Source: Granulosicoccus antarcticus IMCC3135
GTDB taxonomy: Bacteria; Pseudomonadota; Gammaproteobacteria; Granulosicoccales; Granulosicoccaceae
Direction of reading: 5' to 3'
Length of the DNA: 64,000 nucleotides
NCBI RefSeq assembly: GCF_002215215.1
Contig: NZ_CP018632.1
Coordinates: 7,622,501 to 7,686,500, forward strand
Shown here: positions 1-64,000 of the stretch, piece by piece
How positions within the stretch are numbered: position 1 is the first letter of the stretch
How the letters are laid out: each line of letters opens with the position of its first letter
Translations under genes and position numbers: made by a program
The notes under the pieces: generated by a model
The model's input: only the letters and a program-made list of their open reading frames with translations
What the model was told of the DNA's origin: nothing
The model's database searches: none

Positions 1-987
1 CGCTTTGGTTCAGGCAACTGCGGATTTGCCAGCTATACAGCCGTTATCTACGGTAGCAGTGAGGGCATAGTCAAACGCAATAGATTCACGGACGCCCCTG
101 CCAGTGATGTAACACGCATTGTTGGCCAGAACAGCGGCAATTGCTTTCCGGCAGCTGTTGCACGTTTTGTTGCCAGCGGCGATGTGGACGGGGATGGTGC
201 GATGGATATTATTCTGAGCGGACCCGGCAATACTACTGACATTCACTATCTGATATTTGGTATGACTGACAAACGCCGACCCTATGTGTCAGTGGATGAA
301 CTTGATGGTCAGCGCGGCGTTGTCATATCAGGAGAGCTGGAGCCGACACTGGCTGACATCAACGATGATGGTTTTGATGATGTAATTCTTGACGTTAACA
401 ACGCCTACACAGGCTACAGTCGCGATATAACGTCGATTGACAGCCCCGTCGTCCGCCGTCTGCCAACACAGTTCCTCATCAACTTACCGTCCGTTGAATC
501 AAGCGCTGCTGATCGATATCAGATCAGCATTAATGATGTCTTTGCTGGTGAGTTTGATATAGCACTGGATAGTGCCACGGTAGACGATGCGACTGATGGC
601 GAAGAAGCTGTGGTGGAAGTGACGGTATTATCGAATAATGACGAAGTGCTGAGTACGACACGCCGCCTGGTGCCTGCCTTCGAGAAGATCGAAAACCTGA
701 CAGCGGCTTTAATTGCGCCACGACTGGTGGAACTGACGTTTAATGGGACAGTGAGGCCACCCTTTTATCTTACCTACCTTGTTTGGCGTGACGGAGTGCC
801 GGTGGGGCGTGCTGGTGCGGGGGCTTTTACTTATATAGATAGCGATTTAGAGCTGGGTACTACTTATACTTATTTTGTTACGCCGGATTATTTGATGGAT
901 AAGTCGTTGGATGCGGAGCAGTTGAAGACGTTTCCGTTGGTTCAGCGGCAGAGTGGGAGCGTTGTTGTTGAAACTGGTGGAGTGTAG
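1..987 (+). CDS. FG-GAP/VCBS repeat secreted protein, C-terminal part (5' end outside window)
   Basis: Frame 1 is open from the first base to the TAG at 985-987, so the start lies upstream. The visible 328 residues contain two calcium-binding FG-GAP/VCBS-type loops (DVDGDGAMD and DINDDGFDD, near bases 184 and 355) followed by a Fn3/Ig-like beta-rich C-terminal region. Such proteins are usually exported and fold as beta-propellers; the exact role is unknown. The protein at 28163-30067 has the same build (FG-GAP loops, then a Fn3-like tail), so the two look like distant paralogues lying on either side of the mobile-element region. No catalytic residues are visible. Confidence 0.75.
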   Translation, partial: RFGSGNCGFASYTAVIYGSSEGIVKRNRFTDAPASDVTRIVGQNSGNCFPAAVARFVASGDVDGDGAMDIILSGPGNTTDIHYLIFGMTDKRRPYVSVDELDGQRGVVISGELEPTLADINDDGFDDVILDVNNAYTGYSRDITSIDSPVVRRLPTQFLINLPSVESSAADRYQISINDVFAGEFDIALDSATVDDATDGEEAVVEVTVLSNNDEVLSTTRRLVPAFEKIENLTAALIAPRLVELTFNGTVRPPFYLTYLVWRDGVPVGRAGAGAFTYIDSDLELGTTYTYFVTPDYLMDKSLDAEQLKTFPLVQRQSGSVVVETGGV

Positions 988-996
988 CTGAAGGGG

Positions 997-1031
997 CTGA
1001 TATTGAAATGGCAAGTTGCTTTCAATATCAG
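997..1031 (+). terminator. Perfect 12-bp hairpin after the FG-GAP gene
   Basis: A 12-bp arm at 997-1008 pairs perfectly with 1020-1031 around an 11-nt loop, starting 10 nt after the stop codon. No strong T-run follows directly, so it is a terminator-like hairpin rather than a textbook intrinsic terminator. It marks the end of the FG-GAP transcription unit before the cassette array. Confidence 0.5.
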
Positions 1032-1082
1032 ACTCTTTACTATTGCGTACATACACGAGTCATCCATACTGGGCTTGTAATG

Positions 1083-1184
1083 CCTGAACCGAGCTGGATT
1101 CGGTGGCCTGGCGTGAAGTGATATTGAATAGGGACCACAGTTGATATGCGGTGCATAACTGAATCCACCGAATACTTGTTAGGT
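1083..1184 (+). repeat. attC-like recombination site 1 (left edge of array)
   Basis: The site ends in the core GTTAGGT (1178-1184). It begins with an inverse-core-like CCTGAAC (1083-1089) and has internal arms ATTCGGTGG / CCACCGAAT (about 1098-1106 and 1165-1173). Its 102-bp size and layout match the clearer sites at 1918 and 3155. It could be the attC of a lost first cassette or an attI-like boundary; no integrase gene is present to decide. Confidence 0.55.
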
Positions 1185-1201
1185 TTACCATAGAAATTAT
1201 T

Positions 1202-1741
1202 ATGAATATTGAATTCGATAGAGTAAAAATAGTAAAAACTGGACTAATAGAGTTTTGCTCATGCATGGAAAGATCAAGTGAAAATGAATTAATAATTCAG
1301 TATGCAGTAATTGCAATTCATAACGCATTGCAAGGAGCAGTTACAGTTGCTCTGAGGGAGGCTGATATTTCAGACACGTGGAAGAATTCGCATGCGAAAA
1401 AATGGGAAAATGTTGAGTTGCCTAAGCAGCTAGCCACCGGAGGTATGTACCAACCTGATAAATTCCCTCAGCTCAATGTATTCATGGATCTATATGACAA
1501 ATATTTTAATGATAAATGTAATTCTATTGATAGAGAGCGCATAGAAAATCTAAATAAACATAGAAACGAGTTTATTCATTTTAATACTGATTATCTCTCA
1601 ATTGAAAAACAATGGATAATCGATTCGTGTAGAGAAGGTATAGAGGCAATTAGCCATATTGTAAAAGAAGAAAAACAATTATTTGGAAATGAATATAATT
1701 TCTTTCAAGAAATTTTGAAAGAGGCGAAACAAAAAGTATGA
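1202..1741 (+). CDS. Cassette protein with HEPN-type RN-x3-H motif
   Basis: A 179-residue, Lys/Glu-rich soluble protein that I do not recognise by family name. Near residues 121-126 it carries R-N-E-F-I-H, the arrangement found at the active site of HEPN-fold ribonucleases, within a helical C-terminal half. It lies 18 nt after one attC-like site and 177 nt before the next, so it is the only gene of its cassette. Base composition is much more AT-rich than the flanking chromosome, as is common for integron cassettes. A HEPN RNase role (toxin or defence) is inference from the motif only. No partner antitoxin such as an MNT protein is visible in the cassette. Confidence 0.6.
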   Translation: MNIEFDRVKIVKTGLIEFCSCMERSSENELIIQYAVIAIHNALQGAVTVALREADISDTWKNSHAKKWENVELPKQLATGGMYQPDKFPQLNVFMDLYDKYFNDKCNSIDRERIENLNKHRNEFIHFNTDYLSIEKQWIIDSCREGIEAISHIVKEEKQLFGNEYNFFQEILKEAKQKV

Positions 1742-1917
1742 GAGAAAAAGAGAAATATGTTTTAAACTACCTGTGTTTAATTTGACAAAAAGCGATTATC
1801 TATAGACTATTTGATTTGTGCGTATTTGGGGCTTTTGTTATTTTCAGTCTAATGTTCGTTGCGGGTAATGGATAGTGTGAGAGGTGATTAATATATCGTG
1901 GCGTTCAAAAAAGGTAA

Positions 1918-2019
1918 ACCTAACAGAGCGATGAACGCCGTCACTTGCGGCCAGCACGCAACCATGAGTACCTCAGAACGCGCGCTGGCCGCAAGCGCGG
2001 GTTATCGCGGCTGTTAGGT
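1918..2019 (+). repeat. attC recombination site 2
   Basis: A clear integron attC (59-base element). The inverse core ACCTAAC is at 1918-1924 and the core GTTAGGT at 2013-2019. A perfect 12-bp inverted repeat (1944-1955 with 1984-1995, CTTGCGGCCAGC) forms the folded bottom-strand hairpin. The L'-like sequence GCGGGTTATCGC precedes the core. It closes the cassette carrying the 1202 gene. Confidence 0.88.
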
Positions 2020-2095
2020 TTTACTTACAAAGAATTAGTTGACGCTAAATTAGATTAGATTTCTAACACCCGCTTTAGGATGGCATGTAAATATT

Positions 2096-3133
2096 ATGGA
2101 TGAAATTGTTAAGCGAAAATTGCTGCTCGCAAAAGAGTTCTATAAAAATGGCTCTAGAAACGCAGATTATGAAGACGCCGTTAGCAAAATGGTGGCTGTT
2201 CACAATCTCCATATTGCAGTAGAAATTACGCTTAGAACGATAATCTTAGAGTTTGAGGTTCGCCGTGAGAAACAACTGAACATTGATTTTGAGTCAATGA
2301 TGGGAGAAATAGATAATCACGGTGAACTAAAAAAACAGCAGAAGAGATTGCCATATAGGCAAGACATGCGGAATTTGAACTCCTTCAGGAATCTAATACA
2401 GCACCAAGCAATCGAGCCCGATGGGACTGCAATGAATGATTGGCGCGTTCTGACAAGTAGATTTCTAAAGCAAGCCTATGCAGATTACTTTGAAATAGAC
2501 TTTGAGGAATTGAGCAAGATAAGCTTTATTGAAAATCCTGTAATTCGTAAACATTTAGTTGTCGCGAAAAAACACTTTGAATTTACCAACTATGAATCTG
2601 CCGCAGGGTATGCAGCATCAGCTTTCGATCTTGCTTCACACACCATATTTGACAAACTGGAAGGAGTAAGCAGACCACAAGAAACAAGGTTTTCGTTTGA
2701 CGAATTTGGTTTGAGTTCCAAGTATGCTGGATCCGAAAATGAGCCCTTACTGAAAGAGATCGAAAAACAGCATGATCGGTTAATGATTGTAGAACGATTC
2801 CTAGCAGCCAGCGCCGCTGGGATAGAGCCCAATGATTATGAGAACTTCAAACTGAGAGCGCCGCATGTCGCACATACAGGTGATGGCAGGACACATATTG
2901 GCCCTTGGAATAAACCAGGAACACTTGATGAGCGTATGTGTGCGAATTGGGTAATAGATTTTTCTACTAAAGCTATTCTGCGGTGGCAACAATTGGGCTA
3001 TGAGTTAAAGATATGGGATCGGCTTGGCGACCCTACATCGCATTTGGATGATCAAATTGAAAACATGTGCGTGGAGTCGTTACTGCGCGACAATATTTGT
3101 CAAGATACACCACCTTCAAATAACAAGAGTTGA
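2096..3133 (+). CDS. Large cassette protein with HEPN-like motif
   Basis: A 345-residue soluble protein without signal peptide or membrane segment. The N-terminal part is predicted helical and contains R-N-L-I-Q-H near residues 98-103, which fits the RN-x3-H signature of HEPN domains. A second helical segment follows (about residues 145-250). It is unusually long for a cassette protein and fills a cassette bounded by attC sites at 1918 and 3155. The ATG start follows an AT-rich leader without a strong Shine-Dalgarno. Function unknown; RNA cleavage or a HEPN-type defence role is inference. Confidence 0.6.
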   Translation: MDEIVKRKLLLAKEFYKNGSRNADYEDAVSKMVAVHNLHIAVEITLRTIILEFEVRREKQLNIDFESMMGEIDNHGELKKQQKRLPYRQDMRNLNSFRNLIQHQAIEPDGTAMNDWRVLTSRFLKQAYADYFEIDFEELSKISFIENPVIRKHLVVAKKHFEFTNYESAAGYAASAFDLASHTIFDKLEGVSRPQETRFSFDEFGLSSKYAGSENEPLLKEIEKQHDRLMIVERFLAASAAGIEPNDYENFKLRAPHVAHTGDGRTHIGPWNKPGTLDERMCANWVIDFSTKAILRWQQLGYELKIWDRLGDPTSHLDDQIENMCVESLLRDNICQDTPPSNNKS

Positions 3134-3154
3134 CAGGCGCGTTGAAGATGTAAA

Positions 3155-3254
3155 ACCTAACTAGACAATGAACCTGACAGTTGCAATTGATCGGCAACCT
3201 GGCTACGCCAGAATGCAGTTCAATTGCAACTGCAGGTTATTGTTGATGTTCGGT
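3155..3254 (+). repeat. attC recombination site 3
   Basis: Inverse core ACCTAAC at 3155-3161, core variant GTTCGGT at 3248-3254, and a perfect 12-bp inverted repeat CAGTTGCAATTG (3178-3189 with 3221-3232). The same variant core recurs in the site ending at 12175. Confidence 0.85.
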
Positions 3255-3374
3255 GTGGCAGCGAACTTTTGCACGTAACCCGTCTTTTACGTATTGGCGT
3301 AGGAATTTTCGCCCATTTGACAGTCTCATTTAGAAGCAGTATGGTATGCGTAACGTATCGCGTAAATACATCTG

Positions 3375-3653
3375 ATGATCAGAAGCTTCAAAGACAAGAA
3401 GACTGCGCGGTTTTTTGAAGGTGAGGATGTAAAGGACTTTCGTAGCTTTGTTGACCAATTGGCAAGAAGATTGACCTACCTGAACGAGGTCGAAGAATTA
3501 CTGGATTTACGAGAGCTTAGGAGCAATCGAATCGAGGCACTTGTCGGTAAGCGGAAAGGGCAATACAGCATTCGAATAAACAAGCAATGGCGTCTTTGTT
3601 TTCGGTGGGGACCAGATGGCCCTGAGGATGTCGAAGTTGTTGATTATCATTAA
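3375..3653 (+). CDS. higB: HigB/RelE-superfamily toxin
   Basis: A 92-residue protein of the HigB plasmid-maintenance killer family. It has the conserved opening MIRSFKDKK-TARFFEG, a central LR-x-L-R-SNRIEAL-GKR-GQYSIRIN stretch and the C-terminal WRLCFRW...VEVVDYH. HigB proteins are ribosome-dependent mRNA endonucleases neutralised by the antitoxin encoded downstream. The order toxin then antitoxin, 25 nt apart, is typical of higBA. The pair forms one cassette between the attC at 3155 and the intron-interrupted attC at 4026/6053. Length is normal for the family, so it looks intact. Confidence 0.88.
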   Translation: MIRSFKDKKTARFFEGEDVKDFRSFVDQLARRLTYLNEVEELLDLRELRSNRIEALVGKRKGQYSIRINKQWRLCFRWGPDGPEDVEVVDYH

Positions 3654-3678
3654 GGAATTGTTAAAAGAGAATTAAAAG

Positions 3679-3984
3679 ATGAATCGTCGAAATGGCATGC
3701 GTCCAGTACACCCTGGAGAAATTCTCCGAGAGGAGATGGAAGAATTGGAAATGTCTGCTCGTGCAATGGCAGAAGCACTCAATGTACCTGCCAACAGAGT
3801 AAGTGCAATCCTGAATGGAACTCGCGGTATCACTGCTGATACTGCGCTGAGGTTATCCCGCTACCTGGGTACGACACCCGAGGTATGGATGAATCTACAG
3901 AAAAGCTATGAACTGAGAGCCGCTGAGATAGAGGCGGGAAAGGACATAGAAAAACAAATAAAGCCACGCCCCAGAGCTGCATGA
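3679..3984 (+). CDS. higA: HigA antitoxin, XRE-type helix-turn-helix
   Basis: A 101-residue antitoxin with the family hallmark MRPVHPGEILREEM near the N-terminus. A Cro/CI-type HTH covers about residues 25-75 (MAEALNVPANRVSAILNGTRGITADTAL, split here only in description), followed by LGTTPEVWMNLQ. It should bind HigB and autorepress the operon. The start lies 25 nt after higB. A decayed second copy of the same pair lies at 11645-12039. Confidence 0.9.
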   Translation: MNRRNGMRPVHPGEILREEMEELEMSARAMAEALNVPANRVSAILNGTRGITADTALRLSRYLGTTPEVWMNLQKSYELRAAEIEAGKDIEKQIKPRPRAA

Positions 3985-4032
3985 CGTAGGTGCCTGTTGA
4001 GCACTGGCAGGTATCTATGGAAAAAGCCAAAC

Positions 4033-5963
4033 CGAATCGGGTAAGGGCTGGTGTTTAGCCAGCCCTCCCCACAACACCCTGCATGCGGGTCCGCACAGGG
4101 CGTTTCATACTGAATGGTGAAGTGAGATCCACCCTTGGCGTAATGAGAACAAACCTTCAGCTTTCAAGTAGGCGTTAGATAACGCCTGTTGAATGCCCGG
4201 GGTCTTGGAACTACGGCAAGGTCCTTTACTCGTGCGACCGCACGCAACCGCTGTCTGTATCTTAACTCCCAGCTTTAACAGTTTTCCTATTTTGGTACGA
4301 GGTAAACGCCACTGCCGCCAGTAGGCCATTCGTAAACGGCGTCGTATCCAATGATCGAGTTCGACACACTGGTTATAGCAGTTGGCAATGCCAAAATAGT
4401 TTACCCAGCCACGTAAGTACTGGCTGAGCCTGAATATCTGGTAGCGCATGGATACACCCCAGTTGCGGTTCGTTAAACGTCGTACCTCACGTTTGAAATT
4501 GTGCAAGGACGACGCGTGCCATTGAATTCTGCCAGACCCGAAAGTGAAACCCAGGAACTGACAATCTTTGGCTTTAACGACACGGCTTTTAGTTGTATTC
4601 ACAACCAGTTTCAAACGGTTTTGCAAGAATTGGCTGATGCTGTGTAGCACCCGTTCGCCAGCACGCTGACTACTGACTAAAATAGTAAAGTCGTCCGCGT
4701 AGCGAGAAAATTGATGGCCGCGTCTTTCCAGCTCCTTGTCTAAAGGGTCAAGCATGATATTCGACAATAACGGCGAAAGTGGGCCGCCCTGAGGTACACC
4801 GTCTCGACTCTCTTGATAAAGCTGGTTATCGATAACCCCAGCTCTCAGGTAACGTTTGATCAATCGTAGCACACGCTTGTCTCGAATCTTTCTGCCGAGA
4901 AGTGACATGAGCAGATCCTGATTTACCCGATCAAAGAACTTGGACAAATCCACATCCACAGCAATGCGACGTCCCGCCTTGATGATGGAGTGAACCTGCT
5001 TAACCGCTTGTTTTGCACTACGCCTTGGTCTGAATCCAAAACTACTCTCAGAGAAGTCTGGATCAAACACTGGCGTTAGTATCTGGGCAATAGCTTGCTG
5101 GATAATCCGATCTAAAACGCACGGAATACCTAGCGGGCGCTTACTGCCATCAGGCTTGTCGATCTCAACCCGTCGGACTGGAGAGGGCTGGTAACGACCT
5201 GTTTCCAGTTCGTTGACAACACGTTTCCAGTGCCCCGCACTTGCCCAGTCAGGAAACTCATCAATGGACATGCCATCGACACCTGCAGCTCCCTTATTGG
5301 CTCGAACACGGTTCCAAGCTCTGCGTAGATTATCAGAGTCCAGAATGCGTTCAAGTAGATCGTCACCAAAGGCTGGCTTCGTGACAAGACGCTGAGTCAC
5401 GCCATCACCGGACGGTGTTCGTGTGCTCAAGTCTGTCAAGGCTCCTCCTTTATTCATTATGTTCGGGCCTTCACCGTGTCTCACCCATTACGGTGAGCGT
5501 TTGGCTACTATGCCGTCTGCTGACTTCTGTCTGATCACCAGTGCGGTTGCCCGCATCGGCGCTATCGGTGTTCATCGATTCGCTCTCTTTGGCTGATGGA
5601 GTCCAAAGAGCCAAGGCTTGGTCATCCAGCGCCTCACTGGAAAAAGGCCGATCGCACGTCAAACAGATCTCCCCAGATAAGAACATGAACTTTCCCTGCA
5701 CAACTGCATCATTTACGGTGGCCATCAGATCACCTGGCTTCGTCATCTTGTGCTGACTCGCCTTCTGCCTACGCCTCATATGATGTTCTTGTTCATCAGC
5801 TCACAGGTTTGCTAGCGGCTTCCTTCAGACCGTTCCTCACGGATTGGCCCTTGCCATTCGCTAGTAGTTATCATCTAATGGCTCCATAGCTGGAATCACT
5901 AGATGGTGATCTTCCTACAGAGGACTTTCACCTCATTAGTTCATGCCCATGCTGGGCGTACAC
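4033..5963 (-). mobile_element. Group IIC intron with reverse transcriptase, inserted antisense in an attC site
   Basis: Read on the minus strand, the intron begins GTGTACGCCCAGCATGGGC at 5963. It then shows the domain I segments GGTGAAAGTCC, GGTCTGAAGGAAGC and CATATGAGGCGTAGG, which I recognise as parallel to the Oceanobacillus iheyensis group IIC intron. Domain V is near 4060-4095 (CCTGTGCGGACCCGCATGCAGG on the minus strand, 22 nt shown as a description of the stem). Domain VI near 4038-4060 ends in ACCCGAT. About 1.93 kb overall, with the RT ORF in domain IV. The orientation is opposite to the cassette genes and the 5' exon is CATTGCTTT, both as described for IIC-attC introns. The 3' end could lie at 4033 or 4036. 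Confidence 0.85.
4105..5457 (-). CDS. ltrA: Group II intron reverse transcriptase/maturase
   Basis: About 450 residues. The RT domain contains the expected blocks: RRAWNRVRANKGAAGVDG, the block ending RPLGIPCVLDRIIQQA, GFRPRRSAKQAV, DVDLSKFFDRV, GVPQGGPLSPLLSNI, and the catalytic RYADDF near residue 253. A maturase/thumb (domain X) follows with RLSQYLRGWVNYFGIANC. There is no C-terminal HNH endonuclease, as in class C introns that use DNA replication forks or hairpins as targets. I start at the ATG at 5457, preceded by a GAAGG; an in-frame GTG at 5484 is an alternative. It is needed for splicing and retrohoming of the surrounding intron. Confidence 0.9.
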   Translation of the reverse strand: MNKGGALTDLSTRTPSGDGVTQRLVTKPAFGDDLLERILDSDNLRRAWNRVRANKGAAGVDGMSIDEFPDWASAGHWKRVVNELETGRYQPSPVRRVEIDKPDGSKRPLGIPCVLDRIIQQAIAQILTPVFDPDFSESSFGFRPRRSAKQAVKQVHSIIKAGRRIAVDVDLSKFFDRVNQDLLMSLLGRKIRDKRVLRLIKRYLRAGVIDNQLYQESRDGVPQGGPLSPLLSNIMLDPLDKELERRGHQFSRYADDFTILVSSQRAGERVLHSISQFLQNRLKLVVNTTKSRVVKAKDCQFLGFTFGSGRIQWHASSLHNFKREVRRLTNRNWGVSMRYQIFRLSQYLRGWVNYFGIANCYNQCVELDHWIRRRLRMAYWRQWRLPRTKIGKLLKLGVKIQTAVACGRTSKGPCRSSKTPGIQQALSNAYLKAEGLFSLRQGWISLHHSV

Positions 5964-6181
5964 AAAGCAATGATACTGAAACTTGACCCTGCCACGCCTG
6001 CGCTACCGCTTCGTCGTGTCAGCCTCAAGTTCAGCATATTGCGGCTGTTAGTCGTCTCTTGAACATTCTTGCAAGACTTTAAGTATTCCCACGTGAACTC
6101 GATGAAGGGATTCTTACTAGGATCCATAAAACGAAACCAAAATCTGGCCAGCAGTAGAAACTTGAATACCGCCTATTGGTT

Positions 6182-6490
6182 ATGTACACTGTACGTATGA
6201 AAGAATTAGAATTCGAATGGGATCCTAAAAAGGCAAAAGCAAACGAGAAAAAGCACGGCGTCTCATTTGAAGACGCAAGGACTGCTTTTTACGATGAAAC
6301 AGCGATTGTTTTTCATGATCCAGATCATTCAGAGGATGAAGACAGGTTCATTTTGCTTGGGCTGAGCATTCGTGCTGGAGTGCTCGTTGTATGTCATTGT
6401 CTGAGGGAAAGCGATTCAGTTGTTCGTATCATCTCAGCAAGACAAACAGACAAGCAAGAGGAAAAAAACTATTGGGAGATGCGCAAATGA
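6182..6490 (+). CDS. brnT: BrnT toxin
   Basis: About 102 residues matching the BrnT family: EFEWDPKKAKANEKKHGVSF at the N-terminus, then DARTAFYDE, HSEDEDRFILLG and a C-terminal VRIISARQTDKQEEKNYWE. BrnT is a RelE-fold ribonuclease toxin paired with BrnA. The ATG at 6182 is used here; an in-frame TTG at 6176 and an ATG at 6197 (MKELEFEWD) are alternatives, and the latter gives the usual family length. The stop overlaps the brnA start. It is the first gene of the cassette after the intron-split attC. Confidence 0.88.
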   Translation: MYTVRMKELEFEWDPKKAKANEKKHGVSFEDARTAFYDETAIVFHDPDHSEDEDRFILLGLSIRAGVLVVCHCLRESDSVVRIISARQTDKQEEKNYWEMRK

Positions 6491-6717
6491 GAGACCACTA
6501 CGATTTCACGAAAATGAAAGGACGGAAGAACCCTTATACAAAATTATTAAAACAACCCGTGACGATGCGTTTGGACAAGGACACAGTAGCTTACTTCAAG
6601 GCCTTATCTGAGCAGATGGGAATTCCTTACCAAAGCCTGATTAATTTGTATCTGAGGGATTGTGCAATGAATCAAAGAACCCTTGAAATGAAATGGATAG
6701 GTGGCGATAAGAAATAG
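6487..6717 (+). CDS. brnA: BrnA antitoxin
   Basis: A 76-residue ribbon-helix-helix-type antitoxin. The characteristic region KQPVTMRLDKDTVAYFK is followed by MGIPYQSLINLYLRDC, as in the BrnA family. The ATG overlaps the brnT stop by four bases (ATGA at 6487-6490), giving translational coupling. BrnA normally represses its own operon with BrnT. The gene ends 25 nt before the next attC. Confidence 0.88.
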   Translation: MRDHYDFTKMKGRKNPYTKLLKQPVTMRLDKDTVAYFKALSEQMGIPYQSLINLYLRDCAMNQRTLEMKWIGGDKK

Positions 6718-6741
6718 CTCAAGAGCGTCACAAATGTCATC

Positions 6742-6841
6742 GACTAACGATACGCTAAACCTGTAGCTTGACACGAACACGGAGCCTGACTGCGCCAGAA
6801 CCCGCATTCGTATAAAGCTCAGGTTAGCGCTGGTGTTAGGT
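6742..6841 (+). repeat. attC recombination site 5
   Basis: The core GTTAGGT lies at 6835-6841 with inverse core variant GACTAAC at 6742-6748. The arms AACCTGTAGCTT (6758-6769) and AAGCTCAGGTT (6815-6825) pair with one extrahelical base, as is usual for attC bottom-strand hairpins. AGGTTAGCGCTGG precedes the core, matching the L' region of the other sites. Confidence 0.82.
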
Positions 6842-7550
6842 TTACTTGGACACACCTATACGTTTGTGTGTGTTCTCGATCAATTTTGATGCGAATACTT
6901 CCGAAGATAACTGCACAATTGTGAACATCAGTTAAAGGCATTCGTTTTTTAAGCCAACCTGGTAATTACTTGTAAAATTGGATTCTTAACTCACAGAGCT
7001 AAAGTCGTTCGATGACAACAGGCAATAATTTCTATGTTGGTTTGTTAACCGTTGTGGTTTTGTTGTTCGGTCGAGTTGCGCAGGCAGCTGATTTCTCAGA
7101 AGCTGAGGAGCAAGTTGTAAGTTGTTATACCGATTGGCAAAAAAACATATCTGCATTGAGTAGTTTGGAATTACAAACTAGCGAAAGTTTAGTGAATAAA
7201 AAAATATTGGCATATGATTGCTATTTACCTGCATTCTATGAGATCAGGGAAAATCATTGGGAATTAAAAAAATGTTGGAAATTATATGATAAGAGCTTTA
7301 TGCATAAGTGTGAAACTTATAATGACGGGTACAAGTATTTGATAAAGATGTTCAAAAATCATGCCCAATACTATAATTGTAGTGGCGATGTTCCAGAACA
7401 ATATGCATGTATTTTGTATTCAAAAAACTATTTGTATTTTAAGGGATCCCGTTGTACAGAGGATTGCTCTGGCCATAATGCTGGCTATGACTGGGCAAAG
7501 GAGAACTCCATAGACACTGAAGATGAATGCGAGAGTCAATCACTTTCATT

Positions 7551-7558
7551 TCTCAAAG
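7551..7558 (+). repeat. Left 8-bp target site duplication of the IS66 element
   Basis: TCTCAAAG directly precedes the left IS end GTAACTACTCAGCCC. The identical octamer recurs at 10412-10419 beyond the right end. Eight base pairs is the usual duplication length for the IS66 family. Confidence 0.8.
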
Positions 7559-7627
7559 GTAACTACTCAGCCCACCGATGCACGAAAGTACTAGACAGTC
7601 GCTCAGTATCGTCTTATAACTCACATC

Positions 7628-9064
7628 ATGCCAACTCCCATCGATCTCAGCACACTCACCTCAGCGCAGAAAGACGCGTTGATTATGTTGCTGTTGGAGA
7701 AGGTCGATGCACTCACCCAACAGGTTCAAGAGTTGCAAGCTCAGCTTAAACTGAACAGCCGCAACAGCAGTAAGCCACCCTCAAGTGACGGCTACGGCAA
7801 GCCTAAACCGAAAAGTACCCGTGCCAAGAGCGGTAAGCGTTCTGGAGGGCAACCGGGTCATCCCGGCAAGACGTTGAAGATGACAGCTCATCCGGATCAC
7901 ATCGTGGATCATGCACTGGAAGCCTGCTCCAGCTGCGGACTGGATTTGAGCACAGTACCCGTACTCGGCTTCGAGGCGCGCCAGGTATTCGATATCCCGC
8001 CGATCAAGATCGAGGCGACTGAGCATCGTGCACAGATCAAGGCATGCCCGTGTTGCCGGAGCCGCAGCAAGGCCGTCTTTCCAAAACACGTCAACCAGTC
8101 AGTGCAATACGGCACCGAGGTTCAGGGTGTAGTGATCTATCTGAGTCAGTATCAGATGCTGCCCTATGCACGACTCAAAGAGGCGATGGCGGACCTGTTC
8201 CAGATTCATCTTAGCGAAGGAACTGTGAATAATATTCTGACCCGTGCCTACCATCATCTGGCGCAATTCGATTCCTGGGTCAAAGACATGGTCATTGACA
8301 GCAAGGTGGCCCACTTTGACGAAAGCGGTCTGCGCGTGGGCAAGCAGCTGCAGTGGCTGCATGTGGCCGCCACCGAGCACGCGACCTATTACCGTCGGCA
8401 CGTCAAACGTGGGCATGAGGCGATGATGGAGATGGGCATACTTGACGGATTCAAGGGATACGCGGTACATGACTGCTGGGCCAGCTATTTCCGCTTCGCC
8501 ATCCTTCATGTGCTGTGTGGTGCCCACTTTCTGCGTGAGCTGATCCATGCTCATGAGCAGCATCAACAGAGCTGGGCCGAGAAGTTGATCACCTGCCTGC
8601 TGGATGCCAAGAAAGAGGCCGATGAGGCCCGGGCCAAGGGAGTCTTAATGCTCGATGAGTCTCGCATCAACCACTACGATCGACGCTACAGTCGGATACT
8701 GCGCGAGGGGCGCGCCGAACTGCCGGTGGTGCCAATATCAACGACAAAGAAGCGGGGGCGAGCCAAACAACATAAGGTGAAGAACCTGCATGATCGACTA
8801 TTCAGATACAAGGCTGAAACGCTGGCGTTTCTCTATGATCTGACGCTGCCATTTGATAATAATTTGGCCGAGCGTGATGTGAGAATGATCAAGGCCAAAC
8901 TAAAGATATCGGGCTGCTTTCGCTCCGAGCAAGGCGCTGACATCTTTTGCCGGATTCGTGGCTATATTTCTACAGCGAAAAAACAGGGTCGCAATGTACT
9001 TGATTCCCTGCGTGAAAGCTTCCAAGGTCAGGCCTTCAATCCAGCTATCGCATCAGTGGGCTGA
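7628..9064 (+). CDS. tnpC: IS66-family transposase (TnpC)
   Basis: 478 residues. The N-terminal leucine-zipper-like segment (residues 20-42) and the SRNSSKPPSSDG motif are typical of IS66 transposases. A zinc-binding region follows (CSSCG, then CPCC), then the DDE catalytic core including VAHFDESGLRV, VHDCWASYF and the C-terminal FDNNLAERDVRM-KAK-KISGCFRS, where the last acidic residue lies. It reads intact from end to end. It is the only gene of its IS, and its transposition broke the secreted-protein gene around it. Confidence 0.92.
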   Translation: MPTPIDLSTLTSAQKDALIMLLLEKVDALTQQVQELQAQLKLNSRNSSKPPSSDGYGKPKPKSTRAKSGKRSGGQPGHPGKTLKMTAHPDHIVDHALEACSSCGLDLSTVPVLGFEARQVFDIPPIKIEATEHRAQIKACPCCRSRSKAVFPKHVNQSVQYGTEVQGVVIYLSQYQMLPYARLKEAMADLFQIHLSEGTVNNILTRAYHHLAQFDSWVKDMVIDSKVAHFDESGLRVGKQLQWLHVAATEHATYYRRHVKRGHEAMMEMGILDGFKGYAVHDCWASYFRFAILHVLCGAHFLRELIHAHEQHQQSWAEKLITCLLDAKKEADEARAKGVLMLDESRINHYDRRYSRILREGRAELPVVPISTTKKRGRAKQHKVKNLHDRLFRYKAETLAFLYDLTLPFDNNLAERDVRMIKAKLKISGCFRSEQGADIFCRIRGYISTAKKQGRNVLDSLRESFQGQAFNPAIASVG

Positions 9065-9147
9065 GTAGATAATTGGACTCCCCCACCTCCTCTAGGAAGT
9101 GGGTTAATGTAATCGTTCCGACACAATTCACATTAATGGAGTCCAGC

Positions 9148-10185
9148 ATGAAGAATACTATTGTTGGTGTTGATTTGGCAAAAGATGTTATTCAAGTGTG
9201 TGTTTACGCGAGCAAGAAAGTGCAATCGAACACCGAAATGACACACCACGAATTTCTTGAATGGCTATTTACGAGCTCCAGCACGACGGTAGTATTTGAA
9301 GCTTGCGGCACATCAAATTACTGGAAACAGAAGGCCACGGAGGCTGGCCATGCTGCACATTTGATATCAGCAGATCTGGTATCCAAGATCAGACAGAACC
9401 AGAAAACAGATAAGAATGATGCATTGGCGATTGTCCAGGCATCCATGTTGCCGGACATAAGTTTCATCAAGGGAAAGACTATTGAGCAACAGCAGTTGCA
9501 AACCATTTTGCGCTTAAGGGAGTTATCTGTGAAACAAAAGACCGCTTCTGGCAATCAGCTAAAAGCACTATTATTAGAGTTTAATATTCGTGTTAGCGCG
9601 AGAAATGGTGGATTGGGAGGGGTAATAGAATCTGTGCTTGAAGATGCGGAGAATGAATTCTCGGCAGCTTTTAGAGAGGCGTTGCATACCGCCTGGCAAC
9701 ACCACCTGAGCATCATCAAATCCATAGCTATATACGATGGGTGCCTGGAGGAATTAGTTGAGCAGCATGAAGATTGCAAGCGGCTGCTCAAGCTGGAAGG
9801 GGTGGGAGTAATCAATGCCGTGAACCTGTATATAGCACTGGGCTGCGCGGACCTGGGTTCGTTTTGCAAAGGTAAGGATGCCTCGGCATGCATCGGATTG
9901 ACTCCGATACAGCACACATCGGGAGGCAAGGTAAAGCTCGGCTCAATCGGCAGGTATGTGAAAAACAGCTTGTTGCGGAGCCAGCTTATTACCGGAGCGA
10001 TGGCAGTCGTTGCACAGGTGTGCAAAAGAACAGCGGTCACCAGTAAAGAGGTGTGGATACAGCAGCTGGTCGCGCGACGAGGCAAGAAAATCGCGGCGGT
10101 TGCTCTGGCCAACAAAAACGTGAGGACGGCATTTGCCATGCTCACACAAGGTACCGAATATAAGGCGGATCCTGTCGCCGTCTAA
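9148..10185 (+). CDS. IS110/IS1111-family transposase (DEDD recombinase)
   Basis: 345 residues from the ATG at 9148. The N-terminal RuvC-like DEDD domain shows GVDLAKDVIQVCVY (first Asp), VVFEACGTSNYW (Glu) and KTDKNDALAI (paired Asp). The C-terminal Tnp_20 domain has EGVGVINAVNLYIALG and ACIGLTPIQHTSGGK with the catalytic-type serine region. These enzymes recombine without classical DDE chemistry and are guided by an element-encoded RNA. The frame is intact, so the element may be active. Confidence 0.93.
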   Translation: MKNTIVGVDLAKDVIQVCVYASKKVQSNTEMTHHEFLEWLFTSSSTTVVFEACGTSNYWKQKATEAGHAAHLISADLVSKIRQNQKTDKNDALAIVQASMLPDISFIKGKTIEQQQLQTILRLRELSVKQKTASGNQLKALLLEFNIRVSARNGGLGGVIESVLEDAENEFSAAFREALHTAWQHHLSIIKSIAIYDGCLEELVEQHEDCKRLLKLEGVGVINAVNLYIALGCADLGSFCKGKDASACIGLTPIQHTSGGKVKLGSIGRYVKNSLLRSQLITGAMAVVAQVCKRTAVTSKEVWIQQLVARRGKKIAAVALANKNVRTAFAMLTQGTEYKADPVAV

Positions 10186-10407
10186 AAAGCGTTCCAACGA
10201 TGAAGATGCAAAAACGAAGATAAAAATCAGCGTGTTAACTCAGTTAGTAACGAAGAGCCTTGAGCTCGTTGAGTAGAATTGAAAACACGTCCCGCGTAAA
10301 TATCACAGAGCCTGAGTTCGCTACTCAATCGAGAGCTCGTACATAAGTACGCATCTATTTCTTCATTTATGCAATTTTGTTGTTGACACAGGGGGAGTCC
10401 ACATAAG
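10186..10407 (+). ncRNA. Candidate bridge/seekRNA region of the IS110-type element
   Basis: A 222-nt non-coding right end separates the transposase stop from the right inverted repeat. In IS1111-type elements the guide RNA that pairs with donor and target is known to come from this region. Several complementary stretches are visible (for example GAGCTCGTT near 10263 and GAGAGCTCGTAC near 10331). I did not derive a fold or locate the target-binding loops. Confidence 0.45.
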
Positions 10408-10411
10408 TTAC

Positions 10412-10419
10412 TCTCAAAG
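10412..10419 (+). repeat. Right 8-bp target site duplication of the IS66 element
   Basis: TCTCAAAG, identical to 7551-7558, directly follows the right terminal TTAC of the IS66 element. The interrupted gene resumes at 10420. Confidence 0.8.
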
Positions 10420-10484
10420 GTTGTAAGATATACGTTCAGGAGAATAGCTATTAGATTATTACTACGAGTAGATTATTAGATAAT

Positions 10485-10964
10485 ATGACAATAAAACAGT
10501 TATTAAGTCTATCCACAGATCAATTACAGGAAGAATACGTGCTTACATTGGGTGGTGCAGTGTATTACTTCTCGCTCGCTGAGTGGATGGCTGCGAATTG
10601 CTGTGAAATCATGCAAAATGGCTATGTTAGAGATGTTTGTACTAAATCGAAAAAAATTACAGCATGGAACATTGCAGAAAAACTGGTGTCTTTGTCGGGG
10701 AAATTGTCAAAATCTGACGAACAGCATTGTTTAGTCACTGCCGCAGCAGAATTTCAAATTCTTGTAAGCGACGCAAGAAATCCACTGTTACACGCTTATC
10801 CCGCAGCAGTCGATGATATTGCTGTTCTTCATAATCCAAAAGATCAACAAACGTTTTCACTTTCTGCGTTGGAAGATATCGCTACTCGCTCATTCAATTG
10901 TGAGAACGTACTAAATCATGCATATTATAATTATCTAATTCCAAAGTTTTCCAATGGTGGTTGA
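10485..10964 (+). CDS. Cassette protein with HEPN-type RN-x3-H motif
   Basis: 159 residues, mostly helical, with no signal peptide. Residues 98-103 read R-N-P-L-L-H, within VSDARNPLLHAYP, a good fit to the HEPN catalytic signature. It starts 30 nt after the restored end of the IS-broken secreted-protein gene and is followed by an attC at 11017, so both genes appear to share one cassette. An antitoxin or nucleotidyltransferase partner is not seen. Function otherwise unknown. Confidence 0.6.
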   Translation: MTIKQLLSLSTDQLQEEYVLTLGGAVYYFSLAEWMAANCCEIMQNGYVRDVCTKSKKITAWNIAEKLVSLSGKLSKSDEQHCLVTAAAEFQILVSDARNPLLHAYPAAVDDIAVLHNPKDQQTFSLSALEDIATRSFNCENVLNHAYYNYLIPKFSNGG

Positions 10965-11016
10965 AGGTCTGCTACAGCTGCAGTTGTGCGTTTTTAGCAG
11001 GATACAAGAAACGTAA

Positions 11017-11118
11017 ACCTAACGAAACGCTGAAGCTGTCAATGGACCCGTCATCGGAACCTGGGCTCCGCCCAGAACCCAATGCCGCCTCCATTGCACC
11101 TTAGCGCCGTTGTTATGT
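11017..11118 (+). repeat. attC recombination site 6
   Basis: Inverse core ACCTAAC at 11017-11023, core variant GTTATGT at 11112-11118, inner arms CAATGGA (11040-11046) and TCCATTG (11090-11096), and an additional hairpin CTGGGCTCCGCCCAG at the tip. Length 102 bp, equal to the sites at 1083 and 1918. Confidence 0.8.
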
Positions 11119-11177
11119 CCGGCAAGGATACCTTGCGATATGGCCAAAACATTTCAAAAAGCCAATGAGAGCGGTAA

Positions 11178-11417
11178 ATGAGTCCAACAGTATTTCGTGA
11201 GAAAGGGTATCGATTCTTTTTCTTTTCTAGAGAAGAGGTTAGAATGCATGTACACGTGATTTCTGGTGATGGAGAAGCTAAATACTGGCTAGAACCCCAG
11301 ATTGAATTGAGCAAGAATAGTAAGTATTCGAGCAAACAACTAAATGAAATCAAAGCTTTGGTAGAGGAACACGAAAATGAACTCATCGCAGCTTGGCAAA
11401 AGCACTTCGGAAATTGA
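11178..11417 (+). CDS. DUF4160 protein
   Basis: 79 residues with the DUF4160 pattern: MSPTVFREKGYRFFFFSREE, then the conserved RMHVHV and GEAKYWLEP, and a C-terminal ELIAAWQKHF. DUF4160 genes regularly pair with DUF2442 genes, as here, and are thought to behave like small toxin-antitoxin modules, though the activity is not established. The reading frame overlaps the next gene by 41 bases, indicating translational coupling. First gene of its cassette. Confidence 0.82.
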   Translation: MSPTVFREKGYRFFFFSREEVRMHVHVISGDGEAKYWLEPQIELSKNSKYSSKQLNEIKALVEEHENELIAAWQKHFGN

Positions 11418-11643
11418 AGTAACAAATATATCCGGGCATGGTATATGGCTCTATGTACGCGGCACGGAGCATTTCCTTCCGTATGATCAGTACCCTTGGT
11501 TCAAAGAAAAAACCGTAAGTCAAATTGCAAATGTTGAAGAACCAAACCCAGGTCACTATTACTGGCCAGATCTGGACGTTGATTTGTCTGAGGCAATATT
11601 ACTAAATCCGGATAAGTTTCCGCTACAAGCAAAAGGCACATAA
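11377..11643 (+). CDS. DUF2442 protein
   Basis: 88 residues with the DUF2442 signatures: GIWLYVRGTEHFLPYDQYPWF and the C-terminal YYWPDLDVDLS. It overlaps the DUF4160 gene upstream and is its usual partner. The stop is immediately followed by the remnant of a higB gene (11645 onward), suggesting that two cassettes fused or that decay removed an attC between them. Confidence 0.82.
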   Translation: MNSSQLGKSTSEIEVTNISGHGIWLYVRGTEHFLPYDQYPWFKEKTVSQIANVEEPNPGHYYWPDLDVDLSEAILLNPDKFPLQAKGT

Positions 11644-11644
11644 A

Positions 11645-12039
11645 ACGGCATCGCTGCTTTCGTTGGAAATAAGAAAGGCCGGAGGATGTGGAAGTTGCCG
11701 ATTACCATTAACAGATATTAAAAGAGAATAGAGGATGAGGTATCGTAACGGCATGCGTCCGGTGCATCCCGGAGAAATTCTCAAAGAGGAGATGGAAGAA
11801 TTGGAAATGTCAGCGTGTGCGTTGGCAGAGACCATCAATGTCCTATCCAATCGAGTAAGCGCTATCGTCAATGGAACACGAGGAACCACAGCCGGTGCAG
11901 TGTTGCCATAGTCCAGGTGCCTTGGAATAACTCCAGAGGATGGATGAACTTGCTAAAATCTATGAACTCAGATCGGTAGAGATCGAGGCAGGCAAAGAAA
12001 TAAAAAACAGATAAAACCACGACCAAAAGTGGCCTGATG
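11645..12039 (+). pseudogene. Decayed higBA toxin-antitoxin pair
   Basis: Bases 11645-11712 match the last ~22 codons of the intact higB at 3375-3653 (the WRLCFRW...VEVVDYH end) with frame damage. Bases 11734 onward match higA: MRYRNGMRPVHPGEIL is followed by the HTH, then a premature TAG replaces the region after GAVLP near 11909. Further shifts follow, before a recognisable QIKPRPKVA-like end at 12039. The toxin is almost wholly gone, so the pair is dead. The similarity shows that it derives from the same family as the 3375-3984 cassette. Confidence 0.8.
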
Positions 12040-12100
12040 CCAACGTCTGAAATCGTGCTAAAGCAATAGCTTCATATGGCATCACATAACATTACGTAGA

Positions 12101-12175
12101 ACCCGACAATGTGACAAAGCCCTCCTGTCGCTTTGGTCGGTCTTTGTCAATTGCGGGTTAACGCTGGTGTTCGGT
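12101..12175 (+). repeat. attC recombination site 7
   Basis: A short 75-bp site with inverse core ACCCGAC (12101-12107), core GTTCGGT (12169-12175) and perfect arms TGACAAAG / CTTTGTCA (12112-12119 and 12142-12149). GCGGGTTAACGCTGG before the core repeats the L' region seen in sites 2 and 5. Confidence 0.82.
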
Positions 12176-12343
12176 CTACAAAGGGGAATTTTATAGACGT
12201 TTGAGTTACATCATTTTGTCAGGATCAATAAAAGGAAGGTAATTTGAGGGATTGCCGTGTCTGACTAGAGCTATACCTGATCCTCGGTCTTGAAAAAACA
12301 CATGACCTGCCTTACAATAATAAAAATTGTAAGGAATGTCGAG

Positions 12344-12559
12344 ATGGCTGAAGCTGCGATTACCAGTAAAGGACAAATTACCATACCCGCCGAAATCAGA
12401 AAGAAAATGAATCTTGGACCGCAAGACAAGGTCATTTTTACTTTGCTACCCAATGGAACTACAGTGATGCGAGCGAAAAATCGGTCGGTGACTTCATTGG
12501 CAGGTACGATTGTTACCAATAAAAAGAAAGTTGCAATCAAAGATATGAAGATGAACTGA
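12344..12559 (+). CDS. vapB: AbrB/VapB-type antitoxin
   Basis: 71 residues with a swapped-hairpin AbrB domain: AAITSKGQITIPAEIRKKMNLGPQDKVIF. The ATG at 12344 follows AAGGAATG spacing and gives a standard family length; an upstream in-frame start at 12290 would add an unlikely leader. One base separates the stop from the vapC ATG. It should repress the operon and block VapC. Confidence 0.88.
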   Translation: MAEAAITSKGQITIPAEIRKKMNLGPQDKVIFTLLPNGTTVMRAKNRSVTSLAGTIVTNKKKVAIKDMKMN

Positions 12560-12560
12560 A

Positions 12561-12956
12561 ATGCCGGCTATCGATACAAATGTACTGGTACGCTACCTAA
12601 TAGCCGATGACAGGAAGCAGTTTGAAACGGCTAAACAATTTATTGAGGAAGCTATCACAAACGAAGCTTTGTTCATTCCAGTATCTGTCTCCGTTGAACT
12701 GGAATGGGTTCTTAGATCGCTTTACGAAGTTAAAAAAGCGATGATCATCACTACGTTTAATCGCTTACTGGAAGCACGAGAAATAGAGTTTCAGGAAGAA
12801 TCTGCAATTGAAATTGCGCTTAGCCTTTATGCCGATAACAATGCCGATTTCGCTGATTGTCTACATATCGCTAGCGCCCAAACACAAGGTCGTGTTCCGT
12901 TAGTGACGCTTGATCGAAAAGCCTCAAGAATAGAAGGCGCGAAACTATTAGTATGA
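12561..12956 (+). CDS. vapC: VapC-type PIN-domain toxin
   Basis: 131 residues of a PIN ribonuclease. The acidic metal-binding set is visible: D5 in MPAIDTNVLVRYL, E46 in SVELEWV, D96 and D99 in NADFADCLH, and D118 in LVTLDRKA. PIN toxins cleave tRNA or rRNA. It is paired with the AbrB-type antitoxin upstream. No attC is seen after it; the array instead gives way to an IS4-like element, so this is the last recognisable cassette. Confidence 0.9.
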   Translation: MPAIDTNVLVRYLIADDRKQFETAKQFIEEAITNEALFIPVSVSVELEWVLRSLYEVKKAMIITTFNRLLEAREIEFQEESAIEIALSLYADNNADFADCLHIASAQTQGRVPLVTLDRKASRIEGAKLLV

Positions 12957-13132
12957 AATTGGTAGTTTTCAATATGTACTTTGTACTTTGCGCTTTGTTG
13001 AGATGCAGCAGTTCCCGGCGAGTTGACAAACCTCGCCAGATCAACGTTGTAGCGGACCTTGGCTACTAGCTTTTCGTAATCTGCCGACTACGCTTTTCAC
13101 ATCTGTTTGTTGATGATGTTGAGTTGTAGCCC

Positions 13133-14494
13133 ATGGCAGCCCCGTTTGCTCGTTTCCGCCCGGACGTTTCAATGCCCGGTTTGTTGACCACTGTTCGCAC
13201 CGCCTTTGACAAAGTCAATGATAAGCGCAGGCAGGCCAGTGTCCAGTATTCGATGTCCGATTCGCTGATGGCTGGACTGGCGATCTTTTCACTCAAGTAC
13301 CCCTCCTTATTGATGTTCGATCAGCATGCCCGTTCCAGCGAGCCTGTCTCGAACCACAATCTGCGCACCTTGTTCGGGTTGAGCCAAGTCCCTTGTGATT
13401 CTCAGATGCGCGCGATTCTCGATCCGGTCAATCCGAGCGAGTTGCGAGGCGCCTTTCGTGCCATTCACAGTGGCCTGCAGCGCAGCAACTCGCTCAAGGA
13501 CTTCCAGTTGTTCAACGGCAAACTGTTGCTCTCGATAGACGGCACAGGCACTTTCTCATCCACTCGCATCAGCTGCAAGCACTGTTGCGTTAAAAAGCCC
13601 AAACGCAACCAGAAGTCTGATGAAGGATCAGAGTTCTACCATCAGATGCTCGGTGCCGTGATCGTTCATCCCGAACGCAGCACGGTGCTGCCACTGGATT
13701 TCGAGCCTATCACTCGTGCCGATGGTTCGAACAAGAATGACTGCGAACGCAATGCGGGTAAGCGCCTGATTGCCAGTCTTGCCGCTCAGTACCCCAAGCG
13801 TGGTTTCATTGTGATCGAAGACGCACTGGCTGCTAACGGGCCGCACTTAAAGACATTGATCGAACACCGGATGGACTTTATCATCGTTGCCAAACCCGGC
13901 TCTAACGCAGCACTTTTCGAGACGCTGGATCAGCGCATGAAGCAAGGGGAGTTGCAGGCGTGGGAAACAGTGGATGAGAAGACGGGCCTACTTCGTGGTT
14001 ATCGCATCTGCGAGCAAGTTCCCTTGAACAACACTCACGCTGAGCTGCTGGTCAATTGTCTGGAGTACTACGAGATTGATCGACAGGGCAAGGAGCATAA
14101 CTGGCAGTGGATCAGCAGCCTGCAGATCACCCCTGAGAACGCCGAGCAGATCATGCGCGCCGGACGCGCGCGATGGAAGATCGAGAATGAGACATTCAAC
14201 GCAGCCAAGAACCAGGGCTATCACATGGGGCATTCCTACGGCCACGGAAAGCAGTACCTCTCCAGTGTGCTCGGTGGATTGATGTTCCTGGCTTTTCTGA
14301 TCGATCAGGTCCAGGAGAGCTTCTGCCGGGTTTTCGGCGAAATCCGCATACATCACAAATCACGCCGGAACCTGTGGGAACGCCTGCGCGCCGCCTTTAC
14401 CACCGTCAAAGCCTCCGAATGGGAGGGGTTCATGCGTTTTTGGCATAAGCCAGGCGACTTTGCCTTCGAGATACCTTCTGATCGGCCAACATAG
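13133..14494 (+). CDS. IS4-superfamily DDE transposase
   Basis: 453 residues, full length. The catalytic landmarks read LLSIDGTGTFSS (first Asp), VIEDALAANGPHL (second Asp region) and RARWKIENETFNAAKNQGYHMGH (the YREK-like Glu helix). A CKHCC zinc-like motif follows the first Asp. It resembles the group of IS4-like or ISNCY elements with the N-terminal SDSLMAGLAIFSLKYPSLL signature; I am unsure of the exact family. I could not find convincing terminal repeats, so the IS ends are not annotated. It lies just beyond the VapBC cassette. Confidence 0.85.
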   Translation: MAAPFARFRPDVSMPGLLTTVRTAFDKVNDKRRQASVQYSMSDSLMAGLAIFSLKYPSLLMFDQHARSSEPVSNHNLRTLFGLSQVPCDSQMRAILDPVNPSELRGAFRAIHSGLQRSNSLKDFQLFNGKLLLSIDGTGTFSSTRISCKHCCVKKPKRNQKSDEGSEFYHQMLGAVIVHPERSTVLPLDFEPITRADGSNKNDCERNAGKRLIASLAAQYPKRGFIVIEDALAANGPHLKTLIEHRMDFIIVAKPGSNAALFETLDQRMKQGELQAWETVDEKTGLLRGYRICEQVPLNNTHAELLVNCLEYYEIDRQGKEHNWQWISSLQITPENAEQIMRAGRARWKIENETFNAAKNQGYHMGHSYGHGKQYLSSVLGGLMFLAFLIDQVQESFCRVFGEIRIHHKSRRNLWERLRAAFTTVKASEWEGFMRFWHKPGDFAFEIPSDRPT

Positions 14495-14535
14495 GTCGGC
14501 TCATCTTACTGCCCACACTCCACACACCAACTTTA

Positions 14536-14589
14536 GGCCTACCGCACGTTCCTCCACATCTGATCACTCATGCCAATTCGCGGTAGGCC
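14536..14589. repeat. 10-bp inverted repeat downstream of the IS4-like transposase
   Basis: GGCCTACCGC (14536-14545) and GCGGTAGGCC (14580-14589) are perfect inverted repeats around a 34-nt spacer. It may be part of the IS right end or a transcription-stopping structure; it does not have attC core boxes. Confidence 0.4.
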
Positions 14590-14758
14590 CATCGATGTCT
14601 GCAATAAATTGGTAACCAGCTTTACATTACAATACAACTATGGTACTTGTTCGCTGGGAATTGCTGGTTGAGATGCCAACCTCACACGGAAAAACGACTC
14701 GATATTTTTATGCAAGAGTTGTTTGAGTAATATAGAGCATCAGGTTTACTGCACTGAC

Positions 14759-15087
14759 CGAATCGGGTAAGGGTTGGTGTTTAGCCAGCCCTCCCCACAA
14801 CACCCTGCATGCGGGTCCGCACAGGGCGTTTCATACTGAATGGTGAAGTGATATCCACCCTTGGCGTAGTGAGAACAAGCCTTCAGCTTTCAGATAGGCG
14901 TTAGATAACGCTTGTTGAATGCCCGGGGTCTTGGAACTACGACAAGGTCCTTTACTCGTACGTCCGCACGCAACTGCTGTTTATATCTGCACTCCCAGCT
15001 TTAGCAGTTTTCCTATTTTGGTGCGAGGCAAACGCCACTGCCGCCAGTAGGCCATTCGCAAACGGCGTCGAATCCAATGATCGAGTT
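14759..15087 (-). mobile_element. Truncated 3' copy of the group IIC intron
   Basis: These 329 bases match 4033-4361 base for base in length, with scattered substitutions. They contain domains V and VI plus the last ~84 codons of the reverse transcriptase. Homology stops abruptly at 15087, 17 bp before the ISAzo13-family target duplication. It has no RT core and cannot move by itself. Its left flank (ATCAGGTTTACTGCACTGAC) may be another attC remnant. Confidence 0.85.
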
Positions 15088-15107
15088 GATTATTCAGACG
15101 AGCCTAA

Positions 15108-16436
15108 GGGTCTGTGCAAATATTAATATTCAAATTATAAGAATATCTGCTACGCTCAGCACATGAGCAGAGAAGAATTGTCGCGCAAGCGTCTCGTAGA
15201 TAAAATTGGTTTGAAATATTCGCAAATCCTTCCCTCACTCGACGAACGAGGCCGGCGCGAATGGGCTGCCACCGAGGCGATGGCATTGGGTCACGGCGGC
15301 ATCACGATCGTTCACGAAGCAAGTGCCCTATCGATGCCTACTATACGTAGCGGCATCGCCGAGCTGATGGAGCGCAACGGCGGCGCGATTGAGTCTCCGC
15401 GTCGAGTTCGTCGTCCGGGTGCCGGACGCCCCTCGAAACTTGCCGAAGACCCCGAACTGCTCGGTGCTCTGGAGTCGCTTGTGGAGCCGGGCACACGCGG
15501 CGATCCACAGTCGCCGCTGCGTTGGACGACCAAGAGCGTGCGGGTGCTCGCAAACGAGCTTGGCGCGGCAGGGCATTCAGTGAGTTTCCGGAGCGTGTCG
15601 ACGCTGCTCAAACAGTTGGGCTACTCTTTGCAAGGCAACGCAAAAACGATCGAAGGAGCTCAGCATCCAGACCGCAACGCGCAATTTCTATATATCGCCA
15701 AACAGAGCAAGCGACACATAAAGGCTGCACAGCCTGCGCTGTCGGTAGACACGAAAAAGAAGGAGCTTGTCGGAGCCTTCAAGAACAGCGGCCAAGAATA
15801 TCGCCCCAAAGGTGAGCCGGAGAAGGTCAAGACCCACGATTTCAAGGGTGAGCTTGGCAGGGTGGCTCCGTACGGCGTTTACGACATCGCGGACAACGAC
15901 GCCTGGGTGAACGTCGGGATCAGTGCGGACACGGCCGAGTTTGCGGTGCAAAGCATCCGCCGCTGGTGGCAGACATCCGGCAAGGCACGTTACGGATCGG
16001 CGCGCGAGATTTTTATCACCGCCGACTGCGGGGGCAGTAACGGTTACCGCAGCCGGCTCTGGAAGCTTGAACTTCAGGGGCTCAGTGACGAGCTGGGTCG
16101 ATCAATCAGCGTCAGCCACTTTCCGCCGGGCACGAGCAAATGGAATCGAATCGAGCACCGACTCTTCAGCTTTATCACCATGAACTGGCGCGGCAAGCCG
16201 TTGTACGATTATCGCACGGTAATCGAGCTGATCGGAGCGACGAAGACAGAACAAGGACTAGAAGTACGCTGTGAGCTTGACACAAACACCTACGAGAAAG
16301 GGCGCAAGGTAACGGACGAAGAAATGGAGTCAATCAACCTGCACCCCCACAAATTCCATGGCGAGTGGAACTACACGATAAAACCACGGGAATAATGCAA
16401 CTCTGTGTAATTGAATAGTTATTTATGCACAGGCCC
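15108..16436 (+). mobile_element. ISAzo13-family insertion sequence
   Basis: Terminal inverted repeats GGGTCTGTGCAAATATTAAT (15108 onward) and, on the other strand, GGGCCTGTGCATAAATAACT (from 16436). They are flanked by a 3-bp duplication TAA (15105-15107 and 16437-16439). Length 1,329 bp with a single intact transposase. It landed close to the broken end of the intron copy. Confidence 0.85.
15163..16395 (+). CDS. ISAzo13-family transposase
   Basis: 410 residues. The N-terminal helix-turn-helix region (about residues 45-90) is followed by a basic RRPGAGRPSK linker. The IS630-like DDE core shows SVDTKKKELVGAFKN (first Asp), ITADCGGSNGYRSRLWK (second Asp) and FPPGTSKWNRIEHRLFSFI (final Glu), a set I associate with the ISAzo13 family. 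GC content is clearly higher than in the cassettes upstream. The frame is intact, and the start is the first ATG after the left end. Confidence 0.9.
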   Translation: MSREELSRKRLVDKIGLKYSQILPSLDERGRREWAATEAMALGHGGITIVHEASALSMPTIRSGIAELMERNGGAIESPRRVRRPGAGRPSKLAEDPELLGALESLVEPGTRGDPQSPLRWTTKSVRVLANELGAAGHSVSFRSVSTLLKQLGYSLQGNAKTIEGAQHPDRNAQFLYIAKQSKRHIKAAQPALSVDTKKKELVGAFKNSGQEYRPKGEPEKVKTHDFKGELGRVAPYGVYDIADNDAWVNVGISADTAEFAVQSIRRWWQTSGKARYGSAREIFITADCGGSNGYRSRLWKLELQGLSDELGRSISVSHFPPGTSKWNRIEHRLFSFITMNWRGKPLYDYRTVIELIGATKTEQGLEVRCELDTNTYEKGRKVTDEEMESINLHPHKFHGEWNYTIKPRE

Positions 16437-16645
16437 TAAAACAACTTACTGACAAGACGTTGACGCCTTGGCATATTATATTTGCCCGAAATAACACTGC
16501 AGAACAGAAACACTAGTCTAAAGAGCAGCAATACGACACCCCACGCCGAAGAGATTGACAGTTACCCTGAACTCCTCTGTCGCGCGAGTCTTTCCTCGAT
16601 ACAGATCAGGTACTGCTCCGGACGAAACCCGTGGGGTTAGAAAAC

Positions 16646-17218
16646 ATGTCCTCTCGAATGTTTTATACCGTGGACGTCAAAGATATACACGCCCTTGCTG
16701 CCGACTTTGCAACGTAAGGAGCTCAGCGAGTCAATGTCATTCACCTGCACCATACGCTTGTTCCAACCGCCGCACTCTTTGATTCACTTGTTGTTCGCCT
16801 AGGGGGAACGGAGGCTGCGGGGCTTGAGCTTTGTCAACGTATGTGGCGCGTGCACACAGAACATAATCATTGGCGCGACATTGCCCAACACGTGACAATC
16901 GATCCCGTCGGCACAATCTGGCTCTGTCGTCCATGGTAGTTGCCTCCAGCAAGCGCCTCAGGCTTCAATGGTAATGCGAGCGTTGGACCGTTCATGATCG
17001 AGATGATCGGGAATTTCGACGTTGGACACGAACGACCCACGGTAAAACAACACGTATCCACGCTCGCCACGGTAAGCGCAATACAGCAAGCATTCGGACT
17101 CGATCCGAATGCATTCGCTTTTCACAATGAGCTTAACCACGAGAAATCATGTCCGGGCCATACGATAGACCGCCGCCTGACAACAAGCCAATGCGCACAA
17201 ATTGCAGGCGCGAAATAG
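16646..17218 (+). pseudogene. N-acetylmuramoyl-L-alanine amidase (Amidase_2-like) pseudogene
   Basis: One frame encodes the landmarks of a peptidoglycan-amidase-like protein: FYTVDVKDIHAL, HHTLVPTAALF, CQRMWRVHTEHNHWRDIAQH, TIDPVGTIWLCRPW, GPFMIEMIGNFDVGHE and FHNELNHEKSCPG. It is broken by two in-frame stops, TAA at 16715-16717 and TAG at 16937-16939. The same frame continues after the TAG at 17216-17218 with plausible coding sequence to about 17420, so the original gene may have been longer. Zn-ligand histidines are still visible, so decay looks recent. Confidence 0.75.
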
Positions 17219-17476
17219 GCTACTTCTGAAGTCTTGCTGAATCAAGAAGAGACCAATTCGGATATCAACGAAATCACTCTGGGCGCGGCAAAGCCTGAAT
17301 TCGTAGAGGATGTTCTTCCACCCATTACGCAAGAAAATGAGTCCACGATCGCGATGGCATCAGAACCCGACGTAGGCATGATAAGCCAATCCCGTGAGCA
17401 TCAGTCCAGGATGTCATTTGTACTGTTTCTTTCACATCAACAGATTAAATGTGTTTTAGACAAAGCACCGAAATAA

Positions 17477-17878
17477 TGGAGCGATCAGCACTTTACCCGG
17501 AGTCGGGGAAATACACCTTCAATTTGGCTGAATGCTCATAAAATATCCTGACAACCATGAACATGCCAACCCCACCCCGTACACTTGTATACGACGCTCA
17601 ATACCCGCGCATAGTTGCCGGGGAGCTAGTGCATTATAAAACAACCCTGCTCATCACTTCTGTTCAGGGTTCCAGGTTAGTTTGTTACCGATCCTCTGAT
17701 TCGCGTGACACAGACTCAATCAACTGATAGGAAGGAATGGCCGTGTAGAAAGACGCGACGCCAGTCCTGATTTGACGGTCCGATCTGACGCCGCATCCCC
17801 AACCGTGTTTTCACACAGCCAAGTGAAGTATCGCACTTCATTAGGTTTCAATCCAGAGCTACCCGGCAGGGATTGCCG
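17477..17878. other. Intergenic stretch, probable left end of the IS21 element
   Basis: No gene is recognised in these 400 bases. A TGACAC at 17706-17711 could pair with GTGTCA at 21255-21260 as the outer tip of IS21 terminal repeats, but a six-base match without target duplication is weak. The promoter of the IS21 operon presumably lies here. Confidence 0.3.
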
Positions 17879-18375
17879 ATGGACGACCTGGACACTGCAC
17901 GGCGCTACCACTGCGCTCGTTGCCACCAACCGGTCATTATCTGCCGCCACTGTGATCGAGGCAATATCTACTGCTTCGATGGATGCGCCCAGGCTGCAAA
18001 TAAAGAACGCTGCAAACGAAACGCAAAACGCTACCGACGCAGTCCTAAAGGCAGGCGTAGCACTGCCGCCCGTCAACGTCGTAACCGGTTGCGTAAAGCA
18101 ATGCTTGAATCGGATCTCGAGTCGAGCAAACAACCCCCGCTCACGCTAAAGCCACCTGACTCAGAACCGAGTGCAACACCCTGCGATTCACCCATAGTAA
18201 CGCACCGGGGTTCCGTCGAGGAGTCCGGCAGTGCTCCACTGATATCCAGGCCAACACAGTCTCGTTTTGTTTACTGCAACGGGTGTCAACGTGCCTGCAA
18301 TGAGGCTATGAGAATCGATTTCCTGCGAACAACACGACATCACTCTCGACATCGGAATTACAAAGGGACACCACC

Positions 18376-18379
<4 letters not shown>
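17879..18379 (+). CDS. IS21-associated accessory protein with zinc-finger-like N-terminus
   Basis: About 166 residues from the ATG at 17879; an in-frame TTG at 17873 is possible. The N-terminus has paired cysteines (CARCHQPVIICRHCDRGNIYC, then C) followed by a very basic RCKRNAKRYRRSPKGRRS...RQRRNRLRK region, a pattern of small proteins found beside some IS21-type istAB genes. The C-terminal part is low-complexity with another CNGCQRAC. The stop overlaps the istA ATG by four bases, so it is translationally coupled and belongs to the element. DNA or RNA binding is inference. Confidence 0.7.
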
Positions 18380-19915
<1,536 letters not shown>

Positions 19916-19935
<20 letters not shown>

Positions 19936-20707
19936 TGAATTACAACAACGCGCCCTGGCCTTGAAACTTCATGGCCTTCTAGCACATTGGGATGAACTCT
20001 CAAAGGATCAGATTGCCTGGATCCCCTCTTTGCTGCAGTGGGAAGAGGTAGAACGAACACAGCGCGGCCTTGAACGACGTCTAAGCAGCGCTCACATTGG
20101 GCGCTTCAAGCCACTGGCAGACTTCGACTGGCAATGGCCTGAACAATGCGACAAAGGCGCCATCTCGGAGCTGATGAATCTGGAGTTTATTCACGAGACA
20201 AGCAATATCATACTGATCGGTTCAAATGGCTTGGGCAAATCCACTGTGGCTCAAAACATCACGCATGAAGCGGTGATGCAAGGTCATACCGCGTTGTATG
20301 TCAATGCTGCCGAAATGCTTGGAGATCTGGCATCACAGGATGGTGATAACGCGTTGCGACGCCGGCTCAGATATTACGCTCACCCCTCATTGCTGGTCAT
20401 TGATGAGTTGGGCTATCTGTCCTATGGCGATCGACATGCGGATCTTCTATTTGAGATCGTCAACCGTCGCTACGAGAAGAAGCCGATCATTGTTACTACC
20501 AACAAACCGTTTAGCGAATGGGCATCCATGTTCCCCAACAACGGCAGTGTGGTCTCCATTGTTGATCGACTGGTGCATCATTCAGAAATACTGGTGATCA
20601 AGGGTGAATCGTATCGAGTCCATGAGGCCAAAAAAAGAGCAGCTTCAAAGAAAGGGACCCGAGCCAAAGTGACAAGAACGCCCAAACCAAAAGGCAAAGA
20701 CTCATGA
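19916..20707 (+). CDS. istB: IS21-family ATPase IstB
   Basis: 263 residues. AAA+ signatures: Walker A region LIGSNGLGKSTVAQNI, Walker B LLVIDELGYLSY, and sensor-type IIVTTNKPFSEW. The C-terminus is Lys-rich. It overlaps istA by 20 bases, and its stop overlaps the following ORF by four bases. IstB acts as the target-selection ATPase that assembles on DNA and activates IstA. Confidence 0.93.
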
Positions 20708-21213
20708 ACTCACGTTGTGTTGATGTGGCCTTCTACTGGACGCCAGAGGAAGCTGCCGCCATTGTTGATTATCTTGACCGTTTGCGCGATACGGTTTGGG
20801 AGCTCTACAGCGAGGACATCATAGAGTGCCGCACGCCGGAGCTTGATGAGCAATGTGATCCACGCCAGCGGCATCTTTGTTTTGACGATGAAATAGACCG
20901 AATGGCAGGGGATGATAAACAGGAATCGACCTCATGTAACCAGTCCGGTAGAACCTCACAAGAGCCGGGTGTGATGAACGACAAAACCAAACTATGGGAC
21001 GCACTGCCATCAATCGACGCTCTGTCCTCACTGAGTGACGAGGATATCGGTGAAATGCATAATTTGCTCCGTGCGCTATTGCACGCCTGCGAAGAACTCT
21101 ACAAGGATCCGATAAGGCGCATGGGCGAACAAAGACATCAAGAACTTCACCCCCCGTGGAAGCGTGGCCTGTCCCGATCGTCAATGCCCAACTGGGACGA
21201 CGAGGACTTCTAA
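20704..21213 (+). CDS. IS21 passenger protein of unknown function
   Basis: 169 residues, acidic and hydrophilic, with no motif I recognise. Two Trp/Leu-containing helical segments (residues 8-38 and 95-125) have similar spacing, such as DYLDRLRDTVWELY and LLRALLHACEELY. The start overlaps the istB stop in an ATGA, so it is translated with the transposition operon and is likely part of the element. Its role in transposition is unknown. Confidence 0.6.
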   Translation: MNSRCVDVAFYWTPEEAAAIVDYLDRLRDTVWELYSEDIIECRTPELDEQCDPRQRHLCFDDEIDRMAGDDKQESTSCNQSGRTSQEPGVMNDKTKLWDALPSIDALSSLSDEDIGEMHNLLRALLHACEELYKDPIRRMGEQRHQELHPPWKRGLSRSSMPNWDDEDF

Positions 21214-21274
21214 CAAAGACATGCTTTTCTAGCATCTGGATCCTGCGGGGTCCAGTGTCAGGCAGTCTCATTTA

Positions 21275-21850
21275 TTGAAAAACTCTCCGGCAAATAGCCG
21301 CGCTTTTGATCCAGCAAAGACAACACTAAACGACTGGGCTCAATTATTCGTTCACGGCCTGGCTGTCGTCGGCGTGATATTCGTATATATCCAATACGAA
21401 CAGAATTCAACTGATACTCGTGTCGAACGAACGTTGCTCTACGTGAGCGAATTCAGAGACCAAGACACCGGTGTTGGCTTGGCGCAGAGAGATATTAACG
21501 ATATATTGTGGAAAAACGAGAACAACATCAGTCAAGTAGCCGCAATTCCAGAAGACGATACGCGCAAAGCTGAAATACACCAGAAAATGGTATTTCAATG
21601 GATTGACAGCTCCGCAGACAGCAAATCCCCTTTAGCGAATAGTTTGAACGAAATGGTCAGTTTTATGGAGAGCCTGTGGGTCTGTGTAGAGGAATCACTT
21701 TGTGACGAGAGCGCTGCTGCAAGATTTTTCTCACAATATGCTGCACGCTTCGAGAGAAACTTTGCCCCGTACATACAGAACAGAATGCTCTATGCCCCTC
21801 CATACGCACATGGATTGAAAGGCATAGCAGCACTTGATTCTGATCAGTGA
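21275..21850 (+). CDS. Hypothetical membrane-anchored protein
   Basis: 191 residues from a TTG start, with no better start in frame. One transmembrane helix is predicted near residues 24-40 (LFVHGLAVVGVIFVYIQY). A soluble domain follows that contains ESLWVCVEESLCDESAAARFF, resembling small phage- or plasmid-type membrane proteins with a DUF4760-like layout; this assignment is weak. It begins 62 nt after the last IS21 gene, so its original promoter and N-terminus may have been affected by the insertion. Confidence 0.5.
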   Translation: MKNSPANSRAFDPAKTTLNDWAQLFVHGLAVVGVIFVYIQYEQNSTDTRVERTLLYVSEFRDQDTGVGLAQRDINDILWKNENNISQVAAIPEDDTRKAEIHQKMVFQWIDSSADSKSPLANSLNEMVSFMESLWVCVEESLCDESAAARFFSQYAARFERNFAPYIQNRMLYAPPYAHGLKGIAALDSDQ

Positions 21851-21918
21851 ATAACATTCAACCCGCACAATAACGATAAACCCATCAGTCGCAGCCAGTA
21901 GGCAACTTGAGAGATCAC

Positions 21919-22362
21919 ATGAAACCTTCTGAACTAGAGATGCAGGCTGGCGGATGTGTTTGCAAAAAAGTTCGCTACAGCCTCATCGGTTCTCCCCTAC
22001 GAGTAACCATCTGCCATTGCACCTGGTGTCAGCGACGCACAGGCTCTGCGTTCGGTGTTGAACTGGTTTTTCATGAAGATCAGGTTCTATTTCACCCCGA
22101 TACCTTATCGGTCTATCGGCACATATCAGATGAGTCTGGTCGATGGCTCGACCAACATTTCTGCAATAACTGCGGATCCAGTATCGGCCTTACCCTGGAA
22201 TCCGTTCCATCCATACAGTCCATTTCTGTAGGCACGCTTGATAAACAGAACTGGTCTGAGCTCACCAATTTAGAACGACGACATGTATTTGTTCGCTCAG
22301 CTCGTCAGTGGTCGGATATCCCCGGAGATGTGGAGCAATATGAAGAACATTTTAGAAATTGA
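21919..22362 (+). CDS. GFA/CENP-V family zinc protein
   Basis: 147 residues from the ATG at 21919 (a TTG at 21907 is in frame). Cysteines follow the glutathione-dependent formaldehyde-activating (GFA) fold pattern: CVC near residue 13, CHCTWCQRRTGSAFG near 32-45, and a CNNCG pair later, giving the two zinc sites. Members of this family are often annotated as formaldehyde-activating enzymes, but most have unproven substrates. No functional neighbour helps to narrow the role. Confidence 0.8.
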   Translation: MKPSELEMQAGGCVCKKVRYSLIGSPLRVTICHCTWCQRRTGSAFGVELVFHEDQVLFHPDTLSVYRHISDESGRWLDQHFCNNCGSSIGLTLESVPSIQSISVGTLDKQNWSELTNLERRHVFVRSARQWSDIPGDVEQYEEHFRN

Positions 22363-22568
22363 CCCGGCACAATAGTGATGCAACTTTTGATTCTCACTGC
22401 GCAAACATCGTTTGCACCAGAGACGACTGCATTGATGACTTCAATTAACTGAGACCTTATTGTCTCAATCCCGCTGCCATACATCTCGCCTAACAGCCCT
22501 GCCACCGATCTACCCGCCTCTACAAAGGCACAATTTCTCGTCTTGACAGTCACATTATGTATGGACAT
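22305..22568 (-). CDS. Small hypothetical protein, antisense to the GFA gene end
   Basis: 87 residues starting [12 protein letters not shown] at 22568, preceded on the minus strand by a good Shine-Dalgarno (GGAGG, about 7 nt before the ATG). The first ~70 residues have balanced, protein-like composition ([18 protein letters not shown]). The last part overlaps the GFA gene in antisense, and its Cys/Ser-rich end may be non-native. It could be a real small gene divergent from hutI, or chance. No family recognised. Confidence 0.45.
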
Positions 22569-22604
22569 AATGATTTCCTCCATCATCCATGCAGGCAGAT
22601 TTCG

Positions 22605-23798
22605 ATGCGCCTAGTTAATACGACTCTCGCCACTATGGACGGAGACCAGCCCTACGGGCTCATCGAGAACGGCACCGTGGTGATTGATAAGGCAACAATC
22701 GCCTGGGTGGGTCCCGAAGCGGATCTGCCAGCCGAGTTTGCAGACCACGAACAGCAGGATTGTGGTGGACGGTTGTTGACTCCAGCCTTCATTGATTGCC
22801 ACACACATATCGTTCACGGCGGCCACCGTGCTATCGAGTTCGAGATGCGTCTGGAAGGTGCCAGCTACGAAGAGGTAGCACGCGCCGGTGGTGGCATAGT
22901 CTCCACCGTGAAGGCCACACGCGCTGCCAGCGTTGACGACCTGCTCGCATCCGCCCTACCGCGAGTTGATGCACTGCTGGCAGAAGGCGTCTCTCTGATA
23001 GAGGTTAAGTCCGGCTATGGTCTGGATCGAGAAACAGAGCTGGCCATGCTGCGTGCCGCACGCGCTATCGAAACGGTCAGACCCGTTCGCATCCGCACCA
23101 CTTTTCTGGGCGCTCACGCAGCACCTCAGGAATACAAAGGGCGAGATGATGCCTACCTGGAAGAGGTCTGCCTGCCAACTCTGGAAGCTGCCCACGCTGC
23201 CGGTCTGGTCGATGCGGTGGATGGCTTCTGTGAAGGTATCGCCTTTACCCCCGAACAGATCTCTCGAGTATTCGACAAGGCGCAGGAACTGGGCTTACCT
23301 GTCAAATTACATGCCGAACAGTTATCGAATATCGGTGGTACAAAGCTGGCTGCTCGTTATGGTGCTCTCTCTGCTGACCATGTCGAGTACGCCAACGAAG
23401 AGGATGTCCAAGCCCTGGCCGATGCAGGAACCGTAGCCGTCTTGCTGCCTGGTGCCTTCTACACATTGCGTGAAACTCAACTACCTCCCATTTCAGCTTT
23501 CCGCAAACACCACGTACCCATGGCGCTTGCCACCGATAGCAATCCCGGAACCTCACCCATGACCTCTTTGCTGCTGGTCATGAATATGGCCTGCACCCTG
23601 TTTCGCATGACACCCGCCGAGACACTTGCCGGTGTGACCTGCAACGCGGCCATGGCTCTGAGTATGCAGGATACGGGCATGATTCGATCCGGCTTGCGTG
23701 CAGACCTGGCCCTGTGGAATGTGGAGCACCCTGCCGAGCTTGCCTATCGGGTCGGCACGAATCTGCTGCATCAACGCATATTCAATGGCAACACCTGA
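22605..23798 (+). CDS. hutI: Imidazolonepropionase
   Basis: 397 residues, the usual length. It is an amidohydrolase-fold enzyme that opens 4-imidazolone-5-propanoate to N-formimidoyl-L-glutamate in histidine degradation. Visible motifs: [15 protein letters not shown] (metal-binding His pair), [22 protein letters not shown] (substrate and metal His), SADHVEY and [11 protein letters not shown] (catalytic Asp). The ATG at 22605 (MRLVNTTLA) is chosen over an upstream frame extension. No hutH, hutU or hutG lies in the window, so it is separated from the rest of the pathway here. Confidence 0.93.
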
Positions 23799-24020
23799 AG
23801 TCTGTTTCAGGCCGCATTCGCCACCTGCCCTCAAAGTTGAGAGCTGCAGATACGCCGCTTGAAAATAGGCAGAATGTACGGCATGCCAATGAAATGATCA
23901 GGACTACCAAGCTCACATCTCATTAGTCGATAGTTGTTACATCACGCTCAACCAGTCCGCTGACTCAGCCACACTGGTAACCAGAAACAATGAGCAAACA
24001 AACAACTCCGTGGAGATGAC

Positions 24021-24497
24021 ATGACTATTTCAGATATTGAAAATGACACGTCCAATACAATCGCTTCAGAGAATAATGAATTGCGCCATGGCGATCACGC
24101 CAGCGACATCCGCGGCAGTGAGGATCAGGCCGACAATGGCCAGACAGCACCCAGGCATGGCCCCGATACCATCGCTGCTGCCAATAAAGAAATGAGGCAG
24201 GACATTCGTTCCGATGAGATTCGGGATGACGAGGAATATCTGGGTGAGCCTCTGGCAGACAAAAGCGATGTGACAGCACCGATGCACGATGCTGACAATC
24301 CGATCAATGATGCCAGCAAGGTGCCAGGCGTAGACCCCGACAAGATCGAAGCCATGCGTGATGAAAGCCGGCATGCCATTGATCTCAGTCAAGGCCGTTT
24401 GCGGGATGTGAATCTGACACAGGGGCGATCAATCATAGAAGCTCAGTTCGATGATCGAGGACCGGCAACCCATCTTGAGCCTGACGCTGAACAATAG
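24021..24497 (+). CDS. Acidic hydrophilic hypothetical protein
   Basis: 158 residues, rich in Asp, Glu, Ala and Asn, with no hydrophobic core, signal peptide or known motif. It looks largely disordered, somewhat like stress-related hydrophilins. The start is supported by GGAGAT about 6 nt upstream. It stands alone between hutI and a small lipoprotein gene. No function can be assigned. Confidence 0.6.
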   Translation: MTISDIENDTSNTIASENNELRHGDHASDIRGSEDQADNGQTAPRHGPDTIAAANKEMRQDIRSDEIRDDEEYLGEPLADKSDVTAPMHDADNPINDASKVPGVDPDKIEAMRDESRHAIDLSQGRLRDVNLTQGRSIIEAQFDDRGPATHLEPDAEQ

Positions 24498-24647
24498 AGT
24501 TCTCTGTAGTGTGTGCCGGGGTATAGCCAGTGCATAACTTCTATTGGCCTCATCCCGCATCGAGCCTCACGGACCTGTCTAACCTGTCTTTACAGCTGGT
24601 TTAAGTCCACAATGGTTCTTCATGTATAACTTTGAAGAGTCAACACG

Positions 24648-24839
24648 ATGCCATTAGCTTTGCTCATTCTAGTGACCGCCATATTGACAGGCTGTGGCAC
24701 CTACAAAGGCAATGAAACATGGAGACGCAGCACCTGCACTCAAATTGTTGATGTCGACGAGCGGGCCCGATGCGAACAGGAAGCCACCCGCCCAGAGAGC
24801 GAGTACAAGCAGGATGTGAAGGAAGCTCTGGATAATTGA
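24648..24839 (+). CDS. Small lipoprotein
   Basis: 63 residues with a short hydrophobic leader and the lipobox LTGC (residues 13-16), so the mature protein should be lipid-anchored at Cys16. The rest is charged, with two further cysteines (STCTQIVDVDERARCEQEA). Function unknown. Confidence 0.65.
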   Translation: MPLALLILVTAILTGCGTYKGNETWRRSTCTQIVDVDERARCEQEATRPESEYKQDVKEALDN

Positions 24840-24947
24840 GACATCATCCGGGACATCATGGCATGAGCGAATGTCCTTGAAGCGGGCTACGGACGTTGGT
24901 GATTCGGGCAGACATCCATTGTCTACTAGATACAACTGGAGAGAATT

Positions 24948-25055
24948 TTGAGCAAACAAGAAGTCCTGATCACCACCAGCATCCCTGCGCGTAATCGCAT
25001 GTATCACGCCAATGAGATAGTGTATAACGTGTCTTTCTACGTATCGACTATCTGA
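24948..25055 (+). CDS. Possible 35-residue peptide
   Basis: A TTG-initiated ORF preceded by GGAGAGA. The sequence MSKQEVLITTSIPARNRMYHANEIV is protein-like but matches nothing I know. It may be the truncated start of a longer gene. It sits just ahead of the acetyltransferase gene. Confidence 0.25.
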   Translation: MSKQEVLITTSIPARNRMYHANEIVYNVSFYVSTI

Positions 25056-25060
25056 ACGCA

Positions 25061-25627
25061 TTGGATAAAAACTCACACATCAAATTCCCGGTTGTAGACG
25101 CACCACGACTGCGGCTTGATGAGATCACAGACAAAGATGTCAAAGCCATACACAAACTATTTACCTTGCCAGAAGTTCTCGAGTATCACGATCTGGAATG
25201 CCTCACAGATAGGGAACAAGCAGCCGATATAGTGCATGAATTTCGAGCACGCTTCGATGAACGCACCGGTATCCGCTGGGCAATACGACTGAAAAAAGAC
25301 TCACGCCTCATCGGCACCGTCGGGTTCAAATCCTGGGATCGGGAAATGAGAAGCACTGAGCTGGGCTATGATTTGCTGCCCGAGTATTGGGGCAACGGCT
25401 ATGCAACCGAGGCAATCAATGCGATCCTGAAAAGCACCATTTTCAATGAATTGCCCTGGGGAGCGTTGCACCGCATTCAGGCAGAAACAATCCCTGGCAA
25501 CTCCAGATCCGAGTCTGTCCTGCGCAAACTGGGGTTCAAGGAAGAAGGGCTACGTCGGGATGCAGGATATTGGAAAGGCCGATACCACGACCTCAGATGT
25601 TTCGGACTATTAATCAAAAACGCTTAG
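25061..25627 (+). CDS. GNAT-family N-acetyltransferase (RimJ/RimL-like)
   Basis: 188 residues starting at a TTG. It shows RLDEITDKDVKAIHKLF at the N-terminus, then IGTVGFKSWD, and the acetyl-CoA-binding motif A ELGYDLLPEYWGNGYATEAI, then SVLRKLGFKEEG. This is the RimJ/RimL type that acetylates N-terminal residues or small amines; the substrate is unknown. It is followed after 4 nt by the next gene, so the two may be co-transcribed. Confidence 0.85.
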   Translation: MDKNSHIKFPVVDAPRLRLDEITDKDVKAIHKLFTLPEVLEYHDLECLTDREQAADIVHEFRARFDERTGIRWAIRLKKDSRLIGTVGFKSWDREMRSTELGYDLLPEYWGNGYATEAINAILKSTIFNELPWGALHRIQAETIPGNSRSESVLRKLGFKEEGLRRDAGYWKGRYHDLRCFGLLIKNA

Positions 25628-25631
25628 CCCC

Positions 25632-26246
25632 ATGAACACCATCGGAATACTCGCATACGGTTCTTTGATTGAAGACCCGGGCATAGAGTTGCAACCGCTG
25701 ATATCCGGTCGTGTCAACGATGTAGAAACCCCCTTTAATATCGAGTTCGCCCGCTCAAGCCGAACACGGGATGGTGCACCTACGGTTGTTCCGGTCAATA
25801 GCATTGGGGCATCGGTCGAGGGTGTCATCCTGGTTCTGAATACTACTGTCGGGATCGATTTGGCTAAAGACCTGCTGTGGAGAAGAGAGACCCGGAACGA
25901 AGGCTCAGACAGGCACTACGCCAACCCGACCGGAGCTCCTGCCAATCAGGTGATGGTGGTTGAAGTTGAAGGCCTGGGCGGTATTGATGTTGTTCTGTAC
26001 ACCAGCATCAAAGCCAATATCTCCCACCCTACAGTAAATGAGCTAGCCCACCTGGCTATCAACAGCGCCAAGGGCAAAGCCGGCTCTCAACACAAGGATG
26101 GTATAAGCTATTTGATCTCGCTAAAAAGGCAGAACATCGAAACGCCTTTGATGGCTGGGTATGAGGCTGAGATTCTGAACTTGACCGGTGCATCGTCATT
26201 GGAGGATGCATTAGCGCAAGTCGGACCTCGCGCCATCCGCCTATAG
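25632..26246 (+). CDS. Gamma-glutamylcyclotransferase-like protein
   Basis: 204 residues. The opening GILAYGSLIEDPG is the nucleotide-like YGSL loop of the GGCT/AIG2 fold. The rest diverges from characterised cyclotransferases (RSSRTRDGAPTVVPV, RRETRNEGSDRHY), so substrate prediction is not possible. It lies 4 nt after the acetyltransferase gene in a likely two-gene operon. Confidence 0.65.
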   Translation: MNTIGILAYGSLIEDPGIELQPLISGRVNDVETPFNIEFARSSRTRDGAPTVVPVNSIGASVEGVILVLNTTVGIDLAKDLLWRRETRNEGSDRHYANPTGAPANQVMVVEVEGLGGIDVVLYTSIKANISHPTVNELAHLAINSAKGKAGSQHKDGISYLISLKRQNIETPLMAGYEAEILNLTGASSLEDALAQVGPRAIRL

Positions 26247-26347
26247 CTGGATGCCAATCCGTTTGTAGCGAGCTGCTCACAGATGGCTACATCTGCATTC
26301 AATTATGCAGTGCTCTCACCGAGAATTTTCCTAAACACTCAGGCCAT

Positions 26348-27298
26348 CTACAGGTTTAATTTGCTCACCTTTCGGCTTATGCTTTCGCCCTTTTTCTCAA
26401 GCATGACAATCTCGCCAAACTCAAGTCTTGACCAGTCGTCAGTATTCTCGGTCAATGGCTCAGAGGCAAAGATGGCCGATGTCGCCTGATCGTCAGAGCA
26501 GACATCAATGCCGTAGGATTTTTCGTAATCCTGAAAATTTCGACCTGTCAGCAAATACATGGGTTCCAGAAGCATGGACAAAGCATAGTCATCGGTGCCG
26601 TGGCCGGATTTTCTCAACTCTTTCCAATCCCCAGCGACCTCTGTTTCTCCCTGGTGCCCCAAACCATAGTTGACGCCAATAATTCGATTGGGCGCAACCA
26701 GAGCAATCTTCAACTTCGTCAGCTCAGCCAGGTCCAGCTTTTTCATAGCCTCACTAATGAGCTTCAACATGTCCTCAAAGCCCTGCTGAACTTCCTCGTC
26801 ACTGTCGCCCTTGAGCAACGAGAGTAGCAGCACATAAAGAAACTCTGTATCAGTAGTGCCGCGCATCTGCTCCAGATACTTATCCTTGCAGTGCGATAGC
26901 AATTCTTTTTGCAAGACTCTCCAGTTCGGCAAGGCACCGTTCTGGGCAATGATCCAAGGGGTCTCTTTATAGGAAAAGGGATGACAGTTTTCGTCAGCCA
27001 GAACCGTGTTCGAGTTGTAGGCTGCCGCTCTGACGTGGGCCAACATGGTGCTGGCCTGCAAACTGGGAATGAAACTTTTGGCATTGTCGTCATAGAAAGC
27101 GGCCATCGGCCTGCGATACAGCAATGCCTGTTCTGGCTTCAGAAGATGCTCACCCCATGCGCCAAATCCCCAGCCGGCCAGCTGCAATAACGGATGAAGC
27201 TCAGGATCCAGAGTCTGATTGATCAGACTATTCTCCGGCTCCAGCAGCAGACTTTCGATAGGTATCTCTGGCCCGATATAGGCAAGAACTCGACACAT
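26348..27298 (-). CDS. Class II glutamine amidotransferase (YafJ-like)
   Basis: 316 residues from MCRVLAYIG, which places the catalytic nucleophile Cys at position 2 after Met removal, the hallmark of Ntn-type glutaminase domains. For that reason I reject the longer frame that begins at 27475. Other landmarks are STMLAHVRAAA (glutamine binding), the Pro-rich region HPFSYKETPWIIAQNGALPNW, and TDTEFLYVLLL. The protein contains only the glutaminase domain, as in YafJ/EgtC-like enzymes; its partner reaction is unknown. Confidence 0.85.
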   Translation of the reverse strand: MCRVLAYIGPEIPIESLLLEPENSLINQTLDPELHPLLQLAGWGFGAWGEHLLKPEQALLYRRPMAAFYDDNAKSFIPSLQASTMLAHVRAAAYNSNTVLADENCHPFSYKETPWIIAQNGALPNWRVLQKELLSHCKDKYLEQMRGTTDTEFLYVLLLSLLKGDSDEEVQQGFEDMLKLISEAMKKLDLAELTKLKIALVAPNRIIGVNYGLGHQGETEVAGDWKELRKSGHGTDDYALSMLLEPMYLLTGRNFQDYEKSYGIDVCSDDQATSAIFASEPLTENTDDWSRLEFGEIVMLEKKGESISRKVSKLNL

Positions 27299-27584
27299 GA
27301 TGTTCGCTGTCTCTTCACTTGGAAAGGGGCAGATACAGCCTGCCAGCTGTACCGATGGTTGACTGTTGGGAACACCTGCATACCTTTGCCAGCGTTCCGA
27401 GAAGGGACTGTATGCCAGAATGCTCTCCAGAAACTCTGGTTGTAGATTTGGTTGCTTGATTCCAAATGCAAGCAACTCGCATTCTGTGCCTGTGCTCGAT
27501 TATCACGCTGAGCCGCCTTAAAACGAGTTGCGGCTCTGTAGCACGATGAGCAATCGAAGCCTTTCCTGGCTATTTGGAGCATAG

Positions 27585-27988
27585 ATGCGACATTTGAACA
27601 ATAGAAACAAAGTTTGGTTAACGATGGTGGCGGCCGGATTGACGACACTGATTCCCGTTGCTTGGGGAACAGCCGGCGCCGAAGAATCAAAGCCTCCCGT
27701 GTCACAACTGACGACAGACAGTGACAATGTCGCCGCTACCACCGACGCTGATAGCGCTGGAGTCAAGCAGCTCGAAGAAAAACAGCAAGACGAGGCCACC
27801 CGGCTTTAGCCACCAGTCTCAATAATCTGGCGCAGCTGTACAGAGCCCAAGAGCGTTACGTTGAAGCCGGCCCCCTGTATATCGAAGCAGTTGAAATATT
27901 AGAGAAGGTCGTCGGTGCAGACCACCCCAATACGATTGCAGTGAAGGGTACTTATGAACACTACAAAGCTGCATTAGATCGGCCCTAG
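27585..27988 (+). pseudogene. Exported TPR (kinesin light chain-like) protein, broken
   Basis: The N-terminal 74 codons encode a signal peptide (hydrophobic VWLTMVAAGLTTLIPVAW) and a linker, ending at TAG 27807-27809. A different frame then encodes SLNNLAQLYRAQERYVEAGPLY and VVGADHPNTIAVKGTYEHY, the classic TPR_12 repeat end, up to TAG 27986-27988. The two parts belong to one gene that suffered a frameshift and probably an internal deletion of repeats. Confidence 0.7.
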
Positions 27989-28162
27989 GGCTATCGTGTA
28001 GCCATCATGAAATGACAGAATGATGTCTGCAACGTACAAAAAGGAATACAGTCACTCACCGCGTCCTGTGCATTATTACCGCTGAGCAATGTTTCTTCGA
28101 GGCCTATAATATGCGAGCCAGTACCGCATGTACTGGTCATTTTTCTTGCTCATGGACCCGGT

Positions 28163-30067
28163 ATGAAACATTTGCTGAAATACAAACAATATTCACTACT
28201 TCTGACCTTGATGTTGCCCGGCCTCTACGCCGGCACACTGCACGCGGATAGCTTCGACTACAACGCCTCACCTGAATCCCCCAATCACGTATTGCTGGAA
28301 CCCAATCTGAGCTTCGATGGAACAGAGCTGACCTACGGTCATATTTACAGCTCTATCTATGAGCTTGCAGACAGAGACGGTGACGCTCTGCCCGAAAGAG
28401 CATTCATGGTGAGTGAGCCCGGCATCAGTTGCCTGACCTTGGTCTATGTACCCTCGACTCAACTCTCACAGGGAGATATCGATTCCAGTGACCTGTCTGC
28501 TTATGCACGAGTCAGGAATATCGGCTATCCCTACCTGTCTTCCGATGATTCCATCTGCCAGAATTCAGGACCTGGTCTGCAATCCATAGAAGGTGATTTG
28601 CATCTGGAATCGATTAGCGATATCAGTGGTGATGGTGTACCTGATTTCCTGATTAACGACTTCGAATATGTAGGAGCGATATTGCTCAAAGGCGATCTGG
28701 TTCCCGGGGTTGTCTACGATGCTGCCGACGCCGATGCCCATGTTGCAACGACGATTACTACCGGGTATATCGGCACTGTTCTGGAGGACATTGATCAGGA
28801 CGGACTGGGCGAGATTTCCATGGAATGGTACCCGGATAGCGAGGATTCAGAATCCGAAAGGAGTTGCGTTGTTTATGCCGGCGGCATAGGCAACTTTCCT
28901 GCAAATGTGGATCAGCAGGATTTCAGTGCTGAGCAGACTCTTTATCTGCAATCGGAAGAATACTGTGGCTATGTGCAGAACCTGGGCGATGTCAATGGAG
29001 ACGGTGTACAGGATCTGAGCATGAATGAAGCTCGGGTGGACGACAACAACAGCGTCACCTGGGTAATTCACGGTGGCTCCTATTTACAAGCAGAAGGCTC
29101 CTTGATGCCTGACACCTTCCAGCAGGCGGCGAATGCCTATGCTCTGGAATTTGACACGGTAGAAGGTGAATCGGCATCTATCAACATTCAGAGTATTGGC
29201 GATTTCGATGCTGATGGTTATGATGATGTACGCACCAACACCCTTAGAAAATCGATGGAGCTGGCACTGACCGCACCGGGAACCGATTTCTACAACAACA
29301 GCTCATTGATTCTCTACGGTAGTGCCGAAGGCCTGCCCAGAGATGTCAGCCCAGGGGTACTGAGCACGGATCAGGTATCCCAGATAATGGGTTTCGAGCA
29401 ACTGAATAAGTTTACTGACGTCAACAACGATGGCGCTGCCGATCTGACAACGGATTATCCTTTTTCAGTGTATCTGGGCACACCCGGTGATCGTTTTGCC
29501 TTCCTGCTACCAAACGGTACAACGTCGAATGAAAATGAGAGCTACCAGTTGCAGGGTTTTGAGTATGGCGAGAGTTTCGGTGAACTTGTCTGGAACCAGA
29601 CCAAACTGTTCGCCCTGGTATGGCAAGACGGTGAACTGGTCACCCGGACTGAAACCAACAGCCTGATGATTCCTCGGGATATCGCGGGTGGTGGCACATT
29701 CAAGCTGACGCCAGATTTTCTAGGCAAAGAACTCGGCAGTTCCATCATGATCAGTGATATCCGTGAACCTCTGATGGGTAGCAATGAAGTCACGCTTCTA
29801 TCTGGCGAAGCAGTTTGTAATGCCAACGACGGTGATACCAGCGTAGCAGTCGCACCCCAGGTTGCAGGACTGAACGTCAGCTGGCCAACGGCGTGTGCAA
29901 AAACCATCAACGTCCATCGCGGCGATGGTAGCTACCTGACCACCCTGCCGGGTGATGTCACGGACTGGACAGCCACCGAGTCTGGTGAGTTCTTTTTTGT
30001 CAGCACCAATGCGGGTAACTGGTCTAGCTGGCAGCGTTCGGGTGTTGTTAGTTTGAATGTGAACTGA
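28163..30067 (+). CDS. Secreted FG-GAP/VCBS repeat protein
   Basis: 634 residues with a signal peptide (LLLTLMLPGLYAGTLHA, cleavage before DSF). Six or more calcium-binding FG-GAP-type loops are visible: DRDGDALPE, DISGDGVPD, DIDQDGLGE, DVNGDGVQD, DFDADGYDD and DVNNDGAAD, spaced as in a seven-bladed propeller. A Fn3-like C-terminal domain follows. It resembles the partial protein at 1-987. Exported, possibly cell-surface; ligand unknown. The last 136 bases are overlapped in antisense by the truncated BRCT-protein frame. Confidence 0.85.
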   Translation: MKHLLKYKQYSLLLTLMLPGLYAGTLHADSFDYNASPESPNHVLLEPNLSFDGTELTYGHIYSSIYELADRDGDALPERAFMVSEPGISCLTLVYVPSTQLSQGDIDSSDLSAYARVRNIGYPYLSSDDSICQNSGPGLQSIEGDLHLESISDISGDGVPDFLINDFEYVGAILLKGDLVPGVVYDAADADAHVATTITTGYIGTVLEDIDQDGLGEISMEWYPDSEDSESERSCVVYAGGIGNFPANVDQQDFSAEQTLYLQSEEYCGYVQNLGDVNGDGVQDLSMNEARVDDNNSVTWVIHGGSYLQAEGSLMPDTFQQAANAYALEFDTVEGESASINIQSIGDFDADGYDDVRTNTLRKSMELALTAPGTDFYNNSSLILYGSAEGLPRDVSPGVLSTDQVSQIMGFEQLNKFTDVNNDGAADLTTDYPFSVYLGTPGDRFAFLLPNGTTSNENESYQLQGFEYGESFGELVWNQTKLFALVWQDGELVTRTETNSLMIPRDIAGGGTFKLTPDFLGKELGSSIMISDIREPLMGSNEVTLLSGEAVCNANDGDTSVAVAPQVAGLNVSWPTACAKTINVHRGDGSYLTTLPGDVTDWTATESGEFFFVSTNAGNWSSWQRSGVVSLNVN

Positions 30068-30648
30068 GGGCTGCGGGAACTTTCGCTAGCTTTTGTAGCT
30101 ATGGCGTCACTCAGGGAGTTTTGAGTGACGCTATGGACTTTCCCGGAAGGACCACTCTTTGAGCTCGCCCCCAAACCGTTAACGACTTCCTCTACGTACT
30201 TTCTAGAACCTGTAGCAAATTTACCTGTAAAACAAAATATTCGGTCTGCAAATTCAATATCCGGATAGGGTTCGCACAAAGGTAAACCACTAGAGTTTGA
30301 TCGCATCTGACCATCACTTTGAGGGTCGCCAGTTGCCTTTATCAAGGTATCAATTAAATCTCTCTCCTCATCGCTATCCAGAACTCCATCGGCGAGTACA
30401 GACTCAATCCTTGAGAAGATGATATTTGCAGGCCAGTGATTTGCAATATCCTTGTTCGCACGAAGCCAATCTTGCATATATTGCGCTTCGCTTAACGTAA
30501 CAGCCCCATCGGCAAGTACTCCTCGACACAGGCCAATTAGCTCGTCTATTTTTCTGTCATTTATTCGTGCAGCACCAAAACGGCGGGCAACTGGCTGACC
30601 GTCGTCATCTAACATAGTCATATCATCGATATCCTTTTTGCATACCAC
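29932..30648 (-). pseudogene. TerB-like/BRCT-domain protein, C-terminus truncated
   Basis: The N-terminal part shows two related acidic helical segments, IDELIGLCRGVLADGAVTLSEA and IESVLADGVLDSDEERDLI, typical of TerB-like proteins fused to BRCT. Then comes the BRCT start IFCFTGKFATGSRKYVEEVVNGLGA. After about residue 170 (near base 30140) the expected BRCT sequence is lost, and the frame runs over a 14-bp inverted repeat and antisense through the end of the FG-GAP gene. The start is GTG 30648 or ATG 30621. Most likely a truncated relic of a DNA-repair-type BRCT protein. Confidence 0.65.
30099..30136. repeat. Inverted repeat between convergent genes
   Basis: GGCGTCACTCA (30103-30113) pairs with TGAGTGACGC (30122-30131) around a short loop, with further imperfect pairing outside (CTATG). 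No T-run adjoins it. It may stop transcription of the FG-GAP gene and coincides with the point where the BRCT frame loses family similarity. Confidence 0.5.
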
Positions 30649-31078
30649 GAGAACCTGGAGGAGTGTGTATCGCGGCGGAGTTACGACAGACGTTCAAAGA
30701 GATTCGGAGAATTAACCAAAAAACGATACTTCAGAGGTGGAAGTCATACATTGGGCAGTTCGCCTCAGTAGATAATGCGTCTTCGCATGCCTCCAGCTCA
30801 TATTTAACGTGCATTGCTCAATGCATACTTCCAAACTATTCAGTAGTGTAATCGTCGAATTGCAATAATCAATGCTGTGATCACAAGAGCTCATACGCAC
30901 TTTTTCCACCGCTTCGACCAATATGTAGATCACGTGATTTTTCTTGGCGAGCCACTGTGTGCCCACCTTCAGCTCCTGTTATATTCTGTAGGTACTGCGC
31001 GGATCAATTGATACCAGCACATCAGTAGCTTGTCAGTCTGCGGAAACTCCCAAAGCAAGAAAACAACGAGAACCGACC
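30649..31078. other. 430-bp region without a recognisable gene
   Basis: Only short frames are present (for example 30663-30851, 62 codons) with no family resemblance or good ribosome-binding site. Nothing else is recognised. Confidence 0.4.
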
Positions 31079-31441
31079 ATGTTCGAAATCACGGATGTCT
31101 TGATAGCTGGCGTTATCGCACTTTTGTGTGGTGTGGTGACGTATTCCTCTATCAAGAATAATCGCAACAACACAAGTACCGAACTGACGGACAAAAAAAA
31201 GCGAAGGCAAAAAAAACTCCTTCAAAAAGAGCTCTGGGAACATGCAGCCTACTCATCGGCATACGGAATTGCCATGTTCATATTCTTTGTGTTTAATGCA
31301 GCTAAAAATTTGTCTCACTATCCATTCTGGCTCCGATTAGTTGTTTCGCTTGCATGCTTCCTTGCTGTGTTATTTGTCCTGCGTCTGACGACGCATGCTG
31401 TGTTTCGGTATTTTGTAAATAGAGCGAACACAGCTTCGTGA
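31079..31441 (+). CDS. Small membrane protein of unknown function
   Basis: 120 residues. Three hydrophobic helices are predicted: residues 6-24 (VLIAGVIALLCGVVTY), 58-74 (AYGIAMFIFFVFNA) and 84-105 (LRLVVSLACFLAVLFVLRL). A very basic loop (KKKRRQKKLLQK) lies between the first two. No known family. Isolated, directly upstream of a decayed transposase gene. Confidence 0.55.
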   Translation: MFEITDVLIAGVIALLCGVVTYSSIKNNRNNTSTELTDKKKRRQKKLLQKELWEHAAYSSAYGIAMFIFFVFNAAKNLSHYPFWLRLVVSLACFLAVLFVLRLTTHAVFRYFVNRANTAS

Positions 31442-31448
31442 TTAGCGA

Positions 31449-32536
31449 ATGGGTAAATACTTGCTAGTAGAAACCATTTTGGACTCAATGTCTAATGTCA
31501 AGAAGCCTCAACGAAAATTCATAAGTGCTTTGTTCGCTGTGTTGGTCGTATTTCAAGGTAAAGCCAACTTCAGAAACATGAGCCGCTATAGCAGCATCAG
31601 TGAGAAATGCTTCAGTCGCTGGTATCGGCACCCCTTCGATTTTTCACAATTCAACACCGCCTTGCTCCTTCATGAAAGCCCTGATCCAGAACAATTCATT
31701 GCAGCCATTGATGCCAGCTTTTTAAGCAAGTCTGGGAAAAAGACGCAAGGATTGGCTTGGTACTACAACGGCGCTGCGGGGGAGGCACAGCAAACCTTGG
31801 ATGAGGCGGAGAAAACACGCGTTGATTTATATGCTGAACATTTAGTATCCAAGGCCACTGCGCTCAAAGAACTGGGAGTCAAGCACATCGCGGCGGATGC
31901 GTACTATAGCAAAACCAAGTTTGTCTCGGCTGTCACCAAAGCAGGCTTTGAGCTTGTGGGCAAGCTACGGGTTGATGCCAATATGAAATGGCTGTACGAA
32001 GGCGACTATGCTGGAACGGGGCGCCCCAGAAGGCTTGACGGGAAAGTGGATACTAATACGGACATGGCTCGTTTTGAAGAGGTGGAATCATGGGTGGAGG
32101 GGGGCGATGCGTATACAGCGGTGCTGTATTCAACGCACTTGAAACGCAATATACGTGTCGTGTTGTTGAAGCAGGCATTGGCTCAAAAGACGCCACGAGG
32201 CTTATTCGTTATTACAAAGCGCGTTTTCAAATCGAATTTTTGTTCCGCGATGCGAAGCAATATACGGGGCTGACACACTGCTAGTCACTACGCAAGGAGG
32301 CAATCCATACACAAACTAACGCCTCGTTGAGTGCGCTCAATTTATTGAAACTCGAAGACCGAAAAGAGAAGCAAACTGAGTCTGAAACGGTGATTTCCAT
32401 TGCCTCCTGGTAGAGAAAGAAATTCAATCAGCATGTGATGAACAGACTTTTTGACAAGTTAGACTTGGACCTGACATGTGAAAAAGTCTCACGGGTATAT
32501 GAAAGCATGAAGAACTACGGGGTTATTGCCGCCTAG
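31449..32536 (+). pseudogene. Degenerate IS4-type transposase
   Basis: The first ~240 codons read as an IS4-like DDE transposase: KKPQRKFISALFAVLVVFQGKANFRNMSRYS, FIAAIDASFLSKSGKK (first Asp), VKHIAADAYYSK (second Asp). Near 32185 the frame shifts. The continuation in frame 2 gives LIRYYKARFQIEFLFRDAKQYTGL (the Glu motif) and is then cut by stops at 32282-32284 and 32411-32413 before an end at 32534-32536. The element is therefore inactive. Its ends were not identified. Confidence 0.8.
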
Positions 32537-32674
32537 AAACTGTCCACAGTGTTGTCTATTCAGAACCTGACAAAAATGTTTGTATCTGACGGAAGTGATG
32601 GATTTGCATTCCATTTGAGGCTGGAGCGTATCAATGAAACCAGGGGACTTTCATCTGTCGCCCGAAACCCGCCA

Positions 32675-33346
32675 TCAAAAAACCTCAGCATGCACAGTAC
32701 TATCATCAACAATCTGGCGATAACCCGCATGCTCCCCACAAGCAACATTCAAAGCTTCATTGAAACCTTCGCTGTTGACAAGCAGGCTGACGGTCTTTTG
32801 AGTACCGCTCTCGTCATGAACCTCCAGATTAATGGACACGCCTTTATTCATCAATGAAAGCAGGCTAACCGCCTCTGAAAATCCGAGTATGTTCCCACCG
32901 CTCTCAGCCCCATAGCTTGACAGCCTTCCATCGCCATAAGCGGTCACTGTATATAGGGACGGCTCCCAAGGCTCAGGGGACAGGATTTGCAGTTTTATGG
33001 AATCGAACAAATCCATGCAAACGGCGGATATAACATAGCCGTCAGGATGCTGCGCAAGCTCTCCCACAGAAAGGTATGACACCATGCTGATGTTCATATC
33101 TCCGCCTTGTTGGTGATCGACTCTCCAGCCACCATAGACGTTACTTGTATTGTCTGATGACCTGTCAGCCTCCTGATCGTCCACCGTGACGCTATTGCCT
33201 GCAGGTGTAAGGGATTGAATATGGTTGATTGTATTTTCAACATCAGCGGCATAGATACTTGAATCGGCAAAACTCGATGCAGATACGCCCATCAAGATCA
33301 AGCTGGCAATAGTGCGATGCAAATTCTTTTTTATTATAAAACTCAT
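32675..33346 (-). CDS. Hypothetical secreted protein
   Basis: 223 residues from the ATG at 33346. A Sec signal peptide (KKNLHRTIASLILMGVSASSFA, cleavage before DSS) precedes a mixed alpha/beta domain with three cysteines. No motif is recognised. The longer frame starting at 33532 would hide the signal peptide and is rejected. No operon partners; it is transcribed divergently from the purine cluster. Confidence 0.65.
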   Translation of the reverse strand: MSFIIKKNLHRTIASLILMGVSASSFADSSIYAADVENTINHIQSLTPAGNSVTVDDQEADRSSDNTSNVYGGWRVDHQQGGDMNISMVSYLSVGELAQHPDGYVISAVCMDLFDSIKLQILSPEPWEPSLYTVTAYGDGRLSSYGAESGGNILGFSEAVSLLSLMNKGVSINLEVHDESGTQKTVSLLVNSEGFNEALNVACGEHAGYRQIVDDSTVHAEVF

Positions 33347-33861
33347 CGAACTCAAGTACCCCTCATCGCCGCAGGCCTCCGACAGCTTCAAACTCTTCGA
33401 AAGAATTCCCGCCCAGATGGGCTGTAGCGGTTTCGCGCCTCCCATCTTGATTACCTTGATGTTCGATGTAACCATATAAAGCGAATAATGGCTGCTTAGC
33501 CCCGTAAACTTACAAAGCTGTAAACAAGCCACAACCTACCGGACAAGTCCCGGGAGGATAGTTAAGGATGTGGAGAAGCTATATGCAGCAGGCTTGGTTA
33601 CATTCTCCAATCAGGTCTGTAAGTACGGCAAAGCTGATCCACAGGTTGTGACGTTCTGTGCGGTTGTGACCGACTCACAACCGCATTTTTTTATGCTCGC
33701 TTGAATACCTACCCGCTGCAGGCAGCCTAAGCGCCCCCCTATATATCGCGATATCAACATTCGGCAGCAAGTCTTGTCGTATTTCTGATCCGGTTTGACA
33801 GACCCAGGTCTCCTTGGCACAGTAAGGGATTGAATCGCCCTCCCCTAGCGTGTCACCGCTG
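33347..33861. other. Intergenic region upstream of the purine cluster
   Basis: Contains a strong plus-strand terminator (33659-33692) and a possible gene relic. A frame from about 33570 to 33704 reads VEKLYAAGLVTFSNQVCKYGKADPQ, with a GGGAGG at 33551-33556 upstream but no good start codon, and it runs through the hairpin. I treat it as an unidentified 3' gene fragment at best. The promoter of the demethylase operon probably lies between 33693 and 33861. Confidence 0.35.
33659..33692 (+). terminator. Rho-independent terminator
   Basis: An 11-bp perfect stem (TGCGGTTGTGA, 33659-33669, with 33675-33685) has a 5-nt loop and is followed by seven T residues (33686-33692). It would stop plus-strand transcription before the demethylase operon, yet no clear intact gene lies directly upstream. 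Confidence 0.85.
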
Positions 33862-34728
33862 ATGAATCACCCACACACTCTTTGTTCAGATCCTGTCGCT
33901 CTGGGTCTCTGGCATCCTATTGCCGCGCTGGAAGATTCGGCAAGCGGCGTCAGGCTCACCACCCGCTTGCTGGGTGAGAGAATTCACTACACCAAGCTCG
34001 ACGATCAGCAGGTGTCTGTTGAACACGGTGATCGCTCACTACCCGTGACGCTGGCCTATGGCTACATCTGGACCTGCATGGGCACACCCACGACCCCCTT
34101 GTTCGACTTGCCCGAATACGCCGAGTCTGACCGACGCAATGTCTGCGCAGCCACCGTCGGTGTAAAGACATCGGCACCGCGTGCAGTGGAAAACTTTCTG
34201 GACATGGGGCACTTCCCGTTTGTGCATACCGGCATCCTGGGGACAGAACCGCACACCGAGGTACGCGAGTACGAGGTCACTCTGGACGAAAAGCGTGACG
34301 AGATCCTCGCTACAGAATGCATCTTCTACCAACCGCAAGCCGCGGCAGGCGCAACCGGCGGCATCATGGCCGATTACATCTACCGTGTGCCTCACCCCTA
34401 TTGCAGCGTCTTGTACAAGTCCTGCCCCACTGATGAATCGCGTCTGGATGTCATCGCCCTGTTCCTGCAGCCGGTGGACGAGGAAACCATCAGAGCCCAT
34501 GCTCTGGTCAGCGTCATCGATGCGCAAAGCAGTGATCTGGATATCCGCATGTTCCAGCAGACCATCTTCGGTCAGGACAAGCCTATCCTCGAAAACCAGC
34601 TGCCTAAAAGACTACCGCTGGATCCACGCGCAGAAACTCCTATCAGGGCTGACAAGGCCGCTATCGTCTATCGACGCTGGCTACGCTCCAAGGGCTTGAA
34701 CTACGGGGTCATTCCTGCCGCTGCGTGA
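33862..34728 (+). CDS. NdmC-like N-demethylase catalytic subunit lacking the Rieske cluster
   Basis: 288 residues from the ATG at 33862 (a GTG at 33850 is in frame). The N-terminal region is where a Rieske domain should be (LWHPIAALEDSASGVRLTTRLLGE...), but both the CxH and CxxH cluster ligands are missing. The C-terminal catalytic domain is intact, with the mononuclear-iron motif ENFLDMGHFPFVH. This is the layout of NdmC, the 7-methylxanthine N7-demethylase subunit, which takes electrons from the Rieske domain of NdmD. The next two genes encode NdmD-like and NdmE-like proteins. Substrate is inferred: an N7-methylated purine. Confidence 0.75.
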   Translation: MNHPHTLCSDPVALGLWHPIAALEDSASGVRLTTRLLGERIHYTKLDDQQVSVEHGDRSLPVTLAYGYIWTCMGTPTTPLFDLPEYAESDRRNVCAATVGVKTSAPRAVENFLDMGHFPFVHTGILGTEPHTEVREYEVTLDEKRDEILATECIFYQPQAAAGATGGIMADYIYRVPHPYCSVLYKSCPTDESRLDVIALFLQPVDEETIRAHALVSVIDAQSSDLDIRMFQQTIFGQDKPILENQLPKRLPLDPRAETPIRADKAAIVYRRWLRSKGLNYGVIPAAA

Positions 34729-34857
34729 TATCGCATTTCGGCAATCAGCGTCAAAAAACCGTTGATTCATAAACGTAAATCTGTTTATCTTGAGTGCTTG
34801 CCAAGGCCTCTGTGCTCTCCTAACCTTCTCTCAAAAGATGCTCTCTTTTAGTGCCCT

Positions 34858-36666
34858 ATGATCGATCTTGAAGCAGCCCGATATCTCTGGCACCCGGTCG
34901 CAGCGAGTAGCGATCTTGTCTATCGGCACGTCTATCAGGCCATGATCCTGGGACGTGAGCTGGCCGTCTGGCGAGCTGACGATGGCAATGTGAATGTCTG
35001 GGAAAACCGTTGCCTGCATCGTGGCGTGCGTTTGTCTATCGGCATCAACGATGGTACCGAGCTGGTCTGTCAGTATCATGGCTGGCGCTACGCCAACCGG
35101 ACTGCAGGTTGCACCTATATACCGGCACACCCTGCCGACGCACCGGCCCGCTCTATCTGCAACAACACCTATGCGGTCGCCGAGCGCTTTGGCCTGATCT
35201 GGAGTGGTGAATCACCGGATGTCGCCCTGCCCGAGTTAGGCATGCTGGACACCAGTCACGTTACCCCACTGATGGGCATGACTCTCAACGCCCCCTTGCA
35301 TCGCGTGGCATTACCGTTGATCGAGGCCTACACGGTGCAGCATTCAACACAGATCGGCACACAAAGTGTGCGCTACGGTGCCAACACCCCCGACCCCTAC
35401 ACCATCATTTTGCATGCTGACTGCTCGCAATCCGAGTCTCCGTCACCCGATATTGCCTTTTTCCTGCAACCCATCGACTCGGGCCGCACCGCCATACGCG
35501 GTGTTCTGTGCGGCCTGGATGAGACGACAACCGACAAAGCCAGCATTACCCAGCTACTGCGCTGCCACCACCATGTGATCAACAACGTGCGACGACAGTT
35601 AGAGTCCCTGATCGCCAGCGAACCCGCTCCTGCCCCGTGGATACCCATCATCCCCACGGTCAGCGAAGCTCAGGCAGGTCTGCCACCTCTGGGCAGTTCG
35701 GGACGCAGTGCCACACAGCGCGTTCGGGTCGCAGCCATCGATACCGTGGCTCAACACATCAAGTCGTTCAGACTCGAAGCCATCAGCGTGTCTGGCGCTC
35801 TACAACTACCTGCCTCGCAACCCGGCGCCCATATCGACGTGCATTTGCCAGAAGGACTGATCCGGCAATACTCCCTGATCAACGGCCCTGGCCAGACCGA
35901 TCACTACGCCATTGCGGTCAAGGAAACTGCCGACTCCGCTGGTGGCTCCAGCGCTCTGCACCACAACATCAGAGTCGGTGACTTGCTGGCCACCTCGGCA
36001 CCACGCAACAACTTCACCCTGCGTCGTGATGCCGAGCATACGATGCTGCTTGCCGGCGGTATCGGTCTGACGCCATTACTATCGATGGCCAGAGCACTGA
36101 ATAAAATGGCTCGCCCATTTACGCTGCATTATTTTGTGACCACTGAAGACCAGATCATGTTCAGGGATGAACTGGAATCCCTGCACGGCGATGTTCAGTT
36201 CCATATAGGACTGGATCCGCAACAAACCGAACAGAAGCTGGCCACACTACTGGCCAATCCTCCTGCCCACCACCATCTCTACCTATGTGGCCCAGGCCCC
36301 ATGATGGACTGTGCCCGTGACACGGCCAGCTCCCGGGGCTGGGCAGACAACACCGTACATTTTGAGTATTTCAAAAACTTAACGACCCTGGATGACTCAT
36401 CCAGCTTTGTTGTGGAACTGGCTCGCTCAGGTTTGACGCTGCAGGTCCCGGCAGGTGAGAGTCTGCTGACGACACTGCGCCACAATGGCGTGGCCGTGCC
36501 CTCCTCCTGTGAACAGGGCTCTTGTGGCACCTGTCGTGTCAACGTGCTGGAAGGCGAACCCGATCATCAGGATGTCTATCTGAGCCAGAGCGAACAGGCC
36601 CGTGGAGATTGTCTGATGAGCTGTGTCTCCCGCGCCCGCTCTGAAAAACTGGTACTTGACCTGTGA
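34858..36666 (+). CDS. NdmD-like reductase with N-terminal Rieske domain
   Basis: 602 residues, multi-domain. Residues 1-110 form a Rieske domain with C52-L-H54 and C71-Q-Y-H74. Residues ~115-270 look like a catalytic Rieske-oxygenase domain that has lost its iron ligands (IAFFLQPIDSGRTAIRG aligns with VIALFLQPVDEETIRAH of the upstream protein). From ~290 comes an FMN/NAD reductase (RQYSLING; LLAGGIGLTPLLSMAR), then a plant-type 2Fe-2S ferredoxin with C551, C556, C559 and C589. The order Rieske-FMN-NAD-Fd is that of NdmD, the NADH-dependent reductase of methylxanthine demethylases. 129 nt after the NdmC-like gene. Confidence 0.8.
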   Translation: MIDLEAARYLWHPVAASSDLVYRHVYQAMILGRELAVWRADDGNVNVWENRCLHRGVRLSIGINDGTELVCQYHGWRYANRTAGCTYIPAHPADAPARSICNNTYAVAERFGLIWSGESPDVALPELGMLDTSHVTPLMGMTLNAPLHRVALPLIEAYTVQHSTQIGTQSVRYGANTPDPYTIILHADCSQSESPSPDIAFFLQPIDSGRTAIRGVLCGLDETTTDKASITQLLRCHHHVINNVRRQLESLIASEPAPAPWIPIIPTVSEAQAGLPPLGSSGRSATQRVRVAAIDTVAQHIKSFRLEAISVSGALQLPASQPGAHIDVHLPEGLIRQYSLINGPGQTDHYAIAVKETADSAGGSSALHHNIRVGDLLATSAPRNNFTLRRDAEHTMLLAGGIGLTPLLSMARALNKMARPFTLHYFVTTEDQIMFRDELESLHGDVQFHIGLDPQQTEQKLATLLANPPAHHHLYLCGPGPMMDCARDTASSRGWADNTVHFEYFKNLTTLDDSSSFVVELARSGLTLQVPAGESLLTTLRHNGVAVPSSCEQGSCGTCRVNVLEGEPDHQDVYLSQSEQARGDCLMSCVSRARSEKLVLDL

Positions 36667-36700
36667 ACATTTTCTCAATGAACCTGCCCCTGAAAGCCGC

Positions 36701-37342
36701 ATGATCTCACTGTACGATTACGAGTTATCGGGCAACTGCTACAAGGTTCGCCTGCTACTGAGCATGCTGGGTATTGAATACCAGACGAAGGTTGTCGAGT
36801 TCTACCCGGCAGCCGAGCATAAGCAAGCTGCTTTTCTGGCCGTCAGTCCTCTGGGAGAACTGCCGGTTCTGCAAGATGGTGAACTGATACTGCCAGACTC
36901 ACAGGCGATACTGGCCTACCTTGCTACACAGTACGACAAGTCCGGAACCTGGCATCCACAAACATCGCCAACCATTGCAGCCCAAGTCACCCAGTGGTTG
37001 TGCTTTGCCAACGCCCTAACCTCAAGCGCCTCTGCTGCGCGCCTGGCAGACGGCTTCTTCTACGATTTTGATATCGATGAATGCCGCACTCGTGCGCATC
37101 GACTGTTTCGCATTCTGGATGAACATCTGTGGCTTCAGGAACGTGACAAGCAGAACTGGCTAGTCAATGGTGATGCACCCACCATTGCTGATATTGCCTG
37201 CTTTCCTTACATCATTCTCTCAGAAGAGGGTGGCATTTCCCGCATGGATTACCCTGCTATACGTCGATGGACCGACCGGATCAAACGCATTCCCGGCTTC
37301 ATCGTCATGCCTGGTGTTTTCCCTGCGGGTCCGGGCGCTTGA
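36701..37342 (+). CDS. GST-like protein, NdmE-like
   Basis: 213 residues from MISLYDYELSGNCYKVRLLLSMLG, a thioredoxin-fold GST N-terminus, with LGELPVLQDGELILPDSQAILAYL (the glutathione-site cis-Pro and Ser) and an all-helical C-terminal domain. In the characterised NdmCDE complex the GST-like NdmE is a structural partner that holds NdmC and NdmD together; position and order here suggest the same. It starts 34 nt after the reductase gene, and its stop overlaps the TTG start of the ABC ATPase gene. Confidence 0.75.
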   Translation: MISLYDYELSGNCYKVRLLLSMLGIEYQTKVVEFYPAAEHKQAAFLAVSPLGELPVLQDGELILPDSQAILAYLATQYDKSGTWHPQTSPTIAAQVTQWLCFANALTSSASAARLADGFFYDFDIDECRTRAHRLFRILDEHLWLQERDKQNWLVNGDAPTIADIACFPYIILSEEGGISRMDYPAIRRWTDRIKRIPGFIVMPGVFPAGPGA

Positions 37343-38856
37343 GCGCGCTACTGCAGCTGCGCGGCATTAGCAAGGCCTACCCTGCTGTCATTGCCAACGA
37401 TCAGATTGATCTGGACATACAACGTGGCGAAATCCACGCCATTTTAGGTGAGAACGGTGCGGGTAAATCCACACTGATGAAACTCATCTATGGTGTCAGC
37501 CAACCCGATGAAGGTCAGATCCTCTGGCAGGGCCAGCCAGTGAGTATCCGTAGCCCATCGCAAGCTCGCAGTCTTGGCATCGGCATGGTTTTCCAGCATT
37601 TCTCATTATTCGAATCCCTGACGGTTGCCCAGAACATTGCCTTGGCTGTGAAGGGTTCCATCAAATCACTTTCCGCTCAGGTGGAAGAGGTGGGAGAACG
37701 CTTCGGACTGCCTTTGTCTGCCGATACGGTAGTGCACTCACTATCAGTTGGTGAACGTCAGCGTGTCGAGATTATCCGCTGCATCCTGCAAAAGCCGAAG
37801 CTGCTGATCATGGATGAACCTACCTCTGTACTACCACCACAGGGTGTACAGCAATTGTTTGAAACCCTGCGCACACTGCGCGAGGATGGTTGCAGCATCT
37901 TGTACATCAGCCACAAGCTGGATGAAATACGCCAACTGTGTGACAACGCCACTATTCTCAGAGCTGGCAAAGTGGTGGGCAGCACCCAGCCTGCCAGCCA
38001 GAGTAACGAGTCATTAGCACGCATGATGATAGGTCGGACCATCGATCCACCGGCCCATGCACCCGCGGTACCCGATAGCCGCATAAGACTGTCAATTCAA
38101 AATCTACAACACGAACCGATCGATCCCTTCGGCACGACCTTGAAGAAGGTGTCTCTGCAAGTCAGCCCCGGTGAGATCGTTGGCATCGCCGGTGTCTCGG
38201 GCAATGGCCAGAACGAGCTGATGCGCCTGATATCCGGCGAAGTACTTTTTGCGGGTAAAGACATCGGTGACATACGCTTTGATGACACATCAATCAAAAC
38301 CCTGCCACCCACAAAACGCCGACTGATGGGCCTGGGCTTTGTACCAGAGGAACGGCTGGGACGAGGCGCGGTTCCCGATCTGTCACTGGCCTATAACGCA
38401 CTACTGACTGCCTACCGGCATGGACTGACCAAATTGGGCATGATCCGCTTTGGCGCCATGCATCGGTTTGCGCAGGATTGCATCGAGGATAACGATGTGC
38501 GCTGCGGCGGCATTCAATCGATGGCTGGCAGCCTGTCGGGTGGCAATCTGCAGAAGTTCATTGTTGGCCGGGAAATGGCCTTGCAACCCACTTTGCTGGT
38601 GTTGTCACAACCCACCTGGGGACTGGATGTGGGCGCTGCCAACAATATCCGTACAGCCCTGCTGAAAATGCGCGATCAGGGTGCCGCCGTTCTGGTGGTC
38701 TCCGAAGAGCTGGAGGAGTTGTTTGAAATCAGTGATCGTTTGCATGTCATGTACGACGGCAATCTTTCACCTTCGCTGCAGACGCGCGACACCAGCTCGA
38801 CCCAGATTGGTCGCTGGATGACTGGTGAGTTTCTGCATGAGTCAGGAGCCGCATAA
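37339..38856 (+). CDS. BMP-type purine/nucleoside ABC transporter, ATP-binding protein
   Basis: 505 residues from the TTG at 37339 inside the overlap TTGA with the upstream gene. Two nucleotide-binding domains: the first has Walker A GENGAGKST, signature LSVGERQRVEI and Walker B LLIMDEPTSVL; the second has a degenerate Walker A (GVSGNGQNEL), LSGGNLQK and LLVLSQPTWGLDVG. This double-NBD form energises the two permeases encoded next. Similar systems import purine nucleosides or bases with a BMP-family binding protein. The longer frame from 37267 is rejected because it would overlap the GST-like gene widely. Confidence 0.88.
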   Translation: MSALLQLRGISKAYPAVIANDQIDLDIQRGEIHAILGENGAGKSTLMKLIYGVSQPDEGQILWQGQPVSIRSPSQARSLGIGMVFQHFSLFESLTVAQNIALAVKGSIKSLSAQVEEVGERFGLPLSADTVVHSLSVGERQRVEIIRCILQKPKLLIMDEPTSVLPPQGVQQLFETLRTLREDGCSILYISHKLDEIRQLCDNATILRAGKVVGSTQPASQSNESLARMMIGRTIDPPAHAPAVPDSRIRLSIQNLQHEPIDPFGTTLKKVSLQVSPGEIVGIAGVSGNGQNELMRLISGEVLFAGKDIGDIRFDDTSIKTLPPTKRRLMGLGFVPEERLGRGAVPDLSLAYNALLTAYRHGLTKLGMIRFGAMHRFAQDCIEDNDVRCGGIQSMAGSLSGGNLQKFIVGREMALQPTLLVLSQPTWGLDVGAANNIRTALLKMRDQGAAVLVVSEELEELFEISDRLHVMYDGNLSPSLQTRDTSSTQIGRWMTGEFLHESGAA

Positions 38857-39923
38857 TGGCCTACCGAATCGTTGCTCGCACCCAGACCTCATTAAAAGCA
38901 CAGTTGCTGGTGCCTCTGGCAGCCGTGGTGCTGACGCTCATAGCAGGCTCCATCCTGTTCACGCTGCTGGGTAAAAACCCACTGGCAGCATTTTACGCCT
39001 TCTTCATCGAACCGCTGACAACGCAATACGGTATTGGCGAGGTGCTGCTCAAGACTGGCCCCTTACTGCTTATTGCCCAAGGCCTGGCTATCGGCTTTCG
39101 GGCACGTGTCTGGAATATCGGCGCCGAGGGTCAGCTGCTGGCAGGCGCCATGGCAGCGGGTGCGCTGGCTCTGCATTTCGAGGATTCAGAATCCGCCTGG
39201 TTGCTGCCGGCCATGGTCTGTATCGGCACCCTGGCAGGAGCGGCCTGGGCGGGCATTGCCGCCTGGCTGCGCACCCAGTTCAACGCCAACGAGATACTGG
39301 TGACCTTCATGCTCTCCAGTATTGCACTACAACTGCTGTACTTTCTGGTCAGCGGCCCCTTGCGTGACCCCATGGGCATGAGCTACCCACAATCAGCCCT
39401 GTTTGGCGATGCGGCCCTGTTTGCCCCTTTGATTGAACATACCCGCGTCAACTCCTCTTTGTATCTGGCACTGGGCGCCTCTGTACTGGCCTGGGTATTC
39501 GTGCAACGCAGTTTGCCCGGCTACAAACTGCTGGTGGGAGGTCAGGCGCCGCATGCCGCACGCTACGCAGGCTTTGCCGAGAAAAAGGCTGTCTGGGTCG
39601 GCTTGTTGATCGGTGGCGCGGCGGCCGGTATGGCAGGTGTTGGTGAGGTAGCAGGACCGCTGGGCTTGTTGCAACGATCCATCTCTCCAGGCTACGGCTT
39701 CGCAGCCATTATCGTCGCCTTCCTGGGTGGACTACACCCTATCGGTATCGTCTTCGCAGCGTTTTTCATGGCGCTGATCTACGTGGGCGGCGATATGTCG
39801 CTGGTCTCGGTCGGGCTACCTAATGCCTCCACCACCATTTTTCAGGGCATGCTGCTGGTGTTCTATCTGGCTTGCTTTCTGTTTGCCAATCACCGCTTGC
39901 AAAAAGTCGAGGTTCGTCACTGA
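38856..39923 (+). CDS. ABC transporter permease 1 (BMP/nucleoside type)
   Basis: 355 residues with about nine hydrophobic helices. It contains the EAA-like cytoplasmic segment GFRARVWNIGAEGQLLAGA and the loop GGQAPHAARYAGFAEKK, both typical of the NupB/YufP-type permease. The ATG at 38856 overlaps the TAA of the ATPase gene by one base, and the stop overlaps the next permease start, so the genes are strongly coupled. Confidence 0.88.
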   Translation: MAYRIVARTQTSLKAQLLVPLAAVVLTLIAGSILFTLLGKNPLAAFYAFFIEPLTTQYGIGEVLLKTGPLLLIAQGLAIGFRARVWNIGAEGQLLAGAMAAGALALHFEDSESAWLLPAMVCIGTLAGAAWAGIAAWLRTQFNANEILVTFMLSSIALQLLYFLVSGPLRDPMGMSYPQSALFGDAALFAPLIEHTRVNSSLYLALGASVLAWVFVQRSLPGYKLLVGGQAPHAARYAGFAEKKAVWVGLLIGGAAAGMAGVGEVAGPLGLLQRSISPGYGFAAIIVAFLGGLHPIGIVFAAFFMALIYVGGDMSLVSVGLPNASTTIFQGMLLVFYLACFLFANHRLQKVEVRH

Positions 39924-40846
39924 TGCTCGACTCACTTACATTCTTGATCGCTGGCACCCTGGCCGCCGCCACCCCCTTGCTGTTTGCCGCCATGGGCGAG
40001 GCGGTGGTTGAAAAGTCCGGTGTATTGAACCTGAGTATCGAAGGCATGATGGCGGTCGGTGCCGCCACAGGCTTTGCTGTGACGACACTCAGTGGCTCCT
40101 ATGTCAGCGGCTTTGCCATGGCAGCGCTGGCCAGTGCGGCTCTGTCGGTGATCTTCGCCTGTCTGGTGCTGGTGTTTCTGGCCAATCAGGTAGCAGCAGG
40201 TCTGGCTGTGGGCATATTGGGTCTGGGCGCATCGGTTCTGATTGGCAAGAACTACGAGAGCCGCACCATCAGCCCCCTTGATGGACTGGAGCTGGGCTGG
40301 CTGTCGGACCTGCCCGTGCTGGGTGAGGTGCTTTTTTCGCATGACATCATGCTCTATGCGGGCATTGCCACCACCTTGTTTGTCTGGTGGGTACTGAATC
40401 ACTCCAAGCTTGGCCTGATCATACGAGCGGTGGGCGAGTCTCCCAAAGCTGCCAGCGCCATTGGCTATCCGGTGATCCTGATCCGTTTTCTGGCCATCGC
40501 CTTCGGTGGCGCCATGGCGGGTCTGGGTGGCGCCTATCTGACACTGGCCTACACCCCGTTATGGGCGGAAGGTCTGGTGGCAGGTCGTGGCTGGATTGTT
40601 ATCGCTCTGGTGGTATTCGGTATGTGGCAACCCCTGCGTATCGCCATTGGTGCCTATCTCTTCGGTGCTGTCTCACTGCTTGAACTGTTCATTCAGGGTC
40701 AGGGCTTTGCCATTCCCTCGCAGCTCATGTCTGCCATGCCCTACATCATTACCATCATCATTCTGGCCGTCATGTCGCGCAATCCGCGACTGATCCGACT
40801 TAACCATCCGGCCTCATTGGGCCAGCCCTACCACCGGGACGCCTGA
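39923..40846 (+). CDS. ABC transporter permease 2 (BMP/nucleoside type)
   Basis: 307 residues from the ATG at 39923, which overlaps the previous TGA. Signature segments: AAMGEAVVEKSGVLNLSIEGMM and VGESPKAASAIGYPV (permease loop), with eight to nine helices. Pairs with permease 1 as a heterodimer. The TAC-like end is followed by a 41-nt gap to the binding-protein gene. Confidence 0.88.
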   Translation: MLDSLTFLIAGTLAAATPLLFAAMGEAVVEKSGVLNLSIEGMMAVGAATGFAVTTLSGSYVSGFAMAALASAALSVIFACLVLVFLANQVAAGLAVGILGLGASVLIGKNYESRTISPLDGLELGWLSDLPVLGEVLFSHDIMLYAGIATTLFVWWVLNHSKLGLIIRAVGESPKAASAIGYPVILIRFLAIAFGGAMAGLGGAYLTLAYTPLWAEGLVAGRGWIVIALVVFGMWQPLRIAIGAYLFGAVSLLELFIQGQGFAIPSQLMSAMPYIITIIILAVMSRNPRLIRLNHPASLGQPYHRDA

Positions 40847-40887
40847 TTACCCATTTCTTCTTTCTTTAAAGCAACTGGCATCAACAC

Positions 40888-41982
40888 ATGAAAAACTGGA
40901 CTGACCGTATACGCACCACAGCCATGGCTGTCACGGTGGCACTCGGCCTCGGTGCCACGAAGGCACAGGCGCAGGACGCCTTCACCATCGGCTATATCTA
41001 CCCCTCTCCGGCAACCGATGTCGGCTGGGCACACGAGCTGGATCGTGGTCGTCAAGCCATCGAAGAAAAGTTTGGTGACAAGGTCAAGAGCATCGTTGTC
41101 GAGAACATTCAGGACGGTCCGGATGCTGCTCGCATCATGAATCAGATGGCCGCCTCTCAGGGCGTCGATATGATGGTGCTCGGATCCTTTGGTTATATGA
41201 ACGATGGCCTGAAAATCGCCAAGCGTTATCCCGATATCGATTTCATCCACGCCAGCGGTTACAAGACTTCCAAGAATTTCTCCACCTTCCTGACGCGCAA
41301 TCATGAAAGCGCCTATGTAGCTGGCATGGCGGCAGGCTATGTCACAAAATCCAACACCATCGGTGTGGTGGCAGCCTATGCCATTCCTGAAGTGGTCGGC
41401 ATCATCAATGGTTTTACTCTGGGTGCCCAGGCAACCAATCCGGAGATCACCGTCAAGGTTGTCTGGCTGAACTCCTGGTTCGACCCCAGCAAGGCGCAGG
41501 AATCTGCCCGCTCACTGATCGCACAGCAATCCGACGTTCTTTTTTCCGTCTATCAGGACACACCTTCAGTGGTCTCGGTCGCCGAAGAGGAAGGCGTTTA
41601 TGTGGTCAATACCAGTTCCGACATGAAAGCCTATGCGCCTGAACATCTGCTGGCTTCCATGCAGATCTCATGGGCAGACTATTTCATCGAACAGGTGCAG
41701 GCATCCATGGATGACACCTTTGCAGGCAGTGCTTTCTGGGGCGGCATGGCAGACAAGGCCGTCAGCGTCGAGTCTTTGAGCGATGATCTGAGCGAAGAGC
41801 AACGTGCCACACTGGATGCGACCATCGCCGACATCACCAGTGGCGTGCTGAGCCCTTTTGTAGGTCCTGTGTTCGATCAGGACGGCGTAGAAAAAGTAGC
41901 GATAGGCGAAAACTTGAGTGACAACGACTTGCTGAGCATCAGCTGGTTGGTGACAGGCATCGAAACCAAACTACCCAAGTAA
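40888..41982 (+). CDS. BMP family substrate-binding protein
   Basis: 364 residues. A signal peptide (MAVTVALGLGATKAQA, cleavage before QDAF) precedes a basic-membrane-protein (BMP/PnrA) domain: FTIGYIYPSPATDVGWAHELDRG, DMMVLGSFGYMN, YPDIDFIHASGY, GVVAAYAIPEVVGIINGFTLGA and FSVYQDTPSVV. BMP proteins bind purine nucleosides or related bases, fitting the neighbouring demethylase and guanine deaminase. No lipobox, so it is likely a free periplasmic protein. Confidence 0.88.
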   Translation: MKNWTDRIRTTAMAVTVALGLGATKAQAQDAFTIGYIYPSPATDVGWAHELDRGRQAIEEKFGDKVKSIVVENIQDGPDAARIMNQMAASQGVDMMVLGSFGYMNDGLKIAKRYPDIDFIHASGYKTSKNFSTFLTRNHESAYVAGMAAGYVTKSNTIGVVAAYAIPEVVGIINGFTLGAQATNPEITVKVVWLNSWFDPSKAQESARSLIAQQSDVLFSVYQDTPSVVSVAEEEGVYVVNTSSDMKAYAPEHLLASMQISWADYFIEQVQASMDDTFAGSAFWGGMADKAVSVESLSDDLSEEQRATLDATIADITSGVLSPFVGPVFDQDGVEKVAIGENLSDNDLLSISWLVTGIETKLPK

Positions 41983-42010
41983 TCAATCCAGACAGGCCTC
42001 TCCATTCTGA

Positions 42011-43396
42011 ATGACTGAACAAATGACATCACAACATGCTCAGTCAGACAGCTGGCATCTGGGTCTGTTCATGCATATGCCCCGCATGAGCAGACTCGAG
42101 GTGCTGGAGAACACACTGATCCAGGTCGATGCTCTTGGCAGCATTGTCTCGCTCACCCGTCCGGATGAGCCTGAATACACAGAACGCCTGCACACTGCTC
42201 GACGCAGTGGTGCACTGACCGAAATGAGTTCCCAGCAGATGATGATCCCCGGACTGGTGGATCTGCATGTGCATGCGCCTCAATGGCCGCAACTGGGCAA
42301 GGCTTTGCACCTACCCTTGCAGGACTGGTTGAACCACTACACCTTTCCGCTGGAAGCACGCTATCAGGATATTGATTTTGCCCGGCAAGTCTATCCGTCT
42401 CTGGTGCGTGCCCTGCTGGCCAATGGCACAACCACAGCCATGTATTTTGCCACTGTGCATGAAGAGGCCACCGAATTGCTCGCAGCCACCTGCCTGGCTC
42501 TTGGTCAGCGCGCCTATGTAGGTCGCGTAGCCATGGACGATCCTCAGCAGTGCCCGGATTATTATCGCGACAGCGATGCACAAGCAGCCGTTGCCGCCTC
42601 GGAGCGCAGCATCCATGCAATCAGACAACTATCGGGCAATCAGAACCAGCTGGTAAAGCCTGTTATTACACCCCGTTTCATACCCAGCTGCACCAACGAC
42701 TTGCTGGCAGGTCTGGGCGAGCTGGCAGCACGCCATCAATGCCATGTTCAGACGCATTGCTCGGAGAGTGACTGGGAACATGATTACGTGCTGAACCGAC
42801 TGGGCAAGACCGACACCCAGGCACTGGCAGATTTTGGCCTGCTGAACCGGCACACCGTGCTGGCACATTCCAACTTCATCACTGACAGTGATATGGGCCG
42901 GATACAGGAAGCCGGCAGCGGCATCGCTCATTGCCCCTTGTCCAACAGCTATTTCGCGGACAGTGTTTTTCCCTTGCGTAGAGCACTCGACAAGTCATTA
43001 CGAGTGGGGCTAGGCACCGATATCGCAGGCGGTCATAGCGCCTCCTTGTTCAATACCTGTCAGCATGCCGTGGCCTCATCGCGCATGCTTGAATCCGGTG
43101 TCGATGCGCGACTGCCTGCCGCTGAGCGAGGGCAAGCCAACGCTCGCATCAACTTTCTGGAAGCCTTCTATCTGGCAACGGCCGGTGGCGCTGATGTGCT
43201 TGATAGCCCCACGGGTTTGTTCGAGCCAGGCAGGCAGTTTGATGCCCTGCTGTTGGATCTTGACTGTCCTGAGAATCGATTGAACGAGTTCACCCGGGCC
43301 AATGACTGGGAGGATCTACTGGGCTGTGTGGTCTATAATACGCAGCCATGCAATATCGGCAGAGTCTGGATCGACGGGCGTTGTGTTCATGGCTGA
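42011..43396 (+). CDS. guaD: Guanine deaminase
   Basis: 461 residues. It is an amidohydrolase with zinc ligands in MIPGLVDLHVHAPQWPQLG, HCQVQTHCSESDWE (described; H and E of the substrate site), TVLAHSNFI, and the catalytic Asp in VGLGTDIAGGHSASLF. FPLEARYQDIDFARQVY is a guanine-deaminase-specific segment. It converts guanine to xanthine. It starts 28 nt after the BMP gene, closing the operon; with the N7-demethylase it could handle guanine or 7-methylguanine. The stop lies 4 nt from the end of the convergent Crp/Fnr gene. Confidence 0.9.
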   Translation: MTEQMTSQHAQSDSWHLGLFMHMPRMSRLEVLENTLIQVDALGSIVSLTRPDEPEYTERLHTARRSGALTEMSSQQMMIPGLVDLHVHAPQWPQLGKALHLPLQDWLNHYTFPLEARYQDIDFARQVYPSLVRALLANGTTTAMYFATVHEEATELLAATCLALGQRAYVGRVAMDDPQQCPDYYRDSDAQAAVAASERSIHAIRQLSGNQNQLVKPVITPRFIPSCTNDLLAGLGELAARHQCHVQTHCSESDWEHDYVLNRLGKTDTQALADFGLLNRHTVLAHSNFITDSDMGRIQEAGSGIAHCPLSNSYFADSVFPLRRALDKSLRVGLGTDIAGGHSASLFNTCQHAVASSRMLESGVDARLPAAERGQANARINFLEAFYLATAGGADVLDSPTGLFEPGRQFDALLLDLDCPENRLNEFTRANDWEDLLGCVVYNTQPCNIGRVWIDGRCVHG

Positions 43397-43400
43397 AGTA

Positions 43401-44078
43401 TTACCAGCGATCGGGTAAGTCCTTGTGGATTTTCACGCAATGGCTTTCGATTGAAATATAACCACCAACCCGAAGTTCCTTGAGAATCTTGCTGATCATC
43501 TCCCGGCTTGATCCGACCCGACTGGCCAATTCCTGATGGGTGACTCTTTCTGTAATACGTGTGCCATCTTCCTGTTCGGATGCCGATGAATTCAGGGCAC
43601 GTACCAGACGACCATAAACATCCATTAATGCCAGACAACTGACATCTTCTGTCATACCACGGATGCGCCCCACCAGAGAGTGAATAATGGCTTGTGCCAC
43701 CAGAGGTTCTTTCAGAATTTCGTGAGTGATATCGGCACTGGGTACGACAAGACAATGACAGGCGCTGGTTGTAATCACATTAGCGGTGCGGGTGTGACCA
43801 TCCAGTAGTCCCAACTCACCGAAGCACTCGCCTGAGGAAAACGTGCCAACGATGAATTCGTTGCCATCGTCATCATCGATAAAGGCATAGGCGGTGCCTT
43901 GCAACAGTACATAGGCCGCATGACTCTCTTCGCCTGCCACAATAATATGTGTGTTCTTCCTGAACTTGCGCAGTGTTGAAGCGCGTTCCAGGTTCGCAAT
44001 GGCGGCTTCAGGAAAGGCCTTGAAAAAATCCACATCTGACAGTGAGGGCAGACTATCGACCGCTTTCAGCTTTCCCAT
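43401..44078 (-). CDS. Crp/Fnr-family transcriptional regulator
   Basis: 225 residues. The cyclic-nucleotide-binding fold has FSSGECFGELGLLDGHTRTANV (the phosphate-binding-cassette position, with HTRTA in place of RxA). A winged helix has RVTHQELASRVGSSREMISKILKEL. No cysteine cluster typical of Fnr is present, so it is closer to the Crp side. It converges on guaD, 4 nt apart. Whether it controls the purine operon is not shown by the sequence. Confidence 0.87.
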   Translation of the reverse strand: MGKLKAVDSLPSLSDVDFFKAFPEAAIANLERASTLRKFRKNTHIIVAGEESHAAYVLLQGTAYAFIDDDDGNEFIVGTFSSGECFGELGLLDGHTRTANVITTSACHCLVVPSADITHEILKEPLVAQAIIHSLVGRIRGMTEDVSCLALMDVYGRLVRALNSSASEQEDGTRITERVTHQELASRVGSSREMISKILKELRVGGYISIESHCVKIHKDLPDRW

Positions 44079-44290
44079 AGGTAAAAAAACTCGTAATCTA
44101 TAGTGTACAAACCATATCGATGGTGCAGGCTGCAGGCAGAGTTTAATCCACCGCTCCCCGTCGAGGATTCAGCTTAACACCAGAGTCCAACCGGCAACAT
44201 CCTTCATTCGCAAAACGCAGGCAGGGCTGAGGTTTCATCCATGATGTGTTTGGATATCAGCGCTTTGTCAATGTAGCTTGCAGACGATGT

Positions 44291-44683
44291 TCAGTAACCG
44301 GCAGACAACTGAATATCATCATAGCAATGGCAGATCTGGTCAACGGTATCTGCCTCCGCTCTCACCGAACCCAGCTTGTTATAAGCCACCAGCAAACGGC
44401 TTTCCAGCGTGCCGATGAACAGGTAACGGCTACCGACATCCATATATCGTTGGGCCCGCTCGTAGAATCCCAGCACAATAGTCCAGCCGGACTGCGAATC
44501 CAGACTCTGCCAATGTATTTCAATGGCCTCCTGTTGGGCTACGATCTCTTCGAGTATTCCATTCACAGCCATTTGGGCATCGCATAGCTCCTCTTGAAAA
44601 CAATCGGCCAAAACCGGAGGAGATCTCAAGCCTGATACCAAAAACAAGAAAAGCAATGATATTTGCATAAAGTTGACGTTCAT
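44291..44683 (-). CDS. Small secreted hypothetical protein
   Basis: 130 residues from the ATG at 44683. A signal peptide (NFMQISLLFLFLVSGLRSPPVLA, cleavage before DCF) precedes a helical domain with four cysteines (DCFQEELC and ICHCYDD). No family recognised. The upstream frame to 44737 is rejected because it would bury the signal sequence. Confidence 0.6.
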   Translation of the reverse strand: MNVNFMQISLLFLFLVSGLRSPPVLADCFQEELCDAQMAVNGILEEIVAQQEAIEIHWQSLDSQSGWTIVLGFYERAQRYMDVGSRYLFIGTLESRLLVAYNKLGSVRAEADTVDQICHCYDDIQLSAGY

Positions 44684-45037
44684 CAGTAGCGTGTTTCCAT
44701 GTCGATGTCCAGTCACACCCGTTCTGGATAAAGACACTATCGACGACGAACTCGCTTGCGGATGTAACTGGGCGGTTTCTAAAAAAGTGAATATTCACAA
44801 TCTGTGACAATTACTGCTCAGCGATATAACACAGGTATGAAACCCTCTATTCCTAGCCTAAAGTCGAGGACGAATAGATAATGAAATAATGACTTATCGC
44901 TTAATCTAAAATAAAAATTTGGAAGGGCCATTCACAACACAGAAATGCCCTCTCCGGGTTAAGCATTAAGTTCAATCACGAAGTTCTTCTCGTATCACTG
45001 GGTATGATGAAAGCCATGACGAAAGGGGACTCTGAAT
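44684..45037. other. AT-rich intergenic region before the T6SS-associated operon
   Basis: No gene is seen. The start of the operon is preceded by AAAGGGGACTCTGA, a usable ribosome-binding site about 10 nt before the ATG at 45038. The operon promoter should lie here, but I cannot define it. Confidence 0.4.
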
Positions 45038-45571
45038 ATGCAAAAAATTGCAGAAATTGATCTACCTGTCCATTCCGACAAGATCAATATAAATGAGTCT
45101 CGGAACTCAGCCTTACCAGCCCCTGTGCACGGAGTCCTGATCGGGGTATTGGCAACACTCAATCAAATGGGTCAACCTAGTGTTACCTATGCCGGAAATC
45201 ACACAGCACGACCGGTACTGGCCAAGTCAACAACCTTGATACCTACCGATGCCATCGGCAAGAAAGTCGCCCTTCTGTTCGAAAACGGTGACATCACTCT
45301 GCCCATTGTCATCGGCATCTTGCAGGAGCCTTGCACAACAGCGCCAGTGCTCAGCACCATCGAGGACGACACGATTCACCCGGCGCAGAGCGAACTCATC
45401 GTGGACGGACGTCCAATAGACCTTCAGGCACGCGAACAGATTATCTTGCGCTGCGGAAAATCCAGCATCACAATGACCAGTGCTGGCAAAATCATTATCC
45501 GTGGAACTTATGTTTCAAGTAAATCGTCGGGAGCCAATCGCATCCGCGGCGGTTCGGTACAGATAAACTGA
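45038..45571 (+). CDS. DUF6484-domain protein, T6SS-associated
   Basis: 177 residues. The core shows HGVLIGVLATLNQMGQPSVTYAG and IGKKVALLFENGDITLPIVIG, followed by LIVDGRPIDLQAREQIILRCGKSSITM, an arrangement I associate with DUF6484 proteins that accompany T6SS effector-loading genes. The C-terminal segment resembles the beta-helical end of VgrG-type spike extensions (GKIIIRGTYVSSKSSGANRIRGG). It is the first of five consecutive genes in the cluster. Confidence 0.7.
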   Translation: MQKIAEIDLPVHSDKININESRNSALPAPVHGVLIGVLATLNQMGQPSVTYAGNHTARPVLAKSTTLIPTDAIGKKVALLFENGDITLPIVIGILQEPCTTAPVLSTIEDDTIHPAQSELIVDGRPIDLQAREQIILRCGKSSITMTSAGKIIIRGTYVSSKSSGANRIRGGSVQIN

Positions 45572-45588
45572 GGGCAGCACCTGCCCTC

Positions 45589-46845
45589 ATGCCGCACATT
45601 ATCGAGACCGTTGTGTACCAGCATGCAGAGAATGCCTGTGCACTTTGGTGGCAATGGCATCTGGCGCTTGACCAACCACACTATACATTGGGGGATCTGA
45701 CAGGGATTGAAAAGCGAATCAATGCCAATATGAACGGTCTGCGCATTGCTGGCAAAAACGCCTTGATACAGGTACAGGAACTGGCTGATGCCAACGATGA
45801 GGGAGCCATTTTCGTCTCGGCACTGCTTGCGATTCAGCGTGGCGATATATCAGGCTTTCTCACACTTGCAGAGACTGACTGCGTAAAGCCGGGCGGACTT
45901 GCCGAGCTGAGCACGGCACTGGCATGGGCCGATCATGATCAGTCGCAACGTATCATTCTGCAACTGCTGAACAGCGACAGAGCCGAGTGGTTGATTCTGG
46001 GCCTACAGGCCTGTGTGGCTCACGCGCGCAATCCAGGTCAGCATTTGTATCAATGTACCAGACACAGCGATAGTCGTGTTCGTGCCACAGCCTTTCAGGC
46101 CGCAGCTAACCTGGGCGACAAGAACATATTGCGAACCTTGCCAGTATCCACCCCGGGTGGGCCAGACGAGCAGTTTGAACTCGCACGTGCCTTTACCTTT
46201 CTGGGACGCTACAAGGAAGGTCAACTCATGCTCGAACAACTGGCTCTGGGCTCAAGTCACGTTGCGCCTCTGGCTACCAGGCTATTTCTGTTGAGTGCCT
46301 CTTCTGCCATAAGTCGCGACTTGCTCAGAACCCTGAACGATCGTCCAGAGCGTGCTCGAGATGTGGTTCGAGGCTTTGGCCTGCTGGGCGAGCCAACCTC
46401 GATGGAATGGTTGATCGATCAGTGTCACTCTCCCATGCTTGGCCGGTTGGCTGGGGAATCCATTACGTTGATCACGGGTGTGGACTTGATCAACAACGAT
46501 CTGGAACTTGCCGATGGACCTGAAACGGCGATCAACGCGCTCAGTGACGAGCCTGACGATAAGCGCGTAAAACTCGATGAGGATGACAACCTACCCTGGC
46601 CGGATGCACCCCGCATCAGCCACTGGTGGGAGAACCTGTCCGCACAGCCTATCAACGACAAGCAATATCTCTGCGGGCACCTGCGCACATCCAAGAGCTA
46701 CCAACTCATGCTCAGAATCGGCAAGCAGAGACAGCGAACTATCGCCGCTGACATCATGGCTTTGACTAATCCCGGCGCACCGTATTGCAATACGCATTTG
46801 CCCACGTGGCGCCAACCGGGCCTCACGCCAGGTGGACCCGACTGA
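45589..46845 (+). CDS. TIGR02270-family HEAT-like repeat protein
   Basis: 418 residues, all-helical, starting MPHIIETVVYQHAENACALWWQWH. It contains repeats such as GLQACVAHARNPGQHLYQC and VRATAFQAAANLGDKNILRTLP that resemble HEAT-type scaffolds, and the C-terminus ends in LPTWRQPGLTPGGPD. Proteins of this family occur in T6SS accessory sets, where an adaptor role is plausible but not proven. 17 nt after the DUF6484 gene. Confidence 0.72.
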   Translation: MPHIIETVVYQHAENACALWWQWHLALDQPHYTLGDLTGIEKRINANMNGLRIAGKNALIQVQELADANDEGAIFVSALLAIQRGDISGFLTLAETDCVKPGGLAELSTALAWADHDQSQRIILQLLNSDRAEWLILGLQACVAHARNPGQHLYQCTRHSDSRVRATAFQAAANLGDKNILRTLPVSTPGGPDEQFELARAFTFLGRYKEGQLMLEQLALGSSHVAPLATRLFLLSASSAISRDLLRTLNDRPERARDVVRGFGLLGEPTSMEWLIDQCHSPMLGRLAGESITLITGVDLINNDLELADGPETAINALSDEPDDKRVKLDEDDNLPWPDAPRISHWWENLSAQPINDKQYLCGHLRTSKSYQLMLRIGKQRQRTIAADIMALTNPGAPYCNTHLPTWRQPGLTPGGPD

Positions 46846-46846
46846 C

Positions 46847-47947
46847 ATGCGACTACTCAACCACACACCCTTTCTGGCAGCGTACACCCTGGGCCTGGCT
46901 CCCGATGGTCGAGAATCGGTCGTGGTCGTCATCAAGGCCACGTTTTCCATACCCACCTCATACTATGCTCATCCTGAACTACTGGACGAACAAGTTGCGC
47001 TGGTAGAGGCAGACATTCACACAGCTGAGCCTGAATCTTCAGCCCCTCTGTATGAAGCGGACTATGCCTTGGGAAAGCCACGCTGCGACGTTACCCTCAT
47101 TGGCTCGGCCTATGCCCCCAACGGCAACCCTGCTGAACGAGTACAAACCGGTCTGTCAGTCGGGCAGATCAACAAATTTATCAACGTCATCGGTGAACGT
47201 CACTGGATGAGTAATACAACGTGCGTTGTGACTAGTCAGCCACGTACTTTTCAGATGGCCACGATCAGCTATGACATGGCCTTTGGCGGCACTGACAAAG
47301 CGCATGAAGACAAGCGCTTCCATGATGCCTTCATGCTCAACCCTGTCGGCATCGGCTTTCATCGGGCTGTGCTTCACAATCTGGTTGATGGCACGCCTGC
47401 CCCCTCTACAGAGATGCCCGACCAACCCGTCATGCAACCTAATGGCGTCTACAAGCCCATGTCTTTTGGACCTGTCGGGCGCGCTTGGCAACCAAGAATC
47501 CAGTACGCCGGCACTTATGACGATACCTGGCTTGATGAGCAATTCCCCTTCCTGCCGACGGACTTCGACAATCGCTATTACCAGAGTGCACCTGCCGACC
47601 AGCAGACAAACTACCTTCAGGGCGGTGAGGAGGTAACTCTGGTAAACCTGACGCCCGAGGGCTTATGTCGTTTTCGTATTCCGACCCTGGAGATGCCCGT
47701 CTGTTTCTTCAAGAAAAAATCGGTCCGTGAATACAGACAGGCTGTGATTGACACACTGGTCATTGAACCGGACCAGAGCCGCTTCAGCATGACGTGGCGC
47801 GCCACCCAACTTTTACAATCAAACATCTTTGAAATTCCTGAGGTCATTATTGGAAAATTTCCGCAAACCAGAGGCATAGCCAAACCGCACATCTCTTCAC
47901 TGGCAGAACCGGGCAAAAACCGAAACACCACGGATGAGACGCTGTGA
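46847..47947 (+). CDS. DUF2169 protein, T6SS effector-loading adaptor type
   Basis: 366 residues from MRLLNHTPFLAAYTLG, one base after the upstream stop. Family landmarks: VVVIKATFSIP, DYALGKPRCDVTLIGSAYAPNG, ISYDMAFGGTD, NPVGIGFH and GPVGRAWQPRIQYAGTYDDTWLDEQFPFLP, as in DUF2169. DUF2169 proteins are thought to help mount PAAR/DUF4150-containing effectors on the T6SS spike. The gene overlaps the next start (GTGAATA at 47944). Confidence 0.85.
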   Translation: MRLLNHTPFLAAYTLGLAPDGRESVVVVIKATFSIPTSYYAHPELLDEQVALVEADIHTAEPESSAPLYEADYALGKPRCDVTLIGSAYAPNGNPAERVQTGLSVGQINKFINVIGERHWMSNTTCVVTSQPRTFQMATISYDMAFGGTDKAHEDKRFHDAFMLNPVGIGFHRAVLHNLVDGTPAPSTEMPDQPVMQPNGVYKPMSFGPVGRAWQPRIQYAGTYDDTWLDEQFPFLPTDFDNRYYQSAPADQQTNYLQGGEEVTLVNLTPEGLCRFRIPTLEMPVCFFKKKSVREYRQAVIDTLVIEPDQSRFSMTWRATQLLQSNIFEIPEVIIGKFPQTRGIAKPHISSLAEPGKNRNTTDETL

Positions 47948-48966
47948 ATACTCTCATCACCATTACCGGCTCAGGCATGGTCACCGCTGTAGGCAATGAC
48001 GCTGCCTCCAGCTGTGCCGCTATTCACTGTGCCATCGACAACTTCCGTGAAAGTCAGTTCATGGATAACGCAGGGGAACCGATCACAACAGCCGCCTGCG
48101 AGCTGGACGAACCCTGTAGCGGTGAGACCCGGCTGGTCAAGATGGCGGCGGCGGCGCTGGCAGAATGCCTTGCTTCAAACTCGGCCATCGACTGCAAACA
48201 CACCCCTTTGATTCTGTGTCTTCCTGAACGCTCCCGACAGGACTACCCCATCAGTGATGATGCTGCTTTTTTCCTGGCTATTCAGGAGGAGCTGGGATTG
48301 GGCTTCTCTGACAAATCACGATTACTGGCGCATGGACATGTGTCCGCCGCCGTAGCGTTACTCAATGCAAGACAAATGCTGGCCAACAATCAGAGCGTGA
48401 AACATGTACTGATTGCCTCTGCAGACTCTCTGCTAAGCACAGCAACGCTGCAGCATTTTGAAGACAACGACAGATTACTCACTAGTGAGCATTCAGACGG
48501 TATATTACCTGGCGAAGCTGCTGCGGCAATTGTGGTCGAGCGCGCCAGAGGTAATCGCGGGGCAATGCTCGTTCATGGCATTGGATTTGCCGTGGAACCC
48601 GCGCCCATACTATCCGGCAAACCAACTCAGGCACAAGGTTTGACGCAGGCCATCAAGGCCGCACTTGAAGAGGCACAGCTGCCCATGCAGGAAATGGCTT
48701 ACCGGATCACTGATCTTTCTGGCGAGCACTACTACTTCAGGGAAGCCGCCCTGGCATTATCCAGAACGCTGAGAGTCTTGCGAGATGAGTTCGACATACT
48801 TCACCCAGCAGACTGTGTTGGTGAAACAGGTACTGCCCTTGGCTTTATCATTCTTGGCTATCAACTGGATCTAATCAGAACTCACCCCCCTGACTTTCCC
48901 CAACTGATCGCGCACTTCAGCAACGACGATGGCAGACGCGCTGCCATTGTTCTTGGCATGAATTAG
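47944..48966 (+). CDS. Ketosynthase-like protein without catalytic cysteine, T6SS-associated
   Basis: 340 residues from a GTG overlapping the DUF2169 stop. The fold resembles beta-ketoacyl synthases (ITITGSGMVTAVGNDAASSCAAI at the N-terminus; ILPGEAAAAIVVERA; GETGTALGFI). In the position of the usual Cys motif it reads LAHGHVSAAVALL (residues ~128-140), so the nucleophile is absent. Such pseudo-ketosynthases are recurrent in DUF2169/DUF4150 loci. A structural or chaperone role is inference. Confidence 0.75.
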   Translation: MNTLITITGSGMVTAVGNDAASSCAAIHCAIDNFRESQFMDNAGEPITTAACELDEPCSGETRLVKMAAAALAECLASNSAIDCKHTPLILCLPERSRQDYPISDDAAFFLAIQEELGLGFSDKSRLLAHGHVSAAVALLNARQMLANNQSVKHVLIASADSLLSTATLQHFEDNDRLLTSEHSDGILPGEAAAAIVVERARGNRGAMLVHGIGFAVEPAPILSGKPTQAQGLTQAIKAALEEAQLPMQEMAYRITDLSGEHYYFREAALALSRTLRVLRDEFDILHPADCVGETGTALGFIILGYQLDLIRTHPPDFPQLIAHFSNDDGRRAAIVLGMN

Positions 48967-48977
48967 GAGAACACAGC

Positions 48978-49478
48978 ATGGCCAGCAACGTTTACGTCAA
49001 TGGTCGAAAGATTGTCTGCAAAAAAGCTGGCGGAAAATCAATCTGTGCGTTCCCCGATGTCTGCTTTACGCCACCCGACAAGATCACCTCCACCCCAAAG
49101 GGCATTCCTGTGCCCTATCCGAACACCGGCGCAGCATCCGATCTGACTAACGGTTCTAAAAGCCTAAAAATTGGCAACAAGGAAGTAGCGCTTAAAAACA
49201 AGTCATATTTAAAGAAATCTGCAGGTAACGAGACCGGTAATACTCAAAAGAAAGGTGTGCTGACTCGCACCAACCGCGGCAAGGTCTTCTTCAATAGCTG
49301 GTCCATGAATGTCAAGATCGAAGGCCTGAATGCTGTCAGGCATCTGGATATCACCACCCATAACCACGGCTCATTGCCAGGTAACTCTCCGACATGGTCC
49401 TATCTGGACCAAGCCACTGCTATCCGCACCGCTACAGATATAGACATATCAACCTCGGATGAAGAAAGCCTTTTATGA
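48978..49478 (+). CDS. DUF4150 (PAAR-like) protein
   Basis: 166 residues. The family signature is clear: SNVYVNGRKIVCKKAGGKSICAFPDVCFTPP, then GIPVPYPNTGAASDLTNGSKSLKIGNKEV, and a conserved FNSWSMNVKIEGLNAVRHLDITTHNHGS. DUF4150 domains cap the T6SS spike and are usually fused to, or followed by, a toxin. Here the protein ends soon after the domain (28 residues beyond), and no toxin gene follows. Confidence 0.85.
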   Translation: MASNVYVNGRKIVCKKAGGKSICAFPDVCFTPPDKITSTPKGIPVPYPNTGAASDLTNGSKSLKIGNKEVALKNKSYLKKSAGNETGNTQKKGVLTRTNRGKVFFNSWSMNVKIEGLNAVRHLDITTHNHGSLPGNSPTWSYLDQATAIRTATDIDISTSDEESLL

Positions 49479-49985
49479 AGGCGTAGCTGCAGCGAAAGCT
49501 ATTTTGCTATTCATACGTTCATAAGCCCTTCTGCTAGTTTTTTCCTTTCTCTTCTCCCGAGCCTTTCTCTTCTGCTCGCGCAGTGCTTTAGAAGAGCACG
49601 AAACGCAAATTCTTCGTCAGTACAAATCTGTTGCTGCAAGGACCCTGCGCGCTTGAACAGAACGAAACGCGTTACATAACACTGCCAGCAGGTTACTGAT
49701 TTTGCTCACCACAAAACGGTGTTTTTCTTCGATCAATCCGTATATATAGCGCCAATTACGCCTGAATTTGCTGCAAATACACTCAAACTACCGAGTCTTG
49801 GTCCAGGAATTCATAGGTTAGTAAATTTTCCGACAGGCATATGCGTTGCTGTTCTGCTAACGGCACAAGGGATATTTATCGCCGGGCTCTCTTTCGAAGA
49901 AGAAATAGAAGTCACAAACCAAGACATTAATACAGCTCTGGAGAATTATTATTTTTCCAGGTTGAAAAATACGGAAAAAAACAGA
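49479..49985 (+). other. Region between the T6SS set and the giant repeat protein
   Basis: No convincing gene. The reading frame of the giant protein is open from 49680, but the sequence (FFFDQSVYIAPITPEFAANTL..., LSFEEEIEV) precedes the signal peptide and has no good start, so I do not include it. Between 49560 and 49679 the same frame has a Cys-rich stretch ended by TAA at 49677. A decayed effector gene would be expected at this position, but I cannot recognise one. Confidence 0.35.
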
Positions 49986-52900
49986 ATGCACCCATTGCTC
50001 GCGGCCCTCTGCCGACTGGTAATCTTTGCAGTATTTCTAAACTTCTCGTCGATAGCGATAGCTGTCGATTCCGACGGTGATGGCATTCAGAACAACTATG
50101 ATCTGGATGACGACAACGACGGTATCCTCGATGAAGATGAAATTGCCTGCACCGCCAGTGGGCAACTGTCCTGGACACATGACACGCTCTTCGATGCCCT
50201 TGGCAACCTCCTGGGCAATGTCGGTATCGATGCAGCCATTGGTGACGCTATTTCGGCAACCGTTGATCTGTCCATCGGAGCGGGCCTCGACCGGCAAATC
50301 AACCTTGTAGAATACCTACTCAGTGGTGCCTCTTCACTGACACTCGATGCTGCAATAACTAATGATGACTACATCGAAGTAGGACTGACACTCAACCAGG
50401 ACTCCTACCTCTACGGCTCTGGCATCAGCATCACATCCACACTACTAGGCGGTCTTTCGGCAGGTGATTATGAGTTTGCAGCCAAGATTTCCAGCGACAA
50501 CTTTGTATCCTCATCACGGCTCTTCGACAACGGTTTTCTGGAAAGTCCTTTGGTCGACTTACTGGGTTCTACCAGTAGCCAGTCGTTCAGTCCGTTTCCT
50601 CTAGAGGCAAACGTTGACTACAAGATTCGCGTGTATCTGTTCAACGTTCAGAATGATGTTTCCATATCCGTCCAGATTCCTTTAGTCGGCACGATTACCT
50701 TGCCTGATTTAGTCAGCTTCGGTGATCTTCAGCTGCAAATCGGCGCTGCTTGCCTCTCTGATTCAGATGCTGACCTCATTGCCAACAGCGAAGATATCGA
50801 CTCTGATAACGACGGAATTATTGATAATATCGAAGGCCAAACAAGTGTTGGCTATGCTGCACCATTGGGTATTGATACCGACCTTGACGGCCTCGATAAC
50901 GCCTATGACAGCGACAACGGTGGCACACCTGTCAGCCTGCCTGATACCGATGCTACTGGCCCACCTGATTACCTGGATACCGATAGCGACGGCGATGGTG
51001 TTCCTGATGCGATAGAAGGCTATGACGTCAATGGTGACGGAGTGGCAGAAACACTGGCGGCCCCGGGCAATGCTGATGCCGACGCCGATGGACTCAATGA
51101 CAACTACGACACCGTAATCTTTCCTGCAACTGGCAATGAAACTGGCGCCAACGCGCCTCTGCCCAACAGCGATGGAACCGATGCCAGCGATTGGCGTGAT
51201 ACCGACGATGACAATGACGGATCATTGACAGCCTCGGAAGATACAAACAGCAACGGCAACCCACAGGATGACGACGCCGATGCTGACGGCAAGCCAGATT
51301 ACCTGGAATCATCAAGCGCCGATGCGGATGGCGACGGTGTGTTTGATCAATCCGATTCCAATGATGCGGATGTCTGTGCACCGACTACCTTCGGAATCGG
51401 CTGCACCACGGATACAGACGGGGATGGGACACCTGACAGTACAGAAGGTGCGACTACCGATACGGACGACGATGGCATCAAGGATCATGCAGAATCATCC
51501 GCCGTTGATTCCGATGGTGACGGTGTCAACAATCAGAATGATGCAGCCAATAATAACGCCTGCATCCCTTCAGTCTTTGGCAACAACTGCACAACGGATA
51601 CTGACGGTGATGGCACCGCTGATAGTGTCGAAGGTGAAAACGTTGACACCGATGGTGATGGTATTAATGATCATGCTGAATCATCCACCGCCGACGATGA
51701 TGGTGATGGCGTCAGTAATCAGGACGAATCTTCAACCGCAGATGCGGATGGTGATGCCATCAATGACCAGGATGATGCGCATAACGATGATGCCTGCAAG
51801 CCTTCTGTCTATGCTGACGCTTGCAACATCGATACTGATGGCGATGGCATTCAGAACAATCATGATCTGGATGATGACAACGACGGCATACTTGACGAGG
51901 ACGAGATGTCCTGCACGGTCACCGGCCAGCTGTCCTGGTTGCATGATGTGCTTATCGGTGTTCTGGGTAATGCCACGATCGATGTCAGCATCGATGATTC
52001 TGTCTCTGCCACCGCTGACCTGACGGTCGGACCGGGCCTTACCAAACTGGTTAATGCCGCTGAGTATCTACTCGGTGGTGCGACCTCACTGACCCTGAGT
52101 GCGGCCAAGTCGTCCGATGACTACATCGAAGTCGGCCTGACACTCGGTCAGGATTCCTATCTGCATGGCTCCAGCCTGGGCATCATATCGACAGTGCTTG
52201 GTGGTGTGGCTGCAGCAGATTATGAATTTGCAGCAGAAATTTCCATCGACGACTTTGTCTCTGCATCAGTTCTCTTTGACACAGAGTTACTGTCAGCGCC
52301 TTTACTCGGCCTGGGCTCTAGTAGCGAACAGGCGTTCAGTCCCTATTTCCTGCAGGCAGGCATTGCCTACAAGATTCGTGTGTATCTGTTCAATGAGCAG
52401 AACGATAATCTGACACCCGGCGTTGCCAGCTTTGGTGACCTGCAACTACGAATCGGTACCGCCTGCATCTCGGATACAGATGCGGATCTTATCAGCAATA
52501 GCGAAGATATCGACTCGGACAACGATGGCATTGTCGATAATATCGAAGCTCAAACAAGCGCTGACTACCAGGTGCCACTAGGCACCGATACAGATTCTGA
52601 CGGGCTGGACGATGCCTATGACAGCGATAACGGTGGCACACCGGTCACTCTGCCCAATTCTGATGCAACAGGTCTGGCAGATTTTCTGGATACCGATAGT
52701 GACGACGACGGAATCTCTGATGCGGTCGAAGCCTACGACGCTAACGGCGATGGCGTGGCCGATACATTGCCCGCGTCTGACAATGCCGATGCGGATACCG
52801 ATGGACTGAACGACAACTATGACACCATCGTCTCACCCGCAGCGGGCAATGCGACCGGTGCCAACGCACCGCTACCCAACAGTGATGGCACTGATGCCAG

Positions 52901-55900
52901 CAATTGGCGCGACAACGACGATGATAACGATGGCTCGCTGACTGCCACCGAGGATGCCAATGGGAATGGCAGTCCACAAGATGATGACACTGATGCCGAT
53001 GGTAAGCCGGATTACCTGGAATCATCAACCACCGATGCGGATGGCGATGGCGTGGTTGATCAATCCGATTCCAATGATGCGGATGTCTGCGCACCGACTA
53101 CCTTCGGAATCGGCTGTACCACGGATACAGACGGGGATGGGACACCTGACAGTACAGAAGGTGCGACTACCGACACGGATGGCGATGGCATCAAGGACTA
53201 TCTGGAATCATCCAGCTCTGATGCTGACGGAGATGGCCTTAACGATCAGGATGACTCTGGTAACAATGATGCTTGCCTGCCTTCAACATTTGGCACTGGC
53301 TGCACAACCGACACCGATGGTGATGGTACGGCCGATAGCCTCGAAGGTGAAAACGTTGACACCGATGGTGATGGCATTAATGACCATGCTGAATCCTCCA
53401 CCACCGACGATGATGGTGATGGCGTCAGTAATCAGGACGAATCTTCAACCGCAGATGCGGATGGTGATGCCATCAATGACCAGGATGATGCGCATAACGA
53501 TGATGCCTGCAAGCCTTCTGTCTATGCTGACGCTTGCAACATCGATACTGATGGCGATGGCATTCAGAACAATCATGATCTGGATGATGACAACGACGGC
53601 ATACTTGACGAGGACGAGATGTCCTGCACGGTCACCGGCCAGCTGTCCTGGTTGCATGATGTGGTTGTCGGTGTTCTGGGTAATGCCACGATTGATGTCA
53701 GCATTGATGATTCTGTCTCTGCCACCGCTGACCTGACGGTCGGACCGGGTCTTACCAAATTGGCCAATGCAGCCGAGTATCTGCTCGGGGGTGCATCCTC
53801 ACTGACCCTGAGCGCGGCCAAGTCTTCCGATGACTACATCGAAGTCGGCCTGACACTCGGTCAGGATTCCTATCTGCATGGCTCCAGCCTGGGCATCATA
53901 TCCACAGTGCTCGGCGGTGTGGCTGCAGCAGATTACGAGTTTGCCGCAGAAATTTCCATCGACGATTTTGTCTCTGCATCACTGCTCTTTGACACCGGCT
54001 TGCTCTCGGCACCTTTACTCGGCCTGGGCTCCAGTAGCGATCAGGCCTTCAGTCCCTATTTTCTGCAGGCAGGGATTGCCTACAAGATTCGTGTGTATCT
54101 GTTCAATGAACAGAATGACAATCTGACACCCGGTGTTGTCAGCTTTGGTGACCTGCAACTACGAATTGGTACCGCCTGTGTCTCGGATACCGATGCGGAT
54201 CTTATCAGCAATAGCGAAGATATCGACTCGGATAACGATGGCATCGTCGATAATATCGAAGCTCAAACAAGCGCTGACTACCAGGCGCCACTAGGCACCG
54301 ATACAGATTCCGACGGGCTGGACGATGCCTATGACAGCGATAACGGTGGCACACCGGTCACTCTGCCCAATTCTGATGCAACAGGTCTGGCAGACTTTCT
54401 GGATACCGATAGTGACGACGACGGAATCTCTGATGCGGTAGAGGCCTACGACGCTAACGGCGATGGCGTGGCGGACACATTGCCCGCATCTGACAATGCC
54501 GATGCGGATGTCGATGGACTGAACGACAACTATGACACCATCATCTCGCCCGCAGCTGGCAATGCAACGGGGGCTAGCGCACCGTTACCCAATAGCGATG
54601 GCACCGATGCCAGCAACTGGCGTGACAACGATGATGATAACGATGGATCGCTGACTGCCACCGAGGATGCCAATGGTAATGGCAGTCCACAAGATGATGA
54701 CACTGATGCCGATGGTAAGCCGGATTACCTGGAATCATCAACCACCGATGCGGATGGCGATGGCGTGGTTGATCAATCCGATTCCAATGATGCGGATGTC
54801 TGCGCACCGACCACTTTCGGAACCGGCTGCACGACGGATACAGACGGCGACGGCACACCGGATAGTACAGAAGGTGCGACTGCCGATACGGATGGAGATG
54901 GCATCAAGGACTATGCAGAATCATCCACGGTTGATTCTGATGGAGACGGCATCAACAATCAGGATGACTCAGCCAACAACAACGCCTGCATCCCTTCAGT
55001 CTTTGGCAACAGCTGCACAACCGATACTGACGGTGATGGCACCGCTGATAGCGAAGAAGGTGAAAACGTTGACACGGATGGTGATGGCATTAATGACCCT
55101 GCTGAATCCTCCACCACCGATTCAGATGGAGACGGCGTCAACGATCAGTCTGACGCTGCCAACAACAACGCCTGCATCCCTTCAGTCTTTGGTAACAACT
55201 GCACAGTCGACACGGACAACGACGGAACGCCTGACAGCCAGGAAGGTGAAACGGCTGATACTGACAACGATGGCAAAAAGGACTATCAGGAATCCTCTAC
55301 CGCCGATGCCGATGGTGACGGAACTGTCGATCAATCAGACATCAATGATGCTGATGCCTGCCTGCCTTCCACCTTTGGCAATGGTTGCACAACCGACACC
55401 GATAGTGATGGAACTGCCGATAGCCTGGAAGGTGAAACGACTGATAGCGACGGCGATGGTAAGTTTGACTACCAGGAATCCTCCACCGCCGACGCCGATA
55501 GTGACGGTACGAATGATCAATCCGATTCCAATGATGCGGATGTCTGCCTGCCTTCAACATTTGGCACTGGCTGCACAACCGACACCGATGGTGATGGGAC
55601 GGCCGATAGTGTCGAAGGTGAAAACGTTGACACGGATGGCGATGGCAACAAGGACTACGAAGAGTCCTCCACCAGCGATACCGATGGCGATGGTATCGTC
55701 GATCAATCCGATGCAAACAATACTGACGCCTGCCTGCCTTCTGACTTTGGCACCAATTGCACAACCGACACCGACGGTGACGGCACACCCGACAGCGAGG
55801 AAGGCGAAACCACTGACACCGACGGCGATGGCAACAAGGATTACCAGGAATCATCGACTGCCGATGCCGATGGTGACGGCGTCGTTGATCAGACAGATGC

Positions 55901-58900
55901 CAATGATGCTGATGCCTGCCTGCCTTCCACCTTCGGTACCGGCTGTACAACCGACACTGATGGTGACGGGATTGCCGATAGCATAGAGGGTGAAAACACC
56001 GATACTGACGGCGATGGCATCAAGGATCATGCAGAGTCGATTACAACAGACTCTGATAATGATGGCATCAATGATCAGGCAGATATCGCCAATAACGATA
56101 TTTGCCTGCCCATACCCTTAGACCTCTCTTGCAGTGTCGATACCGATGCCGATGGCATTTCAGACGATGCCGAAGGCATCATTAGTGATACCGATGGTGA
56201 CGGTATACTGGATTATCTGGATACCGATAGTGATGGCGATGGCATTCGCGATCTGGTTGAAGCCAACGGTTCACACGGCCTTCTGGATACCGATGCTGAC
56301 TCGGTACCCGATCATCTGGATATCGATTCGGACAACGATGGCATCGTTGATAATCTGGAGGCCCAGACTGCGGCTGATTACAGAGAACCGCTGAATAGCG
56401 ATTCAGATAGTGATGGGCTTGATGATGCTTATGACACCGACAGTGGTGGTGTTGCCCCGGCTCTGCACAATACGGACACACTCGATCAACCCGATTATCT
56501 GGATACTGATAGCGATAATGATGGTGTGCTCGACTCCATCGAAGCTTTTGATGCAAATGGTGACGGCATTGCCGATGTATTACCGGCCACCGCCAACGCT
56601 GACAATGATAACGATGGTCTTAACGACAACTACGACACCGTCGTCTCACCTGCTCTGGGCAATGCCTTGGGCTCCAACGCCGTCTTGTCGAATCGGGAAG
56701 GTCAGGATAGCGATGATTGGCGTGATGCAGATGACGACAATGATGGTGTTCTGACCATTAACGAGGATTCCAACAGCAATGGAAACTTGCTGGATGATGA
56801 TAGCGATGCGGATGGCAAACCCGACTACATCGAATCATCAACAGCCGATGCCGATGGCGATGGCATCACTGACCAGAACGATGTCGCTGACGCTGATGTG
56901 TGCCTGCCAACAAGTTTTGGGGTTGGCTGTACAACTGACACTGATGCAGACGGCACGCCCGATAGCATCGAGACTGAAACCGCTGACACTGACGGCGATG
57001 GTATCAAGGACCATACAGAATCATCCATAGCGGATGCCGATGGCGATGGCGTAGTCGATCAATCTGATGTGAATGATTCCGATGCTTGTCTGCCAACAGC
57101 TTTCGGTACGGGCTGCACAACTGATACGGATGGTGACGGTACTCCTGATAGCCAGGAAGGTGAAACGATTGACACTGACGGCGACGGCATCAAGGACCAT
57201 GCAGAATCATCCGTTACAGATACTGACGGCGATGGCGTAGTCGATCAATCTGATGTGAATGATTCCGATGCTTGTCTGCCAACAGCTTTCGGTACGGGCT
57301 GCACAACTGATACGGATGGTGACGGTACTGCCGATAGTCAGGAAGGCGATACCGCTGACACTGACAATGATGGCAAGCTGGATTACCAGGAGTCCTCTAT
57401 TGCAGATGCCGATAATGATGGCATCACGGATCAAGCAGACGCCAATGATGCTGATGCCTGCCTGCCTTCCGTCTTTGGCAATGGCTGTGCAACCGACTCT
57501 GACGGTGACGGAACCCCTGATAGCATTGAGACTGAAACCGCTGACACCGATGGCGATGGCATCAAGGACTTCCTTGAATCATCCACCGCCGATGCGGACG
57601 GTGATGGCATTACCGATCAGAACGATGTCGCCAACAATGATATCTGCCTGCCGACGCCAACAGACAACTCCTGCAGTACCGACGGTGATGCCGATGGCAT
57701 TCCAGACAGCGTCGAAGGCACTATCAACGATACCGATGGTGACGGCATACTGGATTACCTGGATGCTGACAGTGATGGCGATGGTATCAGTGACCTGATT
57801 GAATCCAATGGCTCTCACGGCACTCTGGATTCAGACGCTGACACGATTCCCGATTATCTGGATATCGATTCGGATAACGATGGCATTGTCGATAATCTTG
57901 AAGCCCAGTCTGCGGCTGATTACAGAGAGCCGCTGAATAGCGATTCAGATAGTGATGGGCTTGATGATGCCTATGACACAGACAGTGGTGGCGTTGCCCC
58001 GGCTCTGCCCAATACGGACACACTCGACCAACCCGATTATCTGGATACTGATAGCGATAATGATGGTGTGCTCGACTCCATCGAAGCTTTTGATGCCAAT
58101 GGTGACGGCATTGCCGATGTATTACCGGCCACCGCCAACGCTGACAATGATAACGATGGTCTTAACGACAACTACGACACCGTCGTCTCACCTGCTCTGG
58201 GCAATGCCTTGGGCTCCAACGCCGTCTTGTCGAATCGGGAAGGTCAGGATAGCGATGACTGGCGTGATACAGATGACGACAATGATGGTGTTCTGACCAT
58301 TAACGAGGATTCCAACAGCAATGGAAATCTGCTGGATGATGATAGTGATGCGGATGGCAAACCAGATTACATCGAATCATCAACAGCCGATGCCGATGGC
58401 GATGGCATCACCGATCAGAACGATGTCGCTGACGCCGATGTGTGCCTACCAACAAGCTTTGGCATTGGCTGTACAACTGACTCCGACGGTGACGGAGCCT
58501 CTGATAGCCAGGAAGGTGAAACCACCGACACTGACAATGATGGAAAGCTGAATTACCAGGAGTCCTCTATTGCAGATGCCGATAATGATGGCATCACGGA
58601 TCAAGCAGACGCCAATGATGCTGATGCCTGCCTGCCTTCCGTCTTTGGCAATGGCTGTGCAACCGACTCTGACGGTGACGGAACCCCTGATAGCATCGAG
58701 ACTGAAAATGCTGACACCGATGGCGATGGTATCAAGGACCATACAGAATCATCCATAGCGGATGCCGATGGCGATGGCGTAGTCGATCAATCTGATGTGA
58801 ATAATTCAGATGCTTGCCTGCCAACAGATTTCGGTACAGGCTGCACCACCGATACGGACGGTGACGGCACTCCTGATAGCCAGGAAGGTGAAATAGCTGA

Positions 58901-61900
58901 CACCGATGGCGATGGTATCAAGGACTTCAATGAATCTTCTACAGCCGATGCCGATGCTGATGGCACCATCGATCAGAACGATATCGCCAATAACGATATC
59001 TGTCTGCCGACGCCTTTCGATGATTCTTGTCTTATTGATGCTGATGCTGATGCTGATGCTGATGCTGATGCTGATGCTGATGGTATTCCAGATAGCGTAG
59101 AAGGCACCATCAACGATACCGATGGTGACGGCATACTGGATTATCTGGATGCTGACAGTGATGGCGATGGTATCAGTGACCTGATTGAATCCAATGGTTC
59201 TCACGGCACTCTGGATTCAGACGCTGACACGATTCCCGATTATCTGGATATCGATTCGGACAACGATGGCATTGTTGATAATCTGGAAGCCCAGACTGCG
59301 GCTGATTACAGAGAACCGCTGAATAGCGATTCAGATAGCGATGGGCTTGATGATGCTTATGACACCGACAACGGTGGTGTTGCCCCGGCTCTGAACAATA
59401 GCGATTCTCTGGATGCACCCGACTATCTGGATACCGACAGCGACAATGATGGTGTGCTCGACTCTATCGAAGCGTTTGATGCTAACGGTGATGGCATTGC
59501 AGATGTGCTACCAGCCGCCACCAATGTCGACAGCGATAATGACGGCCTTAACGACAACTATGACACCGTCGTCTCACCTGCTCAGGGCAATGCCCTCGGC
59601 TCCAACGCCGTGTTATCGAATCGTGAAGGTCAGGATAGCGATGACTGGCGTGATGCAGATGACGACAATGATGGTGTTCTGACCATTAACGAGGATTCCA
59701 ACAGCAATGGAAACTTGCTGGATGATGATAGCGATGCGGATGGCAAACCCGACTACATCGAATCATCAACAACCGATGCTGATGGCGATGGCATCACCGA
59801 TCAGAACGATATCGCTGACGCTGACGTCTGCCTGCCAACAAGCTTTGGCATTGGCTGTACAACGGACACTGATGCTGACGGCACGCCCGATAGCATCGAG
59901 ACTGACAGCGCTGATACTGACGGCGATGGAAAATTTGACTACGAAGAGTCTTCAAGCAACGATGCCGATACTGATGGAACCGTTGACCAGGCAGACTCCA
60001 ACGACGCAGATGCTTGCCTGCCATCCGTTTATGCTAATGGCTGCGCAACGGACTCCGACGGTGACGGAATCCCTGATAGCCAGGAAGGTGAAACCGCTGA
60101 CACTGACGGCGATGGCATCAAGGACCATGCAGAATCATCCATTGCGGATACCGATGGAGATGGCGTCGTCGATCAATCTGATGTGAATGATTCCGATGCT
60201 TGCCTACCGACAGCTTTCGGTACAGGTTGCACCACTGATACGGATAGTGACGGCACTCCTGATAGCCAGGAAGGCGATACCGCTGACACCGATGACGATG
60301 GCATCAAGGACTTCCTTGAATCATCCACTGCCGATGCGGACGGCGATGGCATTACCGATCAGAACGATGTCGCCAACAATGATATCTGCCTGCCGACGCC
60401 GACAGACAACTCCTGTAGCACCGACGGTGATGCTGATGGCATTCCAGACAGCGTAGAGGGCACCATCAATGATACCGATGGTGACGGCATACTGGATTAC
60501 CTGGATGCTGACAGTGATGGCGATGGTATCAGTGACCTGATTGAATCCAATGGCTCTCACGGCACTCTGGATTCAGACGCTGACACGATTCCCGATTATC
60601 TGGATATCGATTCGGACAACGATGGCATCGTTGATAATCTGGAAGCCCAGACTGCCGCTGATTACAGAGAACCGCTGAATAGCGATTCAGATAGTGATGG
60701 GCTTGATGATGCTTATGACACCGACAACGGTGGTGTTGCCCCGGCTCTGAACAATAGCGATTCTCTGGACGCACCCGACTATCTGGATACCGACAGCGAC
60801 AATGATGGCGTGCTCGACTCCATCGAAGCGTTTGATGCTAACGGTGACGGCATTGCGGATGTGCTTCCGGCCGCCGCCAATGCTGACAGCGACAACGATG
60901 GTCTTAACGACAACTATGACACCATCGTTTCACCTGCTCAGGGCAATGCCCTCGGCTCCAACGCCGTCCTGACAAATAGGGAAGGTCAGGATAACGATGA
61001 CTGGCGTGACTCCGATGACGACAATGATGGTGTTCTGACCGTCAATGAAGATGCTAACAGCAACGGGAATTTGTTGGATGACGATAGCGATGCGGATGGC
61101 AAACCTGACTATATCGAATCATCAACAGCCGATGCTGATGGCGATGGCATCACCGACCAGAACGATCTGGCAGACGCCAATGTGTGCTTGCCGACAGCCT
61201 TTGGTATTGGCTGTAGCAGTGATACCGATGGTGACGGTACTCCTGATAGTGAAGAGGGCGCCGCTTCTGACACCGATGGCGACGGCATCAAGGACTATGC
61301 AGAATCTTCTATAGACGATATTGATGGAGATGGCGTCAACGATCAGGAAGACGCTGGCAACAACAACGCCTGTGTACCTTCCGTCTTTGGCAACAACTGC
61401 ACGACAGACTCCGATGATGATGGCACTGCCGATAGTGTGGAAGGCGAAACGGTTGATACTGACGGCGATGGTATCAAGGACTATGAAGAATCCTCCACTA
61501 TAGATCTCGATGGTGACGGAACCGACAATCAGTCTGACTCCAACGACACTGATGCCTGCCTACCTTCCGTATTCGGTACAGGCTGCACAACAGACAGCGA
61601 TGGAGACGGCACGCCTGATAGCATCGAGACTGAAAATGCTGACACCGATGGCGATGGCATCAAGGATTTCAATGAGTCTTCTATAGCTGACGCAGATGGC
61701 GATGGCGCCACCGATCAGAACGATATCGCCAATAACGATATCTGCCTGCCGACGCCTTTCGATGATTCCTGTCTTATTGATGCTGATGCTGATGCTGATG
61801 CTGATGCTGATGCTGATGCTGATGCTGATGCTGATGCTGATGGTATTCCAGACAGCGTAGAAGGCACTATCAACGATACCGATGGTGACGGCATACTGGA

Positions 61901-64000
61901 TTATCTGGATGCTGACAGTGACGGCGATGGTATCAGTGATCTGATTGAATCCAGTGGCTCTGACGGCGCTCTGGATTCAGACGCAGACACGATTCCTGAT
62001 TATCTGGATATCGATTCAGATAACGATGGCATTGTTGATAATATCGAAGGTCAGGCAGCGGTTGAGTACAGAGAACCGCTGAATATCGATTCAGATGGTG
62101 ATGGGCTTGATGATGCCTACGACACCGACAATGGTGGTGTCGCCCCGGCTCTGAGTAATACAGACTCACTGGATGCACCCGACTATCTGGATACCGACAG
62201 CGACAATGATGGCGTACCGGACTCCGTCGAAGCTTTTGATGATAACGGGGATGGTATTGCCGATGTATTACCGGCAGCCAACAACGCTGACAGTGATAAC
62301 GATGGTCTCAACGACAATTACGATACTGTCGCCTCACCTGCCCTCAATAATGCCCTCGGATCCAACGCGCCATTATCGAATAGCGATGGCCAGGATAGTG
62401 ATAACTGGCGTGACTCGGATGACGACAACGATGGTGTTCTGACTATTGATGAAGACACCAATGGTAATGGCAGTTTGCTGGATGATGATAGCGATGCCGA
62501 TGGCAAGCCTGACTTTGCCGAATCATCAGCAGCCGATGCCGATGGTGATGGTATCAACGATCAGTTCGATCCAGCTGACGCCGATGTGTGCCTACCTTCA
62601 ACCTTTGGTACTGGCTGCATAGCCGACACTGATGGTGATGGTATTTCTGATAATGAAGAAGGTGCAACGACTGACACAGACGGTGATGGCAACCTGGATT
62701 TCGAAGAGTCTTCAATTGAAGATACCGATGGCGATGGGTCAGTTGATCAATCCGACTCCAATGATGCTGATAGTTGCCTGCCTTCTGTCTTCGGAATCAA
62801 CTGTACGACTGACTCTGACGATGATGGCGTTCCTGATAGCCAGGAAGGCTCAATAACAGACACTGACGGCGACAGCATCAACGATTATGAGGAGTCATCA
62901 ACCGATGATGCAGATGGTGATGGCATCAATGATCAGAACGATGCAAGCAACAATGATGCGTGTAATCCTTCGACATTCGGCAACAACTGCACCATTGACT
63001 CCGACTTTGATGGTACGCCTGATAGTGTCGAGTCTGAAACAGACGATACCGATGGAGATGGCATACCTGACTATCAGGAGTCTTCAACTGAGGATAGCGA
63101 TGCTGATGGAACGACAGATCAGAACGATGCGGATAACAGCAATGCATGCATACCATCCAGCAGTGACATTGCCTGTTCTACCGACATGGACAGCGACGGC
63201 ATTGCCGATCATCTCGATAGCGATACTGATGGAGATGGAATTCCTGATGTTGACGAGCAAGGTAGTGGCGATGAACCGCTGAATTCCGATGATGATGAAA
63301 TTCCTGACTTTCTGGATATCGATTCAGACAATGACGGCATTGTCGATAATGTAGAAGCCCAATCAACGAACAGCTATACCCCGCCATTGAACAGCGATCT
63401 TGATCAGGATGGACTTGACGATGCTTACGATCTGGACAACGGTGGTGTACCAGTCGACATGCCCAATACCGATGCCGATGATACGCCCGACTATCTGGAT
63501 ACCGATAGCGACAATGACAGCGTACCTGATGCGGTAGAAGGTTTTGATAGCGATGGGGATGGGATTGCAGATATTCTGCCGGCGCCTGATAACGCCGATG
63601 CAGATTCGGATGGTTTAAACGACAACTATGACACCGCTACAGACGTGGACAATTCAACTGGTTCGAATTCACCGTTACCCAACCGTGAACAGGATGCATC
63701 GCCGGACTGGCTGGATGAAGACGATGACAACGATGGCGTGCTAACTCTGTTTGAGGATACCAACGCAAACGGTACGCTACTTGACGACGACACTGACGCT
63801 GATGGAATACTTGACTATAGCGAAGCATCCAATGCTGATGCTGATGGCGACGGCGTTATGGACCAGGACGATCCGGCAAATAACGACGCCTGTATTCCGT
63901 CCACATTCTCTGCAAACTGCGATGCAGACTCGGATGGAGACGGGGTCACAGACTTCGTAGAAACCGCCAACGTCGATAGTGACCAGGATGGCACTCCAGA
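49986..64000 (+). CDS. Giant secreted thrombospondin type 3 repeat protein (3' end outside window)
   Basis: A single frame is open from the ATG at 49986 to the last base, at least 4,671 codons. Residues 1-26 form a signal peptide (LLAALCRLVIFAVFLNFSSIAIA). The remainder is dominated by calcium-binding TSP3 motifs (D-x-D-x-DG-x-x-D), for example DSDGDGIQNNYDLDDDNDG. Three copies of a ~150-residue non-TSP3 beta-rich domain (GQLSW-HD-L ... DYIEVGLTL-QDSYL-GS ... YKIRVYLFN ... GDLQL-IG-AC) begin near 50139, 51903 and 53616. Further on, 62-residue units with paired cysteines (DACLPS-FG-GCTTD) alternate with larger modules. The role is likely cell-surface adhesion or an extracellular matrix protein. 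The ribosome-binding site is weak (ACGGAAA). Confidence 0.85.
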   Translation, partial: MHPLLAALCRLVIFAVFLNFSSIAIAVDSDGDGIQNNYDLDDDNDGILDEDEIACTASGQLSWTHDTLFDALGNLLGNVGIDAAIGDAISATVDLSIGAGLDRQINLVEYLLSGASSLTLDAAITNDDYIEVGLTLNQDSYLYGSGISITSTLLGGLSAGDYEFAAKISSDNFVSSSRLFDNGFLESPLVDLLGSTSSQSFSPFPLEANVDYKIRVYLFNVQNDVSISVQIPLVGTITLPDLVSFGDLQLQIGAACLSDSDADLIANSEDIDSDNDGIIDNIEGQTSVGYAAPLGIDTDLDGLDNAYDSDNGGTPVSLPDTDATGPPDYLDTDSDGDGVPDAIEGYDVNGDGVAETLAAPGNADADADGLNDNYDTVIFPATGNETGANAPLPNSDGTDASDWRDTDDDNDGSLTASEDTNSNGNPQDDDADADGKPDYLESSSADADGDGVFDQSDSNDADVCAPTTFGIGCTTDTDGDGTPDSTEGATTDTDDDGIKDHAESSAVDSDGDGVNNQNDAANNNACIPSVFGNNCTTDTDGDGTADSVEGENVDTDGDGINDHAESSTADDDGDGVSNQDESSTADADGDAINDQDDAHNDDACKPSVYADACNIDTDGDGIQNNHDLDDDNDGILDEDEMSCTVTGQLSWLHDVLIGVLGNATIDVSIDDSVSATADLTVGPGLTKLVNAAEYLLGGATSLTLSAAKSSDDYIEVGLTLGQDSYLHGSSLGIISTVLGGVAAADYEFAAEISIDDFVSASVLFDTELLSAPLLGLGSSSEQAFSPYFLQAGIAYKIRVYLFNEQNDNLTPGVASFGDLQLRIGTACISDTDADLISNSEDIDSDNDGIVDNIEAQTSADYQVPLGTDTDSDGLDDAYDSDNGGTPVTLPNSDATGLADFLDTDSDDDGISDAVEAYDANGDGVADTLPASDNADADTDGLNDNYDTIVSPAAGNATGANAPLPNSDGTDASNWRDNDDDNDGSLTATEDANGNGSPQDDDTDADGKPDYLESSTTDADGDGVVDQSDSNDADVCAPTTFGIGCTTDTDGDGTPDSTEGATTDTDGDGIKDYLESSSSDADGDGLNDQDDSGNNDACLPSTFGTGCTTDTDGDGTADSLEGENVDTDGDGINDHAESSTTDDDGDGVSNQDESSTADADGDAINDQDDAHNDDACKPSVYADACNIDTDGDGIQNNHDLDDDNDGILDEDEMSCTVTGQLSWLHDVVVGVLGNATIDVSIDDSVSATADLTVGPGLTKLANAAEYLLGGASSLTLSAAKSSDDYIEVGLTLGQDSYLHGSSLGIISTVLGGVAAADYEFAAEISIDDFVSASLLFDTGLLSAPLLGLGSSSDQAFSPYFLQAGIAYKIRVYLFNEQNDNLTPGVVSFGDLQLRIGTACVSDTDADLISNSEDIDSDNDGIVDNIEAQTSADYQAPLGTDTDSDGLDDAYDSDNGGTPVTLPNSDATGLADFLDTDSDDDGISDAVEAYDANGDGVADTLPASDNADADVDGLNDNYDTIISPAAGNATGASAPLPNSDGTDASNWRDNDDDNDGSLTATEDANGNGSPQDDDTDADGKPDYLESSTTDADGDGVVDQSDSNDADVCAPTTFGTGCTTDTDGDGTPDSTEGATADTDGDGIKDYAESSTVDSDGDGINNQDDSANNNACIPSVFGNSCTTDTDGDGTADSEEGENVDTDGDGINDPAESSTTDSDGDGVNDQSDAANNNACIPSVFGNNCTVDTDNDGTPDSQEGETADTDNDGKKDYQESSTADADGDGTVDQSDINDADACLPSTFGNGCTTDTDSDGTADSLEGETTDSDGDGKFDYQESSTADADSDGTNDQSDSNDADVCLPSTFGTGCTTDTDGDGTADSVEGENVDTDGDGNKDYEESSTSDTDGDGIVDQSDANNTDACLPSDFGTNCTTDTDGDGTPDSEEGETTDTDGDGNKDYQESSTADADGDGVVDQTDANDADACLPSTFGTGCTTDTDGDGIADSIEGENTDTDGDGIKDHAESITTDSDNDGINDQADIANNDICLPIPLDLSCSVDTDADGISDDAEGIISDTDGDGILDYLDTDSDGDGIRDLVEANGSHGLLDTDADSVPDHLDIDSDNDGIVDNLEAQTAADYREPLNSDSDSDGLDDAYDTDSGGVAPALHNTDTLDQPDYLDTDSDNDGVLDSIEAFDANGDGIADVLPATANADNDNDGLNDNYDTVVSPALGNALGSNAVLSNREGQDSDDWRDADDDNDGVLTINEDSNSNGNLLDDDSDADGKPDYIESSTADADGDGITDQNDVADADVCLPTSFGVGCTTDTDADGTPDSIETETADTDGDGIKDHTESSIADADGDGVVDQSDVNDSDACLPTAFGTGCTTDTDGDGTPDSQEGETIDTDGDGIKDHAESSVTDTDGDGVVDQSDVNDSDACLPTAFGTGCTTDTDGDGTADSQEGDTADTDNDGKLDYQESSIADADNDGITDQADANDADACLPSVFGNGCATDSDGDGTPDSIETETADTDGDGIKDFLESSTADADGDGITDQNDVANNDICLPTPTDNSCSTDGDADGIPDSVEGTINDTDGDGILDYLDADSDGDGISDLIESNGSHGTLDSDADTIPDYLDIDSDNDGIVDNLEAQSAADYREPLNSDSDSDGLDDAYDTDSGGVAPALPNTDTLDQPDYLDTDSDNDGVLDSIEAFDANGDGIADVLPATANADNDNDGLNDNYDTVVSPALGNALGSNAVLSNREGQDSDDWRDTDDDNDGVLTINEDSNSNGNLLDDDSDADGKPDYIESSTADADGDGITDQNDVADADVCLPTSFGIGCTTDSDGDGASDSQEGETTDTDNDGKLNYQESSIADADNDGITDQADANDADACLPSVFGNGCATDSDGDGTPDSIETENADTDGDGIKDHTESSIADADGDGVVDQSDVNNSDACLPTDFGTGCTTDTDGDGTPDSQEGEIADTDGDGIKDFNESSTADADADGTIDQNDIANNDICLPTPFDDSCLIDADADADADADADADGIPDSVEGTINDTDGDGILDYLDADSDGDGISDLIESNGSHGTLDSDADTIPDYLDIDSDNDGIVDNLEAQTAADYREPLNSDSDSDGLDDAYDTDNGGVAPALNNSDSLDAPDYLDTDSDNDGVLDSIEAFDANGDGIADVLPAATNVDSDNDGLNDNYDTVVSPAQGNALGSNAVLSNREGQDSDDWRDADDDNDGVLTINEDSNSNGNLLDDDSDADGKPDYIESSTTDADGDGITDQNDIADADVCLPTSFGIGCTTDTDADGTPDSIETDSADTDGDGKFDYEESSSNDADTDGTVDQADSNDADACLPSVYANGCATDSDGDGIPDSQEGETADTDGDGIKDHAESSIADTDGDGVVDQSDVNDSDACLPTAFGTGCTTDTDSDGTPDSQEGDTADTDDDGIKDFLESSTADADGDGITDQNDVANNDICLPTPTDNSCSTDGDADGIPDSVEGTINDTDGDGILDYLDADSDGDGISDLIESNGSHGTLDSDADTIPDYLDIDSDNDGIVDNLEAQTAADYREPLNSDSDSDGLDDAYDTDNGGVAPALNNSDSLDAPDYLDTDSDNDGVLDSIEAFDANGDGIADVLPAAANADSDNDGLNDNYDTIVSPAQGNALGSNAVLTNREGQDNDDWRDSDDDNDGVLTVNEDANSNGNLLDDDSDADGKPDYIESSTADADGDGITDQNDLADANVCLPTAFGIGCSSDTDGDGTPDSEEGAASDTDGDGIKDYAESSIDDIDGDGVNDQEDAGNNNACVPSVFGNNCTTDSDDDGTADSVEGETVDTDGDGIKDYEESSTIDLDGDGTDNQSDSNDTDACLPSVFGTGCTTDSDGDGTPDSIETENADTDGDGIKDFNESSIADADGDGATDQNDIANNDICLPTPFDDSCLIDADADADADADADADADADADGIPDSVEGTINDTDGDGILDYLDADSDGDGISDLIESSGSDGALDSDADTIPDYLDIDSDNDGIVDNIEGQAAVEYREPLNIDSDGDGLDDAYDTDNGGVAPALSNTDSLDAPDYLDTDSDNDGVPDSVEAFDDNGDGIADVLPAANNADSDNDGLNDNYDTVASPALNNALGSNAPLSNSDGQDSDNWRDSDDDNDGVLTIDEDTNGNGSLLDDDSDADGKPDFAESSAADADGDGINDQFDPADADVCLPSTFGTGCIADTDGDGISDNEEGATTDTDGDGNLDFEESSIEDTDGDGSVDQSDSNDADSCLPSVFGINCTTDSDDDGVPDSQEGSITDTDGDSINDYEESSTDDADGDGINDQNDASNNDACNPSTFGNNCTIDSDFDGTPDSVESETDDTDGDGIPDYQESSTEDSDADGTTDQNDADNSNACIPSSSDIACSTDMDSDGIADHLDSDTDGDGIPDVDEQGSGDEPLNSDDDEIPDFLDIDSDNDGIVDNVEAQSTNSYTPPLNSDLDQDGLDDAYDLDNGGVPVDMPNTDADDTPDYLDTDSDNDSVPDAVEGFDSDGDGIADILPAPDNADADSDGLNDNYDTATDVDNSTGSNSPLPNREQDASPDWLDEDDDNDGVLTLFEDTNANGTLLDDDTDADGILDYSEASNADADGDGVMDQDDPANNDACIPSTFSANCDADSDGDGVTDFVETANVDSDQDGTP
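50139..51902 (+). repeat. Module A, copy 1, of the giant protein
   Basis: A 1,764-bp unit: the beta-rich domain, TSP3 motifs, then 62-residue-type units. It is the most divergent of the three A copies and starts at codon E of DEDEIACTASG. Confidence 0.75.
51903..53615 (+). repeat. Module A, copy 2, of the giant protein
   Basis: A 1,713-bp (571-codon) unit, nearly identical over long stretches to copy 3, starting DEDEMSCTVTG. The high identity points to recent duplication or gene conversion. Confidence 0.85.
53616..55220 (+). repeat. Module A, copy 3, of the giant protein
   Basis: It starts with the same DEDEMSCTVTG codons, exactly 1,713 bp after copy 2. The right boundary is approximate because the module grades into repeated 62-residue units. 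Confidence 0.75.
55200..56110 (+). repeat. Tandem 62-residue Cys-pair TSP3 units
   Basis: The motif CLPS-FG-xC recurs at about 55359, 55542, 55728 and 55914, spacing 183-186 bp. Each unit has one cysteine pair and four to five calcium-binding loops. Confidence 0.8.
56187..57728 (+). repeat. Module B, copy 1, of the giant protein
   Basis: A 1,542-bp unit beginning DTDGDGILDYLDTDSDGDGI, followed by DYREPLNSDSDSDGLDDAYD and several 62-residue units. No beta-rich insert of the A type is present. Confidence 0.8.
57729..59114 (+). repeat. Module B, copy 2, of the giant protein
   Basis: A 1,386-bp unit, highly similar to copy 1 but with fewer 62-residue units. It contains the shorter GATGCT run. 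Confidence 0.8.
59037..59081 (+). repeat. In-frame GATGCT microsatellite, 7 units
   Basis: Seven GATGCT units plus GAT encode a run of Asp-Ala pairs in the giant protein. Whole-unit changes keep the frame. Confidence 0.95.
59115..60470 (+). repeat. Module B, copy 3, of the giant protein
   Basis: A 1,356-bp unit beginning DTDGDGILDYLDADSDGDGI. Confidence 0.8.
60471..61874 (+). repeat. Module B, copy 4, of the giant protein
   Basis: A 1,404-bp unit of the same build. It ends with the longer GATGCT run. Confidence 0.8.
61779..61841 (+). repeat. In-frame GATGCT microsatellite, 10 units
   Basis: Ten GATGCT units plus GAT at the equivalent place in the next-but-one module. It differs from the 59037 run by three units, direct evidence of length change between paralogous positions. 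Confidence 0.95.
61875..63188 (+). repeat. Module B, copy 5, of the giant protein
   Basis: A unit of about 1.31 kb, more diverged than copies 1-4 (for example DNIEGQAAVEYREPLNI). A sixth, still more diverged copy seems to begin near 63189 and runs out of the window. Confidence 0.7.

Follow-up and report, generated by a model that had tools for sequence, protein, structure and literature searches.

Which substrate is handled by a split Rieske oxygenase of the NdmCDE type in Granulosicoccus antarcticus IMCC3135? The genome of this bacterium is represented by a single contig of 7.78 Mb, and the operon in question, situated at 7.66 Mb, falls within the 64,000-nucleotide stretch of DNA analyzed here as a whole (contig positions 7,622,501–7,686,500; hereafter, the window). 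Eight genes occupy positions 33862–43396 of the plus strand, with intergenic gaps of at most 129 bp, in the order C, D, E, ABC transporter ATPase, permease 1, permease 2, BMP/PnrA-like binding protein, and guanine deaminase, the last being referred to as GuaDop (Table 1). The importer and guanine deaminase genes, reaching to 43396, represent a continuation of the operon absent from the first-pass annotation of this DNA. The designation “putative B6 transporter” for the importer was set aside, since every such NCBIfam match scored below its cut-off. The closest named relatives of the window C and D proteins come from Granulosicoccus.

Table 1. Operon features by position in the window
Feature	Position	Strand	Basis
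C, NdmC-like catalytic subunit of split Rieske oxygenase	33862..34728	+	Pfam VanA_C only; motif; profile alignment; model
D, NdmD-like fusion: Rieske, degenerate oxygenase domain, FMN/NAD reductase, plant-type ferredoxin	34858..36666	+	Pfam, motifs, model
Rieske [2Fe-2S] domain of D, residues 11–92	34888..35133	+	PF00355, 64.3 bits; ligands C52 H54 C71 H74
Oxygenase-type (helix-grip) domain of D, degenerate and without iron, ~residues 106–262	35173..35643	+	Homology to C catalytic domain; fold match
E, GST-like subunit (NdmE-like)	36701..37342	+	Pfam GST_N/GST_C
ABC transporter ATPase, BMP-linked type	37339..38856	+	Pfam ABC_tran, two stretches; start uncertain: TTG 37339 or ATG 37267
ABC transporter permease 1	38856..39923	+	BPD_transp_2
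ABC transporter permease 2, with an uncertain start	39923..40846	+	BPD_transp_2
BMP/PnrA-like substrate-binding protein	40888..41982	+	PF02608, 156.4 bits
Guanine-deaminase paralogue of the operon (GuaDop)	42011..43396	+	TIGR02967, 406.3 bits (cut-off 375.4)

The C protein (288 aa), with the VanA_C catalytic domain as its sole Pfam match, possesses an intact 2-His-1-Asp iron site, D114, H117, H122, and D239 being invariant in the alignment. According to the profile alignment, C has lost the loops of the Rieske cluster but still contains the initial strands of that domain; the single-chain model of the protein (pLDDT 87.5) matches the fold of whole Rieske oxygenases. The D protein (602 aa) harbors the Pfam domains Rieske, FAD_binding_6, NAD_binding_1, and Fer2; the model of its residues 1–283 aligns with whole Rieske oxygenases, and the reductase part was assigned from sequence. 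By profile alignment, its middle domain is homologous to the catalytic domain of C with the iron ligands gone. Taken alone, residues 133–251 of this domain align in the structure comparison of the model with protein 1vjh, which we take to represent the helix-grip fold. As judged by Pfam, E is GST-like. Thus, the first-pass description of the three genes (an iron-motif protein without the Rieske cluster, a Rieske protein with an iron-less oxygenase-fold middle and a complete reductase, and a GST-like gene following it) was borne out. The same applies to the suggested common oxygenase origin of C and D: the profile and structure comparisons yield one oxygenase plan and support the view that each protein is missing what the other retains. 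Structure comparison matched the overall fold of SxtT/GxtA and NdmA/NdmB across both domains, although in these enzymes one intact chain carries both metal sites. The split exemplifies the division of an oxygenase into catalytic and electron-transfer paralogues via reciprocal loss.

The same build, i.e., an iron-site C without the Rieske cluster, a Rieske-reductase D, and a GST-like E, characterizes NdmC-NdmD-NdmE of Pseudomonas putida CBB5, where the sequence comparison covered C only: the window C shares 48% identity with CBB5 NdmC, represented by the UniRef entry labelled “Methylxanthine N7-demethylase” (row P0248). The characterized NdmCDE forms a 360 kDa 3:3:3 complex specific for 7-methylxanthine, and a caffeine-type cluster also contains a purine permease (PMC10380055, table). 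This likeness could be read as a sign that, as in CBB5, the window oxygenase processes purine alkaloids of plant or marine origin (7-methylxanthine, theobromine, or caffeine), the deaminase being incidental. This explanation appears unlikely, since ndmA/ndmB-like genes are absent from the vicinity: among nine Rieske-domain matches in the profile search of the whole genome, D is the only one within the window, the others lying at least 0.69 Mb away (the next nearest at ~0.69 Mb). Moreover, the window genes, unlike those of CBB5, share their operon with genes for a BMP importer and a guanine deaminase, and their substrate is a predicted one.

The tree of C comprised 54 rows, 47 of them split C proteins and seven intact oxygenases (SxtT/GxtA not among them). 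All the split proteins, CBB5 NdmC included, fell into one clade apart from the intact ones (support 99/99), with long branches flagged by the tree program where this clade joins the intact outgroup. Within the clade, the window C was placed with Granulosicoccaceae, near Devosia C and the rhizobial C proteins termed C2, the nearest of which are 61–65% identical to it. CBB5 NdmC resides elsewhere, in its own group of 7 rows (support 100/99) and in a branch without the window C that comprises 27 split rows out of the 47 (94/85). When C was compared by sequence with the PDB, the saxitoxin-pathway oxygenases (SxtDIOX/SxtT, GxtA) ranked first, SxtDIOX/SxtT with E 6e-26, and NdmA came behind at 5e-15. 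The two nearest intact oxygenases (L109 and L110) adjoin a gene of a BMP binding protein, and L109 an adenosine deaminase gene as well. Hence, the first-pass reading of the locus as an NdmCDE-like caffeine enzyme stands with regard to the build and to the grouping of C with CBB5 NdmC, but not to the caffeine pathway, given the other subclade and the genomic context. Relatives occur commonly among Granulosicoccaceae and the families to which Mesorhizobium and Devosia belong. The abstract of the original 2013 NdmCDE paper reportedly remarks on a wider occurrence of such clusters. The ndmCDE-type architecture has already been published (PMC4408171), as have homologs in Sinorhizobium and Mesorhizobium, which belong to one family with the window genes and are presented there without an assigned function.

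The gene neighborhoods of the relatives were compared in 80 loci kept out of 255 confirmed. D comes after C in all 71 loci with room for it, and relatives of both D and E are present in 63 of 63. The order C-D-E-importer-GuaDop recurs in 9/9 nearest loci (L012–L022) with at least 7.5 kb downstream, two of the eleven being too short and left out. The deaminase so kept would be of no use for xanthine breakdown, which argues further against purine alkaloids as the substrate. Of loci L023–L091, 62 offer 8 kb or more of upstream sequence, and 38 of these possess a close importer, defined by an ATPase identity of at least 45%. Among the 24 without it, three (L038, L054, L078) have a more divergent importer, and L056 shows a broken-up match. 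GuaDop is linked in only 3 of 49 loci of this range with at least 7.5 kb downstream. The rhizobial loci differ from the window in this mostly missing linkage, and many of them in a second C and in the divergent orientation of the importer operon, which is accompanied by a GntR gene in the three annotated cases. In the Devosia loci of this range, C-D-E is present, but both GuaDop and a close importer are absent from the stretch examined; no purine context was seen in such surroundings, for which three genes were scanned in L071, three in L063, and one in L081.

GuaDop scores above the curated cut-off of its family and retains the catalytic residues: its HxH, Q, PRF, H..E, H, and D align with those of solved guanine deaminases, presumably in the same catalytic roles, and among PDB entries it comes closest to guanine deaminases of human, yeast, and clostridial origin. 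Elsewhere in the genome, at 1.15–1.16 Mb, resides a canonical guaD (618 bits), separated by ~1.3 kb from an xdhB that is likewise canonical (1290 bits against a cut-off of 849.5); the two deaminases share 30% identity. By its sequence, GuaDop is a second, specialized-looking copy of guanine deaminase. Since canonical guaD and xdhB exist at a separate locus, the operon is not needed for plain guanine. The same pair of genes bears on the idea of a molybdenum-independent route from guanine via xanthine to urate, in which the oxygenase would hydroxylate xanthine in the manner of HpxD, annotated as a Rieske xanthine hydroxylase of purine catabolism. A purine importer, a guanine deaminase, and a Rieske oxygenase could serve such a route. 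Nevertheless, with a canonical xanthine dehydrogenase encoded beside the canonical guanine deaminase, and with the one HpxD compared (L097) being intact, 31% identical to C, and outside the split clade, this route seems highly improbable.

The association of C with GuaDop was surveyed in two families, where C was counted by sequence matches, which may include some proteins with a Rieske domain, and where the Fisher tests ignore shared ancestry, so the associations are weaker than they look. In 297 genomes drawn from the Mesorhizobium soli family (G013, L029), C was found in 71, GuaDop in 33, and both in 25 (p 2e-11; cut-offs E 1e-60 for C and E 1e-100 for GuaDop); in 20 of the 25, the two genes are at most 5 kb apart (31 bp to 3.8 kb). 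A set of 136 genomes of the Devosia soli family (G035, L071) split into 32 with both, 39 with C only, 11 with GuaDop only, and 54 with neither (p 4.5e-4; E 1e-60 and E 1e-80), GuaDop thus being absent in 39 of the 71 C-positive genomes. Among 45 C-D-E genomes searched, chosen through 46 of the 80 loci, a close GuaDop occurs anywhere in 18. With deaminase labels on 26 of its 54 rows, the C tree shows the linked deaminase switching at least 5 times, as counted without a shuffled control.

Other deaminases accompany some of the related operons. A sister layout, known from Rhizobium leguminosarum and Qingshengfaniella (L095, L098), combines a Rieske subunit, C, GST, a deaminase, and a similar importer as the window does, although its Rieske subunit (216 aa in L095) is not fused to a reductase and its deaminase is 8-oxoguanine-deaminase-like. 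The enzymes of this type in L095, L098, and L119 score 368, 401, and 395 bits, respectively (cut-off 532), and all three loci have GST and a similar importer, with no GuaDop within the stretch. Full-scoring 8-oxoguanine deaminases (603 and 620 bits) coexist with GuaDop (420 and 381 bits) in L141 and L142, respectively; in L142, a third, chlorohydrolase-like amidohydrolase lies between C and GuaDop. Related split-oxygenase operons pair with GuaDop, with an 8-oxoguanine-deaminase-like enzyme, or with both, a convergence that favors the guanine-related substrate proposed below.

Gene order, domain content, motifs, homology, and co-occurrence form the basis of our proposal that the operon provides for the uptake and breakdown of N-methylated guanine, most likely 7-methylguanine or its nucleoside, to xanthine; we give this assignment about an even chance. 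Against it stand the PDB matches of C, where the saxitoxin-pathway oxygenases outrank NdmA, the rarity of a linked GuaDop and the frequent lack of a close importer beyond the nearest loci, the presence of GuaDop in just 18 of the 45 C-D-E genomes, and the C-only genomes of the Devosia family. Methylated guanine is favored over caffeine because the operon contains a guanine deaminase and a BMP importer, which suggests that methylated guanine from RNA and DNA turnover is recycled. 7-Methylguanine arises widely, being found in RNA caps, tRNA, rRNA, and alkylated DNA. In the putative pathway, the BMP-type ABC transporter would bring in the purine, GuaDop would deaminate 7-methylguanine to 7-methylxanthine, and the split oxygenase would strip the N-methyl group as formaldehyde, leaving xanthine for the ordinary xanthine dehydrogenase of the cell; alternatively, demethylation may precede deamination. 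Within D, electrons would travel from NADH via FMN and ferredoxin to the Rieske cluster, and from there to the iron of C. The iron-less oxygenase domain of D may act as a scaffold letting C and D pack like a normal trimeric oxygenase, which would bring the Rieske cluster of D next to the iron of C, and E would probably keep the complex together. In ordinary Rieske oxygenases, electrons pass to the iron of a neighboring subunit ~12 Å away (PMC12445004).

The choice of the methyl position draws no support from the deaminase itself. GuaDop-type and canonical rows differ at 25 positions (24 rows, with the window protein included twice, vs. 15 “canonical” rows chosen by 26–40% identity to GuaDop rather than by family score); among these positions, and in the alignment with solved guanine deaminases, nothing in the active site pointed to an N7-methyl group. 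Pocket evidence for the substrate was dropped, as around the metal site GuaDop shows a pattern like that of the human and clostridial enzymes. Another reading is that the N-demethylase of the operon acts mainly on a methylated purine other than 7-methylguanine, such as 1-methylguanine, N2-methylguanine, methyladenines, or several of these. More than one substrate is implied by the tandem C paralogues served by one D, common in rhizobial loci (37 of the 62 loci of L023–L091 that have sufficient upstream sequence), where the second C may use the same electron-delivering subunit as the first. The adenosine deaminase beside the intact oxygenase L109 and an extra adenine-deaminase-like gene in L139 (354 bits, cut-off 472) point in the same direction. 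Still, such a substrate is rather doubtful, as the only split-clade member with an activity found described is N7-specific (PMC10380055).

With 7-methylguanine as the preferred substrate, a broader scenario may be drawn, somewhat short of an even chance: split Rieske N-demethylases would at root represent a widespread salvage of methylated (and, with 8-oxoguanine deaminase, oxidized) nucleobases from RNA and DNA turnover, 7-methylguanine being imported, deaminated, and N7-demethylated to xanthine, and the caffeine NdmC would be a branch later recruited for plant alkaloids. The proposal thereby suggests an origin of caffeine N7-demethylation and offers a reason for the deaminase and purine-type importer travelling with the split oxygenase. 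No bacterial route of 7-methylguanine breakdown was found described in the titles and abstract beginnings of the open-access literature. Relative to the literature so searched, the proposed function is new, and it would assign a concrete, testable role to enzymes published so far as a family “of unknown function” (PMC4408171).

In the class of the window's organism, a relative of C (E 1e-30) was detected in 6 of 369 genomes drawn, its own counted, two of the six being intact oxygenases. Homologs on a P. putida plasmid and a K. pneumoniae plasmid adjoin genes for a TIM-barrel protein and a 2OG oxygenase.

In rhizobial loci, e.g., L009 (11086-12897), L024 and L040, the catalytic subunit of the split oxygenase is doubled: two genes, C1 and C2, stand in tandem and have in common a single Rieske–reductase fusion subunit (D) and a single GST-like subunit (E). 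The iron ligands are intact in both copies, and C1 and C2 possibly represent two substrate specificities served by one electron-delivery subunit. At locus L109 (295-3657), an intact relative of the split oxygenases has as neighbors one gene for a BMP binding protein and another for an adenosine deaminase; this oxygenase is a candidate for the unsplit ancestral form of the split enzymes.

Separately, a cluster on a kombucha plasmid of Komagataeibacter nataicola (L092:6938-13489) harbors two split-oxygenase-like sets, in which the Rieske and GST genes are separate; a full-length oxygenase and a free-standing reductase are encoded in the same cluster.

The surroundings of the operon in the window are summarized below. 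The CRP/FNR-type protein could be a regulator of the operon, and the DUF6484/DUF2169/Tox-PAAR-like set looks like a type VI secretion accessory cluster.

Features of the window outside the operon
Feature	Position	Strand	Remarks
Mobile elements	4105-5484	-	Types in the four stretches together: group II intron reverse transcriptase, IS66, IS110, DDE transposase, IS21 istA/istB pair
Mobile elements	7628-10185		
Mobile elements	13133-14494		
Mobile elements	18376-20707		
CRP/FNR-type regulator gene	43401-44078	-	Convergent with last operon gene
DUF6484, DUF2169, Tox-PAAR-like genes	45038-49478	+	
Single open frame, at least 4760 aa	49719-63998	+	Continues past window edge; Asp-rich repeats (DxDGDG type) over most of length

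Parts of the frame at 49719-63998 have a tandem period of 186 bp, and the Met/Pro-rich ORFs called in its other frames look like artefacts.
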